64,000 bases of DNA, taken from Archangium violaceum (GTDB lineage Bacteria > Myxococcota > Myxococcia > Myxococcales > Myxococcaceae). Positions 1 through 64,000 of the stretch are shown here, piece by piece; position 1 is the first letter of the stretch, and each line of letters begins with the position of its first letter. The notes under the pieces were generated by a model. It saw nothing but the letters and a program-made list of their open reading frames with translations, was not told the DNA's origin and searched no databases. The stretch covers positions 9,923,501 through 9,987,500 of the forward strand of contig NZ_CP069338.1 in the NCBI RefSeq assembly GCF_016859125.1, written 5' to 3'. The position numbers and the translations under genes were made by a program.

Positions 1-830
1 GCTCCTTCAAGGATCTGGCCTCTCAGCTCCTTCCGCATGTCCGGGAGGTCCGGCTCAACGGACTGGGGGAGAGTACGCTCATTCCGGACTTCGGCGCGTA
101 CCTCGACGTGCTCCGGGAGCATCCCGTCCAGGTGGAGCTCATCACCAACGGAACAGGAGCCGTGCCGCTCTACACACGAATGGTGGATGAGGGCGCCACC
201 CTGCTCTTCTCCTGGGATGCCGCTCAGCCCGCGCTCTTCGAGCGGTTGCGGCGTCCGGCGCGCTGGGACGTGCTGGTGGGAACCCTCCGGGCCGTGGCGG
301 AACATGCCCGGCGACAGCACCGCGAGCAGCAGCTCTTCCTGCTCTTCACCCTCCAGGGGGCCAACCGCGCCGAGCTCCCCGCCCTCGTGGACCGGGCCGC
401 GGAGTGGGGCATCCCCCATCTCCTCGTCAACGTGGTGAAGCAGCGCAGCGATGCATGGATCCAGCCGTGCATGGAGGAACTCCTCGCCGTCTTCGGGGAG
501 GCGGAGAACCGGGCCCAGCGCTCGGGCATCCGGCTCTTTCTCCCAGACACCCTCGCGGGGCACCACGTGTCACTGGCGTCCGCCTCTCGTACGGCGGGCT
601 CGGGCTGCGATCGTCCCTGGAAGGAGGTCGTCATCCGTTGGGACCTCGATGTGCAGGTCTGCAACATGTTCAACCCGTACACGTATGGAAACCTGTCGCT
701 GAGACCCTTCGAGCACGTCTGGCGAGGAGCCTTCGCACAGCTCTTCCGGGAGAACCTCAATACACCCCGGTGCCATCCCTACTGCCGGGGCTGCTACTTC
801 CTGAAGGACGTCCATGTCCGAAAGGGCTGA
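1..830 (+). CDS. Radical SAM/SPASM protein, 5' end outside window
   Basis: The reading frame is open from base 3, so the start and the first CxxxCxxC cluster motif lie upstream of the window. What remains begins in the radical SAM barrel: the stretch LNGLGESTLIPDF matches the conserved GE motif (GGEPLL-like) that contacts the methionine amino group of SAM. The C-terminus is a cysteine-rich SPASM-type region (GCDRPW, VCNMFNP, RCHPYCRGCYF), which in this family binds auxiliary Fe-S clusters. It overlaps the next radical SAM gene by 17 bp, so the two are probably translationally coupled. SPASM proteins often modify peptides, but the substrate cannot be read from this sequence. Confidence 0.8.
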   Translation, partial: SFKDLASQLLPHVREVRLNGLGESTLIPDFGAYLDVLREHPVQVELITNGTGAVPLYTRMVDEGATLLFSWDAAQPALFERLRRPARWDVLVGTLRAVAEHARRQHREQQLFLLFTLQGANRAELPALVDRAAEWGIPHLLVNVVKQRSDAWIQPCMEELLAVFGEAENRAQRSGIRLFLPDTLAGHHVSLASASRTAGSGCDRPWKEVVIRWDLDVQVCNMFNPYTYGNLSLRPFEHVWRGAFAQLFRENLNTPRCHPYCRGCYFLKDVHVRKG

Positions 831-1851
831 GCCTCGTTCGAATCGATCACACGGAATGCAACCCGCTCCGCCCCGCACCCTCTTCATAGAGGTGACGACC
901 GAGTGCAACCTCCGCTGTCGGCAGTGCCACATGTGGCATTCCCAGGAACCGCCCACGGCCCTGAGCACGGAGGAGAAGACGGCGCTGTTGCACCCCTTCG
1001 CCACCTGGTCTCCCGGCGCCACCGTGGTGCTCACGGGTGGCGAGCCTCTGCACAAGAAGGATGAATTCTTCTCACTCACGCGCACCTGCCGGCGGATGTC
1101 CCTGCCGGTGGCCGCGAACACCAACGCCACCCTCCTGGATGAGGACGCCGTGGATCGGCTGCTCCTCGAGGGACCTCAGTACCTGCTCGTGTCGCTCGAT
1201 TCCCATCGACCGGCGCTGCACGATTGGATACGCGGGGCTCCGGGGACCCACGACCGGGCGGTCTCGGTGATCCGTCGGCTGCTCGCCCGACGGAGAGAGA
1301 CCTTTCCTGGCTCGGACCTGCGACTCCTCACCAACACCATCATCTTCGATGGGAACGTTGGCGAGCTCGACGCGTATGTGGAATTCGCGCGGGAACTCGG
1401 TGTGGACGGCATGACATTCCAGATGCTCTCCCGCACGTTCATGAGGGCATCCCGCCGGGACACCTTCTTCGAGCGGCATTTTCCAAGGGATGTCACGCGA
1501 GTGGACGCTGCCATCGATCGGCTCCTGGAACTGAAGAACGCAGGAGCCCCTGTCGCCACGACCGAGAATGATTTGCGGTGGATGAAGCTCTACGCCCGGG
1601 ATCCGGACTTCATCGGCGAACAGGTGTGCGGCAGCGCCGAGCGCAACATGATGGTGGACCAGCATGGAAACGTGCAGCTCTGCTTCTTCATGCGCGCTCT
1701 CCTGGACGGACGCGTCATCGGCAACGTCCGCCAGTCAGGTCTGCGAGAGCTGTGGGAGTCGGACCTCGCGATCCAGGCCCGTGACGTGATGGCCGGGTGC
1801 CGGAGGAACTGCGGAATGCTGAATTGTCATCGCAAGCAGGAGGCTCCATGA
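814..1851 (+). CDS. Radical SAM/SPASM domain protein
   Basis: A 345-residue protein. The cluster motif CNLRCRQC (Cys31, Cys35, Cys38) fits CxxxCxxC and LTGGEP is the SAM-binding GE motif. The C-terminal third has SPASM-like cysteines (EQVCGS, VQLCFF, AGCRRNCGMLNC) and the phrase VDQHGNVQLC typical of SPASM proteins. The ATG at 814 lies inside the end of the previous radical SAM gene, and its stop overlaps the next ATG (ATGA). Two different radical SAM/SPASM enzymes followed by a glycosyltransferase suggest tailoring of a peptide or an aminoglycoside-like product; that is inference, and no precursor peptide was seen in the window. Confidence 0.88.
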   Translation: MSERAEPRSNRSHGMQPAPPRTLFIEVTTECNLRCRQCHMWHSQEPPTALSTEEKTALLHPFATWSPGATVVLTGGEPLHKKDEFFSLTRTCRRMSLPVAANTNATLLDEDAVDRLLLEGPQYLLVSLDSHRPALHDWIRGAPGTHDRAVSVIRRLLARRRETFPGSDLRLLTNTIIFDGNVGELDAYVEFARELGVDGMTFQMLSRTFMRASRRDTFFERHFPRDVTRVDAAIDRLLELKNAGAPVATTENDLRWMKLYARDPDFIGEQVCGSAERNMMVDQHGNVQLCFFMRALLDGRVIGNVRQSGLRELWESDLAIQARDVMAGCRRNCGMLNCHRKQEAP

Positions 1852-2636
1852 GCCAGACACAAAGTCACACGCTGCCCCTCTCCGTGGTCGTCCCCTGCTT
1901 CGGCCGTCTGGAACTCACACGGCGGATGTTGTCCTCACTGGAGGCCTCGCCGGATCGGTTTCAGGTGATTCTGGTCGACGACGCCTCTCCCGAGCCCACC
2001 GATCGGCTCTTGGACGGGCTCGACACTAGGCTCGACATCGAGTGTCTGCGCCAGCGGTGGAGACGCGGCCCCGCCGCCGCGCGCAACCGCGGCATCGCGG
2101 CGGCCCGGCATCCGTTCATCGCCTTCACGGACAACGACTGCATCGTTCAGCCAGGCTGGGCCAGGGAGCTGGTGACACATCTCCAGGATGCATCGCCGAA
2201 AGTCGCGGGAGTCGGAGGCCGGACTCTCGCGGTCGGTGACGACGTGTTCAGCCGGTATTACAGCTATCACAAGCTGCTCGATCCCTACCTGCACCAGGGT
2301 CGCTACCTGTACGTCGTCACGGCGAACTGCGCCTTCCGGCGAAGCACCTTGGAGGAGGTCGGTGGCTTCGACGAGGAGCTCCGCCAGCCCGGGGGAGAAG
2401 ACCCGGGACTGTGCTTCAAGCTGCTGGAGCGCGGGTATCTGCTGAACTACCGGCCAGAGGCGATCGTCCACCACCACTACCGCCCGAGTCTCCTGGATTT
2501 CGCCCGAACCCTGTTCCGTTATGGAAAGGGCTGCCGGCTGCAGACAGACCAGTACGTCTCAAGCCTCAACAGTCCCCCCTCCACCGTGCCAATGGCCATG
2601 CATTTCGGAAACCTGCCGAACTCGGAATCCGCCTGA
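1848..2636 (+). CDS. Family 2 glycosyltransferase
   Basis: 262 residues from the ATG at 1848, which overlaps the preceding TGA by 4 bp; an in-frame ATG 51 bp upstream is inside the previous gene and less likely. GT-A signatures are visible: SVVVPCFGRLELTRR at the N-terminus, the nucleotide-binding DDASPEPT, a DxD-like FTDNDC for metal and sugar nucleotide, and FDEELRQPGGEDPGLCFKL, the acceptor-side motif of GT2 enzymes. There are no obvious membrane segments. The enzyme presumably transfers a sugar to the product of the two upstream radical SAM enzymes, since all three are tightly packed; donor and acceptor are unknown. Confidence 0.88.
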   Translation: MSQTQSHTLPLSVVVPCFGRLELTRRMLSSLEASPDRFQVILVDDASPEPTDRLLDGLDTRLDIECLRQRWRRGPAAARNRGIAAARHPFIAFTDNDCIVQPGWARELVTHLQDASPKVAGVGGRTLAVGDDVFSRYYSYHKLLDPYLHQGRYLYVVTANCAFRRSTLEEVGGFDEELRQPGGEDPGLCFKLLERGYLLNYRPEAIVHHHYRPSLLDFARTLFRYGKGCRLQTDQYVSSLNSPPSTVPMAMHFGNLPNSESA

Positions 2637-3067
2637 CGGGAGCAGGAAGAAGCAAGGCTGGCGCTGGCGGGTTCCGATGGAGGCAGGGGCGCCAGACTGC
2701 CCACCATGCCAAGAGGCAGCCCGGCTCGCTCACCGAAGGGCACCAGGGGCCAAGACCCGCGAGCTCCGCCCACGGCTCGAGTGCCAGCCCTAGGCTGCTC
2801 ACGGCCCCCTCCCGCGCGAGAACGATCCGGGTGCGTTCGCCCGTCTCGGCCGAATGCCGGATGATGCAAGGATTTTCTTCCACTACGCGCCCTCTAATTT
2901 CATGCACAATGACAATTATTTTCAATAAATAACAAACAAGCACACTTCTCAAACAAAAACCAAACACAAACACAAACACGCAAAACCGACAACATGGCGA
3001 TGCGTTTTGTAATTAATTTCGAATTTGATATGCATTTGAGTCAGGATTGCACCCATACAAATGGAGC

Positions 3068-3129
3068 AAATGTAGGCATAACCACTCAACACCAGGCTTT
3101 GCATGAAATGTGAAGAAATGTAGGCATAA
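3068..3129. repeat. 14-bp direct repeat pair
   Basis: The sequence aaatgtaggcataa occurs at 3068-3081 and again at 3116-3129, start to start 48 bp, inside the AT-rich spacer. Both copies are exact. It could be an operator half-site pair, a trace of an excised element or chance in AT-rich DNA; nothing in the sequence decides between these. Confidence 0.5.
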
Positions 3130-3341
3130 TGGGTGCCCATTCAAGGCTTCCAAATCGAGCCAGCAACCCACCTGCCGCACACCGCACCTGGTTCGTCCGA
3201 GGAGTTCGGAACGGTTCCTCGTCTCCGACACCCACGTGAGCAACCGGGAACTGGCCACGGAGCTCCTCCGGGCCGCTGGCGAAGGATGCGTGCCGCCCAC
3301 CGCCCCCGCGGCGCTGATGACCCTGCTCTCCCCCGTGTCCG

Positions 3342-3434
3342 CGCCGCCCCACACCGCTCGTCGAGGGCATCGCACGGACCGTCACGTTCCTCCGCGAGCA
3401 GGGGCTCGTACCGCGGACCCCGAACGCCCGCTGA
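3342..3434 (+). pseudogene. Possible C-terminal remnant of a sugar epimerase/dehydratase gene
   Basis: The last 30 codons before the TGA at 3432 read RRPTPLVEGIARTVTFLREQ followed by GLVPRTPNAR. The pattern TPLxEGIxRTVxxxRE is what I know from the C-terminal helix of NAD-dependent nucleotide-sugar epimerases of the extended SDR family. No start and no Rossmann motif (GxxGxxG) is present upstream in this frame, and coding-like text at 3227-3330 is in another frame. I read this as a decayed end of a gene once linked to the neighbouring glycosyltransferase. The match is short and from memory. Confidence 0.28.
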
Positions 3435-3649
3435 CACCCAGAGCGCGACTCGGATTGACATTCCGATAAATCAGCTACTGAAAACATTTATCCGTATTGG
3501 AAATCCCAGAAAGACACCAAAAACTTCCACCCGCATCGAAATCACAAACATGAATTAGAAGATAAAGATGAACTGCGAGTGGTCGTTCTCGAGGATCGAG
3601 AGTCTGGTTTTACGTCGAAGCATCAGGCGCGAAACCCACGAGGTTCCAC

Positions 3650-5101
3650 ATGCGATCCAGCTCGCGTTGGTTGTTGCTCTTGGTCCCCGGATTGTTGGTC
3701 TTCTATACCCTTGGCGGAGCACCGACCGTGGCCGAGGCGGCTCCCAACAAGGGAGGCGGGACGTGCAGGAAGTGCCCGCCTACGGACGGCGGCACCGGCT
3801 CCGACGGCGGCACGGGCCATGACGCTGGCACGCCCGACGCGGGCTCCGGCTCCGACGGTGGTACGGGCCATGACGCTGGCACTCCCGACGCGGGCTCCGG
3901 CTCCGATGCCGGTACGCCCCCGGTAACGGGCTGCCTCGGTGGGCCGCTGCTCGACTCCCTCGGGAAGGACCACGTGCTCGTTGGCGCGAAGACGAACGAC
4001 GACGTGGCCGGGCAGGCTCCGTTCGATATCCGTTACATCTACCTCGCGGGTGGACTGTTCGACAGCGAGGATGTGTGCAACTCGTGCAGCACGAGCTGCT
4101 CCGCCGCGGGGCAGTCCTGCGCCAGCTGGAATTCCAACGGCTGTGGGTGGTGGGGTTGCTGGCAGTGGGACCAGCTCGCCCCCGGGCAGTACCTGCGCGA
4201 CTTCCTCTCGCAGACCACCCTCCTGGGGCAGATCCCCATGATCACCTACTACGAGATACTCCACACCAGCCGCGTGGCGGAGGGAGCGCAGGAGGTCGCC
4301 AAGGCGCAGGACGTCGCCATGATGCAGCGCTACTACAATGACTGGCGTTTCGTGCTGAAGCAGATCGGGAATTCCACCGTCCTGCTCCACATCGAGCCAG
4401 ACTTCTGGGCGTATGCCCAGCAGGTGAACACGAATCCTCACATGATTCCGGCGGCGGTCGCCTCGGCCAACCCCACGGACTGCGGGGCGATCGAGAACAC
4501 GATTGCCGGCATGGGCCGCTGCATGATCGCCATGGCGCGCAAGTACGCTCCCAATGCCAAGGTGGGCCTGCATGCCTCGGCGTGGGCCACGAAGATCGAC
4601 GCCATGATGAACCGGGATCCCTCACTCGACGTCGAGGCCGAGGCGATCAAGGTGGCCGACTTCCTGCGCGAGTGTGGCGGGGGCTCGGGGGATTATGTCG
4701 TGGTGGAGACGAGCGACCGCGACGCCCAGTACTACCAGGTGCGGCTGGGGCGCAACAGTTGGTGGGACGCGACCAATGCCACGCTCCCCAACTTCCGCCA
4801 GGCCTTCCGGTTCGCCAAGGCACTCTCGGAGCGGATGAACCTGCCCAACCTGTGGTGGCAGATCCCCGTGGGGAACATGTCGATGCCCGGCTACGACCTG
4901 CACTGGCAGGACAACCGTCTGGACTACTTCTTCGACCACCCACAGGAGGTCGCCGCCGCCCATGGCATTGGCATGATCTTCGGCGCGGGCGAACAGGCCC
5001 AGACGAACCCCTCCACAGACAACGGGCACGCCCTGCTGCGAGCGAACGATTACTTCCTCAACGGGGGGCAGCTCGCCTGCCCCAACGCCAGCATGCCCTG
5101 A
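3650..5101 (+). CDS. Secreted TIM-barrel-like protein of unknown function
   Basis: 483 residues. The N-terminus (MRSSSRWLLLLVPGLLVFYT to about residue 30) is a signal peptide. It is followed by a Gly/Ser/Asp/Thr linker containing a 17-residue repeat (SDGGTGHDAGTPDAGSG twice plus a partial copy), then a cysteine-rich patch (VCNSCSTSCSAAGQSC) and a roughly 370-residue domain with alternating strand and helix text. Phrases such as LLHIEPDFWAYAQQV, KVGLHASAWATK, YVVVETSDRDAQYY and NLWWQIPVGNMS resemble the barrel strands of glycoside hydrolases, with acidic residues at strand ends. No specific GH family is recognised. It is monocistronic, exported, and probably acts on extracellular glycans (inference). 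Confidence 0.72.
   Translation: MRSSSRWLLLLVPGLLVFYTLGGAPTVAEAAPNKGGGTCRKCPPTDGGTGSDGGTGHDAGTPDAGSGSDGGTGHDAGTPDAGSGSDAGTPPVTGCLGGPLLDSLGKDHVLVGAKTNDDVAGQAPFDIRYIYLAGGLFDSEDVCNSCSTSCSAAGQSCASWNSNGCGWWGCWQWDQLAPGQYLRDFLSQTTLLGQIPMITYYEILHTSRVAEGAQEVAKAQDVAMMQRYYNDWRFVLKQIGNSTVLLHIEPDFWAYAQQVNTNPHMIPAAVASANPTDCGAIENTIAGMGRCMIAMARKYAPNAKVGLHASAWATKIDAMMNRDPSLDVEAEAIKVADFLRECGGGSGDYVVVETSDRDAQYYQVRLGRNSWWDATNATLPNFRQAFRFAKALSERMNLPNLWWQIPVGNMSMPGYDLHWQDNRLDYFFDHPQEVAAAHGIGMIFGAGEQAQTNPSTDNGHALLRANDYFLNGGQLACPNASMP
3800..3918 (+). repeat. 51-bp tandem repeat encoding a linker
   Basis: Two 51-bp units (3800-3850 and 3851-3901) and a 17-bp partial third copy encode the 17-residue linker unit of the secreted protein at 3650. 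The units differ only at a few third positions, so they are recent or kept similar by recombination; copy number may vary between strains. Confidence 0.8.
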
Positions 5102-5115
5102 GGGAGGGCGTGATA

Positions 5116-5148
5116 GACGGAGGGGGTCATGGATGAGGCCCCTCCGTC
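5116..5148. terminator. Hairpin between convergent genes, possible bidirectional terminator
   Basis: A perfect 10-bp inverted repeat (gacggagggg at 5116-5125, cccctccgtc at 5139-5148) with a 13-nt loop lies 15 bp after the stop of the secreted-protein gene and downstream of rtcA on the other strand. It has no T-run on either side, so intrinsic termination is plausible but not certain. Confidence 0.45.
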
Positions 5149-5339
5149 CCCACTGCCGTTCCCGACGAGTCTCTGCCACCGCTGCGCCGCACCGCCGAAG
5201 TACGTGCGGACGAAGACGTCCACGTTCATCCTCTGCCCGCTGCTGCCACGGAAGTACCCACCGCAGCCGGTGCTCAGCTGCCCGCTCTTCCGCCCGAAGT
5301 CCCCGGAGTCGGAAGGGACGTAGAGCGGCACCTGGTTCG

Positions 5340-6413
5340 TCACGCGGGGACGACTTCGACCGCGCCTCCCGGCTCCACCGTCACCCGTACGGGGAGGAAG
5401 CGCTCGATGAGCCGGGCGTGCGTGGTGAGGTGCTCCGTCACCCGCTCCGTCGTGTAGCGCGTCGTACCGGGTGAAGCCGGGCCGAGCTTCCCCGCCGCCA
5501 GCAGCGCCGCGGGCAGGAGGATCTGATCCCCGAGGTGCTCGTCCAGCGCGCCCCCGCTCTCCATGAAGCGCGCCAGATCCTCGGCCGCCTCGCGCCCCAC
5601 CTCCTCCGCCGGACGTCCCCGCTCCCCCAGCGCCGTGAAGCCGGCCAGGGTGTTCTCGAACTGCGCCAGGATGAACGTCACCGAGCCCGCCGAGCGCGTC
5701 GTCGGCAGCGGCCGGTTCTCCGCGTGGCTGTAGATGCCTCGCTCGCGCAGCGCCGCCACCGCCGCCCTGGACTGCCGCTCCGCGATGGAGAACGGCAATC
5801 CGCCCACGAACGAGCCCACCGAGATGTCCCGCAGTGTCCCGCGCGCAGGCAGCTCCACCCGGCTCGGGGGATCGCGTACCGGCTCCACCTCGGCGAAGAA
5901 CTCCCCCGCTCCTTCCGGGTAGAAGCCCGCCTGCATCAGGCGCAGCGAGGTGTGCAGCCCGTACGCCCGTGTCACCGGCAGCCATACCCCGACGACGTAG
6001 TGGTAGCTGGGGCTGTGCGGCAGGTGCGTCCCTCCTCGCAAGGTGAGCGAGCCTCCCCCCGCAAGCGCTAGCGGGTAGAAGAGGCACTGGAAGAGCAGCG
6101 GTGTGCTGCCCGCGGTGCCCACCTCGATCACGTAGTCACCCGGACGTACCGGCTCCGGCTCGAAGCGCAGCTCCGAGGAGCCCACCGCCGCGCCCTCGCT
6201 CCGGCCTCCGCTGATGGCCTCCGCGCCCCGGACACAGGCGAGGTGCTGGGGACGCAACCCCGGCGGCTCGCGGTGGGCCCGCACCCGCGTCATGTGGAAG
6301 GGCCGCCCGGTGATGAGCGACAGCGAGAGCGCCGAGCGGAGCATCTGCCCTCCTCCCTCGCCCTCACTCCCATCGAGCTCCACCGGTCCGTCGTGGCGGT
6401 CGGCGCCTGCCAT
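5340..6413 (-). CDS. rtcA: RNA 3'-terminal phosphate cyclase
   Basis: 357 residues from the ATG at 6413; the open frame continues upstream into the divergent permease gene, but homology starts here. RtcA uses ATP to convert an RNA 3'-phosphate to a 2',3'-cyclic phosphate through an AMP intermediate. The N-terminal DGSEGEGGGQMLRSALS and LSLITGRPF are the family hallmark, and the central GTAGSTPLLFQ and the C-terminal EHLTTHARLIERFLPV, which carries the expected catalytic histidine region, follow in order. Length is close to the usual 340. No rtcB or rtcR neighbour is seen, so it stands alone here, divergent from the permease with 66 bp between them. Confidence 0.93.
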   Translation of the reverse strand: MAGADRHDGPVELDGSEGEGGGQMLRSALSLSLITGRPFHMTRVRAHREPPGLRPQHLACVRGAEAISGGRSEGAAVGSSELRFEPEPVRPGDYVIEVGTAGSTPLLFQCLFYPLALAGGGSLTLRGGTHLPHSPSYHYVVGVWLPVTRAYGLHTSLRLMQAGFYPEGAGEFFAEVEPVRDPPSRVELPARGTLRDISVGSFVGGLPFSIAERQSRAAVAALRERGIYSHAENRPLPTTRSAGSVTFILAQFENTLAGFTALGERGRPAEEVGREAAEDLARFMESGGALDEHLGDQILLPAALLAAGKLGPASPGTTRYTTERVTEHLTTHARLIERFLPVRVTVEPGGAVEVVPA

Positions 6414-6479
6414 GCCCCTCCCCGTCCAAAAAAGGTCGGCGCAGCGTAGCAGAAGGCATTCGGTTACTGTCCGCCCGCT

Positions 6480-7727
6480 TTGGCCCTCGCCATCTTCCTG
6501 TTCACCTACGTCTTCATCGCCGGCATCCGCCTCCCCTACCCCAAGCTGGACCGCCCGGGCGGCGCGCTCGTGGGGGCGGTCCTGATGGTGGTGGCCGGCG
6601 TCGTCGCCCCCGCCGAGGTCTTCAACTATAGCGCCGACCCGTCCCGGCACGCCGTGGACATGAACACGCTGGTGCTGCTGTTGGGGATGATGCTGATCGC
6701 GGACTACCTCTCGCAGGCGGCCTTCTTCCGCGCGGCCGGCGCCTGGGCGCTGCGCAAGGCCCACACCCCCCGGCTGCTCCTCGTGGCCGTGGCGTGCACC
6801 AGCGCCTTCCTGTCCGCCTTCCTCGTCAACGACACCCTCTGTCTGATGCTCACCCCGCTCGTGCTGGTGGTGGTCGAGGACGCGCGCCTGCCCCCCATCC
6901 CCTACCTGCTCGCCGTGTGCATGGCCTCCAACGCGGGCTCGGTGGCCACCTTCACCGGCAACCCGCAGAACATGCTCATCCAGGGCGCCTCCGGCCTGCC
7001 CTATGCGCAGTTCGTCGCCTACATGGCGCTGCCGGCCGTGGTCTCCACCGCCGTGGTCGTCGCGGGGCTCCTCTTCGTCTTCCGCAAGGAGCTGTCCCAC
7101 GAGCGCTTCGAGACCCATCCGCCCCCGCCCGCGGTGGATCGGCCGCTGCTGGGGCTCACGCTCGTCACGCTCCTCGGGGTGGTCGCCGCCTTCTTCGCCG
7201 GCCTGCCCATGAGCTGGAGCGCCCTCACTGGCGCCGCGGTGTTGATGACGCTGGCCCGCCGCTTCCCACGCCAGGCCATCGAGCGCGTGGACTACGTGCT
7301 GCTGCTCTTCTTCGCCTGTCTCTTCGTGGTCGTCTACGGCGTGAACAAGGCCGGCTGGGCCGATGAGATCTACCGCGTCTTCTCGCCCTTCATGTCCGGG
7401 CCGCCCTGGCGCGAGACGCTCGGCTTCGCGGGGCTGACGCTGGTGGCCTCCAACCTCTTCAGCAACGTGCCCTTCGTCATGCTGGCGCGCGCCTGGGTTC
7501 CCACGCTGCACGAGCCGGTGTTGGGCTGGCACGTGCTGGCGCTCGGCTCCACGCTGGCCGGCAACCTCACGCTCGTGGGCAGCGTGGCCAACCTCATCGT
7601 CTTCGAGGCCGCGCGCGGCAAGGCCGAGATCAGCTTCCTCGGCTACCTGCGCGTGGGCCTCCCCATCACGCTCATCAGCTTCGTGCTGGGGCTCGCGGTG
7701 CTCCTCGCCGAGCACGCGCTGTTCTGA
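6480..7727 (+). CDS. ArsB/NhaD-superfamily ion permease
   Basis: 415 residues from a TTG start at 6480. The protein is hydrophobic throughout with about 10-11 predicted membrane helices. Family marks of the ArsB/NhaD/SLC13-type ion transporter superfamily are the two re-entrant regions: FLVNDTLCLMLTPLVLV and SVATFTGNPQNMLIQ in the first half, and SNLFSNVPFVMLARAW with TLAGNLTLVGSVANLIV in the second. Substrate (arsenite, an organic anion, or Na+/H+ exchange) cannot be assigned; no ars genes are adjacent. The gene ends 7 bp before the convergent lipoprotein gene. Confidence 0.82.
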   Translation: MALAIFLFTYVFIAGIRLPYPKLDRPGGALVGAVLMVVAGVVAPAEVFNYSADPSRHAVDMNTLVLLLGMMLIADYLSQAAFFRAAGAWALRKAHTPRLLLVAVACTSAFLSAFLVNDTLCLMLTPLVLVVVEDARLPPIPYLLAVCMASNAGSVATFTGNPQNMLIQGASGLPYAQFVAYMALPAVVSTAVVVAGLLFVFRKELSHERFETHPPPPAVDRPLLGLTLVTLLGVVAAFFAGLPMSWSALTGAAVLMTLARRFPRQAIERVDYVLLLFFACLFVVVYGVNKAGWADEIYRVFSPFMSGPPWRETLGFAGLTLVASNLFSNVPFVMLARAWVPTLHEPVLGWHVLALGSTLAGNLTLVGSVANLIVFEAARGKAEISFLGYLRVGLPITLISFVLGLAVLLAEHALF

Positions 7728-7734
7728 TCAGGGC

Positions 7735-8559
7735 CTACGGATCCGGATCCGGCAGCTCACCCGGTGCCAGGGTCGGCTCGGGGGGCGTCGTGGGCCGCGG
7801 CGGCTCGCGGCCCGGGCGGTTCACGCCATCCGGCTCGCCTTGCGCCTCGGGCGGCACGCTCCCCTTGCGATCCTTCGGGCTCAGCTCCTGGGCGAACTGA
7901 TCCGAGAGGACGTCCAGCATCGCCGTGAGCTCCTGGCGGAACAGCGACGGATCCTTGCCCACCTTGAAGGGATCCAGGTGCTCCGCGCCCTCGGCCACGC
8001 GATCCACCTGGAACGGGCGGCGCCAGATCTCCGAGCGCCCGTTGATCTTGAACATGCGCGCGTAGCCCTTCATGTACGCGCCCGCGCGCCCGTCATCGCT
8101 GCGCATACCGTAGTCCTGGATGACGAACTCCACCACCGTGTCCGCGCCCAGGCGCGCCAGCAGATCATAGTCCGGGGCGTTCGCCGGCACCTCCTCCACC
8201 AGGAAGCTCTCCAGGATCGTCGCCACCCGCGCGGGGTCCAACGCGTCCACCCATGGCCGCTCCGGCGGGAGCTGCCGGAACGTGTTCACCCGCAGGCGCT
8301 CGGAGACCTCGAAGCGAGACACCGCCGAGGCCAGCTTCGCTTGCAGCCGGCGATCCGCCTCCTTCGGCTCCAGCTTCTTCAGCTTGCCCTTGTAGGCGTT
8401 GTCCTCGCGGAACACGAGGCTCCGCGGGCCGGCATCGATTTCGATGCGGGAGATGAAGGCGGGCCGGGCTACCCGATCCAGGTCCGAGCCGGCCAGCCGC
8501 TGCGAGGCACAACTCGCGGTGAGCAGCGCCAGGAAGAGGAAAGAAGAGTTCCGCGCCAT
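7735..8559 (-). CDS. Lipoprotein of unknown function
   Basis: 274 residues. The signal peptide MARNSSFLFLALLTASC ends in a lipobox (LTAS-Cys17), so the protein should be lipidated and attached to a membrane, probably the outer one. The body (about 20-225) is a soluble mixed alpha/beta region without a recognised family. The last 45 residues are a Pro/Gly/Glu-rich low-complexity tail (REPPRPTTPPEP). It is the last gene of the minus-strand block, 82 bp after the TPR/cNMP gene. Confidence 0.75.
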   Translation of the reverse strand: MARNSSFLFLALLTASCASQRLAGSDLDRVARPAFISRIEIDAGPRSLVFREDNAYKGKLKKLEPKEADRRLQAKLASAVSRFEVSERLRVNTFRQLPPERPWVDALDPARVATILESFLVEEVPANAPDYDLLARLGADTVVEFVIQDYGMRSDDGRAGAYMKGYARMFKINGRSEIWRRPFQVDRVAEGAEHLDPFKVGKDPSLFRQELTAMLDVLSDQFAQELSPKDRKGSVPPEAQGEPDGVNRPGREPPRPTTPPEPTLAPGELPDPDP

Positions 8560-8641
8560 TCCTCACACATACAGCAGATTTCCGTGTCCACCCAACGAAC
8601 GGCGTCAGATCGAGCACACTCTCTCCCAGAGGGAGCAGGCT

Positions 8642-10303
8642 TCAGAACAGCAACAGCTCCTCGTGCGGCTCCTCCGTCTCTCCCGCGACGTTCGTATGCC
8701 CCCCAAGGAGGGCCTCGTTGCTGCGCTGACGGGCCTCCGTCAGCTCGGAGACGAGGATGAGGATCTGCGGGTGCGTGAGGATGAGGGTGTCGAAGTCCTC
8801 GCGGGGCAGCCGCAGCAGCGAGGTGTTGCGCGCGGCCGTCACGGTGGCGTTGGCGGGCGTCTTCTGCAGCAGGGACATCTCCCCGAACAACTCACCCTCG
8901 CGCAACCGCGCCAGCGATTGGCCACCCTTGCTCACGGCCACCTCGCCGGAGAGCACCACGTAGAGGCCGTCCACCTGGTGGCCCTCGTGGATGATGACGT
9001 CTCCCCGGCGCACCTCCCGGGCCCGGAAACGCTCCACCAGCTCGCGCCGGTCCTTGCGGCCAAAGGGCTGGAAGAGCGCCGAGGTGTTCACCACGTCCGA
9101 CAGCAGCCGCTGCCGGCAGAAGCGCCTCAGCGCCCTGGCCACCTGCGGAAAGCGGCGCGACAGGGCCGCGAGCACCGGCGCGGAGATCTCCAGCACCTGT
9201 GTCTCCTCGGAGGCGCTCACCACCGAGGCCGAGCGCGGCGCACCGGACAGCAGTGCCATCTCGCCGAAGAAGGCCCCCTCGCCCAGGACGGCCAGCGAAC
9301 GCAGCTCGGAGCCGCTCCGCCGCTCGATGCGCACGCGGCCCGCGCAGATGACGTAGAAGGCATCACCCCGGGTGCCCTGCTCGATGATGCGCGTGCCCTC
9401 GGGGAAGCGGCGCAGCGGGCAGCGCTCGAAGAGCGCGATGAAGGCGTCCCGCGGGAGATCCGAGAAGAGGGGGATCTTCGGCAGCCCGTCGTCCTGGGAA
9501 GGCGCCTCGGAGACGGTCTCCTCCTCGACCGCCTTGCCCGCGCCATCGGCCGCGAGCGCCGCCAATTCCACCGCATGCAGGAGCGAGTCGGCCTGGACGA
9601 CGAGCTCCGTGAAGGGCGAATTGCCCGGCACCGGGGGCTGGACGTCCACAGGGGACGTCGCCGGCATCTCGGCCACCCGGAGGGGCTGAGGCTGGGGCTG
9701 AGGCGCGGGTTCGGGTGGCTGGGCGTCGCTCGAGCGGCGGCGCAGCCCCGGAGGCGCGGCCTTGGCCATGGTCGGCTGGGACGGCGCGGCCTCCGTTCTC
9801 CCCTTCTCCGCGTCGCTGAGCTCCAGCTCCACATCGGTGGCCTCGTCCCGGGCCAGGGCCTCGTCGAGCTCCGGTGGCAGCTCGATGAACAGCGCGGCCC
9901 GGGTCGTCGGAGCCGGCGGCTCGGCGGGTCCTGTCGGCGGAGGCGTCACGGGCGCGGGCGTCACCGCGCGAGCCCCACCTCCCGTTCCTCCGCGACGGGC
10001 GTAGAGGCCAGCGAGCATCTGCTGAACCCCCTGATGCGAGGGTTCCAGCTCCAGGATGAGCTTGCTGGCGGCGATGGCTCGCGGGAGGAAACCCTCTCGG
10101 GCGAAGCCCTCGGCGGCGGCCTGGTAGGCGGTGATGGCGCGGGCGTTGTCGCCCACCTTCACCCAGGCATCTCCCAGGCGTACGCGCGCCTGGTGGTCCT
10201 TCGGGTCCAGCTGACAGTATTCCTCGAAGAGTTCGGCTGCTCGGGCGAAGCGTCCCTTGGTGAGCGCTTCGTTGGCCTTGTCCCTGAGCTGCCGTGGCTC
10301 CAT
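8642..10303 (-). CDS. TPR plus double cyclic-nucleotide-binding-fold protein
   Basis: 553 residues. The N-terminus (about 5-105) contains TPR-like helices (FARAAELFEEYCQLDPKD, ARAITAYQAAAEGF). A Pro/Ala-rich linker (about 105-265) leads to two CRP-type cNMP-binding folds, about 275-385 and 405-515. The first keeps the phosphate-binding cassette shape FFGEMALLSGAPRSASV with its arginine; the second reads FGEMSLLQKTPANATV, where Asn replaces the Arg that contacts the cyclic phosphate, so it may not bind nucleotide. There is no helix-turn-helix or enzyme domain, so this is a sensor or adaptor rather than a transcription factor. It starts 1 bp after the HEAT lipoprotein gene and is probably co-transcribed with it. 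Confidence 0.85.
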   Translation of the reverse strand: MEPRQLRDKANEALTKGRFARAAELFEEYCQLDPKDHQARVRLGDAWVKVGDNARAITAYQAAAEGFAREGFLPRAIAASKLILELEPSHQGVQQMLAGLYARRGGTGGGARAVTPAPVTPPPTGPAEPPAPTTRAALFIELPPELDEALARDEATDVELELSDAEKGRTEAAPSQPTMAKAAPPGLRRRSSDAQPPEPAPQPQPQPLRVAEMPATSPVDVQPPVPGNSPFTELVVQADSLLHAVELAALAADGAGKAVEEETVSEAPSQDDGLPKIPLFSDLPRDAFIALFERCPLRRFPEGTRIIEQGTRGDAFYVICAGRVRIERRSGSELRSLAVLGEGAFFGEMALLSGAPRSASVVSASEETQVLEISAPVLAALSRRFPQVARALRRFCRQRLLSDVVNTSALFQPFGRKDRRELVERFRAREVRRGDVIIHEGHQVDGLYVVLSGEVAVSKGGQSLARLREGELFGEMSLLQKTPANATVTAARNTSLLRLPREDFDTLILTHPQILILVSELTEARQRSNEALLGGHTNVAGETEEPHEELLLF

Positions 10304-10304
10304 G

Positions 10305-12425
10305 TCAGCGTGCCCCCTCCGCTGCTGTGGTCGTCTTCGCCAACGCCGTCACAGCGGCTTCACGGACACGACGGTAGTAGTCACTCTTGAGCGCGTCCAG
10401 TGCGTCGGCCTGGGCGCCCGTGCCGATCCTCGCCAGCGCACCGGCCGCCGCGGCCCGGATCTCCGGCAGATCATGGTACAGGTCGCGCGCCACCACCTCG
10501 GCCGCCGAGGTGTCGCCAATCTCCCCCAGGGCGGTGAGCATCTCGCGCCGTCCGACGCTCGTGGGATCCTCCAGCGCCTTCACCAACGTGGGGACCGCCG
10601 CCTTCGCCTTCATCCGGCCGAGCAGCGAGGCGGCCAGCACCGCCTCGGGACCGCCCTCGGACACCACCTTCTGGAGCGGCTCCACCGCGGAAGCCGGCGC
10701 GCCGGTCCTGCTCAGCGCGTCGAGCAGCACCAGCTTCTCGCCGCTGATCTGCGGCAGCAGCTCCACCAGCGCGGATTGTCCGGCCTCGCCCTGCTCGGCG
10801 AGCGCCTGGGCCAGGGCCTTCAGCAGATCCCTCTCGGCCTCGAACAGGCCATTCCTGGCGAGCGCAACCCCCTCGGGCCCCAGCCGCGTCAGCCCCACCA
10901 GGGCGGCCGTGCGCAGTGTCACGCTGGAGTCACCAGCGAAGCCCTTGAGCAGCTCCAACGCCCCGGGCGCCTTCACGGCCCCGAGCGCCCGCAGCAGCCC
11001 GGCCAGGGGCTCGAGCTGGGAAGACTCCACGTCGTCGAACAGCTCGGTGGGCGCGCGCTGCCGCACCACGGGCCGACCCAGGCCACGCGCCTTGGCGGCG
11101 TTGAGCGCCTTCACGCGCGACATGAGGCTGGCGTGCTTCTCGCCCTTCTGCTTCTCCCGGTCCGTCGCGGAGCCCTCCTGGGGCTGGGAGGGGTCGAACC
11201 CCGGCCCGTAGCGCTCGGGCAACGCCTGGGTGACCCAGTCCTGCCGAAGCGCCCGCACGGATGCGAGCTCCTGCTCGAAGGCCTTCTGCAGCACGGGGGC
11301 CGCGGAGGCGTCCCCGATGGCCGCGGCCGCGTCCACCGCGAGCGCGCGCAGCGCGGCGTCACCCTGGGAGACGTGGGGCAGCACCTTGGGCAGCAGGTCC
11401 TTCGCCAGGGGGCCGAGGCCGATCACCACCCGCAACCCGCTGACGGCGGACGCGGGGCGAGACAGGCGTTCGGCGATGGGCTCGAGCGGACAGCCCCCGC
11501 GCTCGCGCATCACCCGGGCCACGGGGATGGCCTCGGAGGTCTCGGCGTCGAGCGCGATGGAGCACAGCGCCGCATCGGTCTGGGGCTGGCGCGGCAGACC
11601 GAGGAGGGCGTCGATGGCCAGGGGGCTCACGGTGCTCTTCTCCACGGCCACGGCCTGCAGCCGGGCAATGGCCTCGGGCTCCTGCAGCCGCACGAGCGCG
11701 GTGATGGCGGACTCGCGCAGCTCGGGGAAGCTCTCGTCGAGCAGGGGCAGGATGGCGGGTACGGCGCGCTTGTCGCCCAGGTCGCCCAGGCCCCGGACCG
11801 CGGCGGCGGCGAGGACGATCTGGCTGTCGCGCACCAGCGGCACGAGCCGTTTGAAGGCATCGGGGCGGCCGCTCTTGCCCAGCTCCTCGGCGGCGCCCAC
11901 GCGCTCGGGGAGGGTGCCCTCGGTGAGGGCCAGCAGGTTGCGCTCCCAGATGGCCTTGGACTCAGCGGCGACGACCTCGGCCATGGCGCCCGGCACGTTG
12001 GCCTGCTTGAGGGCCTGGACGATGACCTGGCGGGTCTGCCGGCCCCGGCGACCGTACTGCAGGGTGAGGTAGGCCTTGGCCTTGTCGTTCCTCACCTGAG
12101 CCAGCGCCATGGCGGCCTTGCCCTGGACATCCTCATCGGAGTCCTCGAGCAGCTCGCCGAGCAGATCCACCACGCGGGGATCCTGGCTCTTGCCGAGCGC
12201 GGCGGCGGCCTCGCCGCGGACGATGGAGGCCATGTCCTTGGCCGCGCGGGTGAAGAGGGCGAGGTCGTCGGGACGGGACTCCTCGGCCAGCTTCCTCACC
12301 GCGAGAGCCCGCACCTCGGGGCGTGGGCTCTGCAGATCCGCGAGAAGCTGATCCCGACTCCCACTGCACCCGGCGGTGAGGAGGAAGGCCAGGACGAAGA
12401 GGAAGGTGCGCGCGCCGGTTCGCAT
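10305..12425 (-). CDS. HEAT-repeat lipoprotein
   Basis: 706 residues from the ATG at 12425; an in-frame ATG at 12446 would add 7 residues before the signal peptide. MRTGARTFLFVLAFLLTAGC is a lipoprotein signal with the lipobox LTAGC. The mature part is a nearly continuous array of HEAT/PBS-type helical repeats (for example AAAALGKSQDPRVVDLLGEL, AVRGLGDLGDKRAVPAILPL, ALGEIGDTSAAEVVARDLYH), interrupted by a Lys/Glu/Gln-rich insert near the middle. Such arrays are protein-binding scaffolds. It is coupled to the TPR/cNMP gene, which suggests a shared envelope or signalling function, but no partner is evident. Confidence 0.88.
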   Translation of the reverse strand: MRTGARTFLFVLAFLLTAGCSGSRDQLLADLQSPRPEVRALAVRKLAEESRPDDLALFTRAAKDMASIVRGEAAAALGKSQDPRVVDLLGELLEDSDEDVQGKAAMALAQVRNDKAKAYLTLQYGRRGRQTRQVIVQALKQANVPGAMAEVVAAESKAIWERNLLALTEGTLPERVGAAEELGKSGRPDAFKRLVPLVRDSQIVLAAAAVRGLGDLGDKRAVPAILPLLDESFPELRESAITALVRLQEPEAIARLQAVAVEKSTVSPLAIDALLGLPRQPQTDAALCSIALDAETSEAIPVARVMRERGGCPLEPIAERLSRPASAVSGLRVVIGLGPLAKDLLPKVLPHVSQGDAALRALAVDAAAAIGDASAAPVLQKAFEQELASVRALRQDWVTQALPERYGPGFDPSQPQEGSATDREKQKGEKHASLMSRVKALNAAKARGLGRPVVRQRAPTELFDDVESSQLEPLAGLLRALGAVKAPGALELLKGFAGDSSVTLRTAALVGLTRLGPEGVALARNGLFEAERDLLKALAQALAEQGEAGQSALVELLPQISGEKLVLLDALSRTGAPASAVEPLQKVVSEGGPEAVLAASLLGRMKAKAAVPTLVKALEDPTSVGRREMLTALGEIGDTSAAEVVARDLYHDLPEIRAAAAGALARIGTGAQADALDALKSDYYRRVREAAVTALAKTTTAAEGAR

Positions 12426-12491
12426 CGGTCTCCGGGGGAAAGACATGAGACGCGGGCGGTTATATCAGCGGTGCGCGCGACCGCCCACGAC

Positions 12492-14618
12492 TCAGCGGCC
12501 CTTACGAGGGCCTCGCCCCCTGGGCCCCCCAGCGCCCCGGGGCGGGCGGGCGTTCCACTCGGGCGTGGGCTCCTGGTGCTTCTTGGTGCGCCAGTTCACG
12601 AAGGACTTCGAGCCCTCGCCGGCTCCCTCGCCCTCCGGACGTGCCGCGCCGCGGCGGACCGGGCGTCCCGAGTCCTCGCCGGAGGCACCCCACGTCTTGC
12701 GCGCGGGCCTCGCTGCGCCCGTGCCCCGAGGCCCGGGACGAGCACCGCGCTCGCCGCGCTCCTCGCCACGAGGCGCCCACTCACGACGCTCCGGACGCTC
12801 AGCGCGGGCGGGAACCCGGCGCTCGGCACTTCCGCCAGCGAACGGCTTGCGCTCGGGACGCGCACCGCGCTCGCCGCCACGACCCTCGCTACGCGGAGCC
12901 CACTCACGACGCTCCGGACGCTCAGCGCGGGCGGGAACCCGGCGCTCGGCACTTCCGCCCGCGAACGGCTTGCGCTCGGGGCGCGCACCGCGCTCGCCGC
13001 CACGACCCTCGCTACGCGGAGCCCACTCACGGCGCTCCGGACGCTCAGCACGCGCGCCAAAGGGCTTGCGCTCGGGACGCGCACCACGCTCCTCGCCACG
13101 AGGCGCCCACTCACGACGCTCCGGACGCTCAGCACGGGCGGGAACCCGGCGCTCGGCACCTCCGCCCGCGAACGGCTTGCGCTCGGGACGCGCACCGCGC
13201 TCGCCGCCACGACCCTCGCTACGCGGAGCCCACTCACGACGCTCCGGACGCTCAGCGCGCGCACCAAAGGGCTTGCGCTCGGGACGCGCACCACGCTCCT
13301 CGCCACGAGGCGCCCACTCACGACGCTCCGGACGCTCAGCGCGGGCGGGAACCCGGCGCTCGGCACTTCCGCCAGCGAACGGCTTGCGCTCGGGACGCGC
13401 ACCGCGCTCGCCACCGCGCCCCTCGCCACGAGGCGCCCACTCACGGCGCTCCGGACGCTCACCCCGCTCGGCTCGCGCCTCTCGACGAGGAGCCTCTCGA
13501 CGAGGAGCCTCCTCGCCGAACTCGCCCTGGCTCTCCTCCTGCTCGTCCTCGCGAGGCGTCCACGTGCGGCGCTCGGCACGGCCACCCGCCGCGCCACGGA
13601 ACGCGGGCCGGGAGCCACCCCCACCACGCGGTGCCCACTCCTTGCGCTCGGGACGACCCGCGGCGCGAGCCGGACGCTCGGCCTTCCCGGGACGCTCCGT
13701 CTTCACGGCCTTCCGCGCGGGGCGCTCCGTCCGGGTGGCCCGCGCGGGCTTCCCCGCCGCACGCGAACGCACCGGCGCGGGAGCCTCCTCGCCGAAATCC
13801 TCGTCGTCCATGTCCGCCGCGAAGCCCGGTGCCGAACGCCCGTGACGCCGCGGCGGCAGCTTCAGCTCCCGCTCGGGAGGCGTGGCCTTCCCGTCGGCCA
13901 CCTCCTGCAGCATGCGCACCTGGTTCTCGGTGAGCGGCCGCAGCTCGCCGGGGCGCACGCCCTCGACGGTGATGCCCGCGTACGACGGCCGGTACAGGCG
14001 CACCACCGGGTAGCCCACCGCGGCGCACAGCCGCTTGATGAGGTGCGGTCGGCCCTCGGCCACCACCAGCTTCAGCCAGGTGTTGCGCTCGGCCTGCTCG
14101 AAGACCTCCACGGACAGCGGCGTGGCCATGCCGTCCTCCAGCCGCACGCCTCCGCGCAGCTTGTCCAGCGTGGCCGCGTCCGGCGTGCCCTTCACCTTCG
14201 CCAGGTACGTGCGCGGCACCTGGAAGCTCGGGTGCGTCAGCTTGTGCGCCAGCGCCCCGTCGTCCGTGACGAGCAACGCGCCTTCCGCGTCGTAGTCCAA
14301 CCGGCCCACCGGGAAGAGCCGCTTGCCGGTCTGCTCGATATAGCTGGCCACGGTGGGCCGGCCCTGCGGATCCGACAGCGTCGTCACCACGCCCACGGGC
14401 TTGTAGAGGAGGAAGTACGAGGACTCCTCCGGCGGCGAGACGAGCTTGCCGTCCACCGTCACCAGGTCACCCGGAGACACCTTCGTGCCCAGTTCGGTGA
14501 CCTTCTCGTTGTTCACCGTGACACGACCTTCGGTGATGAGCTCTTCCGCGTGCCTGCGCGAGGCCACGCCCGCGCGCGCGAGGTATTTCTGTAAACGTTC
14601 AGCCGCCATTTCCGCCAC
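12492..14618 (-). CDS. rluB: 23S rRNA pseudouridine synthase (RluB type) with long repeat tail
   Basis: 708 residues, against about 240-300 for the usual enzyme. Residues 1-60 are an S4 RNA-binding domain (RLQKYLARAGVASRRHAEEL). Residues 65-245 are the RsuA/RluB/RluE catalytic domain with the motif GRLDYDAEGALLVTDDG containing the catalytic Asp108. From about 250 the protein is Arg/Glu/Pro/Gly-rich, and residues 387-606 are a perfect tandem array of 41- and 28-residue units, each starting ERPERREWAP. It ends in a basic tail (GPRGRGPRKGR). It sits directly after scpB, the usual bacterial synteny. The tail is probably disordered and RNA- or ribosome-binding (inference). Confidence 0.92.
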   Translation of the reverse strand: MAEMAAERLQKYLARAGVASRRHAEELITEGRVTVNNEKVTELGTKVSPGDLVTVDGKLVSPPEESSYFLLYKPVGVVTTLSDPQGRPTVASYIEQTGKRLFPVGRLDYDAEGALLVTDDGALAHKLTHPSFQVPRTYLAKVKGTPDAATLDKLRGGVRLEDGMATPLSVEVFEQAERNTWLKLVVAEGRPHLIKRLCAAVGYPVVRLYRPSYAGITVEGVRPGELRPLTENQVRMLQEVADGKATPPERELKLPPRRHGRSAPGFAADMDDEDFGEEAPAPVRSRAAGKPARATRTERPARKAVKTERPGKAERPARAAGRPERKEWAPRGGGGSRPAFRGAAGGRAERRTWTPREDEQEESQGEFGEEAPRREAPRREARAERGERPERREWAPRGEGRGGERGARPERKPFAGGSAERRVPARAERPERREWAPRGEERGARPERKPFGARAERPERREWAPRSEGRGGERGARPERKPFAGGGAERRVPARAERPERREWAPRGEERGARPERKPFGARAERPERREWAPRSEGRGGERGARPERKPFAGGSAERRVPARAERPERREWAPRSEGRGGERGARPERKPFAGGSAERRVPARAERPERREWAPRGEERGERGARPGPRGTGAARPARKTWGASGEDSGRPVRRGAARPEGEGAGEGSKSFVNWRTKKHQEPTPEWNARPPRGAGGPRGRGPRKGR
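12801..13460 (-). repeat. Tandem repeat array of 123-bp and 84-bp units in rluB
   Basis: Six head-to-tail units encode 41, 28, 41, 28, 41 and 41 residues; the 28-residue form lacks the GGERG and AERRVPARA segments. Unit borders are marked by codons for ERPERREWAP, and a degenerate seventh unit follows. Nucleotide identity between units is very high, so the array is likely to change length by unequal recombination and may be difficult to assemble from short reads. Confidence 0.9.
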
Positions 14619-14640
14619 CTTCCACTTCTTCGCCCACCCG

Positions 14641-15618
14641 TCAAGCGGGTTCGGACCCCTTGTCGCCCTCGGAGGGCGGCGGGGTCGGGTTCAGGATGCT
14701 GCTGGCCGCCTTCTGTGTCTGCTCCGCGGCGTCCATGGCCTGCTCCAGCTCCTCGAGCGCCGCCTCGGAGGCCGCCACGCTCTTCTCCATCCGCTTCTGG
14801 AACTCCGGGTCCGCCAACGTCTCCACGGTGCCACTGGCACCCGGAACGGCGGGCCGCTCCTTCTCGACGATCTCCTGGTGCTCCTGCGTCAGCTCGTGGA
14901 ACTCGCGCAGCGTGGGCAGGGCGGACAGATCCTTCAGGGCGAAGAACTCGAGGAACTCACGGGTCGTCCCGTACAGCATGGGCCGGCCCACCTCCTCCTT
15001 CTTGCCCAGGATCTTGATCAACTTGCGATCCAACAGCGCCTTGATGACGGCGCCGCAGTCCACGCCGCGGATGTCCTCGACCTCGGGACGGGTAACGGGC
15101 TGCCGGTAGGCGATGATGGCCAGGGTCTCCACGGCGGCGCGGGTGAGGCGCTGGGGCTTCACGCGCAGGTAGCGCCGCACGTACTCCGCCGAGTGCGGAT
15201 CCGTGCGGAACTGCCACCCGCCGGCCACCTCGTACAGGACCATGCCGCTGATGCCATCCCTGTGCACGCCGGAGATCTGATTGAGCGCCTCCTGGATCTT
15301 CTCGCGATCGATGCCCGTGGCCTCGAAGAGCTGGTCCAGGTCCAGGGGCTTGTCCGCCACGAAGAGCACGCTCTCCACGATGGTGCGGATGCGCTCCGGG
15401 GAGAGGTTGCGGCTCTTCTGGACGAGCTTCTCGAAGGACGTCTGGAGGTCCGGGACCTCGTCGGCCTCGATGGTGGCGACGTCGGAGTCCTCCAGCTCGT
15501 CCTCGTCGCCGGGACCGGTGACGGCGGCGATCTCCTCCTCGGTGAAGGGGCTGGGGCCGCCGGAGCCGCGCGGCGTCTTCGGGCCGGTGTCCTCGGGGCC
15601 GTTGTTACCGGTAGTCAC
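14641..15618 (-). CDS. scpB: Segregation and condensation protein B
   Basis: 325 residues. ScpB is the winged-helix kleisin-interacting subunit of the SMC-ScpA-ScpB condensin that organises and segregates the chromosome. The two winged-helix domains are at about 70-240; family text includes IVESVLFVADKPLDLDQL, VETLAIIAYRQPVTRPEVE and GRPMLYGTTREFLEFFAL. The acidic N-terminal 60 residues and the Ala/Glu-rich C-terminal 70 residues are extensions beyond the roughly 190-residue core. Its start overlaps the end of scpA by 14 bp; rluB follows after 22 bp. Confidence 0.95.
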   Translation of the reverse strand: MTTGNNGPEDTGPKTPRGSGGPSPFTEEEIAAVTGPGDEDELEDSDVATIEADEVPDLQTSFEKLVQKSRNLSPERIRTIVESVLFVADKPLDLDQLFEATGIDREKIQEALNQISGVHRDGISGMVLYEVAGGWQFRTDPHSAEYVRRYLRVKPQRLTRAAVETLAIIAYRQPVTRPEVEDIRGVDCGAVIKALLDRKLIKILGKKEEVGRPMLYGTTREFLEFFALKDLSALPTLREFHELTQEHQEIVEKERPAVPGASGTVETLADPEFQKRMEKSVAASEAALEELEQAMDAAEQTQKAASSILNPTPPPSEGDKGSEPA

Positions 15619-16471
15619 TCTCGTCCACCTCCGATGGGAGCAGCCGCTCCAGGGCGTCTCCGTTGGGCGTGAGGATGATGTCCGCCAGGGGGGCCTCCTG
15701 GCGGACCTTGAGCAGACGCCTCTTCACCATCTCCAGGATGGCCAGGAAGGTAATCACCACCTCCTGCCGCGTCCGTTGCTCATCGAAGAGGCTCTCGAAC
15801 GAGCAGGACTCCTGGCCCTTCAAGCGCTCGGCGATCCGGCGGATGGCCTCGGTGATGCTCACCTGCTCGCGCACCACCTCGTGCTGCAACTTGGGAGTCA
15901 GGCGCTCCAATACCCGGTCGAGCGCCTCGATGAGCTTGAGGACGGAGAACTCCTGCAGGCCCACCTCCTCCTCGGGGATGGGCACGGCCTCCACGGGCAC
16001 CCGGCGCGGGAAGACGTCGCGCTCGAGGATGTCCTGCATGGCCAGCTGCTCGGCGGCGGCCTTGTACTTCTGGTACTCGAGCAGCCGGCGCACCAGCTCG
16101 GCGCGGGGATCCTCCGCCTCCTCCTGCTGGAGCTCCGCCACCGCGTCCACCGGCTGCTCCGCGGTGTCCTGGCGCGGCAGCAGCATGCGGCTCTTGAGGT
16201 GCGCCAGCGTGGCGGCCATCACCAGGAACTCGCCGGCGATGTCGAGGTTGATCTCCCGCATCCGCTCGAGGTGCTCCAGGTACTTCTCGGTGATGAGCGC
16301 GAGCGGGATGTCGAAGATGTCGAGCCGGTGTTCCTTGATGAGGTGAAGCAGCAGGTCGAGCGGCCCCTCGAAATTGGGCAAGGCGACCCGGAAGGCGTCA
16401 CCCACACTGGTGGGGACGTCCGCCTCGAGGGTCTCCTCGGTGGGAGGGGTGCTGCGACGACCTGCGGTCAC
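15605..16471 (-). CDS. scpA: Segregation and condensation protein A (kleisin)
   Basis: 288 residues. ScpA bridges the SMC head domains in the bacterial condensin. The N-terminal kleisin motif NFEGPLDLLLHLIKEHRLDI (about residues 34-53) is diagnostic, followed by YLEHLERMREINLDIAGEF and LVMAATLAHLKSRMLLP, and a C-terminal winged helix (about 215-280, with VVITFLAILEMVKRRLL). It overlaps scpB by 14 bp and lies 18 bp after trpS on the same strand. Confidence 0.95.
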   Translation of the reverse strand: MTAGRRSTPPTEETLEADVPTSVGDAFRVALPNFEGPLDLLLHLIKEHRLDIFDIPLALITEKYLEHLERMREINLDIAGEFLVMAATLAHLKSRMLLPRQDTAEQPVDAVAELQQEEAEDPRAELVRRLLEYQKYKAAAEQLAMQDILERDVFPRRVPVEAVPIPEEEVGLQEFSVLKLIEALDRVLERLTPKLQHEVVREQVSITEAIRRIAERLKGQESCSFESLFDEQRTRQEVVITFLAILEMVKRRLLKVRQEAPLADIILTPNGDALERLLPSEVDESDYR

Positions 16472-16489
16472 CGAACTTCCTTCACGGGG

Positions 16490-17503
16490 TCAGGGGATGC
16501 CGACGGCGCGGCGTACCCGCTGCATCAGGCGGGAGGCCTCGGCACGGGCGCGCTCGGCGCCATCCTGGAGGATGCGCTCGAGCTCGGCCGGATCGTTGAT
16601 CAGCTCCTGGCGGCGCTTGCGCGCCGGACCAAAGGCGTCATGGAAGGCCTCGACGAGCAGCTTCTTGTACTCGCCGTAGCCCTTGCCGCCCGCTCGCCAC
16701 GAGGCATCCACCTCTTGGAAGCGGGACTCGGGCAGCATCACCTTGAGCAGATCGTAGAGGGGCGCGTTCTCGGTGGGCTTGGGAGCCTCGACGGGCGTGG
16801 AGTCCGTCTTGATGCTCATGATCCGCTTCTTGATCTCCTTTTCGTCCCCGAAGAGCTCGATGGTGTTGCCGTACGACTTGGACATCTTCTGTCCGTCGAT
16901 ACCGGGCACCACCGCGGTGCTCTCCTGGATGCGTGCCGCCGGGAGCTTGAGGATGCCGGGGCTGTGCCCCTTCTCCTTGCCCTCGGGATCCTGGGGATCG
17001 TACCCGGGCACGTAGGTCACGTTGAACTTCACCGCCCAGTCACGGGCGAACTCGATGTGCTGGATCTGATCCCTGCCCACCGGCACGGCATCCGCGCTGT
17101 AGAGCAGGATGTCGGCGGCCATGAGCACCGGGTAGGCGAAGAGGCCGAAGTCCGGGCTGATGCCCTTGGCCACCTTGTCCTTGTAGCTGTGGGCGCGCTC
17201 GAGGTGGGCGTGCGGCACGACGGTGCCGAGGATCCAGTTGAGCTCCAGCACCTCCTTCACGTCGCTCTGCCGGAAGAGGATGGCCTTCTTGGGATCCAAC
17301 CCGAGCGAGAGGTAGGCGATGGCGGCCTCTCGCGTGAGCTCCTCGGCGAGCCTGGGATCTCGCACGGTGGTGAGCGCGTGCAGGTTGGCGATGAAGAAAT
17401 ACGCCTCGCCCTCATCCTGCAGTTGGACGAACTGCCGGAGGGCTCCGTAGTAGTTGCCGATGTGCAACCGGCCCGAGGACTGGACTCCCGAGAGGATCCG
17501 CAT
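16490..17503 (-). CDS. trpS: Tryptophanyl-tRNA synthetase
   Basis: 337 residues from the ATG at 17503. An in-frame ATG 87 bp further upstream would add 29 residues with no family similarity, so the inner start is preferred because MRILSGVQSSGRLHIGNYYG is the conserved TrpRS beginning. Class I motifs are present: HIGN (residues 14-17, the HIGH motif) and KMSKSYGN. Length is typical for bacterial TrpRS. It heads the minus-strand block trpS-scpA-scpB-rluB. Confidence 0.97.
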   Translation of the reverse strand: MRILSGVQSSGRLHIGNYYGALRQFVQLQDEGEAYFFIANLHALTTVRDPRLAEELTREAAIAYLSLGLDPKKAILFRQSDVKEVLELNWILGTVVPHAHLERAHSYKDKVAKGISPDFGLFAYPVLMAADILLYSADAVPVGRDQIQHIEFARDWAVKFNVTYVPGYDPQDPEGKEKGHSPGILKLPAARIQESTAVVPGIDGQKMSKSYGNTIELFGDEKEIKKRIMSIKTDSTPVEAPKPTENAPLYDLLKVMLPESRFQEVDASWRAGGKGYGEYKKLLVEAFHDAFGPARKRRQELINDPAELERILQDGAERARAEASRLMQRVRRAVGIP

Positions 17504-17677
17504 GACTTCCACGCCTATACACGAAGGGGGTGACAGCCCTGGTTCGCACACCCAGAGGCACCCTGCAACTTTCCTGCAAGCCCTTCCCACCCTTCCCTCC
17601 TGCCCGCCCGCTCCCCGGCCATCCCGACTACCGTGAACTTCTCGGGACGCGAGACAAAAGTGTGTGAAATCAAAGGG

Positions 17678-17706
17678 TTGCGGCGGGGAGCAGCGTTCGC
17701 TACCCT
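17678..17706 (+). promoter_or_regulatory. Putative sigma-70-type promoter of the DUF4388 gene
   Basis: A -35-like ttgcgg (17678-17683), a 17-bp spacer and a -10-like taccct (17701-17706) lie 34 bp before the ATG at 17740. The purine-rich stretch aggaagaaggaag in the leader supplies a ribosome-binding site. Prediction by eye only. Confidence 0.4.
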
Positions 17707-17739
17707 GCCCTTCCCCCCCAGGAAGAAGGAAGTTTCGGC

Positions 17740-18933
17740 ATGGAACGGTTCAAGGGGAATCTGGCGAGCTACCGGCTGCAGCTGTTGATGCCCGCGTTCT
17801 TCGAGGCACCGGCCGTGGATGGGATGCTGCGCGTGGAGCGGGGGGCGGTGCGCCGGCACTTCTTCTTCCGGCGCGGGTATCTGGTGGGAGAGAGCTCGAG
17901 TGAGCCGAGGGAGCACCTGGGGCAGGTGCTGGCGAGGCTGCGCATCCTGGACGCGGCGGGGGCGGCGGCGGCCTTCGACGCGGCGGAGGCGGCGGAGGTG
18001 CCCTTCGGCACGCTGCTGGTGGAGCGGGGGCTGGTGGCGAAGGCGCGGCTGATGGAGGCGATGGAGCACAAGGCGCGCGAGGCGCTCTTCGACTGCTACG
18101 GGTGGGAGTCCGGCGAGGTGGAGTTCCGCCCGGGACTGCCGCCGCTGGGGCGGGCGGTGGAGCTGCAGCTGGGCCTGAGGGAGCTGCACCGGGACGCGCT
18201 GGCGCGGCTGCGCGAGTGGAAGGTGTTCTGGGATCTGTTCCCGGGGCCGGGCACCACGTTCGGGGTGTACCGGGAGTTCGCGGTGGAGCGGGTGTCGGCG
18301 GCGGAGGAGCAGCTGCTGCAGCTGGCCGAGAAGGGGGCGACGCTGAGCGAGCTGCTTGCGGCGTCACCGGAAGGTCCCCTGCACGGGGCGCGGTGGGTGC
18401 TGCGCCTGTACCGCAGAGGGGCGTTGACGCCACGCAAGGCCCGGGGCCCGAAGGTGGGCGAGGCGACGGCGCTGGCGGATCTGCTGGCGCTGGCGCGGGG
18501 CCTGGTGGAAGCGGGCCGGTGCGAGGAAGCGGTGGCGGTGGTGGCGCAGGCGCTGGAGCGTGCGCCCGTGCCGGAGGCGCACGCGCTCTACCGGGAGGCG
18601 GAGGTGCGGCTGACGGTGGCGCTGGCGGACGAGGTGCTGTCGCTGGACGGGCGGCTCTACTTCGAGCCCCTGCCGCGCCCCCTCCCGCCTTCGCTGACGG
18701 CGGACGATCTGTACCTGTACGCGAAGTTGAGGGGCAGCCGGAGCGTGCGCGAGGTCCTGAGGAACACGGCCATGGGCGAGCTGGCGGCCTACCGGGCGCT
18801 GAGACGGCTGGTTGACGCGGGCATCGCACGGGTGATGCCGGACAACACGGCGCCGAAGCGAAGGTCCAGAACGGACCCCTACGGAGTCCCCGTGTATGAC
18901 CCCTCGTCCACTGGGAGAGGGTTGAGCAGGTAG
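17740..18933 (+). CDS. DUF4388 (PATAN-type) domain protein
   Basis: 397 residues, no signal peptide or membrane segment. The N-terminal 130-170 residues have the DUF4388/PATAN look common in myxobacteria and cyanobacterial response regulators: KGNLASYRLQLLMPAFFEA, a basic FFFRRGYLVGESSSE strand pair, FGTLLVERGLVAKARLMEAM and ALFDCYGWESGEVEFRPG. The middle (about 225-310) is helical with TPR-like text, and the C-terminus (about 320-370) looks like a winged-helix remnant (LRGSRSVREVLRNTAMGEL). PATAN domains mediate protein contacts in two-component signalling. It is followed after 27 bp by the broken kinase gene. Confidence 0.7.
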   Translation: MERFKGNLASYRLQLLMPAFFEAPAVDGMLRVERGAVRRHFFFRRGYLVGESSSEPREHLGQVLARLRILDAAGAAAAFDAAEAAEVPFGTLLVERGLVAKARLMEAMEHKAREALFDCYGWESGEVEFRPGLPPLGRAVELQLGLRELHRDALARLREWKVFWDLFPGPGTTFGVYREFAVERVSAAEEQLLQLAEKGATLSELLAASPEGPLHGARWVLRLYRRGALTPRKARGPKVGEATALADLLALARGLVEAGRCEEAVAVVAQALERAPVPEAHALYREAEVRLTVALADEVLSLDGRLYFEPLPRPLPPSLTADDLYLYAKLRGSRSVREVLRNTAMGELAAYRALRRLVDAGIARVMPDNTAPKRRSRTDPYGVPVYDPSSTGRGLSR

Positions 18934-18960
18934 GCGGAGCGTGGGAGGAAGGAACCCAGC

Positions 18961-20039
18961 ATGGCCGTCGACAGCACGGTTACCTACCCTCCCAGATCTC
19001 CAGATGGAGGCAGCGAGCGCGCCTCCCTGTCCCCCGGGACCCTCGTCGCGGACCGGTTCCGCATCGAGGAAATGGCGGGCCGCGGCGGCATGGGCTCCGT
19101 GTTCCGCGCCACCGACCTGAGCACGGGCCGCGACGTTGCCCTCAAGCTGCTGCATGCCTCCTCCTCCCCGGCCCCGGATGTCGCCTACCGCTTCAACCGC
19201 GAAGCCATTCTGCTCGCCGGGTTGAGCCACCCCGCCATCGTTTCCTACGTGGCCCACGGCACCGCGGAGGAGGGCCAGCCCTTCCTGGCCATGGAGTGGC
19301 TCGAGGGCGAAGACCTCGCGCGCCGGCTCTCCCGCCAACCCCTTGGCCTCCCCGAGACCCTCGCCCTGCTGCGCCGCGCCGCCGAGGCCCTCGCCTCCGC
19401 CCACCGCCAGGGCATCGTCCACCGCGACATCTTGCCAACTCGCAGTTGGATCCTCTCCGGAATGAAGCGACCCAGGATTTCCTGTGCCAGGCGCTGGCCA
19501 ACAGTCCCAACCCCCAACATTGGCAGGAGGCCCATGCCCAGGTGCCCAAGTGGATGATTGGCGCGGAGAACGGTTACTCCTACAGACTGGGCATGGCCCA
19601 CGCCGTGCTGGCCAAGGTGATGACGAACCTTGGTGAGCCGCGCGAGGCCGAGCCGTACGCGCGCAAGGCCTGTGAGTTGCTGACTCCGTATGGGAACGAG
19701 TTGCTCCACGCCCGCGCGCACCTCAGCGCCGTACTTCTCGCCCAGGGACGCGCGGCGGAGGCTCGGGAGGCGGCGGAGCACGGTGTGCGAGAGTTGGAGC
19801 AGATGAGAAACTCGGGCGTGTACGCAGTCGCCATGCGACTGGCGCTGGCGCGGGCCTGCTTCGCGCAAGGAGACGTCAGCGCGGGAGAGGCCGCCCTGCG
19901 CAAGGCCCTCCAGTGTGTGTGGGAACGGGCCAGCGACATCCCCGACCCCACCCTTCGCGAGCGCTTCCTACACCAGGTGCCCGAGAACGCCCGCACCCTC
20001 GAGCTGGCCCACCAGCGCTGGGGCGAGCTCCCGGAGTAG
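18961..20039 (+). pseudogene. Ser/Thr kinase gene broken by an internal deletion
   Basis: The first 157 codons encode a Hanks-type kinase N-lobe and the start of the C-lobe: glycine loop AGRGGMGSVFRA (about 39-50), the ATP-binding lysine in VALKLL (Lys62) and GIVHRDI (HRD at 154-156). At about 19430 the catalytic-loop text stops and the frame runs into nonsense, ending at 19557. From the same junction a different frame (LANSQLDPLRNEATQDF, up to the stop at 20037) encodes a helical TPR-like C-terminus rich in AEAREAAEHGV-type text, as found at the end of large myxobacterial kinases with ATPase and TPR regions. The rest of the kinase domain, including DFG, and everything in between is missing. 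Both flanks look intact, so this is a single deletion that also shifted the frame. Confidence 0.82.
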
Positions 20040-20094
20040 AACTTCCGCGCCGCCGTGGAACGGGCGCGGTGTGTCTCGGCGACGAGCAGTCAGC

Positions 20095-20697
20095 TCAGGG
20101 TGAGGGTACCGGGGCCTGTGTGGCTCCGGCTCGGGGCCACCACAGTGAGCCCAGCTTCAACGGGAGCGCGTCGAACGGCTCAGCGAGTACCTCCCCGTCG
20201 CCCCGGTGACTGGCCACTCGCAGCCAATCCCGCTCCTGCCGGCGGTATACCTCCAAGGTGCGCGTCGACGGGTCGATGAGCCAGACATGGATCACACCTT
20301 CCCGGTGGTAGAGCGGAAGCTTGCGTTTCCTGTCGACGTCCTCGGTCGAGGGAGAGAGCACCTCGCACGCCCAGTCCGGAGCCACCGTCGAAAAGGGCTC
20401 GTTCATGAACGAAGGGACGGGCACCCGCTCCCGGCGCCAACCCGCGAGGTCCGGCACCACGATATCCCGGCCGAGATGAAGCTCCGGCTCATGGAGAAGC
20501 CACCATCCGCCGCGAATCCCGGACTGCCCCAGGTCGAAAGCGGGGCCCAGCAGGGCACCGAGGGCCCAGACCACCCGAGCATGGGGCATGGCGGGTCGCG
20601 GTGAGGCAACCAGTTCGTCGCTCAGGATCTCCCCCACCCACCCGACCGGCAGTGCCTCGAGGTCCTCGTACGTCGCCGGCTTCTTCGCCTTCCCCAT
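20095..20697 (-). CDS. Uma2 family (DUF820) protein
   Basis: 200 residues with the PD-(D/E)XK-type core of the Uma2/DUF820 family: TYEDLEALPVGWVGEILSDE at the N-terminus, HARVVWALGALLG, then ELHLGRDIVVPDLAGWRRE, WACEVLSPSTEDVDRKRKLPLY and GVIHVWLIDPSTRTLEVYR. The Asp in VVPDLAG and the Glu in CEVLSPST are the expected nuclease-fold acidic residues. These proteins are very numerous in some genomes and their biological role is unknown. It is divergent from the DUF3574 gene. Confidence 0.85.
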   Translation of the reverse strand: MGKAKKPATYEDLEALPVGWVGEILSDELVASPRPAMPHARVVWALGALLGPAFDLGQSGIRGGWWLLHEPELHLGRDIVVPDLAGWRRERVPVPSFMNEPFSTVAPDWACEVLSPSTEDVDRKRKLPLYHREGVIHVWLIDPSTRTLEVYRRQERDWLRVASHRGDGEVLAEPFDALPLKLGSLWWPRAGATQAPVPSP

Positions 20698-20827
20698 CTC
20701 CGCCCCCTTCCTTCCGAGTACTCCGATTCTACATCAGGGCCTGACTTTTCCGGTAGGGTCTTCGAGATGACAAGGAGTTCACAGCCGCGCGCCGAGGGAC
20801 TCCCTCCCGAGGTAGAACCCCCGTTCC

Positions 20828-21262
20828 ATGAAAACCCTACCCGTGCTCCCGAGAAAGCCCGCCTCCCTCCACCTGCCCCTCCTGCTGGCCCTGGGATTGA
20901 CCGTCACGGCCTGCGGAAACGAGGATGCCTGTGCCGTGGGCTCGGAGCTTCACCGGACGGAGCTGTTCTTCGGCCTCGACCGGGAGAACGCCGAGCCCGT
21001 CAGCGAAGCCGAGTGGCAGGACTTCGTCGATACCTCCGTCACGCCCCGGTTCAAGGACGGGCTGACGATGTTCGACGCGGATGGCCAGTACCAGATGGAC
21101 AACGGGGAGCTCATCCACGAGAACAGCAAGGTCATCGTCCTGCTCCACGATGGCGCCCCCGAGCGCTCGACGGACATCGACACCATCCGCGAGGAGTACA
21201 AGCGGCGCTTCGACCAGGAGTCCGTGCTCCGCGTCGACACCCTCTCCTGCGTAGCCTTCTGA
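20828..21262 (+). CDS. DUF3574 lipoprotein
   Basis: 144 residues. The lipoprotein signal ends with the lipobox TVTAC (Cys29). The mature part follows the DUF3574 pattern: HRTELFFGL, VSEAEWQDFVDTSVTPRFKD, GLTMFDADGQY and SKVIVLLHD, then an ERSTDIDTIREEYKRRFDQE helix. Members are small exported proteins of unknown function. A Shine-Dalgarno-like gaggtag precedes the ATG. Confidence 0.8.
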   Translation: MKTLPVLPRKPASLHLPLLLALGLTVTACGNEDACAVGSELHRTELFFGLDRENAEPVSEAEWQDFVDTSVTPRFKDGLTMFDADGQYQMDNGELIHENSKVIVLLHDGAPERSTDIDTIREEYKRRFDQESVLRVDTLSCVAF

Positions 21263-21300
21263 GCAGTTCCGTCCGATGAACGGGCAGGCCCGCGGGTGCG

Positions 21301-22257
<957 letters not shown>

Positions 22258-22314
22258 GGGTTCGCAGGCTAGCCGAGCGCGGAGTTCCAGCAACCTTGTG
22301 GACGGGACGGGCCC

Positions 22315-22926
22315 TCAGTCCAGCTGGCCCTTGCCCTGCCGCAGCACCTCGAGCTGGTCGCCGATCAGCGACACCACCGTCGAGGGCTCCATCAGCCTCA
22401 CGCCGCCATCGAGGATGAGATCCAACCCGTGCCCCAGCGTGTCCTTGATGTCCCTGGCGTCGATGAGGGGCTCGCCCTCCGCGTTGGTGGCCGAGGTGGT
22501 GACGATGGGCCGCCCGAGTGCCTCGGCGAGCGCCCGTGCCAGCCCCGAGTCCGGCACGCGGATGCCCACCTGCTTCTGCTTCGACATCATCGCCTCGGGC
22601 ACCAGGCGCGTGGCATCGAGGATGAACGTGAAGGCCCCGGGCGTCAGGCTCTTCATCGTCCGGTAGGCGAAGTTGCTCACGCGCGCGTACTTCGCCACGT
22701 CCGACAGGTCCGGGCACAGGATCGACAGGGGCTTCTTCCTGTCCCGACCCTTGAGCTGATACAGCCGCTCGATTCCCTTCTTGGAGCCCAGATCGCACCC
22801 CAGGCCGTAGTACGTGTCCGTCGGGTAGGCGATCACCCCGCCGCTGGAGAGCACCTCCACCGCGCGCTGCACATGCCGGGGCTGCGGGTGATCCGCGTTC
22901 ACCTCGATGATGGGCGCTGCCGCCAT
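22315..22926 (-). CDS. YciO/TsaC-family (threonylcarbamoyl-AMP synthase fold) protein
   Basis: 203 residues from the ATG at 22926. The YrdC/Sua5 fold is shown by GGVIAYPTDTYYGLGCDL, the KxR motif in LYQLKGRDRKKPLSIL, GAFTFIL, VGIRVPDSGLARAL and PIVTTSATNAEGEP. The DTYYGLGCD pattern and length fit the YciO branch better than TsaC, so the role in tRNA t6A synthesis is likely but unproven. It begins 11 bp after the second antiporter gene. Confidence 0.88.
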   Translation of the reverse strand: MAAAPIIEVNADHPQPRHVQRAVEVLSSGGVIAYPTDTYYGLGCDLGSKKGIERLYQLKGRDRKKPLSILCPDLSDVAKYARVSNFAYRTMKSLTPGAFTFILDATRLVPEAMMSKQKQVGIRVPDSGLARALAEALGRPIVTTSATNAEGEPLIDARDIKDTLGHGLDLILDGGVRLMEPSTVVSLIGDQLEVLRQGKGQLD

Positions 22927-22937
22927 GATGTGTCTCC

Positions 22938-24236
22938 TCAGGCCGCTCCGGGAGCGTCCTCGGAGTGTATCTCCCCACTCCGCTGGAGGGCACGCCGGGT
23001 GAGGACCGGGCCGATCAGCTCGTGGGCGGTGATCATCGCCACGATGAGCACCTCCACCTGCGGCCCGAAGTCCGGGAAGGTTCGGGAAATGAGCGCCGCC
23101 AGTCCGAACGTCACGCCCGCCTGCGAGATGAGCCCCATCCACAGGTAGCGGCGCAGCCGGACATCCTCCACCGGGGCGAAGCGCCGGCACGAGCCGTAGA
23201 TGGCCACCGCGCGCAGCGCCACCAGCAGCAGGGCCGCCGGGCCCACCGTCATGAGCGCGTTCAGCTTGAGCCCCGCCCCGGACGCGGCGAAGAAGAGCGC
23301 GAAGATGGGCAGGCCCGCCCGTTGGATCGCATGGTGGATGCGCTCGCCCTCGCGCTCGTCCAGGTTGGCGATCAGCGCCCCGGCCGCCAGCGACACCAGC
23401 AGCGGAGACAGGTGCAGGCGCGCGCCGCCCTCGGCCGAGGCGAAGCACAACCCCACCAGGAAGAGCGGCAGCTCGCGCTTCACCTGCCGCATGTACACCA
23501 GCATCGCCACCGCGAGCACGCCCCCCACCACCACCGAGCCGAACAGCTCCCACCCCACCTCGCGCAACAGCCCCCACAAATCCAGCCCGCCGCCGAAGCT
23601 CGCCCGCGTGAGGCCCGCCGCCACGGCGAACCCCACCATGACGAGCAGATCCCCGATGATGACCAGGGCCATGAGGAACTCGGTGAAGCTGCCGCGCGCG
23701 CTCGTCTCCTGCACGATGGCGATCGTCACCGTGGGCGAGAAGGAGACCACCACGGAGGCCACGAGCGCGCTAACGGCCAGCGCCTGGGGCACCGACATGG
23801 GCGCGAGGAAGGGCAACAGCGGCTTGAGCGCGAAGAGTGCCCCGAAGATGGCCAGGAACGTCACCCCGCACACCGCGGCGCACAGGGCCGCCACCTTGGT
23901 GCCCACCCTGCGGATGAGCCCCAACTGAAGCTCCGTGCCCGCCACCAGCGCGATGAGGCTCACCGCGAGCCCCTTCACCAGCTCCAACCCCTTCACGCCC
24001 GCGCCGGGGATGAAGCCCAGGGCATAGGGCCCCACCGCCACGCCCACCAGCAGGTAGCCCGTGAGCCGGGGCAGCCCGATCCCCTTGGCCACCTTCCCCG
24101 CGAACAATCCGCACAGCAGCAGCGCCCCGGCGGCGAGCGTCACCGACGTGCCGGCGTCCACGCGCCACACCTGGGCCCGACCAATGGCCGCCAGTACCAC
24201 CACCAACAGCAGCAAGCGCAGGAGCGCGCCCTTCAT
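22938..24236 (-). CDS. CPA2-type cation:proton antiporter
   Basis: 432 residues from the ATG at 24236, which overlaps the end of the other antiporter gene by 4 bp. About 12 membrane segments are evident. Typical CPA2 text: KGIGLPRLTGYLLVGVAVGP in the early helices, SLIALVAGTELQLGLIRR, VVVSFSPTVTIAIVQE and HLSPLLVSLAAGALIANLDE, where acidic and polar residues in the core helices would form the ion site. It lacks a C-terminal RCK/TrkA domain, so regulation may come from the PII-like protein encoded at the head of the operon. Confidence 0.87.
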   Translation of the reverse strand: MKGALLRLLLLVVVLAAIGRAQVWRVDAGTSVTLAAGALLLCGLFAGKVAKGIGLPRLTGYLLVGVAVGPYALGFIPGAGVKGLELVKGLAVSLIALVAGTELQLGLIRRVGTKVAALCAAVCGVTFLAIFGALFALKPLLPFLAPMSVPQALAVSALVASVVVSFSPTVTIAIVQETSARGSFTEFLMALVIIGDLLVMVGFAVAAGLTRASFGGGLDLWGLLREVGWELFGSVVVGGVLAVAMLVYMRQVKRELPLFLVGLCFASAEGGARLHLSPLLVSLAAGALIANLDEREGERIHHAIQRAGLPIFALFFAASGAGLKLNALMTVGPAALLLVALRAVAIYGSCRRFAPVEDVRLRRYLWMGLISQAGVTFGLAALISRTFPDFGPQVEVLIVAMITAHELIGPVLTRRALQRSGEIHSEDAPGAA

Positions 24237-25459
24237 GAGGGACCTCCAGGCGCCTGCGGCGTTCCTGTCGGGGCCTGCTCGGAGGTGGACTCCAGCACGT
24301 GGCGGAAGGCCCGGCTGCCGAGCACCTCGTTGACGAAGGCCCCCGCCACCACCACGTCGAAGACGCGTTGGGACAGCGGCCCCGGTACCAGCGTCAGGTA
24401 CTCCACCACCAGACACAGCGCCAGCCCGCCCTGGGAGATGAGCGCGTAGCCCAGCCTCGGCGGCAGCGCGAGCGTGTTCCCGGCGATGCGCTGCGCGAGC
24501 GCGCCTCCCAGCACCTTGCCCAGGAAGCGCAGGCCCAGGTACGCGGGGAGCAGCGCCCACGCCATGACGTCGCGCGCATGCACGTGCGCGCCCACCAGGA
24601 AGACGAGCAGCAGGTACGAGGGCCGCTCGAAGCGTCCGAGCATGCGCGCCGCCTGCTCCACCGCGCGGCTCCCCACCAGGGCCAGCGTCGCCCCACAGGC
24701 CACCCCCGCCAGCAACGCCGACACCCTCAGGTACGCCGCCGCCCCGGACACCAGCGCCACCCCACCCAGCAGCACCGCCATCAGCTCGCCCTGATCCTTG
24801 ATTCCATGCATGAGGAAGGCGAGCAGCGCTCCACACGCCATGCCCAGCAGCAGGGCGAGCGCCACCAGGCCCAGCCCCTCCAGGGGATTGGCCGCCGCGC
24901 CGAAAGCGAGCGCCAGCACGAGCACCCCCAGCCCCACCGCATCATCCAACATGGTGAGCAGTGCCACGGACAGCCCGCGTCGGCGCTCCATGCGCCCGCT
25001 GCGATAGCCCAGCACCGCGAAGTGGCCGGAGGAGAGGCTCGCCGACGCCCCCAGCAGCGCCGCCGCCGCCACCGCCGCCCCGGGAGGCAGCCCCATGGTG
25101 AACAGCAGTGGACCCGCCAGGGGCAGCGCCACCCAGAGGAACGCCGTCCCGGCATGAGCGAGCGCCGCCGCGTACACCTCCCGGGGCAGCAGCCGCAGCA
25201 ACCGGGGCTCCAGGTTCAGGCCGATCATGACACCCGCCATACCCAGCCCCAGGGCGAGCAACGGGCGCAGCGCCGCCAGATCCTTCCAGGACAGCAGGCG
25301 CAGGGCGTCCGGGCCCATCACCGCGCCAAAGGCGAGGAAGAGCAGACCACTGGCGGCCAGCTGGGCCAGGGCCGGGAAACGGCCAGGGTCCAGCACCGTC
25401 CGGCTCGAGGCCAGCAGCGATAGCGCCGCGATGGCGAGTAGAACGAGCAGCACCTGCAC
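24233..25459 (-). CDS. Second CPA2-type antiporter homologue
   Basis: 408 residues, highly hydrophobic with about 11-12 membrane helices. It resembles the Na+/H+ exchanger fold: GLLFLAFGAVMGPDALRLL, LLALGLGMAGVMIGLNLEPR, SLSSGHFAVLGYRSGR, SVALLTMLDDAVGLGVLVLA and YALISQGGLALCLVVEYL. MLDDAVG places two aspartates where CPA transporters carry their ion-binding pair. The divergent paralogue is encoded immediately downstream (4-bp overlap), so the two may form a heteromeric transporter (inference). The start at 25459 lies 34 bp after the PII-like gene. Confidence 0.83.
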   Translation of the reverse strand: MQVLLVLLAIAALSLLASSRTVLDPGRFPALAQLAASGLLFLAFGAVMGPDALRLLSWKDLAALRPLLALGLGMAGVMIGLNLEPRLLRLLPREVYAAALAHAGTAFLWVALPLAGPLLFTMGLPPGAAVAAAALLGASASLSSGHFAVLGYRSGRMERRRGLSVALLTMLDDAVGLGVLVLALAFGAAANPLEGLGLVALALLLGMACGALLAFLMHGIKDQGELMAVLLGGVALVSGAAAYLRVSALLAGVACGATLALVGSRAVEQAARMLGRFERPSYLLLVFLVGAHVHARDVMAWALLPAYLGLRFLGKVLGGALAQRIAGNTLALPPRLGYALISQGGLALCLVVEYLTLVPGPLSQRVFDVVVAGAFVNEVLGSRAFRHVLESTSEQAPTGTPQAPGGPS

Positions 25460-25493
25460 GAGGCAGGTGCTTACACCGCTCCGGGCCGTGCCG

Positions 25494-25832
25494 TCACTCC
25501 CGGCGATGCACGGGGGCTCCGATCACCGGCAGGGCCACCAGGCGGCCCATCGGTGGGTCGTCCGCATCCATCTCCAACTGGACGCGGTGGACGAGCCGCT
25601 CCACCTCCTCGGCGGGCAGGGCCGGCAGGAGGCTCACCAGGATGAGCCGGTCCTCGTCCGCTCCGAGCGCGAGGCTGCGCAGACCGGCGAAGACGGGGAC
25701 TTCGGCGGACAGGGTCGCCGCGGCACTTCGGGCCCGTACGACCAACGGCTCCGGGATACCGAAATCCCGGAGCCGTTGAATGGCCCGTTCAGGTTGGTCC
25801 GCGTGGTCGAGGAACGCGAGGAAGAGGTACAC
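25494..25832 (-). CDS. PII-like small regulatory protein
   Basis: 112 residues. The sequence follows the beta-alpha-beta layout of PII/PII-like trimeric proteins: MYLFLAFLDHADQPERAIQR, a short helix and GIPEPLVVRARSAAATLSAE, then VPVFAGLRSLALGADEDRLI, LPAEEVERLVHRVQL and a final strand GRLVALPVIGA. The GIP...PVFAGLR...ILV...LPV pattern is what I associate with PII-like proteins next to transporters (for example SbtB-like). It heads a minus-strand unit with two CPA2 antiporters and probably gates them in response to a nucleotide or ion. No known T-loop sequence is recognisable. Confidence 0.62.
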   Translation of the reverse strand: MYLFLAFLDHADQPERAIQRLRDFGIPEPLVVRARSAAATLSAEVPVFAGLRSLALGADEDRLILVSLLPALPAEEVERLVHRVQLEMDADDPPMGRLVALPVIGAPVHRRE

Positions 25833-25869
25833 GACCCGTGTCTATCCGGTCCGCGGCCATTCCGTCACG

Positions 25870-26307
25870 CTACTCGGTGCGGTCCGGGCCCGGTTCGCTG
25901 GGAGGCTCCGCCGCGGATGGCGACTCCGCCGCCGCGCCCTCCTGCTTCTCCATGGCCGCCCGAGCCGCCCGCTTGCCCTCCTCGATGAGTTTCTTCACCT
26001 TCTGGCCGCCCTTGCGGCCGATCTCCTCGTAGAAGTTCGGACCCCGCGTGGCCTTCACCCGGTCTCCGCCCTTCTTGCCGATCTCCTCGTAGAACTTCGC
26101 GCCGCGCTCGGCCTTGACGGTCTCTCCGCCCTTGCGGCCAATCTCCTCGTAGAAGGAACGACCCCGCTCGGCCTTCACGGTCGCTCCGCCCTTGCGGCCG
26201 ATCGTCTCGTAGAACTCCCGGCCCCGTTCGTTGCGGACGGTCTCTCCGCCCTTCCGCCCCGCCTCGGCCACCGTCATGCTGCCCTTGTTGTCCTTGTCCT
26301 GCTGCAT
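25870..26307 (-). CDS. KGG-repeat stress protein
   Basis: 145 residues from the ATG at 26307, chosen because a strong aggaggagg Shine-Dalgarno lies just upstream. Residues 17-101 are a 20-residue repeat built on GRKGGETVKAERGxxFYEEI, the KGG motif of stress-induced hydrophilic proteins such as GsiB and YciG. A Lys/Ala helix and a Glu/Pro/Ser tail follow. It is very hydrophilic with no membrane segments or cysteines. Family members are desiccation, osmotic or general stress proteins. The gene is 37 bp upstream of the PII-like gene on the same strand. Confidence 0.88.
   Translation of the reverse strand: MQQDKDNKGSMTVAEAGRKGGETVRNERGREFYETIGRKGGATVKAERGRSFYEEIGRKGGETVKAERGAKFYEEIGKKGGDRVKATRGPNFYEEIGRKGGQKVKKLIEEGKRAARAAMEKQEGAAAESPSAAEPPSEPGPDRTE
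26005..26259 (-). repeat. 60-bp tandem repeat encoding KGG units
   Basis: Four 60-bp units plus a partial fifth encode the 20-residue KGG repeat of the stress protein. Units are conserved at protein level but differ at several codons. Confidence 0.8.
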
Positions 26308-26600
26308 GTCTTGCCTCCTCCTGCTGACTCCCCCTTCCCCGCGAGGGTGCCCCTTGCCCCAAAACTTGGGACGGAAGCGCCCCGATGCAAGCAAGCTCCG
26401 TACACCGCCAGCCGTTCACACCGGACAGAGCACATCCATATCCCCAGGAATTTCAGGGGGTTGGGGGTACACGCTCTCCGTACGGGCGAGACTACGGCCT
26501 GCCCGCCCGGATGCTTCACTGTCAACAACACGCCACTACGCATTGCCGATTCCCGTTCGCTGTCCCACCTTTCACGCCAATCCAGCCCGGGAGGGTTTGC

Positions 26601-27398
26601 GTGAATGGTGGCGGCGGAGGCGGTCTGAAGGTCTGGCTCCGGATACTGACGCCCGTGTTGGCCTCGATCGCGGGGCTGACGATGTTGCGGCTGTTGGGGC
26701 CTGACTTCATCAACCAGAAGGAGCTGCACGGCTTCCTGGCGCCGATGGGGAAGTGGGCCCCGGTGCTCTTCGTCCTCTTCCTGGCGGTGCGGCCGGTGAC
26801 GCTCCTGCCCGGCCAGGTGTTCACCGCGGTGGGCGGAATGATCTTCGGGACCCGGGCGGCGACGCTCTACTCACTGCTGGGCAGCTTCCTGGCCGCGGCG
26901 CTCATCTTCGGACTGTCGCGCTGGCTGGGCACGCGGCTGATGAAGCGCATGGCGGGCAGCCGCTACCCGGCGATCACCCGCGTGGCGCGCCGGCACGGCT
27001 TCAAGTTCGCGCTGCTCATGTGCATCAACCCGCTGTTTCCCACGGACGTGATGATCGCGGCGGCGACGGCCGCGGGGGCGCGTTTCTGGCCCCTGACGCT
27101 GGGCGTGCTGCTGGGCACCATCCCGGGCACGTTCCTCACCGCGCAGTTCGGCAGCGGACTGGCGCAGGGCCACACGGTGATGACGGTGGTGTCCGGCGTG
27201 GGGATGGTGGCGTCGCTGGTGCTGGGCGCGTTGCTCGGCCGCCGCATCTACCACGAGATCAACGAGGAGGCTCCGGCGGGCGAGGAGGAGCAGCACGGGA
27301 AGCGGGCCCCGAAGCGGGGTGCACCGCTCGCGGCGAAGGGGCAACTCGGCCGGCCCGCGATCTCCACCTTCCAGGAGCTCCCGCCCGCGGGCCCGTGA
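26601..27398 (+). CDS. TVP38/TMEM64 (DedA-like) membrane protein
   Basis: 265 residues from the GTG at 26601, chosen because ggaggg lies about 6 bp before it and upstream in-frame text is not protein-like. Five to six membrane segments follow. The VTT/SNARE-associated domain is marked by RPVTLLPGQVFTAVGGMIFG, SLLGSFLAAALIFGLSRWLG, LMCINPLFPTDVMIAAATAA and LGVLLGTIPGTFLTAQFG. The N-x-hydrophobic-P-D loop with the re-entrant GTIPG helix is typical. Members probably move phospholipids across the membrane. The stop abuts the stop of the convergent glnD gene with no intervening base. Confidence 0.88.
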   Translation: MNGGGGGGLKVWLRILTPVLASIAGLTMLRLLGPDFINQKELHGFLAPMGKWAPVLFVLFLAVRPVTLLPGQVFTAVGGMIFGTRAATLYSLLGSFLAAALIFGLSRWLGTRLMKRMAGSRYPAITRVARRHGFKFALLMCINPLFPTDVMIAAATAAGARFWPLTLGVLLGTIPGTFLTAQFGSGLAQGHTVMTVVSGVGMVASLVLGALLGRRIYHEINEEAPAGEEEQHGKRAPKRGAPLAAKGQLGRPAISTFQELPPAGP

Positions 27399-30089
27399 TC
27401 AGGCGCGGATCTCCGCCCCTTCCCGCTCCAGCGCTTCCAGCGCCGCGGTGATCGCCCCCACCAACGCCGCCTCGTCGCCCGGGCCCTCCACCCGGGCGCC
27501 CTGCCGGGTGATGTAGAACGAGTCCATGGCGCGGTGGGCCTCGGTGGCCACCTTGGCGACGGCGATCTGCACGCCGGCCCGGGTGAGGGCGGAGGAGATG
27601 GCGTGCAGCAGGCCGACACGATCCTGCGTCACCACGTCCACCACGGTGAAGTCGCGGGAGGCGCGGTTGTCCACCGTCACCCGGGGAGGCACGGGCGGCA
27701 GGTGGCGATGCAGGAGCGAGCCCGTGCGGCGGCGGCGCAGCACGTCCTCGAGGGAGACCTCGCCCATGAGGACGCGCAGGAGATCCGTCCGGGCCATGCG
27801 CCAGCGCGAGCGCTCGAGCAGGTGCCCATGGGGAGGCCGCACGTCGAAGACGTCCAGCGCGAGCCCGTCCGAGGTGGAGATGATACGCGCGGAGAGGATG
27901 TCGATGCGGTGGGCGGACAACACGCCGGTGAGCAGCGAGAGCAGGCCGGGCCTGTCAGGGGCCACGAGGGACAGCTCGCTGTAGCCGGCCTCCGGGTGGT
28001 GGCGCAGGGCCGCGGCCAGCGGACGCTTCCGGGCGCACGCGAGCAGGCGCGCATGGAGCGTGGCGTGCGAGGGATCCGTCCCGAGGAAGTAGCGCTCGGG
28101 GAGCACCCGGCCCAGCTCGCGCGCCCGCGTCTCGCCGAGGACCCGGGCCCAGCGCGCATGGAAGCGCACACGCTCGAAGGGAGTCTCGCCCGAGGGCGCC
28201 GCCGAGCCGACCAGGTGGGCCCGGGCCTTTTCATACAGCTCGCGCAGGAGCTGTGCCTTCCACCCCGTCCACATGCGAGGCCCCACCGAGCTGATGTCCG
28301 CCCAGGTGAGGAGGTAGAGGCAGGTGAGCTTCTCCACGTCGCCCACGCTCCGGGCGAAGTCGGCGATGAGGGCCGGGTCGCTCAGATCGCGGCGCTGGGC
28401 GGTGTGGCTCATCACCAGGTGATCCTTCACGAGGAACTCGGCCACCTCGCGCTGGCGGGGCGAGAGGCCCAGGCGCTCGCCGAGGGCGACCATCAGCAAC
28501 CGGCCCTTCTCCGAGTGGTTGCCTCCCATCCCCTTCCCCGCGTCGTGCAGGAGCATGCCGAGGTAGAGCGGGAGCGGATCCTTCAGGTCGCGCATCTCGC
28601 GGGAGAGCTCGGGCTCCTGCTCCACCAGGTCTCCGGCGCGAAGGGCGTAGAGGCGGCGCACGGCGAAGAGGGTGTGAACGTCGACGGTGTACACGTGGTA
28701 CAGGTCGTGCTGGTGGTGGGCGGTGACGCGGCCGAACTCGGGCACCACGGCGCCGAGCACGCCGGCGTCATGCAATTCGAAGAGGCGCTCGCCCCGGGTG
28801 CCCGGCCGGGCGAAGAGGGCCTTGAAGGCGGCGGTGACGGCGGGCGTGGCGCGAGCGACCTCCAACGCGGGCAGGGCCTGCACCGCCTGCTCGCGGGCCC
28901 ACGAGTAGAGGGGCAGACCGTTCTCCTCGGCGGTGCGGAAGAAGTCGAGGATGGAGGCGGGCTCCCGGGTGAAGAGGCCCGGATCGGACACGGTGAGCTT
29001 GCCGCGGAAGACCTTGAAGGCACCGAGCCGGCGCTCGGGAAGGAACGAGATCTTCCGGGCGAGGCGGAGCTCCTCGCAGCGGGCGATGAGCGCGTCGGCG
29101 GCCTGGCGCAGGGCGTTGGCGGCCAGGTAGTAGTCGCGCATGAAGGCCTCGACGGGCAGCACGGGGCCCTGCTGGTAGCCGAGGAAGCGCGCCAGCTCCT
29201 CCTGGAGATCGAAGGTGAGCCGATCCTCCTTGCGTCCGCGCAGGAAGTGGAGCTGGTGGCGGATGCGCAGCAGGAAGTCGCGGGCGGCCTTGAGGCGCGT
29301 CACCTGCGAGCCGGGCAGGATGGACTGCTGCAGCAGGCCGGTGAGGCCGCGCGTGCGGAAGCGGACGCGGGCGATCCACAGGGCCGTCTCCAGATCGCGC
29401 AGGCCGCCATCACCCTGCTTGAGGTTGGGCTCGAGCAGGAAGACGGAGTCGCCGAAGCGCTCGCGGCGGGAGCGCAGCTCCTGGACCTTGTCCTGGATGT
29501 AGGCGTCGGCGCGGTGGGCGAGGAGCGCGGGGAGGATCTTCGCCTCGAACACGTCGGAGACGGCGGCGTCGCCGGTGAGGAAGCGCGCGTCGAGCAGCGC
29601 GGTGCGGATGGTGTGATCGGCGTCGGCGGCGCGGACGCACTCGTCGGGGCCGCGGGCGCTCCAGCCGACGGCGCGCTTGAGATCCCACAGGAGCGTGGGG
29701 AACGCACGGGCCAGGGGCGCGACGGACGCCTCGGAGACACCGGGGCCGCGCAGCAGGAGCAGATCCAGGTCCGATTGGGGAGACAGCTCGCGGCGCCCGT
29801 AGGAGCCGAGCGCGACGAGGGCGAGACCCGGGGGCGCGTGGAGCTCGGCGGAGAGCTCGGAGAAGAGCCCCTGGACGAGCCGATCCGTGGCGGCGGAGAG
29901 GAGGCGGCAGGTGGACAGGCCGGCGGCGCCGCCCCGGTGGAAGGACTCGGCGCGGGCGTGGGAGTCGCGGAGGTACTCACGCGCGCGGGTCAATCGGTCC
30001 TCGGGCGCACCGGTGGGGAACCCGGGGAGCGAGCCGATGGCCTCGCGATGGCTGGACGGTGGCGGTGGCGGAATGGGCGGGACGCTCAT
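27399..30089 (-). CDS. glnD: PII uridylyltransferase/uridylyl-removing enzyme
   Basis: 896 residues, the usual GlnD size. GlnD senses glutamine and adds or removes UMP on PII proteins. The nucleotidyltransferase motif GSYGRRELSPQSDLDLL (about residues 95-111, Asp107 and Asp109) is followed by a helical linker, an HD domain (LLHDAGKGMGGNHSEKG) and two C-terminal ACT domains (LVAPDRPGLLSLLTGVLSAH and VTQDRVGLLHAISSALTRAG) for glutamine sensing. The start at 30089 gives a Pro-rich N-terminus. No glnB gene is adjacent; the PII-like protein at 25494 is too divergent to assume it is the target. Confidence 0.95.
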   Translation of the reverse strand: MSVPPIPPPPPSSHREAIGSLPGFPTGAPEDRLTRAREYLRDSHARAESFHRGGAAGLSTCRLLSAATDRLVQGLFSELSAELHAPPGLALVALGSYGRRELSPQSDLDLLLLRGPGVSEASVAPLARAFPTLLWDLKRAVGWSARGPDECVRAADADHTIRTALLDARFLTGDAAVSDVFEAKILPALLAHRADAYIQDKVQELRSRRERFGDSVFLLEPNLKQGDGGLRDLETALWIARVRFRTRGLTGLLQQSILPGSQVTRLKAARDFLLRIRHQLHFLRGRKEDRLTFDLQEELARFLGYQQGPVLPVEAFMRDYYLAANALRQAADALIARCEELRLARKISFLPERRLGAFKVFRGKLTVSDPGLFTREPASILDFFRTAEENGLPLYSWAREQAVQALPALEVARATPAVTAAFKALFARPGTRGERLFELHDAGVLGAVVPEFGRVTAHHQHDLYHVYTVDVHTLFAVRRLYALRAGDLVEQEPELSREMRDLKDPLPLYLGMLLHDAGKGMGGNHSEKGRLLMVALGERLGLSPRQREVAEFLVKDHLVMSHTAQRRDLSDPALIADFARSVGDVEKLTCLYLLTWADISSVGPRMWTGWKAQLLRELYEKARAHLVGSAAPSGETPFERVRFHARWARVLGETRARELGRVLPERYFLGTDPSHATLHARLLACARKRPLAAALRHHPEAGYSELSLVAPDRPGLLSLLTGVLSAHRIDILSARIISTSDGLALDVFDVRPPHGHLLERSRWRMARTDLLRVLMGEVSLEDVLRRRRTGSLLHRHLPPVPPRVTVDNRASRDFTVVDVVTQDRVGLLHAISSALTRAGVQIAVAKVATEAHRAMDSFYITRQGARVEGPGDEAALVGAITAALEALEREGAEIRA

Positions 30090-30175
30090 GGCTGACTCGC
30101 AATCGCTCGGACGGGCCTGGCGACCCCGTCACGACCGAAGGATGCAAGAAGCGCCACGGTCCCGCTACTGCACCT

Positions 30176-31753
30176 TCACCGCACGTTCACCGTGGCCATC
30201 TGGCGGCGGCCACCCAGGAAGTCCTCCACGCCGTGAGCGATGGCCTGGGCCACTTCCTCCTGGTACGCGTCCGAGGCCAGACGCTTCTCCTCCTCGGGGT
30301 TGGACAGGAAGGACGTCTCCACGAGGATGGCCGGCATCTTCACGCCCAGCAGCACGTAGAAGAGCGCCTCCTTGGTGCCCAGGTTCTTCACACCCTTGTA
30401 GTGGCTGGACAGGTGGCTCACCAGGTTCTTCTGCACCTGGTTGGCCAGCCGCGTGGACTCCTCGGTGTTGGCCTTGGTGGCCAGGTCCGCGAGGATGAAC
30501 TGCAGGTCGCTGATGCCCTTCTCCGAGGACGCGTTCTCGCGCGCCGCCAGCCGGATGGAGTAGCGATCCGCCGAGGTGTTGAGCGTATACGTCTCGATGC
30601 CCCGCAGCTTCGAGGAGGGCGCCGCGTTGCAGTGGATGGAGATGAAGAGGTCGCCCTTCATCTCGTTGGCCAGACGCGCGCGCTCCTCCAGCTTGAGGTA
30701 GTGGTCATCCTCGCGGGTGAGCATCACCTCCAGCCCGCGGGTGCGCAGCTCACGAGCGAGCTTGCGCGCGATGGCCAGCGTCACTTCCTTCTCCTGGGTG
30801 CCCTTGCGGCCGATGGCGCCGGTGTCGTGCCCACCGTGTCCGGCGTCGATGACCACCCGGCGCACCTTCAGCCCGAGCTGCTCCGCCAGCGTCAGCTCGG
30901 AGGCGTTGGACGCCTTGGCCACGGCCTCGAGGCGGGCCTGGGCGACGTGCTCGTCCACCGGAGCGGTCACGGGCTTGTTGGACGCGAGCGCCTCCACCGG
31001 CTGCGGGGCCTGGGGCTGCTTCGCGGCGGGCTCTCGAGACTGACTGTTGATGGCCTCGATCAACGGTGACACCTCGGGCTTCGCGACCTCCGGGGCGGAA
31101 GCCACGGCCTGGGCGGGGGCCGGGTCCGGATTGGCCGGCTTGGACAGCTCGACACGAACCACCGGAGCCTGCTGCTCGGCCGGAGCTGGCGCGGGCGTCG
31201 GCTCCGGAGCACGAACCGGGGCCTTGGGGCGCGCGGGCGCGGGCGTCTTGGGCGAAGGAGGCGGTGGCAGCGTGGCCAGCAGCGCCCTCAGCTCCCGGGC
31301 ACGATCGCCCTTGTAGACGGCGAGGCTGTTGGTGATGACGCGACGCGCGGCCTCGGGTTGATCCAACCGCTCGAAGTAGATGCGCGCGAGCACCAACGCC
31401 GCGTCGTCCGCGAGCCGGTGCCGCGAGTGGGACTCCACCACGCGGGTGTAGTCGGCGATGGCCGCCTGCTGATCCTCGACGACGAAGGAGATGCGGCTCA
31501 GCTCGTTGAGCAGCTCCGCCGCGGTGTAGAGGGCCTCGGCGGTTCGCGCGCTCTTGGGGAAGCGGCTGGCCACGGACTCGAACTTGCGCGCCACGTTGAG
31601 CCAGTTGTGGCGCAGCTTGCGTCGCGCCGCGTCGTCCTTGAGGGCGTAATAGGACCTGCGGGCTTCCTGGTAGGCCTCCTCGGCCGCGTCACGTTTCGCC
31701 TGGGCGGCGATCGGCGACAACAGGGCCAGCAACAGGATGAGGCGAGGGACCAT
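30176..31753 (-). CDS. N-acetylmuramoyl-L-alanine amidase (AmiC type)
   Basis: 525 residues with an N-terminal signal peptide (residues 1-19). Residues 20-160 are a helical region with TPR-like text (FPKSARTAEALYTAAELLNE), where E. coli AmiC has an AMIN domain. A Pro/Ala-rich linker spans about 162-265. The catalytic Amidase_3 domain (about 297-515) has zinc ligands in VVIDAGHGGHDTGAIG (His306), EKEVTLAIA (Glu321) and SIHCNA (His374), and the catalytic glutamate in LVETSFLSN. The enzyme cleaves the amide between MurNAc and the stem peptide during cell separation. The N-terminal domain may be the septal targeting module. Confidence 0.93.
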   Translation of the reverse strand: MVPRLILLLALLSPIAAQAKRDAAEEAYQEARRSYYALKDDAARRKLRHNWLNVARKFESVASRFPKSARTAEALYTAAELLNELSRISFVVEDQQAAIADYTRVVESHSRHRLADDAALVLARIYFERLDQPEAARRVITNSLAVYKGDRARELRALLATLPPPPSPKTPAPARPKAPVRAPEPTPAPAPAEQQAPVVRVELSKPANPDPAPAQAVASAPEVAKPEVSPLIEAINSQSREPAAKQPQAPQPVEALASNKPVTAPVDEHVAQARLEAVAKASNASELTLAEQLGLKVRRVVIDAGHGGHDTGAIGRKGTQEKEVTLAIARKLARELRTRGLEVMLTREDDHYLKLEERARLANEMKGDLFISIHCNAAPSSKLRGIETYTLNTSADRYSIRLAARENASSEKGISDLQFILADLATKANTEESTRLANQVQKNLVSHLSSHYKGVKNLGTKEALFYVLLGVKMPAILVETSFLSNPEEEKRLASDAYQEEVAQAIAHGVEDFLGGRRQMATVNVR

Positions 31754-31853
31754 GAGGAGTCCTCCAAGGACGGAGAGGGCTACAGACGTGTGTCACGGCC
31801 CCCCTGCCCCCGCAAATTTTCGCCCCCCAATGAACCCTGGCTCGACGAGGGTC

Positions 31854-32618
31854 TCAGCGCACCCAACCCAGCGCCCGGGCGAGCTCCTCGTCGATGACGC
31901 GGGCCTGGCCGGGCAGAGAGGACAACACCGCCGCCAGCACCTTCTCCCCATTGCGCACCGGAGCCCGACCGGGGCTCAGGCGCGCGCGTACCGCGAGCGT
32001 CTGCTCCTGCTTGCGGAAGGTGGCGGGGAAGAGCACCTCCCGACGGGACTCGGGCAGCGGGCCGTCCGGCGTCAGCCACACCAGCATGCCCTTGCGCAGC
32101 GGCTCCAGCTCCGCGCGCAATGTCCGCCGCAGCTCCCGGGCGAAGAGCCCCACGGCCACCAACGCCCCGAGCCCCAATCCCCAGGGCACCAGTCCCAGCG
32201 CCTGCGCGCGCGAGCGCACGTAGGCCGCCTCCCGGGGCTTGTCCGGCACGCGGGGATCCACCAGCAGCGTGACGAGGGCGCCCGGAGCCAGCCCCTCGGC
32301 GTACTCGGCATGGGTGCGCACGCCACTGGCCGAGTACTGCACCTTGTCCACGGCGTAGAGCACCTCCAGCTTCGCCTCGGCGCCCTCGCGCTCGCCCCGG
32401 GGCGGCAGCGTCATGGCCGCCACCCGGCCCTCCAGCTCCTGGGCTCGCGAGAGGAAGCCCTGCTCCTCCACCACGAAACGGCCCAGGGCCGACGCTCCCG
32501 CGCCGAGCGCCGCCATCAGCACCAGCCCCATGGCCAGCACCCGGAGGAGCCGGGCAATGGCTCCGGGAACCTTCGAGAGGGGGACGCGCCTGGGGGCCTG
32601 GGGGATGGCGAGCTGCAT
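31854..32618 (-). CDS. DUF3592-like membrane protein
   Basis: 254 residues with two membrane helices (about 24-50 and 140-163) enclosing a periplasmic domain of about 90 residues with text typical of DUF3592 (EGRVAAMTLPPR, ASGVRTHAEYAEGLAPGALV, TLLVDPRVPDKPREAAYV). The C-terminal 85 residues are cytoplasmic or soluble. Function is unknown. It is divergent from the histidine kinase gene; the intervening 242 bp holds both promoters, none of which is clear by eye. Confidence 0.65.
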   Translation of the reverse strand: MQLAIPQAPRRVPLSKVPGAIARLLRVLAMGLVLMAALGAGASALGRFVVEEQGFLSRAQELEGRVAAMTLPPRGEREGAEAKLEVLYAVDKVQYSASGVRTHAEYAEGLAPGALVTLLVDPRVPDKPREAAYVRSRAQALGLVPWGLGLGALVAVGLFARELRRTLRAELEPLRKGMLVWLTPDGPLPESRREVLFPATFRKQEQTLAVRARLSPGRAPVRNGEKVLAAVLSSLPGQARVIDEELARALGWVR

Positions 32619-32860
32619 GCCCCCATCCTACCTCCCGGCTCACACCCAGGTCAGCGAGTACTCACAGCGAGGAAGTCGTGCTCGAACAGGACGCGGGCCC
32701 GCCTCGACTCGTCCCACGTCACCGAGCACTGCCCGCCAACAGCGACTGCAACGGCCTGCCCGTGGCGGAGGCGAAGAAGTGGGCCAGGCTTCTTCTTCAA
32801 CGGTGTATGATTGTTCACAGACCCTCCTCGAGTTCGCGGCATGGGGGATTCGCTTTCGTC

Positions 32861-34786
32861 ATGTCGAGAACATCCACCGCTGAAATGGAACAGGCCGCGC
32901 CGGGGCTCGTGACATCCCGGGAGCCGTTGCCCCGGAGAGCCGGGGGACGGTTCCTCTCCCGGTTGGACGTCTTCCTGTCGGAGCCCCTGCGCCGGGCCCC
33001 ACCGGAGGATCTCGGCCGCTACCGCCTGCTGGTCTGCATCGCCCTGGGCCTGATGCTCGTCGACGTGCTGGCCCTGCTCTTCCTCCCGTTCAACCCCCAG
33101 GCCTGGAGCGACGGCCCGGTCGCGCTCATCTCCCTCCTGCTCAACGCGCTCGCGCTGACGCTCCTGCGCCAGCGCTCCTCGCACGAGCTCTCCGCGCTGC
33201 TCGTCTGCTGGACCATCGCCGGCGCCTTCGTGGTCTCCAGCCTCACCAGCGGCTGGCCCTACACGGCCTCCCACGCGGCGGCCATGCTGCTCCCGGCGCT
33301 CTCGGTCTACCTGGTGGGGGCACGTCCGGGGCTCGTCCTCACCGTGCTCGTGAGCCTGTACGTGGGCATCCTCCACCCGCTCCGGTTCACGACCCCGGGC
33401 GTCGTGGCCACCCCCATCCCGGCCGGTCACCTGTGGATGCTGGACACCTTCGCCGCCCTCTGCATGCTGGGCATCTGGGCCGTGAGCTGGCTGCACACCT
33501 CCGCGCGCGATCACGCCCAGACGGCACGCGAGCAGGCACTGCGCACGCTCCGCGAGAGCGAGCGCAAGCTGCACAGCCTCATCGAGAACACCGATGATCA
33601 GGTGTGCTCGCTCGATATGGAGGGACGGGTCATCATCGCCAACTCGGCGATGCGGCGGGCCTTCCGTGAGCGCCATGGCAGGGAGCCGGTGCCGGGCGAG
33701 CCGCTCCCCATCCAGGAACCCGCGGGGATCCAAGAGAAGATACGACAGCGCATCAGCCAGGCCATCACCGGACAAAGCGTACGGCTCGAGGACATCCACA
33801 CGCAGGGAGATCGGGTGCGGGTGGTGGATATCTCCATCAAGCCCGTCTTCGGAGAGGACGGCCAGCCCCAGGGCGTGACCCTCTTCGGACGGGACGTCAC
33901 CGAGCGAAGGGAGGCGGAGATGAAGCTCGGCGAGATGCACCGCACCCTGCTGGACGTGTCGCGGCAGGCGGGCATGGCGGAGATGGCCACGGGGCTGATG
34001 CACAACGTGGGCAACACCCTCAACAGCGTCAACGTCTCGGCCAGCCTCATCACCGACCGCATCCGCGGCCTTCGCGTGGGAGGGCTCATCCGGGCCGCGG
34101 CGCTCCTGCGTGAGCATCAGGAGGATCTCTGCACCTTCCTCGCCACGGATCCCCGCGGGCAGCAGCTCCCGGCCTATCTCATCGCCCTCTCTGGGCAGCT
34201 CGCCGAGGATCAACAGGCGCTGCTGGCCGAGCAGCAGACGCTCACCGACGGACTGGATCACGTGAAGTCCATCGTCACCATGCAGCAGGGACACGCCCGC
34301 GTCGCCGGCATGATGGAGCTGATGTCCGTGACCCGGCTCATCGATGACGCCCTGCGCCTGCACGCCGTCACCTTCGAGCGCGCGAAGATCGACATCCAGC
34401 GCGAGTACGCCGAGGTGCCGCCCATCCTGTTGGATCGGCACAAGCTGTTGCAGATCCTCCTCAACCTGCTGAGCAACGCGCGCCACGCGCTGATCGACAG
34501 TGGCCGCCCGGACAAGCGCCTCACCCTGCGCGTCCGGCCCGCTCCCGAGGATCGACTGCGCATCCAGGTGTCCGACAATGGGAAGGGCATCTCCGCCGAG
34601 CACCTCGGGCGTCTCTTCACCCAGGGTTTCACCACCAAGAAGGACGGCCACGGCTTCGGGCTGCACATCAGCGCGCTGGCCGCCATCGAGATGGCCGGGA
34701 GCCTCACCTGTGACAGCGCGGGGCCCGGTCAGGGCGCCACCTTCACCCTCGAGCTGCCCATGCAGTGCGAGGATCCCCGGAGCTGA
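32861..34786 (+). CDS. Membrane-bound PAS sensor histidine kinase
   Basis: 641 residues from the ATG at 32861; an ATG 183 bp upstream is open but adds 61 low-quality residues. Six membrane helices span about 54-212. A PAS domain (233-350: LHSLIENTDDQVCSLDMEGR) precedes a dimerisation helix with GMAEMATGLMHNVGNTLNSV, whose His381 is the expected phosphorylation site. The ATPase domain shows LLNLLSNARHAL (N box), SDNGKGIS (G1) and KKDGHGFGLH (G2). The MHNVGNTLNS form of the H-box is a recognised myxobacterial variant. No response regulator is adjacent, so it is an orphan kinase. Confidence 0.9.
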   Translation: MSRTSTAEMEQAAPGLVTSREPLPRRAGGRFLSRLDVFLSEPLRRAPPEDLGRYRLLVCIALGLMLVDVLALLFLPFNPQAWSDGPVALISLLLNALALTLLRQRSSHELSALLVCWTIAGAFVVSSLTSGWPYTASHAAAMLLPALSVYLVGARPGLVLTVLVSLYVGILHPLRFTTPGVVATPIPAGHLWMLDTFAALCMLGIWAVSWLHTSARDHAQTAREQALRTLRESERKLHSLIENTDDQVCSLDMEGRVIIANSAMRRAFRERHGREPVPGEPLPIQEPAGIQEKIRQRISQAITGQSVRLEDIHTQGDRVRVVDISIKPVFGEDGQPQGVTLFGRDVTERREAEMKLGEMHRTLLDVSRQAGMAEMATGLMHNVGNTLNSVNVSASLITDRIRGLRVGGLIRAAALLREHQEDLCTFLATDPRGQQLPAYLIALSGQLAEDQQALLAEQQTLTDGLDHVKSIVTMQQGHARVAGMMELMSVTRLIDDALRLHAVTFERAKIDIQREYAEVPPILLDRHKLLQILLNLLSNARHALIDSGRPDKRLTLRVRPAPEDRLRIQVSDNGKGISAEHLGRLFTQGFTTKKDGHGFGLHISALAAIEMAGSLTCDSAGPGQGATFTLELPMQCEDPRS

Positions 34787-34875
34787 GCCGGCCGCGAGTG
34801 TGAACCCGTTCACAGCCGGGCCCGGGAGCCGGTGCTATAGCGTCCTCACTCGACATCACACGAGGGGGGAACACC

Positions 34876-35475
34876 ATGAGAACATTCATCCTGGCACTCA
34901 CGGCCGCGAGCACGCTCCTGGCATGCAAGGGCGGAGACACGGCCCACGCGGCCAGCCCGGCGGATTGCGCCACATCTTCATCATCTTCTTCTTCGGGAAG
35001 CTCGTCCGGGCTCTCGGCTTTCGAGCAGGGCCTGGTGGGTCCGTTGCTCACGGACGTGCGCGAGGGCGTGCAGCCCTGGAGCGACCAGAGCATCGGCATC
35101 TGCAAGGGCCAGGGCCGCGACTGTGAGGAGTTCGTCGGCGTCAACGCCGAGGATCTGCCACCCGGCGAGTACATGATGCGCGCCGAGCTCAAGGTGCCGC
35201 GCGTCGGCGACAAGGGCACCTGGAAGGTGAAGTTCGAGGTCCAGTGCACCACGACGCGCAAGACCGAGCGCGGCGAGACCACCACCACGAGCACCACCAG
35301 CAAGGAGTACGAGGTGCAGTACGCTGGCACGGAGCGCGGCTCGCGGCTGTCGCCGCTCTACACCATCCGGAGCCCGGACCCGAGCGGCGAGAAGCACTGC
35401 AACTACAAGGTCACCTCGCTGCATCCGGACAAGCCCACCGAGTGGACGGGGAGCTGGTCGGTGCCGCAGGCCTGA
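34876..35475 (+). CDS. Small lipoprotein of unknown function
   Basis: 199 residues. The signal peptide has the lipobox TLLAC (Cys17). A run of serines (about 34-45) leads to a beta-rich domain of about 140 residues containing YMMRAELKVPRVGDKGTW, VKFEVQCTTTRKTERGE and a Thr/Ser-rich stretch, with four cysteines that could pair. No family is recognised. A strong intrinsic terminator follows 27 bp after the stop, so it is a monocistronic gene. Confidence 0.75.
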   Translation: MRTFILALTAASTLLACKGGDTAHAASPADCATSSSSSSSGSSSGLSAFEQGLVGPLLTDVREGVQPWSDQSIGICKGQGRDCEEFVGVNAEDLPPGEYMMRAELKVPRVGDKGTWKVKFEVQCTTTRKTERGETTTTSTTSKEYEVQYAGTERGSRLSPLYTIRSPDPSGEKHCNYKVTSLHPDKPTEWTGSWSVPQA

Positions 35476-35502
35476 AAGTTCGCGGATCATGAGACAACAA
35501 GA

Positions 35503-35542
35503 CGGCTCGGGCGCGGATGCGTGCCCGGGCCGTTTTTCTTTT
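35503..35542 (+). terminator. Rho-independent terminator
   Basis: A 10-bp stem (cggctcgggc at 35503-35512, gcccgggccg at 35523-35532, one G-T wobble) with a 10-nt loop is followed directly by tttttctttt. This is the clearest intrinsic terminator in the window and ends the lipoprotein transcript. Confidence 0.9.
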
Positions 35543-35612
35543 CTATCGGACCTGCGTGCGCTAGGCAGCGCTCCCTGCCAAACAGGCAATACGTGACAAC
35601 AGGGGAAGTGCC

Positions 35613-36626
35613 ATGCTCGCGTTTCAAAGGACGTCGTTCCATGCGGTACTGCTGCTGAGCCTGGGAGGGCTCGGATGCGATCTGTTCCAGGGAGATGAGG
35701 AGAAGGAGAACAGGGCCCCCACCATCACCCGGGTGACCGCGACGCCGACCTCCATCAACGAGGGAGCGAGCACCACGCTCTCGGTGACCGCCAGCGACCC
35801 GGACGGAGATTCCCTCACCTACTCCTGGACCCAGCTCCCGGCCGCGCCCACGGGCACCTTCAGCGACGAGACGGGAGAGACCCGCACGTGGACCGCGCCC
35901 CTCCTGGCGAGCGACACGACCTTCACCCTGCAGGTGACGGTCTCGGATGGAAAGGGAGGCTCGAGCCAGGCCACGGTGGATGTGGCGGTGGCCAACGTCG
36001 CCACCCCCAACCGCGCGCCCTCGGTGGCCGAGAGCATCACCGCCCCTGATTCGGTGATCGCCGGTGACACCGCCGAGCTCACCATCGTCGCCAGCGATCC
36101 GGACGGCGACACACTCACCTATACCTGGACGACGAGCCCGGCCGGCCAGGGCACCTTCACGAACCCGACGGCGGCCACCGCCCAGTGGCGCTCCTCCGAC
36201 ATCAACGAGGCCACGACCTACACCTTCCAGGTCACCGTGTCCGATGGAACCGACTCCGTGACGCGCTCGGTGGACGTGCGGGTCGACGTCCCCTCCTATG
36301 CCGCGCACATCCAGCCCATCTGGAACGCGCAGTGCGTTGGCTGCCACACCGGCTCTCCAGGTCGCGGAAACCTGACCCTGGACGCGGACAAGTCCTACGC
36401 CTCCATCGTCAACGTCGGAGCCGCGGGAACGCCTTGCGGCCCCACGGGCCTCAAGCGCGTGTTGCCGGGCAAGCCCGATGAGTCCCTGATGGTGACGAAG
36501 CTCGGCAGCCCCCCCATGCCCTGCGGCAACAGGATGCCGCCGAACAACCAGGCCCACTTCGACGAGCACCCCGGCGAGCTCACCCGCATCCGCTCGTGGG
36601 TTCTCGCCGGCGCGCTCAACAACTGA
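35613..36626 (+). CDS. Lipoprotein with two Ig-like domains and a cytochrome c motif
   Basis: 337 residues. The lipobox LGGLGC (Cys22) follows a signal peptide. Two cadherin/PKD-like beta domains occupy about 35-130 and 135-227, each with the phrase VxASDPDGDxLTYxWT and ending TFTLQVTVSDG or TFQVTVSDG. The C-terminal 110 residues carry one haem c motif, CVGCH (241-245), in the context AHIQPIWNAQCVGCHTGSPG, and later a likely distal ligand region (GSPPMPCGNRMPP). This arrangement, with an exposed multi-Ig stalk and a haem domain, is seen in surface proteins of myxobacteria and planctomycetes; electron partner and role are unknown. Confidence 0.85.
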   Translation: MLAFQRTSFHAVLLLSLGGLGCDLFQGDEEKENRAPTITRVTATPTSINEGASTTLSVTASDPDGDSLTYSWTQLPAAPTGTFSDETGETRTWTAPLLASDTTFTLQVTVSDGKGGSSQATVDVAVANVATPNRAPSVAESITAPDSVIAGDTAELTIVASDPDGDTLTYTWTTSPAGQGTFTNPTAATAQWRSSDINEATTYTFQVTVSDGTDSVTRSVDVRVDVPSYAAHIQPIWNAQCVGCHTGSPGRGNLTLDADKSYASIVNVGAAGTPCGPTGLKRVLPGKPDESLMVTKLGSPPMPCGNRMPPNNQAHFDEHPGELTRIRSWVLAGALNN

Positions 36627-36638
36627 CCCGCACGCCTC

Positions 36639-37730
36639 ATGATGTCGCCGCTCACGTTGACGATCCTCATGGCCACACTGTCCGCCAACACGCCCTCGCC
36701 CGCGGACTTCGGCGTCGAGGCCGCGACGCGCTTCGCGGACCTCGCGCTCGCCTGCGTCCACCGGGAGTACCCGAACAAGATCGCCCACGTGATGAGCGGT
36801 GACGCGGACGTACGCCCGCCCCGCGAGCTCACCCCCGCATTCTACGGCTGCTATGACTGGCACTCCGCCGTGCACGGGCACTGGCTCCTCGTGCGGCTGG
36901 CGAGGACCCATCCGGACGCGCCCTTCGCCGCGCGCGCCCGGGAGGCGGTGGCCAGGAGCCTGACGCCCGTGAACATCGACGCGGAGGTGCGCTACCTGAG
37001 CGCCCCGGGCCGGGTCTCCTTCGAGCGCCCCTACGGACTGGCGTGGCTGCTCCAGCTCGCGGCGGAGCTGAGGGAGTGGGACGATCCCCAGGCGCGCGAG
37101 TGGTCGGCCACGCTGAAGCCCCTCGAGGCGCGCGCGGCCGATCGGATCCGCGAGTGGCTCCCCAAGCTCTCGCGGCCCATCCGCGAGGGCGAGCACGATC
37201 AGACGGCCTTCGCCTTCGGGCTCATCCTGGACTGGGCGCGGAAGGCGGAGGATCGCGCGATGGAGCAACTGCTGACGGAGCGCGTGGAGGCATTCTACGG
37301 AAGGGATCGCCGGGGACCGCTCGCCTACGAACCCTCCGGACAGGACTTCCTCTCGCCGTGCCTCGCCGAGGCGGACTTGATGAGGCGCATCCTCCCACCG
37401 GCGCGCTTCGCCACGTGGCTGCGCGGCTTCCTGCCGGAGATTCCGAGCGATGGCTCCACGAAGTGGCTCGAGCCGGCGGTCGTGACCGATCCGAGCGATC
37501 CGAAGCTGGCGCACCTGGATGGCCTCAACCTGAGCCGGGCGTGGATGCTGGAGGGGATCGTCTCCGGCCTTCCGCCCGCGGACAAACGGCTCCGCTCGCT
37601 CCAGGCGACGGCACGACTGCACCGCGAGGCGGGACTGCGGGCGGTGACGGGCGCTCACTACGAGGGCGGCCACTGGCTGGGCAGCTTCGCCGTGTACCTC
37701 GTGACCGGGAGGGGCCTGCGGAAGCCATGA
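36639..37730 (+). CDS. DUF2891 family protein
   Basis: 363 residues. The sequence matches the DUF2891 pattern: FADLALACVHREYPNKIAHV, then TPAFYGCYDWHSAVHGHWLL, PYGLAWLLQLAAEL, LSRPIREGEHDQTAFAFGLI and YEPSGQDFLSPCLAEADLM, ending with GAHYEGGHWLGSFAVYLVTG. The conserved His, Asp and Glu residues in an all-helical (alpha/alpha) barrel suggest a carbohydrate-active or metal-dependent enzyme, but no member has a function I know of. It starts 12 bp after the haem lipoprotein gene and is probably co-transcribed. The N-terminal hydrophobic segment is weak. Confidence 0.85.
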   Translation: MMSPLTLTILMATLSANTPSPADFGVEAATRFADLALACVHREYPNKIAHVMSGDADVRPPRELTPAFYGCYDWHSAVHGHWLLVRLARTHPDAPFAARAREAVARSLTPVNIDAEVRYLSAPGRVSFERPYGLAWLLQLAAELREWDDPQAREWSATLKPLEARAADRIREWLPKLSRPIREGEHDQTAFAFGLILDWARKAEDRAMEQLLTERVEAFYGRDRRGPLAYEPSGQDFLSPCLAEADLMRRILPPARFATWLRGFLPEIPSDGSTKWLEPAVVTDPSDPKLAHLDGLNLSRAWMLEGIVSGLPPADKRLRSLQATARLHREAGLRAVTGAHYEGGHWLGSFAVYLVTGRGLRKP

Positions 37731-37840
37731 ATCCACATCCCCTCATCGGGGGAGTCGGGCACATCGAGGCATTCGTCGCCGATCCCACGAGTGGATGCAC
37801 GCACTGCCGCCCGAACCCGAGGCGCCGCCTCGGATGAGCC

Positions 37841-39169
37841 TCACGTTCCGCCAGGTCCTTTAGCCGCTGGCGAGGGGATGAGGATGAGCTCCTCCTGCGG
37901 CGGGATGAGGTACTCCGCGCCCTTCTCCGTCACCACGGCCATCTCCTCGACTGAGAGCGTCTTCGTCTCGCCAGGAGTCGCGAGCTTCCAGGCGAAGAAG
38001 CCGTCGAAGGCGAAGACCTGCCCGGGGCGGATGGGCTCGAGTGCACTGCCCGTGGGCGGCTTGCCCGTCTGCGCCCCCGAGAGCGCCGGCCCCACGTCGT
38101 GCGCCCAATACCCCACGGGATGCCCCGTGCCCCACATCACCGGCTCCGAGCCCGCCTCGCGCATCCAGTCCCGCTGGGCCTTGTCCACGTCATAGCCGCG
38201 CACTCCCGGCTTCAGCGCCGCGAGCGCCACCCGGTTGCCCTTCTTCGACTTCTCCCACTTCTCCAGCGCGTCCTTCGGCGGCTGCGTCTCGCCCGGGGCG
38301 AGCACGTAGGCGAAGCGCTGGATGTCCGTCACCCACATGCCCTCGACCTTGATGCCGAAGTCCGTCTGGATGAAGTCGCCCGGCTGGATGACCCGGTCCG
38401 TCGCGTGCGAGTGGCCACGGTCCACGCCTGAGTTCACATTGGGGTTCTGGTCCGGCTGCCAGCCATCCTCCACGCCCAGCTCGGCGATGCGCTTCTTGAG
38501 GAAGCGCGCCACGTCCGAGTCACGCGTCTTCCCCGGCACCACGGTGCGGTAGGCCTCCTCCTGGAGCGAGGCCGTCAGCGCGGCGGCACGGCGCATGATC
38601 TCCACCTCCTCGGGCAGCTTCACCGACAGCCACTCGAAGACGAGCTCCTCGGAGGACGTGAGGCGAGCGCGCAACGCGGGAGGCAGCGCCGCTTCGAGCC
38701 GCGCACGCTGGGTGGCCGACAGCCCGTCCGCCACCGTCAGCGTGCTCGAGGAATTCACCGCGATGCGCTGGGGCTTCGCCTCGGCGAGCCTCGCGGCCAC
38801 CCGGGCGTACAGGTCCGTGCCGCGATCCAGTGAGAGCACCTCGTCATGAAGGCCCACGTCCTGGAGCGCCTTGGCCTCGCCGGCCGGAGAGAGCGCGATG
38901 GAACGCACCCCGGCCTTCTGCTTCAGGAAGAGAAAAGCGGCGGGAGAGCCCGCGTTCTCACAGCCGACGTGCGCGGCCAGCGGATCATTGTCGTTCTCGC
39001 GGCAGAGCACGACCCAGGTGTCCACCTTCGCCCGCGCCATGGCCTCCGGCAGCAGTTGCTGGATACGAGCCTTCCGGATGCGCGGCCAGGCTCGCTGGGC
39101 GTGGGGCTCGGCGGCGCTCGCGGGCAGGGCCATGAGGAGTAGGATAGCGGAGAGCAGGGCACGTCGCAT
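37841..39169 (-). CDS. Exported M24-family metallopeptidase
   Basis: 442 residues from the ATG at 39169 (MRRALLSAILLLMALPASAA is a signal peptide). Residues 30-190 are a creatinase N-terminal-like domain and 200-430 the pita-bread M24 fold. Metal-ligand contexts are visible: QTDFGIKVEGMWVTDIQRFA (two Asp), GTGHPVGYWAHDVGP (His) and the C-terminal MAVVTEKGAEYL (Glu). HSHATDRVIQPGDF lies at the active-site entrance. The enzyme is probably a periplasmic Xaa-Pro dipeptidase or aminopeptidase. Confidence 0.88.
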   Translation of the reverse strand: MRRALLSAILLLMALPASAAEPHAQRAWPRIRKARIQQLLPEAMARAKVDTWVVLCRENDNDPLAAHVGCENAGSPAAFLFLKQKAGVRSIALSPAGEAKALQDVGLHDEVLSLDRGTDLYARVAARLAEAKPQRIAVNSSSTLTVADGLSATQRARLEAALPPALRARLTSSEELVFEWLSVKLPEEVEIMRRAAALTASLQEEAYRTVVPGKTRDSDVARFLKKRIAELGVEDGWQPDQNPNVNSGVDRGHSHATDRVIQPGDFIQTDFGIKVEGMWVTDIQRFAYVLAPGETQPPKDALEKWEKSKKGNRVALAALKPGVRGYDVDKAQRDWMREAGSEPVMWGTGHPVGYWAHDVGPALSGAQTGKPPTGSALEPIRPGQVFAFDGFFAWKLATPGETKTLSVEEMAVVTEKGAEYLIPPQEELILIPSPAAKGPGGT

Positions 39170-39270
39170 CGAGCGGATGCCTCCTGGGGCAACAGGGGCC
39201 GCCATTCTCACCCAGGGCCCGACCTCGACCAACCCGATTGCCTCCATTTCACCGAGATGTCCTCCAGGTG

Positions 39271-40164
39271 TCATGAGGCCTTCGAGACCCCTGTCTTCTC
39301 GAGCTCGGACACGAGCAACTCCGAGACCCGGCGCACGCGTGGGATGTCGAGCGCCGACTTCGCGCACACCAGATGGAGCGTGCTGCGCTGGAAGGGTCCG
39401 AGGTCGATGGACAGCGGCACGAGCGACGTCGGGCGCGAGAATCGGTGCCGGAAGCGGGCCATCACCATCGCGCCGATGCCGGCCTCCGCCGCCGCGAGCT
39501 GGACGAGGTAGTTGTCCGAGGTGAACGCCGGGGTGAACCCGGGAATGAGCTCCTCGAGTTGCGGATTGGGCGGCAGCAGGTCGAACGGGGGTGACCAGGC
39601 GATCCACGGCAGGTCGGAGAGGCTCGGCTTGCGTGGCAGCTTCGCGGCGAGCGACTTCGAAACACAGACGGCGTTCTCGAACTCGAGCGCCAGCACCTGT
39701 TTCAATCCCTCCTGGGACGGCGCCTTGCCGCGCAATGCGAGGTCCGCTTCTCCCCGGTTGAGGTCGAGGTATTGAACGCTCGAGAGCACCTCGAGACGCA
39801 GGCCCGGGTGCTTGCCCGCGAGCCACGCCGCGAAGGGCGCGAGGAAGTCGAAAGACAGATAAGGACTCGCCGTGATGCGGACGAGCCCTCGCGGCGACCG
39901 GTCCGAGGAGTCCACGGCCCGGCCCACCTCACCGGCCCACTCCGCCATCTTCTTCGCCGGAACCAACAGCCGCTCGCCCGCGCTGGTGAGCGAGGCCCCG
40001 TCCACGCTCCGCCGGAAGAGCGCCGCGCCGAGCGAGTACTCCAACGCGGCCAGACGGCGGCTCACGGTGGGCTGTCCGATGCGCAGCTTCCGCGCCGCGC
40101 CGCTCAGGCTGCCCGTCTCCGCCACCGCCAGGAACAACCGCACGTCTTCCCAGGGGATATCCAT
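39271..40164 (-). CDS. LysR-family transcriptional regulator
   Basis: 297 residues. The N-terminal winged HTH reads VRLFLAVAETGSLSGAARKL then RIGQPTVSRRLAALEYSLG; the substrate-binding domain follows from about residue 90 (GLVRITASPYLSFDFLAPFA). It belongs to the group of LysR proteins close to DsdC/GcvA-like or LrhA-like regulators; the effector is unknown. It is divergent from the metallo-beta-lactamase lipoprotein gene with 65 bp between the chosen starts, and LysR proteins usually control the divergent neighbour. Confidence 0.92.
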   Translation of the reverse strand: MDIPWEDVRLFLAVAETGSLSGAARKLRIGQPTVSRRLAALEYSLGAALFRRSVDGASLTSAGERLLVPAKKMAEWAGEVGRAVDSSDRSPRGLVRITASPYLSFDFLAPFAAWLAGKHPGLRLEVLSSVQYLDLNRGEADLALRGKAPSQEGLKQVLALEFENAVCVSKSLAAKLPRKPSLSDLPWIAWSPPFDLLPPNPQLEELIPGFTPAFTSDNYLVQLAAAEAGIGAMVMARFRHRFSRPTSLVPLSIDLGPFQRSTLHLVCAKSALDIPRVRRVSELLVSELEKTGVSKAS

Positions 40165-40229
40165 GAATGGATGGCATCATGCCGAAACGCTCGATTTCAA
40201 TCCACCAGCGAATGGGTAGGGTCGCGCCC

Positions 40230-41156
40230 ATGAGAAACCTGCTCGTCACCACTGCCCTCGCTGCCCTGCTCTCCGGATGCGCGGTGAGCTCCCATGCCAC
40301 CCAGAAGTCCACCCTCGGTGTCCCCCGCTCGTCCGCGGACATGCTGGCGGTCATCGACCAACCCGGCCCCATCGTGTTCGAGACAGTCGCCTCCTGCGAC
40401 TGGCAGGTCGACCGGAGTGGCCTCATCAATCTCGAGCACCCGCGCGCGAAGGAGGCGGGCCTCACCGACGGGCCGGAGAAGATCCAGGTGTTCTTCCACG
40501 TGCTGCGCCACCCCACGCACGGCACCTTCATCGTCGACACCGGCGTCGAGAAGGCGTTGCGCGACAATCCCAGCAAGGCCGCCGTACGCGGGCTGGTGGC
40601 CTCGGTCATGAAGCTCGAAACCATGAAGTTCAACGAACCGCTGGGAGACTGGCTCGCGAAGCAGCAGGTGCCCCTCCAGGGCGTGTTCCTCACGCATCTG
40701 CACTTCGATCACATCGCGGGCATGGCGGATGTCCCCGCGGGGACAGCCGTCTACACCGGACCGGGCGAGGCCTCGTTCCGCGAATTCCAGAACATGTTCA
40801 TGCAGGGCAACTCGGATCGCGCGCTCGAGGGGAAGGCCCCCATCAGCGAGTGGGCCTTCGCACCCGATGCGACCGGCCGCTTCGCCGGGGTGCTCGACAT
40901 CTTCGGGGACGGCTCGGTGTGGGCGCTCTGGGTGCCGGGCCACACGCCGGGAAGCACCGCGTACCTCGTGCGCACGACGAAGGGCCCCGTGCTCCTCACC
41001 GGTGACGCGAGCCACACCCGCTGGGGCTGGGAGCACGACGTCGAGCCGGGCACCTTCTCCAGCGACATCCCCAAGAGCGCCGACAGCTTCGCGCGCCTGC
41101 GCCAGCTCGCCACCGAGCACCCCACCCTCGAGGTACACCTCGGCCACCAGCTGTAA
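40230..41156 (+). CDS. Metallo-beta-lactamase-fold lipoprotein hydrolase
   Basis: 308 residues from the ATG at 40230; an in-frame ATG at 40167 would sit 2 bp from the LysR start and hide the signal peptide, so the inner start is chosen. The lipobox is LLSGC (Cys17). The metal motif HLHFDH is at 156-161, with GHTPGSTAYLVRT and LLTGDASHTRWGWEHDVEP supplying the remaining ligands, and the chain ends VHLGHQL. The layout resembles N-acyl-homoserine lactonases and related lactonases, but esterase or other activity is equally possible. It is likely controlled by the divergent LysR regulator. Confidence 0.85.
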   Translation: MRNLLVTTALAALLSGCAVSSHATQKSTLGVPRSSADMLAVIDQPGPIVFETVASCDWQVDRSGLINLEHPRAKEAGLTDGPEKIQVFFHVLRHPTHGTFIVDTGVEKALRDNPSKAAVRGLVASVMKLETMKFNEPLGDWLAKQQVPLQGVFLTHLHFDHIAGMADVPAGTAVYTGPGEASFREFQNMFMQGNSDRALEGKAPISEWAFAPDATGRFAGVLDIFGDGSVWALWVPGHTPGSTAYLVRTTKGPVLLTGDASHTRWGWEHDVEPGTFSSDIPKSADSFARLRQLATEHPTLEVHLGHQL

Positions 41157-41263
41157 ACAAGCAAGCCCACTCGCCTGGCGAGGGAGTTCTCTACCAGCCA
41201 GAGCACCCCCCGGGCCGCTGACTCATCCACCGTAGAAGCCCGCGCGGGTGCTAACCTGCGCCG

Positions 41264-42283
41264 GTGATGAAGCGCATTCTTCTCGTCCTGGTCGGGGTCG
41301 TCGTCCTCGCCGTGAGCGCGGTTGCCGGTACATTCTTCTGGGCGGAGGGCCAGGTGCAGCGCTCCGTGGCCCCTCCGGGTGCCCCCACCGTGGAGTTCAC
41401 CGTGCCCAAGGGCACCACGGGGCGCGGCCTGGGGCCGCAGCTCGCGTCACAGGGGCTGATCAGCGATGCCCGGCTCTGGCGATGGCACCTCTTCCGCCGC
41501 GGCCACTTCGCCCCCAAGGCCGGCCGCCACGCGGTGAGCCCCTCCATGACGATGGCGGAGATCGCCACCGCGCTCGAGGGCAGCCCCATCCCCGATGACG
41601 TCCCCTTCGTCGTCATCGAGGGCTGGCGCCTGCGCGACACCGATGCGGCGCTCGCCGCGGCGGGCCTCATCAAGCCCGGCGCCTACGTGGCCGCCGCCAG
41701 CCAACCCGAGCGGTTCACCGCCCCCTTCCCTCTCCCCAAGGGCACGCTCGAGGGCTACCTCTACCCCGAGACGTACCGGGTGGTGCCCGGTGCCTTCAAG
41801 GTGCAGGAGCTGCTCCAGCGTCAGTTGGACACCTTCGCCGAGCGCTTCTACACGCCCAACAAGGAGGCCCTCGCCCGCAGTGGCCGCAGCCTCCACGAGG
41901 TGGTGGTGATGGCCTCGATGCTGGAGCGTGAGGAGCCCGTGCCGGCGCAGCGGCCACTGGTCGCCGGCATCCTCTGGAAGCGCGTCGACAAGGGATTCCC
42001 GCTGGGCGTGGACGCGACCTCCCGCTACGAGCTGGCCGAGTGGAATGATCGGCTGGCCTTCCTCAAGCGTCTGCGCGACCTCCAGGACCCCTGGAACACG
42101 CGCCATCGCAAGGGATTGCCTCCGGGGCCCATCGGCGCGCCCACCGTGGAATCACTCCAGGCCGCGCTCGCTCCCAAGCCGAGCGAGTTCTGGTACTACC
42201 TCCACGACGCCGAGCGGCGCCTCCACCCTTCTCGCAACGCCGAGGAGCACGAGGCCCTGCGCCGCAAGTACAACGTGTACTGA
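41264..42283 (+). CDS. mltG: Endolytic murein transglycosylase
   Basis: 339 residues with one N-terminal membrane anchor (about 4-25). MltG cuts nascent glycan strands and sets their length. The YceG domain is shown by FTVPKGTTGRGLGPQLASQG, the LysM-like region, LEGYLYPETYRVVPG and VVMASMLEREEPVPAQRPLV, where the catalytic Glu lies in ASMLERE, then FPLGVDATSRYEL and KGLPPGPIGAPTVESLQAAL. Length matches the family. No pabC or tmk gene is adjacent, which are common partners elsewhere. Confidence 0.93.
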   Translation: MMKRILLVLVGVVVLAVSAVAGTFFWAEGQVQRSVAPPGAPTVEFTVPKGTTGRGLGPQLASQGLISDARLWRWHLFRRGHFAPKAGRHAVSPSMTMAEIATALEGSPIPDDVPFVVIEGWRLRDTDAALAAAGLIKPGAYVAAASQPERFTAPFPLPKGTLEGYLYPETYRVVPGAFKVQELLQRQLDTFAERFYTPNKEALARSGRSLHEVVVMASMLEREEPVPAQRPLVAGILWKRVDKGFPLGVDATSRYELAEWNDRLAFLKRLRDLQDPWNTRHRKGLPPGPIGAPTVESLQAALAPKPSEFWYYLHDAERRLHPSRNAEEHEALRRKYNVY

Positions 42284-42325
42284 AACACATGGCGGTGGTG
42301 GCCCTGTTAGAATACCGGGCCCTCC

Positions 42326-43399
42326 ATGACCGCTCGCACTGAAAACCTGAATGTCGTCGGCTTCGACCGCATGCCCTCCCCCGCGGAGATCAAGGAGCGC
42401 GTGCCGATGACCGAACGCGCGGCCGGCTCCGTGCTCGCCGGCCGACGGGCCTTGATGGACATCCTGGATCGCAAGGACCCTCGCCTGTTCGTGGTCGTGG
42501 GTCCCTGCTCCATCCATGATCCCAAGGCGGGCATCGACTACGCACGCCGGTTGCGCGCGCTCGCCGAGGAGGTCCGGGACACCCTCCACGTCGTGATGCG
42601 GGTGTACTTCGAGAAGCCGCGCACCTCGACCGGATGGAAGGGCTTCATCAACGATCCGCGGATGGACGACTCCTTCCACATCGAGGAAGGAATGGAGCGG
42701 GGCCGCCGCTTCCTGCTGGACGTGGCCGAGCTCGGCCTGCCCGCGGCGACCGAGGCGCTCGATCCCATCGCGCCGCAATACTATGGCGATCTCATCTCCT
42801 GGACAGCCATCGGCGCGCGCACGGCGGAATCCCAGACGCATCGCGAGATGGCCTCGGGCCTCTCGACCCCGGTGGGTTTCAAGAACAGCACCGACGGCTC
42901 CCTGGAGGCGGCGGTCAACGGCATCCTCTCCGCCTCGCGCCCGCACAGCTTCCTGGGGCTGAACGAGAACGGCTCGTCGGCGATCATCCGCACGCGCGGC
43001 AATTCCCATGGCCACCTCGTGCTGCGAGGCGGCGGTGGGCGGCCCAACTACGACACGGTGTCCATTTCCCTCGCCGAGCAGGCGCTCGCGAAGGCGAAGC
43101 TGCCGAGCAACGTCGTGGTGGATTGCTCACACTCCAACTCCTGGAAGAAGCCGGAGCTGCAGCCACTGGTGATGCGCGACGTGGTGCATCAGATCCGCGA
43201 GGGCAACCGCTCGGTGGTTGGCTTGATGATCGAAAGCTTCATCGAAGCCGGCAACCAGCCCATCCCCGCCGATCTCTCCCAGCTGCGCTACGGCTGCTCG
43301 GTGACCGATGCCTGTGTGGATTGGAAGACCACCGAGGAGGTGCTGCGCGGTGCCCACCAGGCCCTGCGCGGCGTTCTCTCCGCGCGCAAGGCGGCGTGA
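42326..43399 (+). CDS. aroG: 3-deoxy-7-phosphoheptulonate (DAHP) synthase, class I
   Basis: 357 residues. The enzyme condenses phosphoenolpyruvate and erythrose 4-phosphate at the entry of the shikimate pathway. Class I alpha (AroG/F/H) features are VVVGPCSIHDPKAGIDYARR, the metal and PEP-site text MRVYFEKPRTSTGWKGFIND, SWTAIGARTAESQTHREMAS, GVGFK-like TPVGFKNSTDGS and VVVDCSHSNSWK with the metal-ligand His. The N-terminal extension is present, so feedback inhibition by an aromatic amino acid is likely, but which one is not visible. It is 42 bp after mltG. Confidence 0.95.
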   Translation: MTARTENLNVVGFDRMPSPAEIKERVPMTERAAGSVLAGRRALMDILDRKDPRLFVVVGPCSIHDPKAGIDYARRLRALAEEVRDTLHVVMRVYFEKPRTSTGWKGFINDPRMDDSFHIEEGMERGRRFLLDVAELGLPAATEALDPIAPQYYGDLISWTAIGARTAESQTHREMASGLSTPVGFKNSTDGSLEAAVNGILSASRPHSFLGLNENGSSAIIRTRGNSHGHLVLRGGGGRPNYDTVSISLAEQALAKAKLPSNVVVDCSHSNSWKKPELQPLVMRDVVHQIREGNRSVVGLMIESFIEAGNQPIPADLSQLRYGCSVTDACVDWKTTEEVLRGAHQALRGVLSARKAA

Positions 43400-43424
43400 T
43401 CGACGTTTGGCGAACGGCGTGGTG

Positions 43425-44511
43425 CTACGGGCTGGCGTCCTTCTTGTCCACCTCGGTCGAGCCTCTGAAGCGCAGCCCCACGCGCACGTCGAACACCTCG
43501 GGGTCGCGCAGCGTGCGCTGGGTGGTGAGGAGGAATTGGAAGTTCGAGCTGATGGGCAGCTCCAATCCGGCCATCAACACCAGGGGTTTGTCATATTGCT
43601 CCCACCCCTGGTAACCACGCGCCTCGAGGCGCACGGATGCGCGCGGCAGGTGAAGCAGCGTCGTGGCGCTCCAATTGAAGGCGTCGTTCTGCCCGAAGCC
43701 CGCCTGCTGCCAGGCCAGGAATCCGGCGCTCAGCCAGGCCTCCAACCCGACCTCGGGTGACAGGCTCCAGCGCTCGCCGAAGACCAGGTCGAAGAGGTAG
43801 CCGGGCGCGTTCATGAACCGGCGGTCCTCCACGTCCTTGCCCGTGGTCGTCCTGGTCAACGCACGCAGGGCCACCCCGGGTATCCATCCCCTGCCACCGT
43901 ACAGGAGGAACTTGGCGCCGATGCGAATGTCTCCCTTTGTCAGACCATTCCAACGCCTGGGCCGCCATGCGTCCTGGGTCTGCCATGAGACGACCCAGGC
44001 TTCGAGGGGTGTGCCCTCCACGATGAGGGCGACGCGGCCCGCGAACGGATAGGACAGACGGAAGGGCGAAATGGCCGAGAAGTCGCGCGCGCCTCCCGGA
44101 TAGTCCGTCTGCTGGAAGGCCAGGCCCACCTGGGCGATCCAATGATTGCCCACCCACGGCTCCTCACCGGGCTGGGGTGGCATGGCATTGGGACCCATGA
44201 GGCCCGGATTGAGATAGTTCTCCTCCGCCGGGCGTGACGGTGAATGAGAGGGAAGGGCTCACGCGGCGCTCGTACTCGAGCCGCGCATAGCCCGCCACCA
44301 GGAACATCGGCTCGATGACGAGCGCGTTGGCGGGAGGAGCAGGCTTCACTTCGGAGGGGATGGAGGCCGGGGCCGACGCACCCTCCTCCGGTTCCCGCGC
44401 CAGCGCAGGGCTCGCGGCGAACAGGCTCACGCCGCAGCAGGCCGCCAGGAGTTTCCAACTTCTTGAATCACGTGAGGCAAGAGGCCAGGAGCCAAGCGTC
44501 TCAGGAGACAT
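43425..44511 (-). pseudogene. Outer-membrane beta-barrel-like protein gene with a frameshift
   Basis: An ATG at 44511 opens a frame with a signal peptide (CCGVSLFAASPALAREPE) and a first barrel strand region (MFLVAGYARLEYERRVSPSL), which runs out of homology at about 44230 and stops at 44164. A second frame, offset by one base, continues from there (EENYLNPGLMGPNAMPPQPG, IAQVGLAFQQTDYPGGA) to the stop at 43425 with amphipathic strands to the C-terminal VRVGLRFRGSTEV. Removing one base in the G-rich stretch at 44220-44238 joins them as VTPGGEENYLNPG. So this is one gene of about 360 codons with either a real frameshift or a sequence error. It is convergent with aroG. Confidence 0.75.
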
Positions 44512-44574
44512 TCCGCGCGCACCCTACTTGAAAGAGATCTCTCGTTGGAAATCCGCCCGGGCGTGCGCATCCCA

Positions 44575-44604
44575 TTGACAGGGTCCCATCCCCTCCGGTA
44601 CTTG
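44575..44604 (+). promoter_or_regulatory. Putative sigma-70-type promoter of the cobalamin operon
   Basis: A consensus -35 ttgaca (44575-44580), an 18-bp spacer and a -10-like tacttg (44599-44604) end about 20 bp before the riboswitch begins. The spacing is suitable for transcription starting near 44611. Prediction by eye. Confidence 0.5.
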
Positions 44605-44620
44605 GCCCCGACAACTGAAT

Positions 44621-44812
44621 TCGAGCCATGGGTGCCCGCCAGCACGGGCATAACAGGGAAGCCGGTGTGAATCCGGCGCGGTCCCGCCACTGTAAGTGGA
44701 GAGCAGCCTCCGAAGTCACCACTCGACGCCCTCGCGTCGGGGAAGGTGGAGGCGGCGCTGAACGTCGTCAGGCGTTCTGAATCCACGAGCCAGGAGACCT
44801 ACCCAGGCTTTT
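44621..44812 (+). promoter_or_regulatory. Cobalamin (B12) riboswitch
   Basis: The leader contains the conserved core of a B12 aptamer: cgggcataacagggaagc, ccggtgtgaatccggcgcgg, then cccgccactgtaa, and further downstream the B12 box gccaggagacct at 44789-44800. Between the two lies a variable hairpin (cgacgccctcgcgtcg). It ends about 38 bp before the cbiM ATG. Such leaders bind adenosylcobalamin and lower expression, by early termination or by masking the ribosome-binding site; the downstream sequence lacks an obvious T-run, so translational control is more likely. It probably governs the whole operon to the window end. Confidence 0.95.
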
Positions 44813-44849
44813 CGACCCCACCTCTCCGCGGATTGAGAGCGAGGTTACC

Positions 44850-45668
44850 ATGCCGGGTATCTCCGGGCGTGGGTGTGGTGCCGCACCGTGGCATCGCGTC
44901 CAGGCCCTCCTCCAGCCAGCGTTCCACGCCACTCGGGCCCCCTCCCGCTTCTGGCTGCTCGCGGCCCTCCTGCTACTTCCCCACCCCGCGCACGCCATGC
45001 ACCTGGCGGAAGGACTCCTTCCGTTCGGATGGGCCTTGGGCTGGACCATCTCCGTCCTTCCCCTGCTCGCGCTCGGTGTCACACGATTGCGACAGCGCGT
45101 GGCGCAGAACCCGCTCTACTCACCCTTCGTGGCGATGCTCGCCGCCGCCGTCTTCGTCGTCTCGTGTATGCCGGTGCCGGTCCCCATCATCGGCACCTGC
45201 TCGCATCCGTGCGGCACGGGGCTCGCCGCCGTGCTCATCGGCCCGGTGATGACGGTGCTGGTGACGTTCGTGGCGCTGCTGCTCCAGGCGCTCTTCCTCG
45301 CCCACGGCGGGCTCACCACCCTGGGCGCCGACATCTGGTCCATGGGCGTGGTGGGCGGCTTCGTCGGCTACGGCGTCTTCCACGGACTGCGCGCGGTGCG
45401 AGCCCCCCTCGCGGTGGCCGCCTTCGCCGCCGGCATGCTGTCCGACTGGGCCACCTACGCCATGACGTCCTTCGAGCTGGCCTCCGCGCTGCACGGCTCG
45501 CAGCCCCTGGGCAGCGCCCTGGGAACGCTGCTGCTCTCGTTCCTCCCCACGCAACTTCCGCTGGGCATTCTCGAGGGGGCTCTCACCGCGGGAGCCGTCG
45601 TCTTCATCTCCCGCCGCCGGCCCGCCCTCCTGCACTTCCACGCACTTCCCGCTCCCGCCACGCCATGA
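44850..45668 (+). CDS. cbiM: Cobalt ECF transporter substrate-binding membrane subunit
   Basis: 272 residues. CbiM is the metal-binding S component of the cobalt transporter. The conserved CbiM beginning MHLAEGLLPFGW is at residue 50, preceded by a signal-like segment ending LPHPAHA. Cleavage there would expose Met-His, whose groups bind the metal in CbiM/NikM proteins; alternatively translation starts at 44997. Further text is VVSCMPVPVPIIGTCSHPCG, GLAAVLIGPVMTVLVTFVAL and FLAHGGLTTLGADIWSMGVV. Seven or so membrane helices are expected. First gene after the B12 riboswitch. Confidence 0.93.
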   Translation: MPGISGRGCGAAPWHRVQALLQPAFHATRAPSRFWLLAALLLLPHPAHAMHLAEGLLPFGWALGWTISVLPLLALGVTRLRQRVAQNPLYSPFVAMLAAAVFVVSCMPVPVPIIGTCSHPCGTGLAAVLIGPVMTVLVTFVALLLQALFLAHGGLTTLGADIWSMGVVGGFVGYGVFHGLRAVRAPLAVAAFAAGMLSDWATYAMTSFELASALHGSQPLGSALGTLLLSFLPTQLPLGILEGALTAGAVVFISRRRPALLHFHALPAPATP

Positions 45669-45883
45669 CGCCACTGCTCGCTACCGCCACGGGCTGGCCG
45701 GGCGTCGACGAGCACGTGGTGCTCCCGTTCGCCGAGGCCGCTGGCCGCACCCCACAGCCGCCCCTGATCCCGATTGAAGGGGATGTCCTCCTCTTCGCCT
45801 TCCTCTGTGCCGGGCTCGTGGGGGGATTCTTCCTCGGCTACCTCTACCGCGCCCTGTTCGTCGAGACGAGGGAACAGACGTGA
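45665..45883 (+). CDS. Small single-helix membrane protein in the cbiN position
   Basis: 72 residues; the ATG overlaps the cbiM stop by 4 bp and the stop overlaps the cbiQ start. An external N-terminal part (WPGVDEHVVLPFAEAAGRTP) precedes one membrane helix (LLFAFLCAGLVGGFFLGYLY). CbiN is normally about 90-100 residues with two helices; this protein looks like the C-terminal half, and its external part is reminiscent of the PDGLE segment attached to some CbiM proteins. It probably does the CbiN job of assisting metal loading. This gene is easily missed because of its size. Confidence 0.7.
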   Translation: MTPLLATATGWPGVDEHVVLPFAEAAGRTPQPPLIPIEGDVLLFAFLCAGLVGGFFLGYLYRALFVETREQT

Positions 45884-46515
45884 GCCGTACCTCCCAGCTG
45901 CGAGAGCGGGCAGCGAGGCTCGATGCACGCCTCAAGCTGGGGGGCGCACTGTTCGCGTTGCTGGTGACTCTCGCCGGGCCCGCACCGCACACCGCCCTGG
46001 GCGTGACGGGTCTGGCTCTGCTCGCCTCCCTCGCGGCGGGCGAGCGTGTCAGGGCGTTGGTACGCCGCCTCGGGCTCGCCGTCTTCAGTGGACTGGCCGT
46101 CTGGGTCCTGCACCTCCTGCTGCAACCGGAGGCCGCCGGAGCCTGGGTGCCCGGGCTGATTCTGGGAACGCGGGTCGCCGCGGGTGCCACCGTGTTCGGC
46201 CTCCTCATCGCGCTCACCCCTCCCTGGGAGCTCGTGGGGGCACTGCGCTCGTGGCGGGTGCCGGCCCCGCTCGCCGATGTGCTCGCGCTCGCGGTGCGCT
46301 ACGCCACCGTTCTGGAACGATCGGCCCAGAGCGCGCGCGAGGCCCAGATCCTCCGTCTCGGCTACCGGGACGTTCGCCGCGGCCTGCACTCGCTCGGAGC
46401 GCTCGGGGGTCTCACCCTGGTGCGCGCCTTCGACCAGGCCCATGCCACCGCCGAGGCCATGGCCGCTCGCGGCTGCCGGGGCGCCCTCGTTCCACCGCGG
46501 AGGGACGATCCATGA
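45880..46515 (+). CDS. cbiQ: Cobalt ECF transporter T component
   Basis: 211 residues from the GTG at 45880. CbiQ is the transmembrane coupling subunit. Membrane helices fill residues 20-150, followed by the coupling helices that contact the ATPase, each with an Arg-Gly-containing signature: AREAQILRLGYRDVRRGL and ATAEAMAARGCRGALVPP. A shorter protein than the usual 240-260 residues, missing part of the N-terminal region. Overlaps both neighbours by 4 bp. Confidence 0.9.
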   Translation: MSRTSQLRERAARLDARLKLGGALFALLVTLAGPAPHTALGVTGLALLASLAAGERVRALVRRLGLAVFSGLAVWVLHLLLQPEAAGAWVPGLILGTRVAAGATVFGLLIALTPPWELVGALRSWRVPAPLADVLALAVRYATVLERSAQSAREAQILRLGYRDVRRGLHSLGALGGLTLVRAFDQAHATAEAMAARGCRGALVPPRRDDP

Positions 46516-47369
46516 AGGCGGCGCTCGTGCTCGAGGCGCTCGCGGTGGGAAACCCTGGCGGCGCGGCCATCCTCTCCGACCTCTCGTTGGAGGTGCGGCC
46601 GGGTGAGGTGGTCGCGCTGCTCGGCGCCAACGGGTGCGGCAAGACGACGCTCCTGCGCGGCATCGCGGGCCTGGTGCCACCGCATGCCGGCAAGGTGTGG
46701 CTGCGCGGCCGGGAAGCACCGCGCGGAGCGGTGGCCCGGACCGAGGCGGGACTGGCGCTCGCCTTCCAGAATCCAGATGACCAGCTGTTCGGCGCGACGG
46801 TCGGGGAAGACGTGGCCATGGGTCCGCTGCATCAGGGCCATGCCCCGAATGTGGTGCGGGCACGGGTGGACGAGGCGCTCGCGGCCACCGGTCTGACGCA
46901 CCTCGCGGCCCGCTCCATCGAGGCGCTCAGCTTCGGAGAGAAGAAGCGGGCCTGTCTCGCGGGCGTGCTGGCGATGCATCCAGCGGTGCTGCTGCTCGAC
47001 GAGCCCACGGCCGGGTTGGATCCGGTGGGCGAGCGCGAGACGTCGGGCCTGCTGCGGCGCCTCGCCCGCGAGCGCGAAGTGGCCCTGCTCGTCTCCACCC
47101 ATGCCACCGACGAGGTGCCCTTCTTCGCCGACCGGGTGGCCATCCTCGGAGAGGGGCGGCTGCTCGCCTTCGGAGCCCCCGCCGACGTCTTCCGGGACGC
47201 GGCGTTGCTCGCGCGGGCCCGTCTGCGCGCACCAGCCGTCGCCGAGCTCTGGGCCCACCTGGCGCCCCTGCTTCCCGGGCTCGGCGCGTCCCCGCCCCTC
47301 ACCGTGGCCGAGGCCGCCAGCCGCCTCCTTCCCCTCCTCGCCCCCTCACACCAGGAAGTGCATCCGTGA
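46512..47369 (+). CDS. cbiO: Cobalt ECF transporter ATPase
   Basis: 285 residues. ABC ATPase motifs are complete: Walker A LLGANGCGKTTLL, Q-loop ALAFQNPDDQLFGATV (characteristic of CbiO/EcfA), a signature segment ALSFGEKKRACLAGVLA, Walker B AVLLLDEPTAGLDP and switch histidine VSTHATDEV. The signature begins SFGEKK rather than SGGQ, a normal EcfA variant. With CbiM, the small protein and CbiQ it forms the cobalt importer. ATG overlaps the cbiQ stop. Confidence 0.95.
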   Translation: MKAALVLEALAVGNPGGAAILSDLSLEVRPGEVVALLGANGCGKTTLLRGIAGLVPPHAGKVWLRGREAPRGAVARTEAGLALAFQNPDDQLFGATVGEDVAMGPLHQGHAPNVVRARVDEALAATGLTHLAARSIEALSFGEKKRACLAGVLAMHPAVLLLDEPTAGLDPVGERETSGLLRRLAREREVALLVSTHATDEVPFFADRVAILGEGRLLAFGAPADVFRDAALLARARLRAPAVAELWAHLAPLLPGLGASPPLTVAEAASRLLPLLAPSHQEVHP

Positions 47370-48574
47370 GCACCCCTCAGACCCGGCGCGGCATCCTCTT
47401 CATCGGACACGGCAGCCGCGATGAGCAGGCGATCGCCGAAGTGCACCGCTTCGTGGACGCCTACCGTGAGGCCCACCCGGAGCTGCCCGTGAGACTGGGC
47501 TTCGTGGAGCTCACCCAACCGGCGCTCCCCGAGGCACTGGACGCCATCGCCTCCGAGGTGGAGGAAGTGCTCGTCGTCCCGCTCTTCCTCTTCACCGCCA
47601 AGCACGTGAAGAACGACATCCCGCTGGCGCTCGCCACGGCGCGCAAGAATCACCCGGGCGTGCGCTTCCTCGCGGTGAAGGCCTTCGGCGTCCATCCGGA
47701 CCTCGCGCAGCTGGCCTTCGAGCGCACCCAGGCCCGTACCGGGCAACTCTCCCCCCAGGAGGCGGCACGCACGGTGGTGGTGATGCTGGGGCGCGGCTCG
47801 TCGGATCCGGACGCGAACGGCGACTTCTACAAGCTGACCCGCCTCTACGCGGAGCGGAAGGGCTTCGCCCAGGTGCAGCCCGCCTTCGCCGGCATCGCGA
47901 AGCCCTCGCTCGAGGAGGCGCTGGAGTGGGTGGCCCGGGCCCGGCCGGAGCGCATCCTGGTGATGCCCTACCTCCTCTTCACGGGGATCCTCCTCCAGAA
48001 GATGCACGCCCAGGTGGCCCTCTTCGCCGAGCGCTACCCCTGGCTCCGTGCCGAGGTCGCACCGCACCTGGCCGACGGCAGCCTGTTGCCGCTCGTGGAA
48101 CACGTGGACCGGCGCATCGAGGAGGCACTCGCGGGCGGAGTTCCCCTGCCGTGCGACGGCTGCCAGTACCGAGTGCCGCTCGCGGGCCTGCAGGAGAACG
48201 TGGGCGGCCTCAAGGCGCTGCTCTGGAGCATCCGCCACCGCGAGACGCACACCCAGGCGGCGCCCCACCCGCACGCCCACCGCGCGATGGAGAAGCACGT
48301 GCTGGTCTGCGGCAACGCCGACTGCGCGGATCGCGGCAGCGTGGCGTTGATCGAGGCGCTGCGCCGCAAGCTCAAGGAGGTCGGCAAGGGGCGCACGGTG
48401 CGCATCACCCGGACCGCCTGCATGGGCCGCTGCGGCGAGGGGCCCACCGTGGCCGTCTATCCGGATGGCATCTGGTACCGCGGGGTCACGGAAGCGGACG
48501 CCCGGGAAATCGTGGACGAACACCTGGTGGGCGATCGTCTCGTGTCCCGCCTGGTCGACAACATCATGCAGTGA
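47366..48574 (+). CDS. cbiX: Sirohydrochlorin cobaltochelatase fused to a [2Fe-2S] ferredoxin
   Basis: 402 residues from a GTG at 47366. The chelatase has two domains: residues 8-125 with catalytic His15 (GHGSR) and His80 (AKHVKND), and 135-255, as in long CbiX. It inserts Co2+ into sirohydrochlorin. A CDGC pair (263-266) and a histidine-rich stretch (291-311: HRETHTQAAPHPHAH) follow, like the Fe-S and His-rich tail of Bacillus CbiX. Residues 312-385 are a thioredoxin-like [2Fe-2S] ferredoxin (VCGNADC, ACMGRCGEGP; Cys315, 320, 352, 356). The fused ferredoxin suggests an electron-transfer task beyond metal insertion. Confidence 0.93.
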   Translation: MSTPQTRRGILFIGHGSRDEQAIAEVHRFVDAYREAHPELPVRLGFVELTQPALPEALDAIASEVEEVLVVPLFLFTAKHVKNDIPLALATARKNHPGVRFLAVKAFGVHPDLAQLAFERTQARTGQLSPQEAARTVVVMLGRGSSDPDANGDFYKLTRLYAERKGFAQVQPAFAGIAKPSLEEALEWVARARPERILVMPYLLFTGILLQKMHAQVALFAERYPWLRAEVAPHLADGSLLPLVEHVDRRIEEALAGGVPLPCDGCQYRVPLAGLQENVGGLKALLWSIRHRETHTQAAPHPHAHRAMEKHVLVCGNADCADRGSVALIEALRRKLKEVGKGRTVRITRTACMGRCGEGPTVAVYPDGIWYRGVTEADAREIVDEHLVGDRLVSRLVDNIMQ

Positions 48575-48585
48575 GGAGAACACAC

Positions 48586-48960
48586 ATGGCCTGTCATGAG
48601 CTGGCGGCGCTGCGGTTGGCGCTGATGAACATCCTGGGAGTGGACGATCCCGCCGAGCGGCAGCACGAGCTGGCCGAGCTGGGGAGCGCGGCGGAGACGC
48701 CGGGTCCGGTGCGCTCGCTGATGCAGGCGCGCGACCTGGCGAGCCTGCAGCGCTTCTTCGAGGCCTCGCTGGTGGAGCTGCAGGAGCGCGTCTCCTCGAC
48801 GAAGCCGGATGATCCGAAGATGTCCTACTACCGTTCGCTCCTCGTGCTGACCAAGTCGGTGGAGCTGGAGCTGCGGCGTCAGACCGAGTCGATGCAGCGG
48901 CTGTGGCGCGACCTCGAGGAAGTGCACGACTTCACCCACGAGATCTACCCGAGGGACTAG
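48586..48960 (+). CDS. DUF3209-like protein of the cobalamin operon
   Basis: 124 residues, hydrophilic and mostly helical: MACHELAALRLALMNILGVD, RQHELAELGSAAETPGPVR, LASLQRFFEASLVELQERV and a C-terminal MQRLWRDLEEVHDFTHEIY. The beginning MACxExxALRLxLMNxLG is, from memory, typical of DUF3209 proteins, which occur beside cbiX in haloarchaea and some bacteria. Cys3, His4 and the C-terminal His residues could bind metal. It lies 11 bp after cbiX with a good gtgaggag ribosome-binding site. Function unknown; its link to CbiX is the main clue. Confidence 0.65.
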   Translation: MACHELAALRLALMNILGVDDPAERQHELAELGSAAETPGPVRSLMQARDLASLQRFFEASLVELQERVSSTKPDDPKMSYYRSLLVLTKSVELELRRQTESMQRLWRDLEEVHDFTHEIYPRD

Positions 48961-48964
48961 CGCC

Positions 48965-49702
48965 ATGGCCGTCTCCCGCACCGCGCGAATCCTCTCTTCC
49001 GTGCCCGTGGGCGAGCGCGGGCGGCTCCTCGAACTGCAACTGCAGGGCGAGGACGAGCTCGGCTTCACCGGGGGCCAGTACCTCATCTTCAACACCGGCG
49101 TGCCTCGTGCCGACGGCAAGGCACACAAGCGCGCCTACTCGGTGGTGTCGAGCGACGCGGATCAGCGCACCTTCCGCATCTGTGTCTACCGGCTGGCCCA
49201 GGGGCCCGGCTCGGCGATGCTGCACGACGCCCCGGTGGGCGCGGACCTGCCGTTCAGCGGGCCGTGGGGCAGCTTCCTTCCGGACGACTCCACGCCTCGG
49301 AACACGCTCGTGGTGGCCACAGACAGTGGCATCACCGCCGCGCTGGGGCTGCTGCACGGCCGGGCCTTCGCTCCACAGCGGGCACGGACCCGGCTGCTGT
49401 GGTTCTCCGAGTCGCCCACGGTGTTCCTGCCCTCCGAGCAGGTTCGCGCGGAGGTGGAGGCGCTGGGCTGCCACTTCCAGCACCACGACTGCCCGCCACC
49501 GGGCCATCCGGAGCGCTCCCAGAGTGCCCTGCCGCTGGCCCTGGAGGCCGCGCGCGCCCATGCGCCCGAGCGTGTCTACCTCGCCGGAGATGGGGCGGTG
49601 TTGCACCCGCTGAAGCAGGCGCTGGTGGAGTCCGGGCTGGAGGCAGGTGCCATCCGGCTGGAGTCCTTCTTCAACAATCCCGCCCGGAAGGCAGCGGCAT
49701 GA
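48965..49702 (+). CDS. Ferredoxin-NADP reductase-like flavoprotein
   Basis: 245 residues. The FAD domain (about 5-105) has the flavin motif RAYSVVSS (Arg56, Tyr58, Ser59) and GPGSAMLHD; the nucleotide domain (112-235) has TLVVATDSGITAALGLL, LWFSESP, and the C-terminal FFNNP where FNR proteins pack against the flavin. It starts 4 bp after the DUF3209-like gene and overlaps cbiD by 4 bp. Two roles fit the context: feeding electrons to the CbiX-fused ferredoxin, or replacing the missing precorrin-6A reductase. The sequence does not choose. Confidence 0.83.
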   Translation: MAVSRTARILSSVPVGERGRLLELQLQGEDELGFTGGQYLIFNTGVPRADGKAHKRAYSVVSSDADQRTFRICVYRLAQGPGSAMLHDAPVGADLPFSGPWGSFLPDDSTPRNTLVVATDSGITAALGLLHGRAFAPQRARTRLLWFSESPTVFLPSEQVRAEVEALGCHFQHHDCPPPGHPERSQSALPLALEAARAHAPERVYLAGDGAVLHPLKQALVESGLEAGAIRLESFFNNPARKAAA

Positions 49703-50805
49703 GCGACGCGCCTCCTGCCCGTGACAAGCGCGGCTCGCGCACCGGTTTCACCACCGGGGCCTGTGCCGCCGCGGCCGCCAAGGCAGCCACGCGCGTGCTG
49801 GTGCGCGGCGAGCGTCTCACCCAGGTGGAGACGACGCTGCCCAACCGGCAGCAGGTGACGTTCGCCCTGCACCGCTGCGAGTGGGACGGGGAGAAGGTGC
49901 GCTGCGGCATCATCAAGGACGCGGGAGACGATCCGGACTGCACCCACGGCGCCGAGCTGATCGCCGAGGTGCGGCTGACGGACGACGGGCAGGTGGTGCT
50001 CGAACGGGGCGAGGGCGTGGGCCTCGTCACCAAGGACGGGTTGGGCCTGGAGGTGGGCAGCCCGGCCATCAACCCGGTGCCTCGCCGCAACATCACCGAG
50101 ATGGTGCAGGAGGAGCTGCCCGAGGGCCGAGGCGCCATCGTCACCATCCACGTCCCCCGGGGCGAGGAGATGGCCAAGGAGACGCTCAACGCGCGCCTGG
50201 GCATCATCGGCGGCATCTCCATCCTCGGAACGAGCGGAATCGTGCGGCCCTACTCCACCGCCGCCTACAAGGCGAGCGTGGTGCAGGCCATCGACGTGGC
50301 CCGGGCACGAGGCAACACCGAACTCGTCTTCACCACCGGCGGCAAGTCGGAGAAGTACGCCATGGGCCTGCTACCCCACCTGCCGGAGGAGTGCTTCATC
50401 CAGGTGGGTGACTTCATCGGCGTGGCCATCCGCCATGCGGCCAGGCGCCAGGCGACCCGCGTCGACGTGGTGGGCATGATGGGCAAGCTGTCCAAGATGG
50501 CCGATGGGCGCATGCAGACACATGCGGCCGGCTCCGAGGTGAACATGGAGCTGCTGGCCAACCTGGCCGCCGAGGCCGGTGCCTCGGAGAAGCTGGTGGC
50601 TGACATCCGGGCCGCCAACACCGCCCGCCACGTGCTCGAGCTGTGCGCGGCCAGCGGCCTCACCCACATCACCGGACTGGTGTGCCAGCGCGTCGTCGAG
50701 CAGCTCACCCGTCACGCGGGTGGCCCGCTCGAGCTCCACGCCACCCTCGTCGACTTCAACGGCACCCTGCTCGGGCAGTACCCGGAGAGGAGACATGCAG
50801 CGTGA
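49699..50805 (+). CDS. cbiD: Cobalt-precorrin-5B (C1)-methyltransferase
   Basis: 368 residues, normal length. CbiD methylates C1 in the anaerobic corrin pathway. Conserved text: RTGFTTGACAAAAAKAATR at the N-terminus, CGIIKDAGDDPDCTHGAELI, INPVPRRNITEMV, NARLGIIGGISILGTSGIVR (16-residue core ISILGTSGIV) and ELVFTTGGKSEKYAMGLLP. Its presence points to the cobalt-early route. It overlaps the flavoprotein and cbiC by 4 bp each. Confidence 0.96.
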   Translation: MSDAPPARDKRGSRTGFTTGACAAAAAKAATRVLVRGERLTQVETTLPNRQQVTFALHRCEWDGEKVRCGIIKDAGDDPDCTHGAELIAEVRLTDDGQVVLERGEGVGLVTKDGLGLEVGSPAINPVPRRNITEMVQEELPEGRGAIVTIHVPRGEEMAKETLNARLGIIGGISILGTSGIVRPYSTAAYKASVVQAIDVARARGNTELVFTTGGKSEKYAMGLLPHLPEECFIQVGDFIGVAIRHAARRQATRVDVVGMMGKLSKMADGRMQTHAAGSEVNMELLANLAAEAGASEKLVADIRAANTARHVLELCAASGLTHITGLVCQRVVEQLTRHAGGPLELHATLVDFNGTLLGQYPERRHAA

Positions 50806-51455
50806 ATGACATGCGGCAGATGACGACGCTCGGGCGTCGCATCGAAGACGAGAGCTTTTCCATCATCGACAACGAGGCCGGTCCGCATTCCTACTCGCCC
50901 GGTGAGTGGCAGGTGGTGCGGCGCGTCATCCATGCCACCGCGGACTTCGAGTTCAAGGAGCTGGTCCGCTTCTCCCCCAACGCCATCACCGAGGGCATCC
51001 GCGCCCTGCGTGGCGGCAGCCCGGTGCTGGCCGACGTGAAGATGATCCTCGCGGGCCTCAACGAGGATCGGCTCGCCGCCTACGGCTGCCGGACGTACTG
51101 CTTCATCTCCGACGAGGACGTCATCGCCACGGCCCGCGAGGCGGGCTCCACCCGCGCCATCGAGTCCATGCGCAAGGCGCACAAGCTGGGGCTGCTGAAC
51201 GGCGCCATCGTGGCGGTGGGCAACGCGCCCACGGCACTCCTCGAGGTAGCGCGGCTGGTGCGCGAGGAAGGGGCCCGCCCGGCTTTGGTGATCGGCGTGC
51301 CGGTGGGCTTCGTATCGGCGGCGGAGTCGAAGGAGGCGGTGCTCGAGCTGCCGGTGCCGTACATCGCGGTGCGGGGACGCAAGGGAGGCAGCACCATCGC
51401 CGTGTCCATCATCCACGCGCTGCTGATGCTCAGCGCCGACGGGGAGAAGGCATGA
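50802..51455 (+). CDS. cbiC: Cobalt-precorrin-8 methylmutase
   Basis: 217 residues from the GTG at 50802 that overlaps the cbiD stop; the ATG at 50811 is an alternative. CbiC moves a methyl group from C11 to C12. The catalytic histidine is in RRVIHATADFEF (His44). GTPVxADVKM-like text is SPVLADVKMILAG, and the C-terminus PALVIGVPVGFVSAAESKEA with AVRGRKGGSTIAVSIIHAL is typical. Confidence 0.96.
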   Translation: MNDMRQMTTLGRRIEDESFSIIDNEAGPHSYSPGEWQVVRRVIHATADFEFKELVRFSPNAITEGIRALRGGSPVLADVKMILAGLNEDRLAAYGCRTYCFISDEDVIATAREAGSTRAIESMRKAHKLGLLNGAIVAVGNAPTALLEVARLVREEGARPALVIGVPVGFVSAAESKEAVLELPVPYIAVRGRKGGSTIAVSIIHALLMLSADGEKA

Positions 51456-52702
51456 AGCCGGTGGTGGTGGTGGGCATCGGAGATGACGGCTGTCTGGGCC
51501 TGTCGGCACGCGCGGCCAACGCGGTGGCGCAGGCCCAGGTGCTGGTCGGCGGCAAGCGCCACCTGGAGTTCTTCCCCCAGTTCTCCGGGGAGCGCCTCTC
51601 GTTCAGCGCGGGCATCGGCCCGACGTTGGAGCGGATTGCCGAGCTCGCCCATGAGAACCAGGTGTGCGTCCTCGCCTCGGGAGATCCGCTCTTCTTCGGC
51701 ATCGGCGCACAGGTCGCTCGCAAGGTGGGCGCCGAGCACGTGGAGTTCATCCCCCACCCCTCGTCCGTGCAGCTCGCCTTCGGCCGCATCGGCGTGTCCT
51801 GGGACGATGCCGAGGTCATCTCCCTGCACGGCCGTCCGCGCGAGGGGCTGTGCACGCGGCTGCGCCTCCTGGCCAAGGTGGCCCTCCTCACCGACGGAGA
51901 GAACACGCCTCCCGTGCTGGCGCGACACCTCCTGGAGCATGGAGAGCGCGGCTTCACGGCCTGGGTCTGCGAGAGCCTCGGCAATCCGGAGGAGCGCGTC
52001 CGGCCCTTCTCGCTGGAGGCGCTCGCGGAGTGCACGGACATCGGGCCCCTCAACGTGCTCGTGCTCGTGCGGACGGATCCGAGCTGGCGCCCTCCCCCGC
52101 GCCTGTCCTTCCTCCACGAGGACACCTTCGCCAGGCGCATGCCCAAGAAGGGCCTCATCACCAAGCGCGAGGTGCGCCTGCTGTCCCTGGCGCAACTGGA
52201 GATCCGTCACGACAGCGTGGTGTGGGACATCGGCGCGGGCTCCGGCTCGGTGGGAATCGAGGCCGCGCTGCTCGCCCCGAGGGGCCGCGTCTACGCCATC
52301 GAGGTGGACCCGGAGGGCGTGGCCCTGTGCAAGGAGAACGCGCTCTCCCACGGCGTGGACAACCTGCGTGTCATCGCGGGGCGCGCTCCGGAGGCACTCG
52401 AGGGACTCGAGGCCCCGGACGCCATCTTCGTCGGCGGCAGCAAGGGCAGCATGCGCGACATCATCGACGTGGCCTTCTCTCGCCTGCGCGAGGGAGGCCG
52501 GCTGGTGGTCAACGCCATCACCCTGGACAACGTGGCCGAGGCCTACTCGGCCCTCAAGGCTCACGGTGTGACGCCGGAAGTGACGCTGCTCAACGTGTCA
52601 CGCGGTGAGCCGCTCGCGCACTACCTCCGGTACGAGGCGCAGAACCCCATCCACATCTTCGCGGCCACCCGGCCGGCGGCGGCAAAGGGAGAAGAATCAT
52701 GA
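51452..52702 (+). CDS. cbiET: Fused cobalt-precorrin-7 (C5)-methyltransferase and C15-methyltransferase/decarboxylase
   Basis: 416 residues. Residues 1-205 are CbiE, a tetrapyrrole methylase (VVVGIGDDGCLGLSARA, LASGDPLFFGIGAQV, FIPHPSSVQLAFGRIG). Residues 220-405 are CbiT, a Rossmann methyltransferase (MPKKGLITKREVRLLSLAQL, VWDIGAGSGSVGIEAALLA, DAIFVGGSKGSM). The fusion corresponds to CobL of the aerobic pathway and is common. It performs two methylations and the decarboxylation of the acetate side chain at C12. Overlaps its neighbours by 4 bp. Confidence 0.95.
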   Translation: MKPVVVVGIGDDGCLGLSARAANAVAQAQVLVGGKRHLEFFPQFSGERLSFSAGIGPTLERIAELAHENQVCVLASGDPLFFGIGAQVARKVGAEHVEFIPHPSSVQLAFGRIGVSWDDAEVISLHGRPREGLCTRLRLLAKVALLTDGENTPPVLARHLLEHGERGFTAWVCESLGNPEERVRPFSLEALAECTDIGPLNVLVLVRTDPSWRPPPRLSFLHEDTFARRMPKKGLITKREVRLLSLAQLEIRHDSVVWDIGAGSGSVGIEAALLAPRGRVYAIEVDPEGVALCKENALSHGVDNLRVIAGRAPEALEGLEAPDAIFVGGSKGSMRDIIDVAFSRLREGGRLVVNAITLDNVAEAYSALKAHGVTPEVTLLNVSRGEPLAHYLRYEAQNPIHIFAATRPAAAKGEES

Positions 52703-53469
52703 GTGGCCTGTTGATTGGCGTGGGCGTGGGCCCGGGAGCGCCCGATCTGATGACGCTCCGGGCGGTGAACACGCTCCGGAAGGCGGACGTCATCGCCATT
52801 CCCCGGCGCTCGGTCTATGACGAGTCGCTCGCCTGGCGCATCGCCAAGGAGAACGTGGGCGAGGTGCCTGGGCAGGAGCGCCTCTTCCTCACCTTCCCGA
52901 TGACGAAGGATCCGGAGCGGCTGCGGCCCGCCTGGGAGGAAGCGTACGCGCAGCTGGCCCCGCGGCTGGCGGCGGGCAAGACGGTGGCCTTCATCACGGA
53001 AGGAGACCCGCTCGTCTACAGCACCTTCATCTACCTCCTGGCGGAGGTTCCCCACCGGTTCCCCGGGACGCGCACCGAGGTGGTGCCCGCGGTCTCGTCG
53101 ATCACGGCCGTGCCCGCGGCGGTGCAGGTGCCCGTGGCCGATGGTCAGGAGCGCATCGCCGTCCTGCCCGCCACCTACGGCGTGGAGGACCTCACCCGCG
53201 TGCTGCGTGACTTCGACACCGTGCTGCTGATGAAGGTGAGCTCGGTCATGGCGCAGGTGGTGGAGGCGCTCGAGCGCGAGGGTCTGCTCGATCGCGCCGT
53301 CTACGTGTCTCGCGCGTCCACCGGACAGGAGAAGGTGGTTCGCGACCTGCGCAGCATCCGCAACGACAAGTGCGACTACTTCTCCATGGTGATGGTGGCG
53401 AAGAAGGATCGCAGCGGCGTGCTCGCCGGCCGCTTCGCCCAGACCCAGACGGCGGAGGTGGCCCGGTGA
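52699..53469 (+). CDS. cbiL: Cobalt-precorrin-2 C20-methyltransferase
   Basis: 256 residues. SAM-dependent tetrapyrrole methylase; SAM-site text is LIGVGVGPGAPDLMTLRA, VAFITEGDPLVYSTFIYLL, VVPAVSSITAVPAAVQVPVA and the C-terminal YFSMVMVAKK. The TEGDPLVYSTFIYLL form distinguishes CbiL/CobI from the other methylases in this operon. It overlaps cbiET and cbiG by 4 bp. Confidence 0.94.
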   Translation: MSGLLIGVGVGPGAPDLMTLRAVNTLRKADVIAIPRRSVYDESLAWRIAKENVGEVPGQERLFLTFPMTKDPERLRPAWEEAYAQLAPRLAAGKTVAFITEGDPLVYSTFIYLLAEVPHRFPGTRTEVVPAVSSITAVPAAVQVPVADGQERIAVLPATYGVEDLTRVLRDFDTVLLMKVSSVMAQVVEALEREGLLDRAVYVSRASTGQEKVVRDLRSIRNDKCDYFSMVMVAKKDRSGVLAGRFAQTQTAEVAR

Positions 53470-54605
53470 GTCACCCCCCGGCACGCAAGCCCTACGCCGT
53501 CTACGCCATCACCCTGCACGGGTTGGGCATCGCCGAGCGGCTCCTCGCGGGACTGCCCGGCGCGGAGCTCTACGTCTCCGAGAAGCTCATGGCCAAGGCT
53601 CCCGCGGGCGCCCTGCCCATGCCGCTGCCCATGGGGCCCACCCTGTCGCGCACCTTCACCGCCTACGACTGCCACGTCTTCATCATCAGCGTGGGCGCGG
53701 TGGTGCGGATGATCGCGCCGCTGCTCGCGGACAAGAAGGTGGACCCGGCCGTGGTGTGCGTCGACGACGCCGCCCGCTTCTCCATCTGCGTGCTGTCGGG
53801 ACACGTGGGCCGGGGCAATGCCTTCACCGAGCGGGTGGCTGGCGTGCTCGGCTCCACTCCCGTCGTCACCACCGCCTCGGATGTGCGGGGCACCCTCACG
53901 GTGGACATCCTCGGGCGGGAGCTCGGCTGGCGGTTGGATGACCTGGAGCGCAACGTCACGCGCGGCTGCGCCGCGGTGGTGAACGAGACCCCGGTGCTCT
54001 TCGTCCAGGAGGCCGGCGAGCCCACGTGGTGGCCAGAGGACAAGCCGCTGCCTCCGGGCGTGCGGTATGCGCGGAGCCTCGACGGCGTGGACCCGAAGGC
54101 ATGGGAGATCCTCCTCATCGCCACCGATCGGGACATCCGCGAGACCCACCGTGCCCACTGGGAGAACGCGGTCATCTACCGGCCTCGCAGCCTCGTGCTG
54201 GGAATTGGTTGCGATCGTGGCACCCCGGAGGAGTTGGTGGAGCGGGGCGTGACCCAACTGCTCGCCCAGGCGCTCCTGTCCCCCGCCTCGGTGAAGGCCG
54301 TGGCCACCGTGGACCTGAAGGCGGACGAGCCGGCACTGCTGGCGCTGTGCCAGAAACATGGCTGGGCGCTCCAGACGTACACGGCCGCCGAGCTGGACGC
54401 GGTACCCGTCCCGACTCCATCGGAGACGGTGAAGAAGCACGTGGGCACCCGTGGCGTCGCCGAGCCGTCGGCACTGCTCGCCTCCGGGGCCACCGAGTTG
54501 CTCGTGCGCAAGCAGATCTACACCGAGCCCGGCGCCGGACGCTCCATGACGTTCGCCGTCGCACGCATCCCCCACTCTCCCCGAAAGGAGTCCGTCCATG
54601 TCTAG
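53466..54605 (+). CDS. cbiG: Cobalt-precorrin-5A hydrolase
   Basis: 379 residues from the GTG at 53466. CbiG opens the delta-lactone of cobalt-precorrin-5A and releases acetaldehyde in the anaerobic route. N-terminal domain: VFIISVGAVVRMIAPLLADK, VVCVDDAARFSICVLSGHVG and GNAFTERVAGVLGSTPVVTT; C-terminal domain: SLVLGIGCDRGTPEELVE and VATVDLKADEPALLAL, ending FPA-like text AEPSALLASGATELLVRKQI. Both the hydrolase halves are present. Overlaps cbiH by 8 bp. Confidence 0.95.
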   Translation: MSHPPARKPYAVYAITLHGLGIAERLLAGLPGAELYVSEKLMAKAPAGALPMPLPMGPTLSRTFTAYDCHVFIISVGAVVRMIAPLLADKKVDPAVVCVDDAARFSICVLSGHVGRGNAFTERVAGVLGSTPVVTTASDVRGTLTVDILGRELGWRLDDLERNVTRGCAAVVNETPVLFVQEAGEPTWWPEDKPLPPGVRYARSLDGVDPKAWEILLIATDRDIRETHRAHWENAVIYRPRSLVLGIGCDRGTPEELVERGVTQLLAQALLSPASVKAVATVDLKADEPALLALCQKHGWALQTYTAAELDAVPVPTPSETVKKHVGTRGVAEPSALLASGATELLVRKQIYTEPGAGRSMTFAVARIPHSPRKESVHV

Positions 54606-55431
54606 CGGAGGAGTCCTGTCCCTCGTCGGAATCGGCCCCGGCGATGGGGCCCACGCCACCCCCGCCGCCCTGGAGGCCATCCGCGAGGCCCAGGTCGTGG
54701 TGGGCTACCGCACCTACGTCAAGCTCGTGCGCCACCTGATCGAAGGCAAGGAGGTGGTGCAGACGGGCATGACGGAGGAGATTGGCCGGGCCCGCTCGGC
54801 GGTGGAGCGCGCCAGGGCCGGTGCCAACGTGGCGCTCATCTCCTCGGGAGACGCGGGGGTCTACGGCATGGCGGGGCTCGTCTTCGAGGTGCTGCGGGAC
54901 ATCGGTTGGAAGCGTGGTGATGCCCCCACCCTCCGGCTGATCCCCGGCATCACCGCGGCCAACTCCTGCGCGTCGCGCGTGGGGGCCCCACTGGTCCACG
55001 ACAGCTGCACCATCTCCCTGTCGGACCTGCTCACCCCCTGGCCCGTCATCGCCAAACGCATCGACGCGGCCGCATCCGCCGACTTCGTCATCTCCCTCTA
55101 CAACCCCGCCAGTGGGCGGCGCACCCGGCAGATCGTGGAGGCCCACTCCATCATCCGCCGCTACCGCGAGGGCACCACCCCGGTGGCGCTGGTGAAGGGC
55201 GCCTACCGCGAGGCGGAGAAGGTGGTGATGACCGATCTCGATCACTTCCTGGACTACGAGATCGGCATGCTCACCACCGTCATCGTGGGCAACTCCCACA
55301 CGTTCCTCTTCGAGGGCTACATGGTGACGCCCCGAGGCTACACGCGGAAGTACACGCTGGAGGGAGACGTGCTGCCGGGACAGATGCCGGGCCGCTCGCT
55401 CGTTCTCCAGAACCAGAAGGAGGAGGTCTAG
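54598..55431 (+). CDS. cbiH: Cobalt-precorrin-3 C17-methyltransferase
   Basis: 277 residues. CbiH methylates C17 with ring contraction. The SAM-binding VGIGPGDGAHATPAALEAIR, ALISSGDAGVYGMAGLVFEV and LYNPASGRRTRQIVEA are diagnostic of CbiH/CobJ, as is MVTPRGYTRKY near the end. The last 25 residues (LEGDVLPGQMPGRSLVLQNQ) extend beyond the usual methylase fold. The next gene begins 2 bp later. Confidence 0.94.
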   Translation: MSSGGVLSLVGIGPGDGAHATPAALEAIREAQVVVGYRTYVKLVRHLIEGKEVVQTGMTEEIGRARSAVERARAGANVALISSGDAGVYGMAGLVFEVLRDIGWKRGDAPTLRLIPGITAANSCASRVGAPLVHDSCTISLSDLLTPWPVIAKRIDAAASADFVISLYNPASGRRTRQIVEAHSIIRRYREGTTPVALVKGAYREAEKVVMTDLDHFLDYEIGMLTTVIVGNSHTFLFEGYMVTPRGYTRKYTLEGDVLPGQMPGRSLVLQNQKEEV

Positions 55432-55433
55432 TC

Positions 55434-55829
55434 ATGGCACGCGTGGGACGTCTGGCCGGAGCGCTGCTCGCCTCCACCGAGGGAGCCTTCTTCCTGGTGG
55501 GAGATCTCAAGGAGCCGTGTGACTGGGCGAAGGCGGGCTTCGAGCCCCCTGCTCAAGTTCCCGGGGCGGAGCTGCCCTTCGTGCGCCTCTCGCCGGTGCG
55601 CCCGGTGGAGGTGGCTCCGCCGCTGTTGGTGGTGGAGCTCGAGGGCGAGGCCCTGGCGCGGTTGCTCTTCGAGCGTCTGGTCATCCGCCGCAATGGCTCG
55701 GTGTCGGAGCGGCTGTGGCGGCTCGTCACCGAGCACGAGGCCCGGCCGGAGACGGACGCTCGTTGGTTGGCGCAGGTCCCCGGACACGTCTGGGAGTTGG
55801 TGCGCGACTCCGTCCTGCGCTGCTCCTGA
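55434..55829 (+). CDS. Unknown protein between cbiH and cbiF
   Basis: 131 residues, no signal peptide, membrane segment or recognisable motif. Text includes AGALLASTEGAFFLVGDLKE, ELPFVRLSPVRPVEVAPPLL, VVELEGEALARLLFERLVIR and a basic helical C-terminus. Cysteines occur at positions 29 and 130 only. It is packed between two methylase genes (2 bp and 10 bp away) with its own ribosome-binding site, so it is almost certainly co-translated with corrin enzymes. A real gene by context; I recognise no family. Confidence 0.7.
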   Translation: MARVGRLAGALLASTEGAFFLVGDLKEPCDWAKAGFEPPAQVPGAELPFVRLSPVRPVEVAPPLLVVELEGEALARLLFERLVIRRNGSVSERLWRLVTEHEARPETDARWLAQVPGHVWELVRDSVLRCS

Positions 55830-55839
55830 GGAGAAGACA

Positions 55840-56607
55840 ATGAAGGTCTACATCATCGGTGCGGGACCTGGAGATCCGAAGCTCATCACCGTGCGCGGGG
55901 CGGAGCTCGTCGAGCAGTGCCCCGTGGTGCTCTACACCGGCTCGCTCGTTCCGCAGGCCGTCATCGCCCGCGCCCGCCCTGGGGCCCGCGTGCTCGACTC
56001 CTCGTCGATGACGCTCGATCAGATCATCGACGTCTTCAAGGAGGCCCAGGCGGCGGATCACGACGTGGCCCGCGTGCACACGGGAGATCCCTCCATCTTC
56101 GGCTCCACCGCCGAGCAGATCCGCAGGCTCCAGGAGCTCGGCATCGACTACGAGATCATCCCGGGCGTCTCCTCCTTCACCGCAGCGGCCGCGGTGCTGG
56201 GCAAGGAGCTGACGCTGCCGGAGCTGTCCCAGACGGTCATCGTCACCCGGGCCGAGGGACGCACCCTCATGCCGGAGGGAGAGAAGCTGGAGGACCTGGC
56301 GCGCCATCGTGCCACCCTGGCGCTCTTCCTCAGCGCGGGGCTCATCCGCGACGTCGTGGAGCGGCTGCTGCCCTCCTACGGGCCGGACTGCCCGGTCGCC
56401 GTGGTGCAGAAGGCCACCTGGCCGGATCAGAAGGTGGTGCGCGGCACCCTGGCGGACATCGGTGACAAGGTGCGCGCCGAGCGCATCAACGCCACCGCGA
56501 TGATCCTGGTGGGCGAGGTGCTGGAGGCGAAGGACTTCGCCAACTCGCGCCTGTACGACCCGACCTTCACCCACCGCTTCCGCAGGGGAACGGACGATGC
56601 ACGCTGA
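55840..56607 (+). CDS. cbiF: Cobalt-precorrin-4 C11-methyltransferase
   Basis: 255 residues from the ATG at 55840, preceded by tgaggagaag. Methylates C11. SAM-site and family text: VYIIGAGPGDPKLITVRGAE, VLYTGSLVPQAV, ARVHTGDPSIFGSTAEQIRR, EIIPGVSSFTAAAAVLGKEL and LPELSQTVIVTRAEGRTLMP, which together identify CbiF/CobM. It overlaps the following fused gene by 11 bp. Confidence 0.95.
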   Translation: MKVYIIGAGPGDPKLITVRGAELVEQCPVVLYTGSLVPQAVIARARPGARVLDSSSMTLDQIIDVFKEAQAADHDVARVHTGDPSIFGSTAEQIRRLQELGIDYEIIPGVSSFTAAAAVLGKELTLPELSQTVIVTRAEGRTLMPEGEKLEDLARHRATLALFLSAGLIRDVVERLLPSYGPDCPVAVVQKATWPDQKVVRGTLADIGDKVRAERINATAMILVGEVLEAKDFANSRLYDPTFTHRFRRGTDDAR

Positions 56608-57931
56608 CCGTCCACGGCGCATTGCCATCACCGGCTCGGCCGGCGTGGGAAAGACGACGCTGGTGCACGCGCTGAGCCTCCGCCTCGGGCTGCCTGTCGT
56701 CCCCGAGGAGACGCGAGAGCTCATCACTCGCACCGGGAAGCGTCTGGAGGAGCTGCCCATGCCCGAGCGTGCGAACGTCCTCCGGGAGCTGTGGTCCACG
56801 CGCCGGGTGCGAGAGGCGGATCGGCGCGAGGGCTTCGTGGCGGACAACTGCGTCGCGGACTTCGCCGCCTATGCGCTCCAGCATGGGTGCTCGGAGCTCT
56901 TCCCGGACTTCTCCCAGACGCCGGCCCTCGTGGCTCACTACGACGCCGTCTTCGTCCTTCCCTGGGGCGCCCTGCCCTACGAGCGGGACGGAGTCCGCGG
57001 AGACAGCCCCATGGACGAGCTGCGCTACCAGCTCGTCCTCGAGTCGCTCCTGCGCCGCTCCATCCCCGCGTCGCGGTTGCACTTCATTCCGGACTCCTGC
57101 ACCTCTCTGGAGGAGCGGGTGCGCTTCTGCGAGGAGACCCTCGGGCGCTCGCCGGACAAGGAGCGGGGCGGCTTCGTGACCCTGGTCGGTGCGGGGCCGG
57201 GAGATCCGGGGCTGCTCACCGTGCGCGCGAAGGCGTTGCTGCAACAGGCGGAAGTAGTGGCCTACGACGCCCTCATTCCTCCGGCGGTGCTCGCGGAGAT
57301 CGGCCCCCAGGCGGAGCGCATCCTCGTGGGCCACCGCAACCAGGGCGCCACCCAGGCCGGCTATCGGCTGCACCCGGCGGTGCTCGAGCAGGCCCGTGCC
57401 GGGCGGCACGTGGTGCGGCTGAAGCAGGGAGATCCGTTCATCTTCGGACGGGGTGGCGAGGAGGCGGAGGAGCTGCTCGAGGCGGGCATCCCCTACGAGG
57501 TGGTTCCAGGCGTCTCGTCCGCGCTCGGAGCCGCGGCCTACGCCGGCATCCCGCTGACGCACCGGGAGCACGCCTCCGACGTCTCCTTCGTCACCGGGCA
57601 CGACATCGAGGGGCCCCGGAGCCACACCTGCTGGGAGAAGCTGGGCGCCGCTGGAGGCACGCTGGTGCTCTTCATGGCCACGCGGAAGCTGGAGGCCAAC
57701 CTGGCCCGGCTGGTGGAGTGTGGACGCAGCCCCCAGACGCCCGCGGCCTACATCGCCTCGGCCACCACGCCCGAGCAGGTCGTGTTGGTGGGCACGCTGG
57801 AAACGCTCGCCGCGCAGGTGCGGGAGCGCAACGCGTTGGGACCTCCGGCCCTGGTGGTGGTCGGTGACGTGGTTCGGTTGCGCGAGCGCCTCGCCTGGTT
57901 CGAGCGGCGAGCACACGGGAGCGGGACATGA
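56597..57931 (+). CDS. cobA: P-loop NTPase fused to uroporphyrinogen-III C-methyltransferase
   Basis: 444 residues, about 190 longer than a plain SUMT. Residues 8-185 form a small P-loop domain: Walker A GSAGVGKTT (13-21), PEETRELI, FVADNCVADFAAYAL with a possible Walker B-like acidic pair, YDAVFVLPWG and FIPDSCTSLEERV; it resembles nucleoside or NadR-type kinases and AAA_28 proteins. Residues 192-435 are SUMT: TLVGAGPGDPGLLTVRAKAL, RLKQGDPFIFGRGGEEAEEL and VVPGVSSALGAAAYAGIPLT, which makes precorrin-2 from uroporphyrinogen III. The substrate of the kinase-like domain is unknown. Overlaps cbiF (11 bp) and cobO (4 bp). Confidence 0.9.
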   Translation: MHADRPRRIAITGSAGVGKTTLVHALSLRLGLPVVPEETRELITRTGKRLEELPMPERANVLRELWSTRRVREADRREGFVADNCVADFAAYALQHGCSELFPDFSQTPALVAHYDAVFVLPWGALPYERDGVRGDSPMDELRYQLVLESLLRRSIPASRLHFIPDSCTSLEERVRFCEETLGRSPDKERGGFVTLVGAGPGDPGLLTVRAKALLQQAEVVAYDALIPPAVLAEIGPQAERILVGHRNQGATQAGYRLHPAVLEQARAGRHVVRLKQGDPFIFGRGGEEAEELLEAGIPYEVVPGVSSALGAAAYAGIPLTHREHASDVSFVTGHDIEGPRSHTCWEKLGAAGGTLVLFMATRKLEANLARLVECGRSPQTPAAYIASATTPEQVVLVGTLETLAAQVRERNALGPPALVVVGDVVRLRERLAWFERRAHGSGT

Positions 57932-58458
57932 GCGCGAAGACACCCAGGGGATTGCTGGTCGTCTACACGGGGGATGGCAAGGGGAAGACCACCGCCGCGC
58001 TCGGGGTGGTGTTCCGCGCGCTGGGCCGGGGCATGAAGCCCGCGGTGGTGCAGTTCATCAAGGGCAAGTGGAAGACGGGCGAGCGCACCTTCGCGGAGAC
58101 GCTGCCGGGCCTCGTCTTCCTCACCATGGGCCGGGGCTTCACCTGGGAGAGCGAGGACCTCTCCCGGGACAAGCGGGCCGCCCAGGAGGCGTGGGCCGAG
58201 GCCCGGCGCCTGATGACGAGCGGCGAGCACGAGGTGGTGGTGCTCGATGAGCTGACGTACGTCATCAACTACGGCTTCGTCCCCGTGGAGGAGGTGCTGG
58301 AGGCACTGTCGGCACGGCCCTCTCACGTGCATGTGATCATCACCGGCCGCTCCGCCCCGGAGCCGCTGATGGCCGCCGCGGAGCTCGTCACCGAGATGAA
58401 GTGCGTGCGCCATCCCTTCGAGAAGGGCGTTCCCGCCCAGGTGGGGCTCGACTTCTGA
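57928..58458 (+). CDS. cobO: Corrinoid adenosyltransferase
   Basis: 176 residues. CobO/BtuR/CobA-type ATP:corrinoid adenosyltransferase attaches the 5'-deoxyadenosyl ligand to reduced cobalt. Walker A GDGKGKTTAALG (15-26), then VVQFIKGKWKTGERTF, VVVLDELTYVINYGFV and VHVIITGRSAPEPL. Length and motif order are normal. Named cobO to avoid confusion with the methyltransferase cobA. Confidence 0.95.
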   Translation: MSAKTPRGLLVVYTGDGKGKTTAALGVVFRALGRGMKPAVVQFIKGKWKTGERTFAETLPGLVFLTMGRGFTWESEDLSRDKRAAQEAWAEARRLMTSGEHEVVVLDELTYVINYGFVPVEEVLEALSARPSHVHVIITGRSAPEPLMAAAELVTEMKCVRHPFEKGVPAQVGLDF

Positions 58459-59849
58459 TGGACGGCACTCCTCACATTCCCCGGCTGGTGGTCGCGGGCA
58501 CCGCCAGCGGCGTGGGCAAGACGACGGTCATGGTGGCCCTCACCCGGGCGCTCCAGGCACGCGGCCTGAAGGTGGCCACCTTCAAGTGCGGCCCGGACTA
58601 CCTCGATCCGAGCTACCACGCGCGCACCACCCAGGCGCCGTGCCACAACCTCGACGGCTGGCTGATGGGCCGCGATGCCGTCATCTCCACCTTCCGCCAT
58701 GCCAGCCAGGGCTGCGACGTGGCCCTCATCGAAGGCGTGATGGGGCTCTACGACGGGGCCTCGCCTGACTCGGAGGAAGGGTCAGCGGCGCAGGTGGCCA
58801 AGTGGTTGGCGGCGCCCGTGCTCGCGGTGGTGGACGCCTCGGGCATGGCGCGCACCATCGCCGCCATCGGCACCGGGCTGGCGGCCTTCGATCCGCAGCT
58901 GAAGTTGGCGGGCGTGTTCGCCAACCGCGTGGGGAGCCGCGGCCACCTGGAGCTGCTCCAGCGCGCGGCGCTCGGCACGGGAGTTCCGGTGGTGGGCGGG
59001 CTCCCCGAGCAGGAGGCGCTCACCTTCCCCGCGCGCCACCTGGGTCTCCTCACCGCCTCCGAGGAGAGCATTCCCACGCAGCGCCTCGACGCCTGGGGAG
59101 CGCTCCTCTCCGAGTGGAACGACGCGGCCACCTTCCTGCGCCTCGCCGGGGAAGCCCCCGCGCTGCCGGAGGCACCGGAGGAAGAACGCCGGCAGGCCCC
59201 CGTCACCTGCCGCATCGCGGTGGCGCAGGATGCCGCCTTCCACTTCTACTACGCGGACAACCTGCGGCGGCTCGAGCGGCTCGGCGCGCGGTGCGTGCCC
59301 TTCTCGCCGCTCTCGGACACGGCACTTCCGCCGGACGTGCATGCCCTTTATCTGGGAGGCGGCTATCCGGAGCTGCATGCGCGACAGCTGGCCGACAACC
59401 ATGCCATGCGCCGCGCCATCTCCGAGTTCTCCGCGCGAGGCGGCCCCATCTACGCCGAGTGCGGAGGGATGATGTACCTCAGCCAGGGTCTCCGCACGCT
59501 CGATGGCCAGGACTACCCCATGGTCGGGCTGGTGCCCGGGGTGGCGGTGATGGCGCCCAAGCTGCAGGCGCTCGGCTACGTGGAGGTGGAGACGACGGTG
59601 CGCACCGTACTGGGTGGCGCGGGGCTGCGCTTCCGCGGGCACCAGTTTCGCTACTCCACGTTGGAGGGAGTCCCCACCCACGGCGGAACCCTGCGCATCC
59701 GTCGGCGTCGCGGCGGCGTCACGCACACCGAGGGCTTCGGTCCGCCCAACGTGCTGGCCTCCTACGTCCACGCCCACTGGGCCTCCAATCCCCTGGTCGC
59801 CGAGGGGCTCGTGAGCTCCGCGCGCGCCTTCAAGGAGCAGCGGACATGA
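58458..59849 (+). CDS. cbiA: Cobyrinic acid a,c-diamide synthase
   Basis: 463 residues from the ATG at 58458, which shares one base with the cobO stop. Amidates the a and c side chains using glutamine and ATP. N-terminal ATPase part: VVAGTASGVGKTTVMVALTR, FKCGPDYLDPSYH, LIEGVMGLYDGASPDSEEGS; C-terminal glutaminase part: ALYLGGGYPELHARQLADN and IYAECGGMMYLSQGL with the nucleophile Cys, plus YVHAHWASNP carrying the catalytic His. Overlaps cbiZ by 4 bp. Confidence 0.96.
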   Translation: MDGTPHIPRLVVAGTASGVGKTTVMVALTRALQARGLKVATFKCGPDYLDPSYHARTTQAPCHNLDGWLMGRDAVISTFRHASQGCDVALIEGVMGLYDGASPDSEEGSAAQVAKWLAAPVLAVVDASGMARTIAAIGTGLAAFDPQLKLAGVFANRVGSRGHLELLQRAALGTGVPVVGGLPEQEALTFPARHLGLLTASEESIPTQRLDAWGALLSEWNDAATFLRLAGEAPALPEAPEEERRQAPVTCRIAVAQDAAFHFYYADNLRRLERLGARCVPFSPLSDTALPPDVHALYLGGGYPELHARQLADNHAMRRAISEFSARGGPIYAECGGMMYLSQGLRTLDGQDYPMVGLVPGVAVMAPKLQALGYVEVETTVRTVLGGAGLRFRGHQFRYSTLEGVPTHGGTLRIRRRRGGVTHTEGFGPPNVLASYVHAHWASNPLVAEGLVSSARAFKEQRT

Positions 59850-60532
59850 AGGCCGCCGTCGCCACGCCGGAGGTGGAAGCGCCCTCGCTGGAGGGAGGCG
59901 GGCGACTGCTGGTGGTGCGCTTCGACCGTCCGCACGCCGTCCTCTCCTGGGCCGTCATCAACGGAGGCCGTCGGCGCGCACGGGCGGTGGTGTGGCGGCA
60001 GGTGCGCGATGACGAGCTCGTCCCGGGAGTGGATCCGGTGGCCCTGCTCGCGGCGAGTCTCGGAGAGTCGTCCGAGGAGACGGTGGGCCTCCTCACCTCG
60101 CGAGACGTGTCCACCTTCGACGACGTGCGCCTTGCTTCCGGTGCGCTCTCGGCGCGCTGCGTGGCCACCGTGGGCCTGGGCAACGCGCTGGCGGCCGGAG
60201 ATGAGCCCGGGCCGCTGCGCAGCGTGGGCACCATCAACCTCCTGTGTCAGCTGTCCCGTCCCTTGTCTGAGGGGGCGCTGGTGGAGGCGGTGGCGCTGGC
60301 GGCCGAGGCCCGGACGGCGGCTCTCATGGAGGCACGTGTCCCCAGCCGCCGGTCACTGCGGGCGGCGACCGGAACGGGCACCGACTGCATCGTGGTGGCG
60401 GCGCCGGAGGGGCCCGGAGGCGAGACGTACGTGGGCAAGCACACCCGGCTCGGCAGCCTGTTGGGTGGCGCGGTGCGTGAGGCCACCTCGCGAGGCATAC
60501 GCCGGTGGCTGGAAGAGCGAGGTGTCCGGTGA
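59846..60532 (+). CDS. cbiZ: Adenosylcobinamide amidohydrolase
   Basis: 228 residues. CbiZ removes the aminopropanol arm from salvaged cobinamide or pseudocobalamin, returning adenosylcobyric acid. Family text: LLTSRDVSTFDDVRLASGAL, CVATVGLGNALAAGDEPGP, VGTINLLCQLSRPLSEGALV, AVALAAEARTAALMEARVPS and ATGTGTDCIVVAAPEGPGGE. Its place inside a de novo operon suggests both synthesis and remodelling of imported corrinoids. Overlaps cobU by 4 bp. Confidence 0.92.
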   Translation: MKAAVATPEVEAPSLEGGGRLLVVRFDRPHAVLSWAVINGGRRRARAVVWRQVRDDELVPGVDPVALLAASLGESSEETVGLLTSRDVSTFDDVRLASGALSARCVATVGLGNALAAGDEPGPLRSVGTINLLCQLSRPLSEGALVEAVALAAEARTAALMEARVPSRRSLRAATGTGTDCIVVAAPEGPGGETYVGKHTRLGSLLGGAVREATSRGIRRWLEERGVR

Positions 60533-61074
60533 GCGGAAGAATCATCCTGGTGGGCGGCGGTGTGCGCTGCGGCAAGAGCCGCTTCGCCCTAGAGCTGGCG
60601 CAGGCGATGGGACCACGGCGCACCTTCGTCGCCACCTCCGAGCCCTTCGATGACGAGATGCGCGAGCGCGCGCGTCGCCACCGTGAGGAGAGGACGGGCC
60701 GCTTCGAGACGGTGGAGGAGCCGCGCCGGTTGTGCGAGGTGCTGGAGGCGGACACGGCGGACGTGGCGGTGGTGGACTGCGTGACGCTGTGGCTGTCCAA
60801 CCTCCTGCTCCGGGGGGATGAACCGGAGGCCATCCTCGGCGAGGTGGATCGACTGGTGGGCGTGCTTCAGCGGCGGCGGAGCGCCACCATCCTGGTGACG
60901 AACGAGGTGGGAATGGGACTCGTCCCCGAGTCGCCGCTGGGACGCACCTTCCGCGACGTGAGTGGTGGAGCGCACCAACGCCTGGCGGCAGCGGCGGACG
61001 AGGTGTACTTCGGCGCGCTCGGGCTGCTGCTGCGGCTGAAGCCGGGGAGCCTGGTGGTGGGGGCCGCCGGATGA
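60529..61074 (+). CDS. cobU: Adenosylcobinamide kinase/guanylyltransferase
   Basis: 181 residues from the GTG at 60529. Phosphorylates the aminopropanol arm and adds GMP. P-loop LVGGGVRCGKSRFALELA (GGxRxGKS form), ATSEPFDDEMRERARRHREE with the guanylylated His region, VAVVDCVTLWLSNLLL as Walker B and ILVTNEVGMGLVPESPLGRT, all typical. Overlaps cbiZ and cbiB by 4 bp. Confidence 0.95.
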   Translation: MSGRIILVGGGVRCGKSRFALELAQAMGPRRTFVATSEPFDDEMRERARRHREERTGRFETVEEPRRLCEVLEADTADVAVVDCVTLWLSNLLLRGDEPEAILGEVDRLVGVLQRRRSATILVTNEVGMGLVPESPLGRTFRDVSGGAHQRLAAAADEVYFGALGLLLRLKPGSLVVGAAG

Positions 61075-62027
61075 TGCTGGACGGAGGAACGCACGCGGCG
61101 CTGGTGCTGGGGCTCGCGCTCGCGGTGGACCTCATCTGGGGCGAGCCGCCCACGCCGGTGCACCCCGTGGTGTGGATGGGCCGCCTGCAGCGGCGCCTGC
61201 GCCGGCTGGCACCCCGTGCGCCCCTTCCCGCGTTCCTCCATGGACTGGGAATGGCGATCACCGGACCCGTCGTCTTCGGACTCGGAAGCTGGGCACTGAT
61301 CCACCTCGTCTCTCCCTGGCCTCTCTTGCAGATCGCTCTGGAGGTGTACCTCCTCAAGAGCGCCTTCGCGGTGCGGGCCCTGGCCGAGGCGGGACTGGCC
61401 GTCTTCCACGCCCTGCACAAGGGGGATGATCCGGCGGCGCGCCTGGCCCTACGCAGCCTCGTGTCGCGCGACACCTCGGGCCTCGAGCCCCCGCTGCTGG
61501 CTGCGGCGGCGGTGGAGTCGGTGGCGGAGAACACCTCGGACTCGGTGGTGGCTCCCCTGCTCTTCTTCGCGGTGGCGGGAGTTCCCGGTGCGCTCGCCTA
61601 CCGGGCGGCCAATACGCTGGACGCGATGATTGGATATCGCGGCGAGCTGGAGTGGCTGGGCAAGGCCGCCGCCCGGCTGGACGACGTGCTCAACCTGGTG
61701 CCGGCGCGTCTGTCCGCGGCGCTCCTCGTGCTGGCGTGCGCGCTGTGTGGTGCCTCTCCCGCCCGGGCGGTGCTCTCCTGGTGGCGAGACGGCTCCGCCA
61801 CCGAGAGCCCCAACGCCGGCCGTCCCATGGCGGCGGTGGCCGGGGGCCTGGGCGTGGAGTTGGAGAAGGTGGGGCACTACCGGCTGGGAACGGGAGGACG
61901 CCAGCCGCGAGCGGAGGACATCCGCCGCGCGGTCTTCCTCATGGTCGCGGCCTCGCTGCTGGCCGCTGCGTTGACGGCCGCCTATGTCGGCGGGGAGGGA
62001 TTCCGTGTTGCCCTTGCCTCGCCCTGA
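61071..62027 (+). CDS. cbiB: Adenosylcobinamide-phosphate synthase
   Basis: 318 residues, four to five membrane helices. Joins cobyric acid to aminopropanol phosphate. Text: LALAVDLIWGEPPTPVHPVV, WMGRLQRRLRRL, DTSGLEPPLLAAAAVESVAE, NTSDSVVAPLLFFAVAGVPG and YRAANTLDAMIGYRGELEWL, all conserved in CbiB/CobD(P. denitrificans). Confidence 0.95.
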   Translation: MMLDGGTHAALVLGLALAVDLIWGEPPTPVHPVVWMGRLQRRLRRLAPRAPLPAFLHGLGMAITGPVVFGLGSWALIHLVSPWPLLQIALEVYLLKSAFAVRALAEAGLAVFHALHKGDDPAARLALRSLVSRDTSGLEPPLLAAAAVESVAENTSDSVVAPLLFFAVAGVPGALAYRAANTLDAMIGYRGELEWLGKAAARLDDVLNLVPARLSAALLVLACALCGASPARAVLSWWRDGSATESPNAGRPMAAVAGGLGVELEKVGHYRLGTGGRQPRAEDIRRAVFLMVAASLLAAALTAAYVGGEGFRVALASP

Positions 62028-63057
62028 GTTGCAGCACCTGGAGCCCGCTCCGCACGGAGGGGACGCCGCGCCAGGGTGCGTGGACTTCAGCACGGGAGTC
62101 TCCCCACTGCCGCCTCCGGAGGCGGTGCTCGAGGCCTTCCGCGCCGCCGACGTGCGGCGCTACCCCCACCCCACGGCCCTTCCCCTGAGGGAGCCCCTCG
62201 CGAGGCTCCATGGGCTGCCGCTCGATGGAGTGGTGGTGGGCAATGGCTCGGTGGAGCTCATCTGGGCCCTGGCTCGCGCCTTCGCGGGCCCGGGGCGTCA
62301 CGCGCTGGTGCTCACCCCTGCCTTCGGGGAGTACGCGCAGGCGGTGCGCGCCAGCGGAGCCTCGGTGGAAACGCTGGCCGCGAAGGGGCCGCCCTTCGAG
62401 TGGGATCTCGAGGTGTTGCTCGCCACGCTCCGCCGCCAGAAACCTTCCCTCCTCTTCGTGTGTCGGCCGAGCAATCCCTGCCTCGCCGTGTTCCCGCTGG
62501 AGGCAATACGCGCCGCCGCGGCCGCCGCGCCCGAAACCCTGGTGGTGGTGGACGAGGCCTACCAGCCGCTCTTCGAGGGCGTGGAGCCCATGCGCCCGGA
62601 AGGCAACATCGTCGTGCTGCGTTCCCTCACCAAGGTGTTCGCCCTGCCGGGGCTGCGGCTCGGCTACCTGCTGGGAGAGCCTCGGCTGGTGCGCGCGGTA
62701 CAAGCAGCCCTCCCACCGTGGAACGTGTCGGCCCCGGCGCTGGCGGCGGGCCGGGAGGCACTCGAGTGCCTCGGGCAGGTGGACGTGGTGCGCACGGAGA
62801 TCAGCCGGCTGCGGAGAGCACAGCAGACGCTCCTCACCGAGGCTGGCGCCCAGGTGGACGCCACCGGAGGCACGTTCCTGCTGTGCCGGGTGCCCGAGGC
62901 CCGCCCCTTCGCCGCCGCCGCCGTCCAGGCCGGCATCCGGGTGCGCGACTGCACCAGCCTGGGCCTCCCCCACCACATCCGCCTCGGAGTGAGACCCGAG
63001 TCGGACCATGCCCTTCTGCGCTCCGCCTGGCGGCGCGTCCGGGAGACATTCGAATGA
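62005..63057 (+). CDS. cobC: L-threonine-O-3-phosphate decarboxylase-type aminotransferase
   Basis: 350 residues from the GTG at 62005, chosen because ggggaggga lies 5 bp upstream; an ATG at 61984 is an alternative. A fold-type I PLP protein that makes the aminopropanol phosphate arm. The PLP lysine is Lys210 in SLTKVFALPGLRLGYLLG; other text includes CVDFSTGVSPLPPPEA, VVVGNGSVELIWALARAF and VVVDEAYQPLFEGVE. Corresponds to CobC of Pseudomonas and CobD of Salmonella. Overlaps cbiB by 23 bp. Confidence 0.9.
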   Translation: MLPLPRPELQHLEPAPHGGDAAPGCVDFSTGVSPLPPPEAVLEAFRAADVRRYPHPTALPLREPLARLHGLPLDGVVVGNGSVELIWALARAFAGPGRHALVLTPAFGEYAQAVRASGASVETLAAKGPPFEWDLEVLLATLRRQKPSLLFVCRPSNPCLAVFPLEAIRAAAAAAPETLVVVDEAYQPLFEGVEPMRPEGNIVVLRSLTKVFALPGLRLGYLLGEPRLVRAVQAALPPWNVSAPALAAGREALECLGQVDVVRTEISRLRRAQQTLLTEAGAQVDATGGTFLLCRVPEARPFAAAAVQAGIRVRDCTSLGLPHHIRLGVRPESDHALLRSAWRRVRETFE

Positions 63058-64000
63058 AGGCCCGTACCCTGATGGTCCAAGGCACTGCTTCCAGCGTGGG
63101 CAAGAGCCTGCTGGTGACGGCCCTCTGCCGCATCTACGCGCGGCGGGGCTTCAAGGTGGCGCCCTTCAAGTCGCAGAACATGGCGCTCAACTCGGCGGTG
63201 ACGCCGGATGGGGCGGAGATTGGCCGCGCCCAATATGCCCAGGCCGAGGCGGCGCGCGCGGTGCCGTGCGCGGAGATGAACCCCATCCTCCTCAAACCGG
63301 AGACGACGTCCGGCTCGCAGGTGGTGGTGATGGGCAAGGTGCTGGGGAGCATGCACTTCCGTGACTACCACCGGCGCAAACCCGAGCTGCGCGAGGTGGT
63401 GGGCCAGGCGTTGGACACCCTCCGCGAGCGCCATGAGCTGGTCATCATCGAGGGAGCGGGCAGCCCGGCGGAGGTGAACCTCAAGGACCGCGACCTCGTG
63501 AACATGTGGGTGGCCGAGCGCGCCGACGCCCCGGTGGTGCTGGTCACGGACATCGAGCGAGGCGGAGCGCTGGCGGCGCTGGTGGGCACGCTGGAGCTGC
63601 TCGAGCCCCCCGAGCGGGAGCGGGTGCGAGCCCTGGTGGTGAACAAGTTCCGCGGTGACCCTTCCCTCTTCCAGGGAGGCGTGAGCTTCCTCGAGAAGAA
63701 GTGTGGCATCCGCGTGGCCGGAGTCATCCCCCACCTGGGAGACACGGGCATCGCCAGCGAGGATTCACTGGACCTACGGCCCGGAGAGGCGAACGGCGGG
63801 GCACTCGTGAGCATCCTGAAGCTGCCGCGCCTGTCCAACTTCGATGAGTTCGAGCCACTGATGCGCGAACCAGGGTTGGAGGTGCGCTGGTGCGAGCGGC
63901 CCGAGGAACTGGAGGGCGCGAGGCTCGTCATCATCCCAGGCACCAAGTGCACGGCGAACGACCTGCGCTGGATGAGGCGCACCGGACTGGCGGGGGCGCT
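63054..64000 (+). CDS. cbiP: Cobyric acid synthase, 3' end outside window
   Basis: 315 residues are present; the frame is open to the window edge. Amidates the b, d, e and g side chains. N-terminal ATPase features: LMVQGTASSVGKSLLVTALC, PFKSQNMALNSAVTPDG, RAQYAQAEAARAVPCAEMNP, IIEGAGSPAEVNLKDRDLVN and VVLVTDIERGGALAALVGTL. The start of the glutaminase half follows (LVSILKLPRLSNFDEFEPL, LVIIPGTKCTANDLRWMR). The nucleophile Cys lies beyond the edge. ATG overlaps the cobC stop by 4 bp. Confidence 0.95.
   Translation, partial: MKARTLMVQGTASSVGKSLLVTALCRIYARRGFKVAPFKSQNMALNSAVTPDGAEIGRAQYAQAEAARAVPCAEMNPILLKPETTSGSQVVVMGKVLGSMHFRDYHRRKPELREVVGQALDTLRERHELVIIEGAGSPAEVNLKDRDLVNMWVAERADAPVVLVTDIERGGALAALVGTLELLEPPERERVRALVVNKFRGDPSLFQGGVSFLEKKCGIRVAGVIPHLGDTGIASEDSLDLRPGEANGGALVSILKLPRLSNFDEFEPLMREPGLEVRWCERPEELEGARLVIIPGTKCTANDLRWMRRTGLAGA

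Follow-up and report, generated by a model that had tools for sequence, protein, structure and literature searches.

In the myxobacterium Archangium violaceum, a single reading frame encodes a P-loop domain that resembles NadR and nucleoside kinases and, behind it, a complete uroporphyrinogen-III methyltransferase (SUMT). The frame runs from 56597 to 57931 on the plus strand, begins with ATG in the ORF list and encodes 444 amino acids. It lies in the window, by which we mean the whole analysed stretch of 64,000 nucleotides; the source genome is one contig of 12.68 Mb. Across 195 Myxococcota genomes, 11, this one included, carry both domains in one frame, which confirms that the fusion is real and beyond chance. 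We propose that the N-terminal domain works as a small-molecule kinase in the cobamide pathway, most likely making a phosphorylated precursor of the aminopropanol arm, and we give this reading a probability of about 0.35. The first ring-building enzyme of B12 in some myxobacteria comes with a kinase domain for small molecules that looks intact. This domain may provide the B12 tail with a phosphorylated building block for which many producers have no assigned maker. The fold and the system themselves are not new; the interest lies in a testable link to an unfilled pathway step. A literature search at the level of titles and the beginnings of abstracts found no earlier account of a SUMT fused to a P-loop or NadR-type domain. 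The pairing of these two known kinds of domain appears to be new and, as far as we searched, confined to Myxococcales.

Both domains score above curated cut-offs, in agreement with the sequence-only reading, which had claimed a kinase-like P-loop protein fused to SUMT. AAA_28 (PF13521) covers residues 8–174 along the entire Pfam profile (positions 1–164 of 164, E = 1e-18, 68.5 bits against a cut-off of 27). TP_methylase covers residues 194–405 (Pfam, E = 6.8e-51), and the SUMT domain, complete as in SUMT/CobA and CysG, reaches 263 bits with the NCBIfam model TIGR01469 against a cut-off of 185 (residues 192–429, profile 1–237 of 238). The CysG model NF007922 gave 286.7 bits against a cut-off of 400 and matched only in the methylase part, from profile position 203 onward. 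The N-terminal partner of CysG is a Met8-like module, whereas the one here is kinase-like. TIGR01469 also scored the cobM product as a related methylase (152.7 bits, under the cut-off). SUMT matches were found in 107 of the 195 Myxococcota genomes. The A. violaceum genome contains a second SUMT without a kinase domain (contig positions 11068487–11069185), which falls outside the fused clade in a SUMT tree and perhaps serves siroheme synthesis. The features of the fusion protein and its neighbours are listed in Table 1.

Table 1. Features of the fusion protein and of the operon around it, in window positions.
Feature	Residues	Position	Strand	Basis
NadR/deoxynucleoside-kinase-like P-loop kinase domain, PF13521	1–189	56597..57163	+	Pfam, conservation, model, structural search
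Walker A, GSAGVGKTT	13–21	56633..56659	+	sequence; K19 and T20 invariant in 11/11
Walker B-like strand, FVADN	80–84	56834..56848	+	D83 invariant in 11/11
Lid region around PYERDGVR...ELRYQ	126–145	56972..57031	+	R134 and R143 invariant in 11/11
Uroporphyrinogen-III C-methyltransferase (SUMT/CobA) domain	192–429	57170..57883	+	Pfam, NCBIfam
cbiD, cbiC, cbiET, cobI, cbiG, cbiH		49264..55431	+	domain scans, similarity to annotated Salmonella genes
cobM/cbiF, directly upstream of the fusion		55840..56607	+	ORF list, comparison with annotated genes
cobO/btuR, corrinoid adenosyltransferase, overlapping the fusion stop		57928..58458	+	Pfam
cbiA, cobyrinate a,c-diamide synthase		58458..59849	+	39% identity to annotated Salmonella gene
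cbiZ, adenosylcobinamide amidohydrolase		59846..60532	+	domain scan, phylum search
cobU		60505..61074	+	domain scans
cbiB		61071..62027	+	genome search, annotated relatives
cobD-like aminotransferase, probable L-threonine-phosphate decarboxylase		61984..63057	+	TIGR01140 best match
cobQ/cbiP start, continuing past the window		63054..64000	+	domain scans, comparison with annotated genes

A structure model of the N-terminal domain (6 sequences, pLDDT 84, lid residues 126–133 under 50) was compared with solved structures. The best matches are NadR ribosylnicotinamide kinases, with 6GYF at Z 17.9 and 3.0 Å over 179 residues, which bears out the NadR-type resemblance claimed from the letters. The NadR rows 6GYF, 6GYE, 8X7F and 1LW7 have Z scores of 15.6–17.9 over 166–179 residues (1LW7, 15.6). 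The next structural matches are deoxyadenosine, thymidylate and deoxycytidine kinases (Z 14.5–16.4); rows within 1 Z count as tied, and the first four rows are all NadR. Foldseek's own order places a deoxyadenosine kinase first and NadR fourth. A PDB sequence search with the single domain sequence gave weak and mixed matches (SbcC 0.013, NadR 0.048), and a profile search placed adenylate-kinase-like and ciliary chains above NadR (E 6.4e-5). The full-length model (mean pLDDT 67, pTM 0.44) is too poor for judging domain contacts.

The Walker A motif, described as clean in the sequence-only reading, is conserved in the homologues, with its Lys and Thr invariant across the 11 genomes. K19, D83, R134 and R143 are likewise unchanged in all 11 sequences, among which the identity of the kinase domain goes down to 51%. 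In L. lactis NadR, the Walker A motif spans residues 187–195, Walker B 254–260 and the lid 304–318, according to the motif description in PMC7221760. In our alignment to this protein K19 falls on K193, R134 on R312 and R143 on R320, and residues 126–145 align with the NadR lid and the residues directly after it. The FVADN strand lies at the NadR Walker B, in near register only: D83 is set on D261, just past 254–260, and the register is unsure. The two domains are thus alike in predicted fold, in the Walker A Lys and in the register of the DG-R lid motif, and share 16–17% identity. Unlike NadR, the window domain is fused to SUMT, sits inside a cob operon and has no NMN adenylyltransferase domain, none being found among the Pfam and NCBIfam matches of the fusion protein. 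The NadR model TIGR01526 gave it 18.9 bits, far under the cut-off of 341.15. On the PF13521 score, the structural rank of NadR and the invariant motif residues, we read the domain as kinase-like. It has the parts of a phosphotransferase, and we infer that it acts as one.

The operon around the fusion holds cbiZ and almost the full gene set for cobamide synthesis of the anaerobic type. Gene names rest on domain scans and on similarity to annotated genes, those of Salmonella among them. The order is cbiM, cbiQ, cbiX, a FAD oxidoreductase, cbiD, cbiC, cbiET, cobI, cbiG, cbiH, a 131-aa ORF, cobM, kinase-SUMT, cobO, cbiA, cbiZ, cobU, cbiB, cobD and cobQ. The stretch in the window spans 44850–64000 and continues past it into cobT and cobS. 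The fusion overlaps its neighbours on the plus strand at both ends: it starts at 56597, and cobM ends at 56607 (11 bases); cobO starts at 57928, and the fusion ends at 57931. For the cobD-like protein, TIGR01140 is the best NCBIfam match (237.2 bits, under the cut-off of 290.55). CbiJ had no match in the A. violaceum genome, so the FAD_binding_6 oxidoreductase before cbiD (48965–49702), which also occurs in the operons of three Myxococcaceae relatives, might replace precorrin-6A reductase. In the CbiX protein (47366–48574), two CbiX stretches are accompanied by a thioredoxin-like 2Fe-2S ferredoxin part at the C-terminus. The 131-aa ORF between cbiH and cobM (55434–55829) matches neither Pfam nor NCBIfam models at E up to 0.001; it shows 75–93% identity in three Myxococcaceae relatives and was not found in three other compared operons. 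According to a 2022 paper (PMC9304148), myxobacteria are unable to synthesise AdoCbl de novo. On B12 in a myxobacterial consortium, PMC12919014 gave media recipes only. The nearly complete anaerobic-type operon described here, lacking matches to CbiJ and PduX, contrasts with the statement of the 2022 paper, and the 11 of 195 Myxococcota genomes that have CbiD and CbiB together with the fusion bear on it as well.

Searched with a profile of the kinase domain, 11 of the 195 Myxococcota genomes, A. violaceum included, match strongly (at least 223 bits), and 11 further ones only weakly (31–44 bits). A profile search of the order at E 1e-8 found 14 of 145 genomes, with the same 11 as the strong ones. 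In all 11 the domain and SUMT share one frame, and no stop is reported inside any match. The survey across genomes finds the fusion kept in Myxococcaceae, in Anaeromyxobacteraceae and in two MAGs; bearers include Pyxidicoccus fallax (G115), Myxococcus sp. RHSTA-1-4 (G125) and Anaeromyxobacter soli (G058). The order cobM, kinase-SUMT, cobO, cbiA, cbiZ agrees in the six of the other ten genomes that were compared. In a scan of 84,980 species, with patterns from the lid region and the part after it that can leave out near relatives and miss distant or unfused ones, 61 stretches matched and 5 encode relatives, all 5 in Myxococcales. In the cob stretches of Thermus, Deinococcus and Manganitrophus no gene is annotated as a free-standing relative of the domain, going by the annotation. 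In Manganitrophus, a PduX-like gene adjoins cobD.

The domain nearly tracks the de novo pathway. CbiB matches occur in 15 of 195 genomes, namely the 11 fusion genomes plus G070, G082, G159 and G160, and CbiD matches in 12, the same 11 plus G072, in which cbiD is in two pieces and cbiB was not found. The exceptions are G070 and G072. CbiZ matches are found in exactly the 11 fusion genomes and in none of the other 184, so that in all 16 genomes with a CbiB or CbiD match the presence of the domain equals that of CbiZ. Fisher values for these co-occurrences overstate independence, since the genomes are related and the genes lie in one operon, and are not used.

The aminopropanol arm of cobamides requires an L-threonine kinase, CobD and CbiB, and the known L-threonine kinases are PduX and, in Rhodobacterales, BluE, as set out in passages of PMC6249242, PMC7242693 and PMC8123684. 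Statements in PMC6249242 present PduX and BluE as demonstrated L-threonine kinases and as homologues; a statement in PMC8123684 terms BluE non-orthologous. Single-sequence queries at E up to 0.01 found no PduX- or BluE-like match in the A. violaceum genome. PF00288 recognises Salmonella PduX (45.7 bits, positive control) and has no match on the fusion protein at E up to 0.1. The A. violaceum genome has five GHMP matches. Two of these are galactokinase-like, judged by a sequence signature, and three that are neighbours presumably belong to mevalonate synthesis. PduX of Salmonella is a GHMP kinase, whereas the window domain is a P-loop protein, and their likeness is one of proposed function only. 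The same holds for BluE of Rhodobacterales, which was judged by an Alloyangia gene beside cbiB that we take for BluE from its position. This gene is weakly GHMP-like (PF00288, 18.2 bits, under the cut-off), and the idea that the window domain is a BluE relative was dropped. Among the fusion genomes, G042 has one weak PduX match (E 0.004), and G032 matches both the PduX and the BluE-like queries; G032 holds two PduX-like proteins, of 34% and 30% identity.

The fused domain is the one kinase-like part of the operon without an assigned job, and an L-threonine or aminopropanol kinase is for this reason the most economical guess. The domain, in its NadR/deoxynucleoside-kinase fold, would act as an enzyme of the cobamide pathway. 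It might phosphorylate L-threonine, giving CobD its L-threonine-O-3-phosphate, or (R)-1-amino-2-propanol, giving CbiB the phosphate of that compound, for example after CbiZ cleaves salvaged corrinoids; both substrates are guesses. It would then replace PduX or BluE as an unrelated enzyme, and its fusion to SUMT would couple the amount of the domain to the ring branch. A role in the pathway is favoured by the fusion to SUMT within a cob operon and by the matches to CbiB, CbiD and CbiZ in all 11 genomes. That a function is missing is suggested by the presence of cobD, cbiB, cobU, cobT and cobS in an operon whose genome has no PduX- or BluE-like match. Tentatively, the domain could be a third, unrelated L-threonine (or aminopropanol) kinase, of NadR fold and joined to the first enzyme of the corrin-ring branch, so that one polypeptide would serve both ring and tail precursors. 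A kinase-like domain that is conserved in a cob operon with CobD and CbiB, and whose genome offers no PduX match, is a candidate that can be tested directly.

Several results speak against an L-threonine or aminopropanol kinase. In G082, G159 and G160, CbiB and a CobD-like gene are present while the window domain and any PduX or BluE match are missing, and threonine phosphate can therefore evidently arise otherwise. In G032 the fusion stands beside two PduX-like proteins. The nearest structural kin of the domain phosphorylate nucleosides or nucleotides. The domain also changes faster than SUMT, and a sister operon, that of G070, has SUMT without it. G070, a MAG with 66% completeness, belongs to the genus of A. 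soli, and its operon has about 82% DNA identity to that of A. soli with two clean gaps: one takes out the kinase domain (locus 2480–2510) and a separate one (5111–5189) a stretch with cbiZ, cobU and the first part of cobT. A tree of 16 SUMT sequences (11 fused, G070 and 4 others) places the SUMT of G070 among the fused ones, grouped with the Anaeromyxobacteraceae rows (98/99). Taken at face value, this means that G070 lost the domain. The gaps may be a real loss or a fault of the MAG assembly.

The ratio dN/dS is higher for the kinase domain than for SUMT in six of six pairs (0.22–0.78 against 0.04–0.20), a comparison by NG86 on six chosen pairs of GC-rich genes in which only the kinase–SUMT contrast is meaningful. 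The paired values are 0.71 and 0.09, 0.78 and 0.19, 0.55 and 0.04, 0.22 and 0.20, 0.66 and 0.16, and 0.24 and 0.07. In two of six compared relatives the kinase domain is the least conserved product of the operon (G032, 77%; G125, 51%). In G115 it is next to last at 53%, with the FAD reductase at 52%, and in G042, G058 and G079 it is among the lower-conserved products, with CobS, CobT, CbiX or CobD lower. The higher dN/dS and the low rank in the operon point to loose constraint beyond the motifs and argue against a tie to the pathway as tight as that of the ring enzymes.

The fold and the tie to CbiZ also agree with a nucleoside-type kinase, which would phosphorylate alpha-ribazole or another riboside from cobamide salvage or remodelling, as a NadR-fold counterpart of CblS. 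Among solved structures, those nearest to the domain are kinases of nicotinamide riboside and of deoxynucleosides. The domain and CbiZ also share the same 11 of 195 genomes, CbiZ being described in PMC3541065 and PMC6461909 as a salvage and remodelling hydrolase. The CbiZ match fits reuse of aminopropanol or of ribazole after salvage about as well. What makes a riboside substrate doubtful to us is that the operon already contains CobT. This enzyme makes alpha-ribazole phosphate from the free base. A regulatory domain, in which the binding or turnover of ATP or another nucleotide at the NadR-like domain sets the activity of SUMT, is about equally unlikely; this was the first idea of the sequence-only reading, which had pictured flux tied to ATP, NAD or nucleotide status. 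It would suit a partner fused to the first committed enzyme of the branch, a sequence that drifts faster than SUMT as a tuning domain might, and a SUMT that can be specialised because the genome has a second one without the domain. The Walker A Lys and the lid arginines, kept in 11 of 11, are rather what phosphotransfer would predict, and the link to CbiZ has no obvious place in such regulation.

A further reading is that a kinase gene became fused through loss of the border between two genes, has little use in the pathway and is drifting. In its favour, the dN/dS lies above that of SUMT in six of six pairs, narrowly in one, and the domain is absent from the otherwise similar operon of G070. 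We consider such a passenger improbable in view of 11 matches out of 11 with no reported stop and with invariant motifs, and of a fusion kept across Myxococcaceae, Anaeromyxobacteraceae and two MAGs. The sequence-only reading had also suggested a chaperone of cobalt or tetrapyrrole like the G3E GTPases (CobW/UreG). A P-loop protein within a cobalamin operon is the sole point for it. No cobW Pfam match was found at E up to 0.1, MeaB gave 13.4 bits over the P-loop only (residues 3–30, under the cut-off of 23.1), and nucleoside and nucleotide kinases make up most of the fold rows listed. The suggestion is thus very improbable, and a small-molecule kinase of the cobamide pathway is the reading that we prefer.

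Matches to the kinase domain are also seen on plasmids and phages. Among the 30 plasmid records listed of 1659 and the 10 phage records listed of 12, they have about 28–39% identity, and several are SSU5-like. AAA-family proteins of SSU5-like phages and enterobacterial plasmids (e.g. H31, H33) have 28–31% identity to the domain. One plasmid record, outside the 30 listed of 1659, falls in the 60–80% band.
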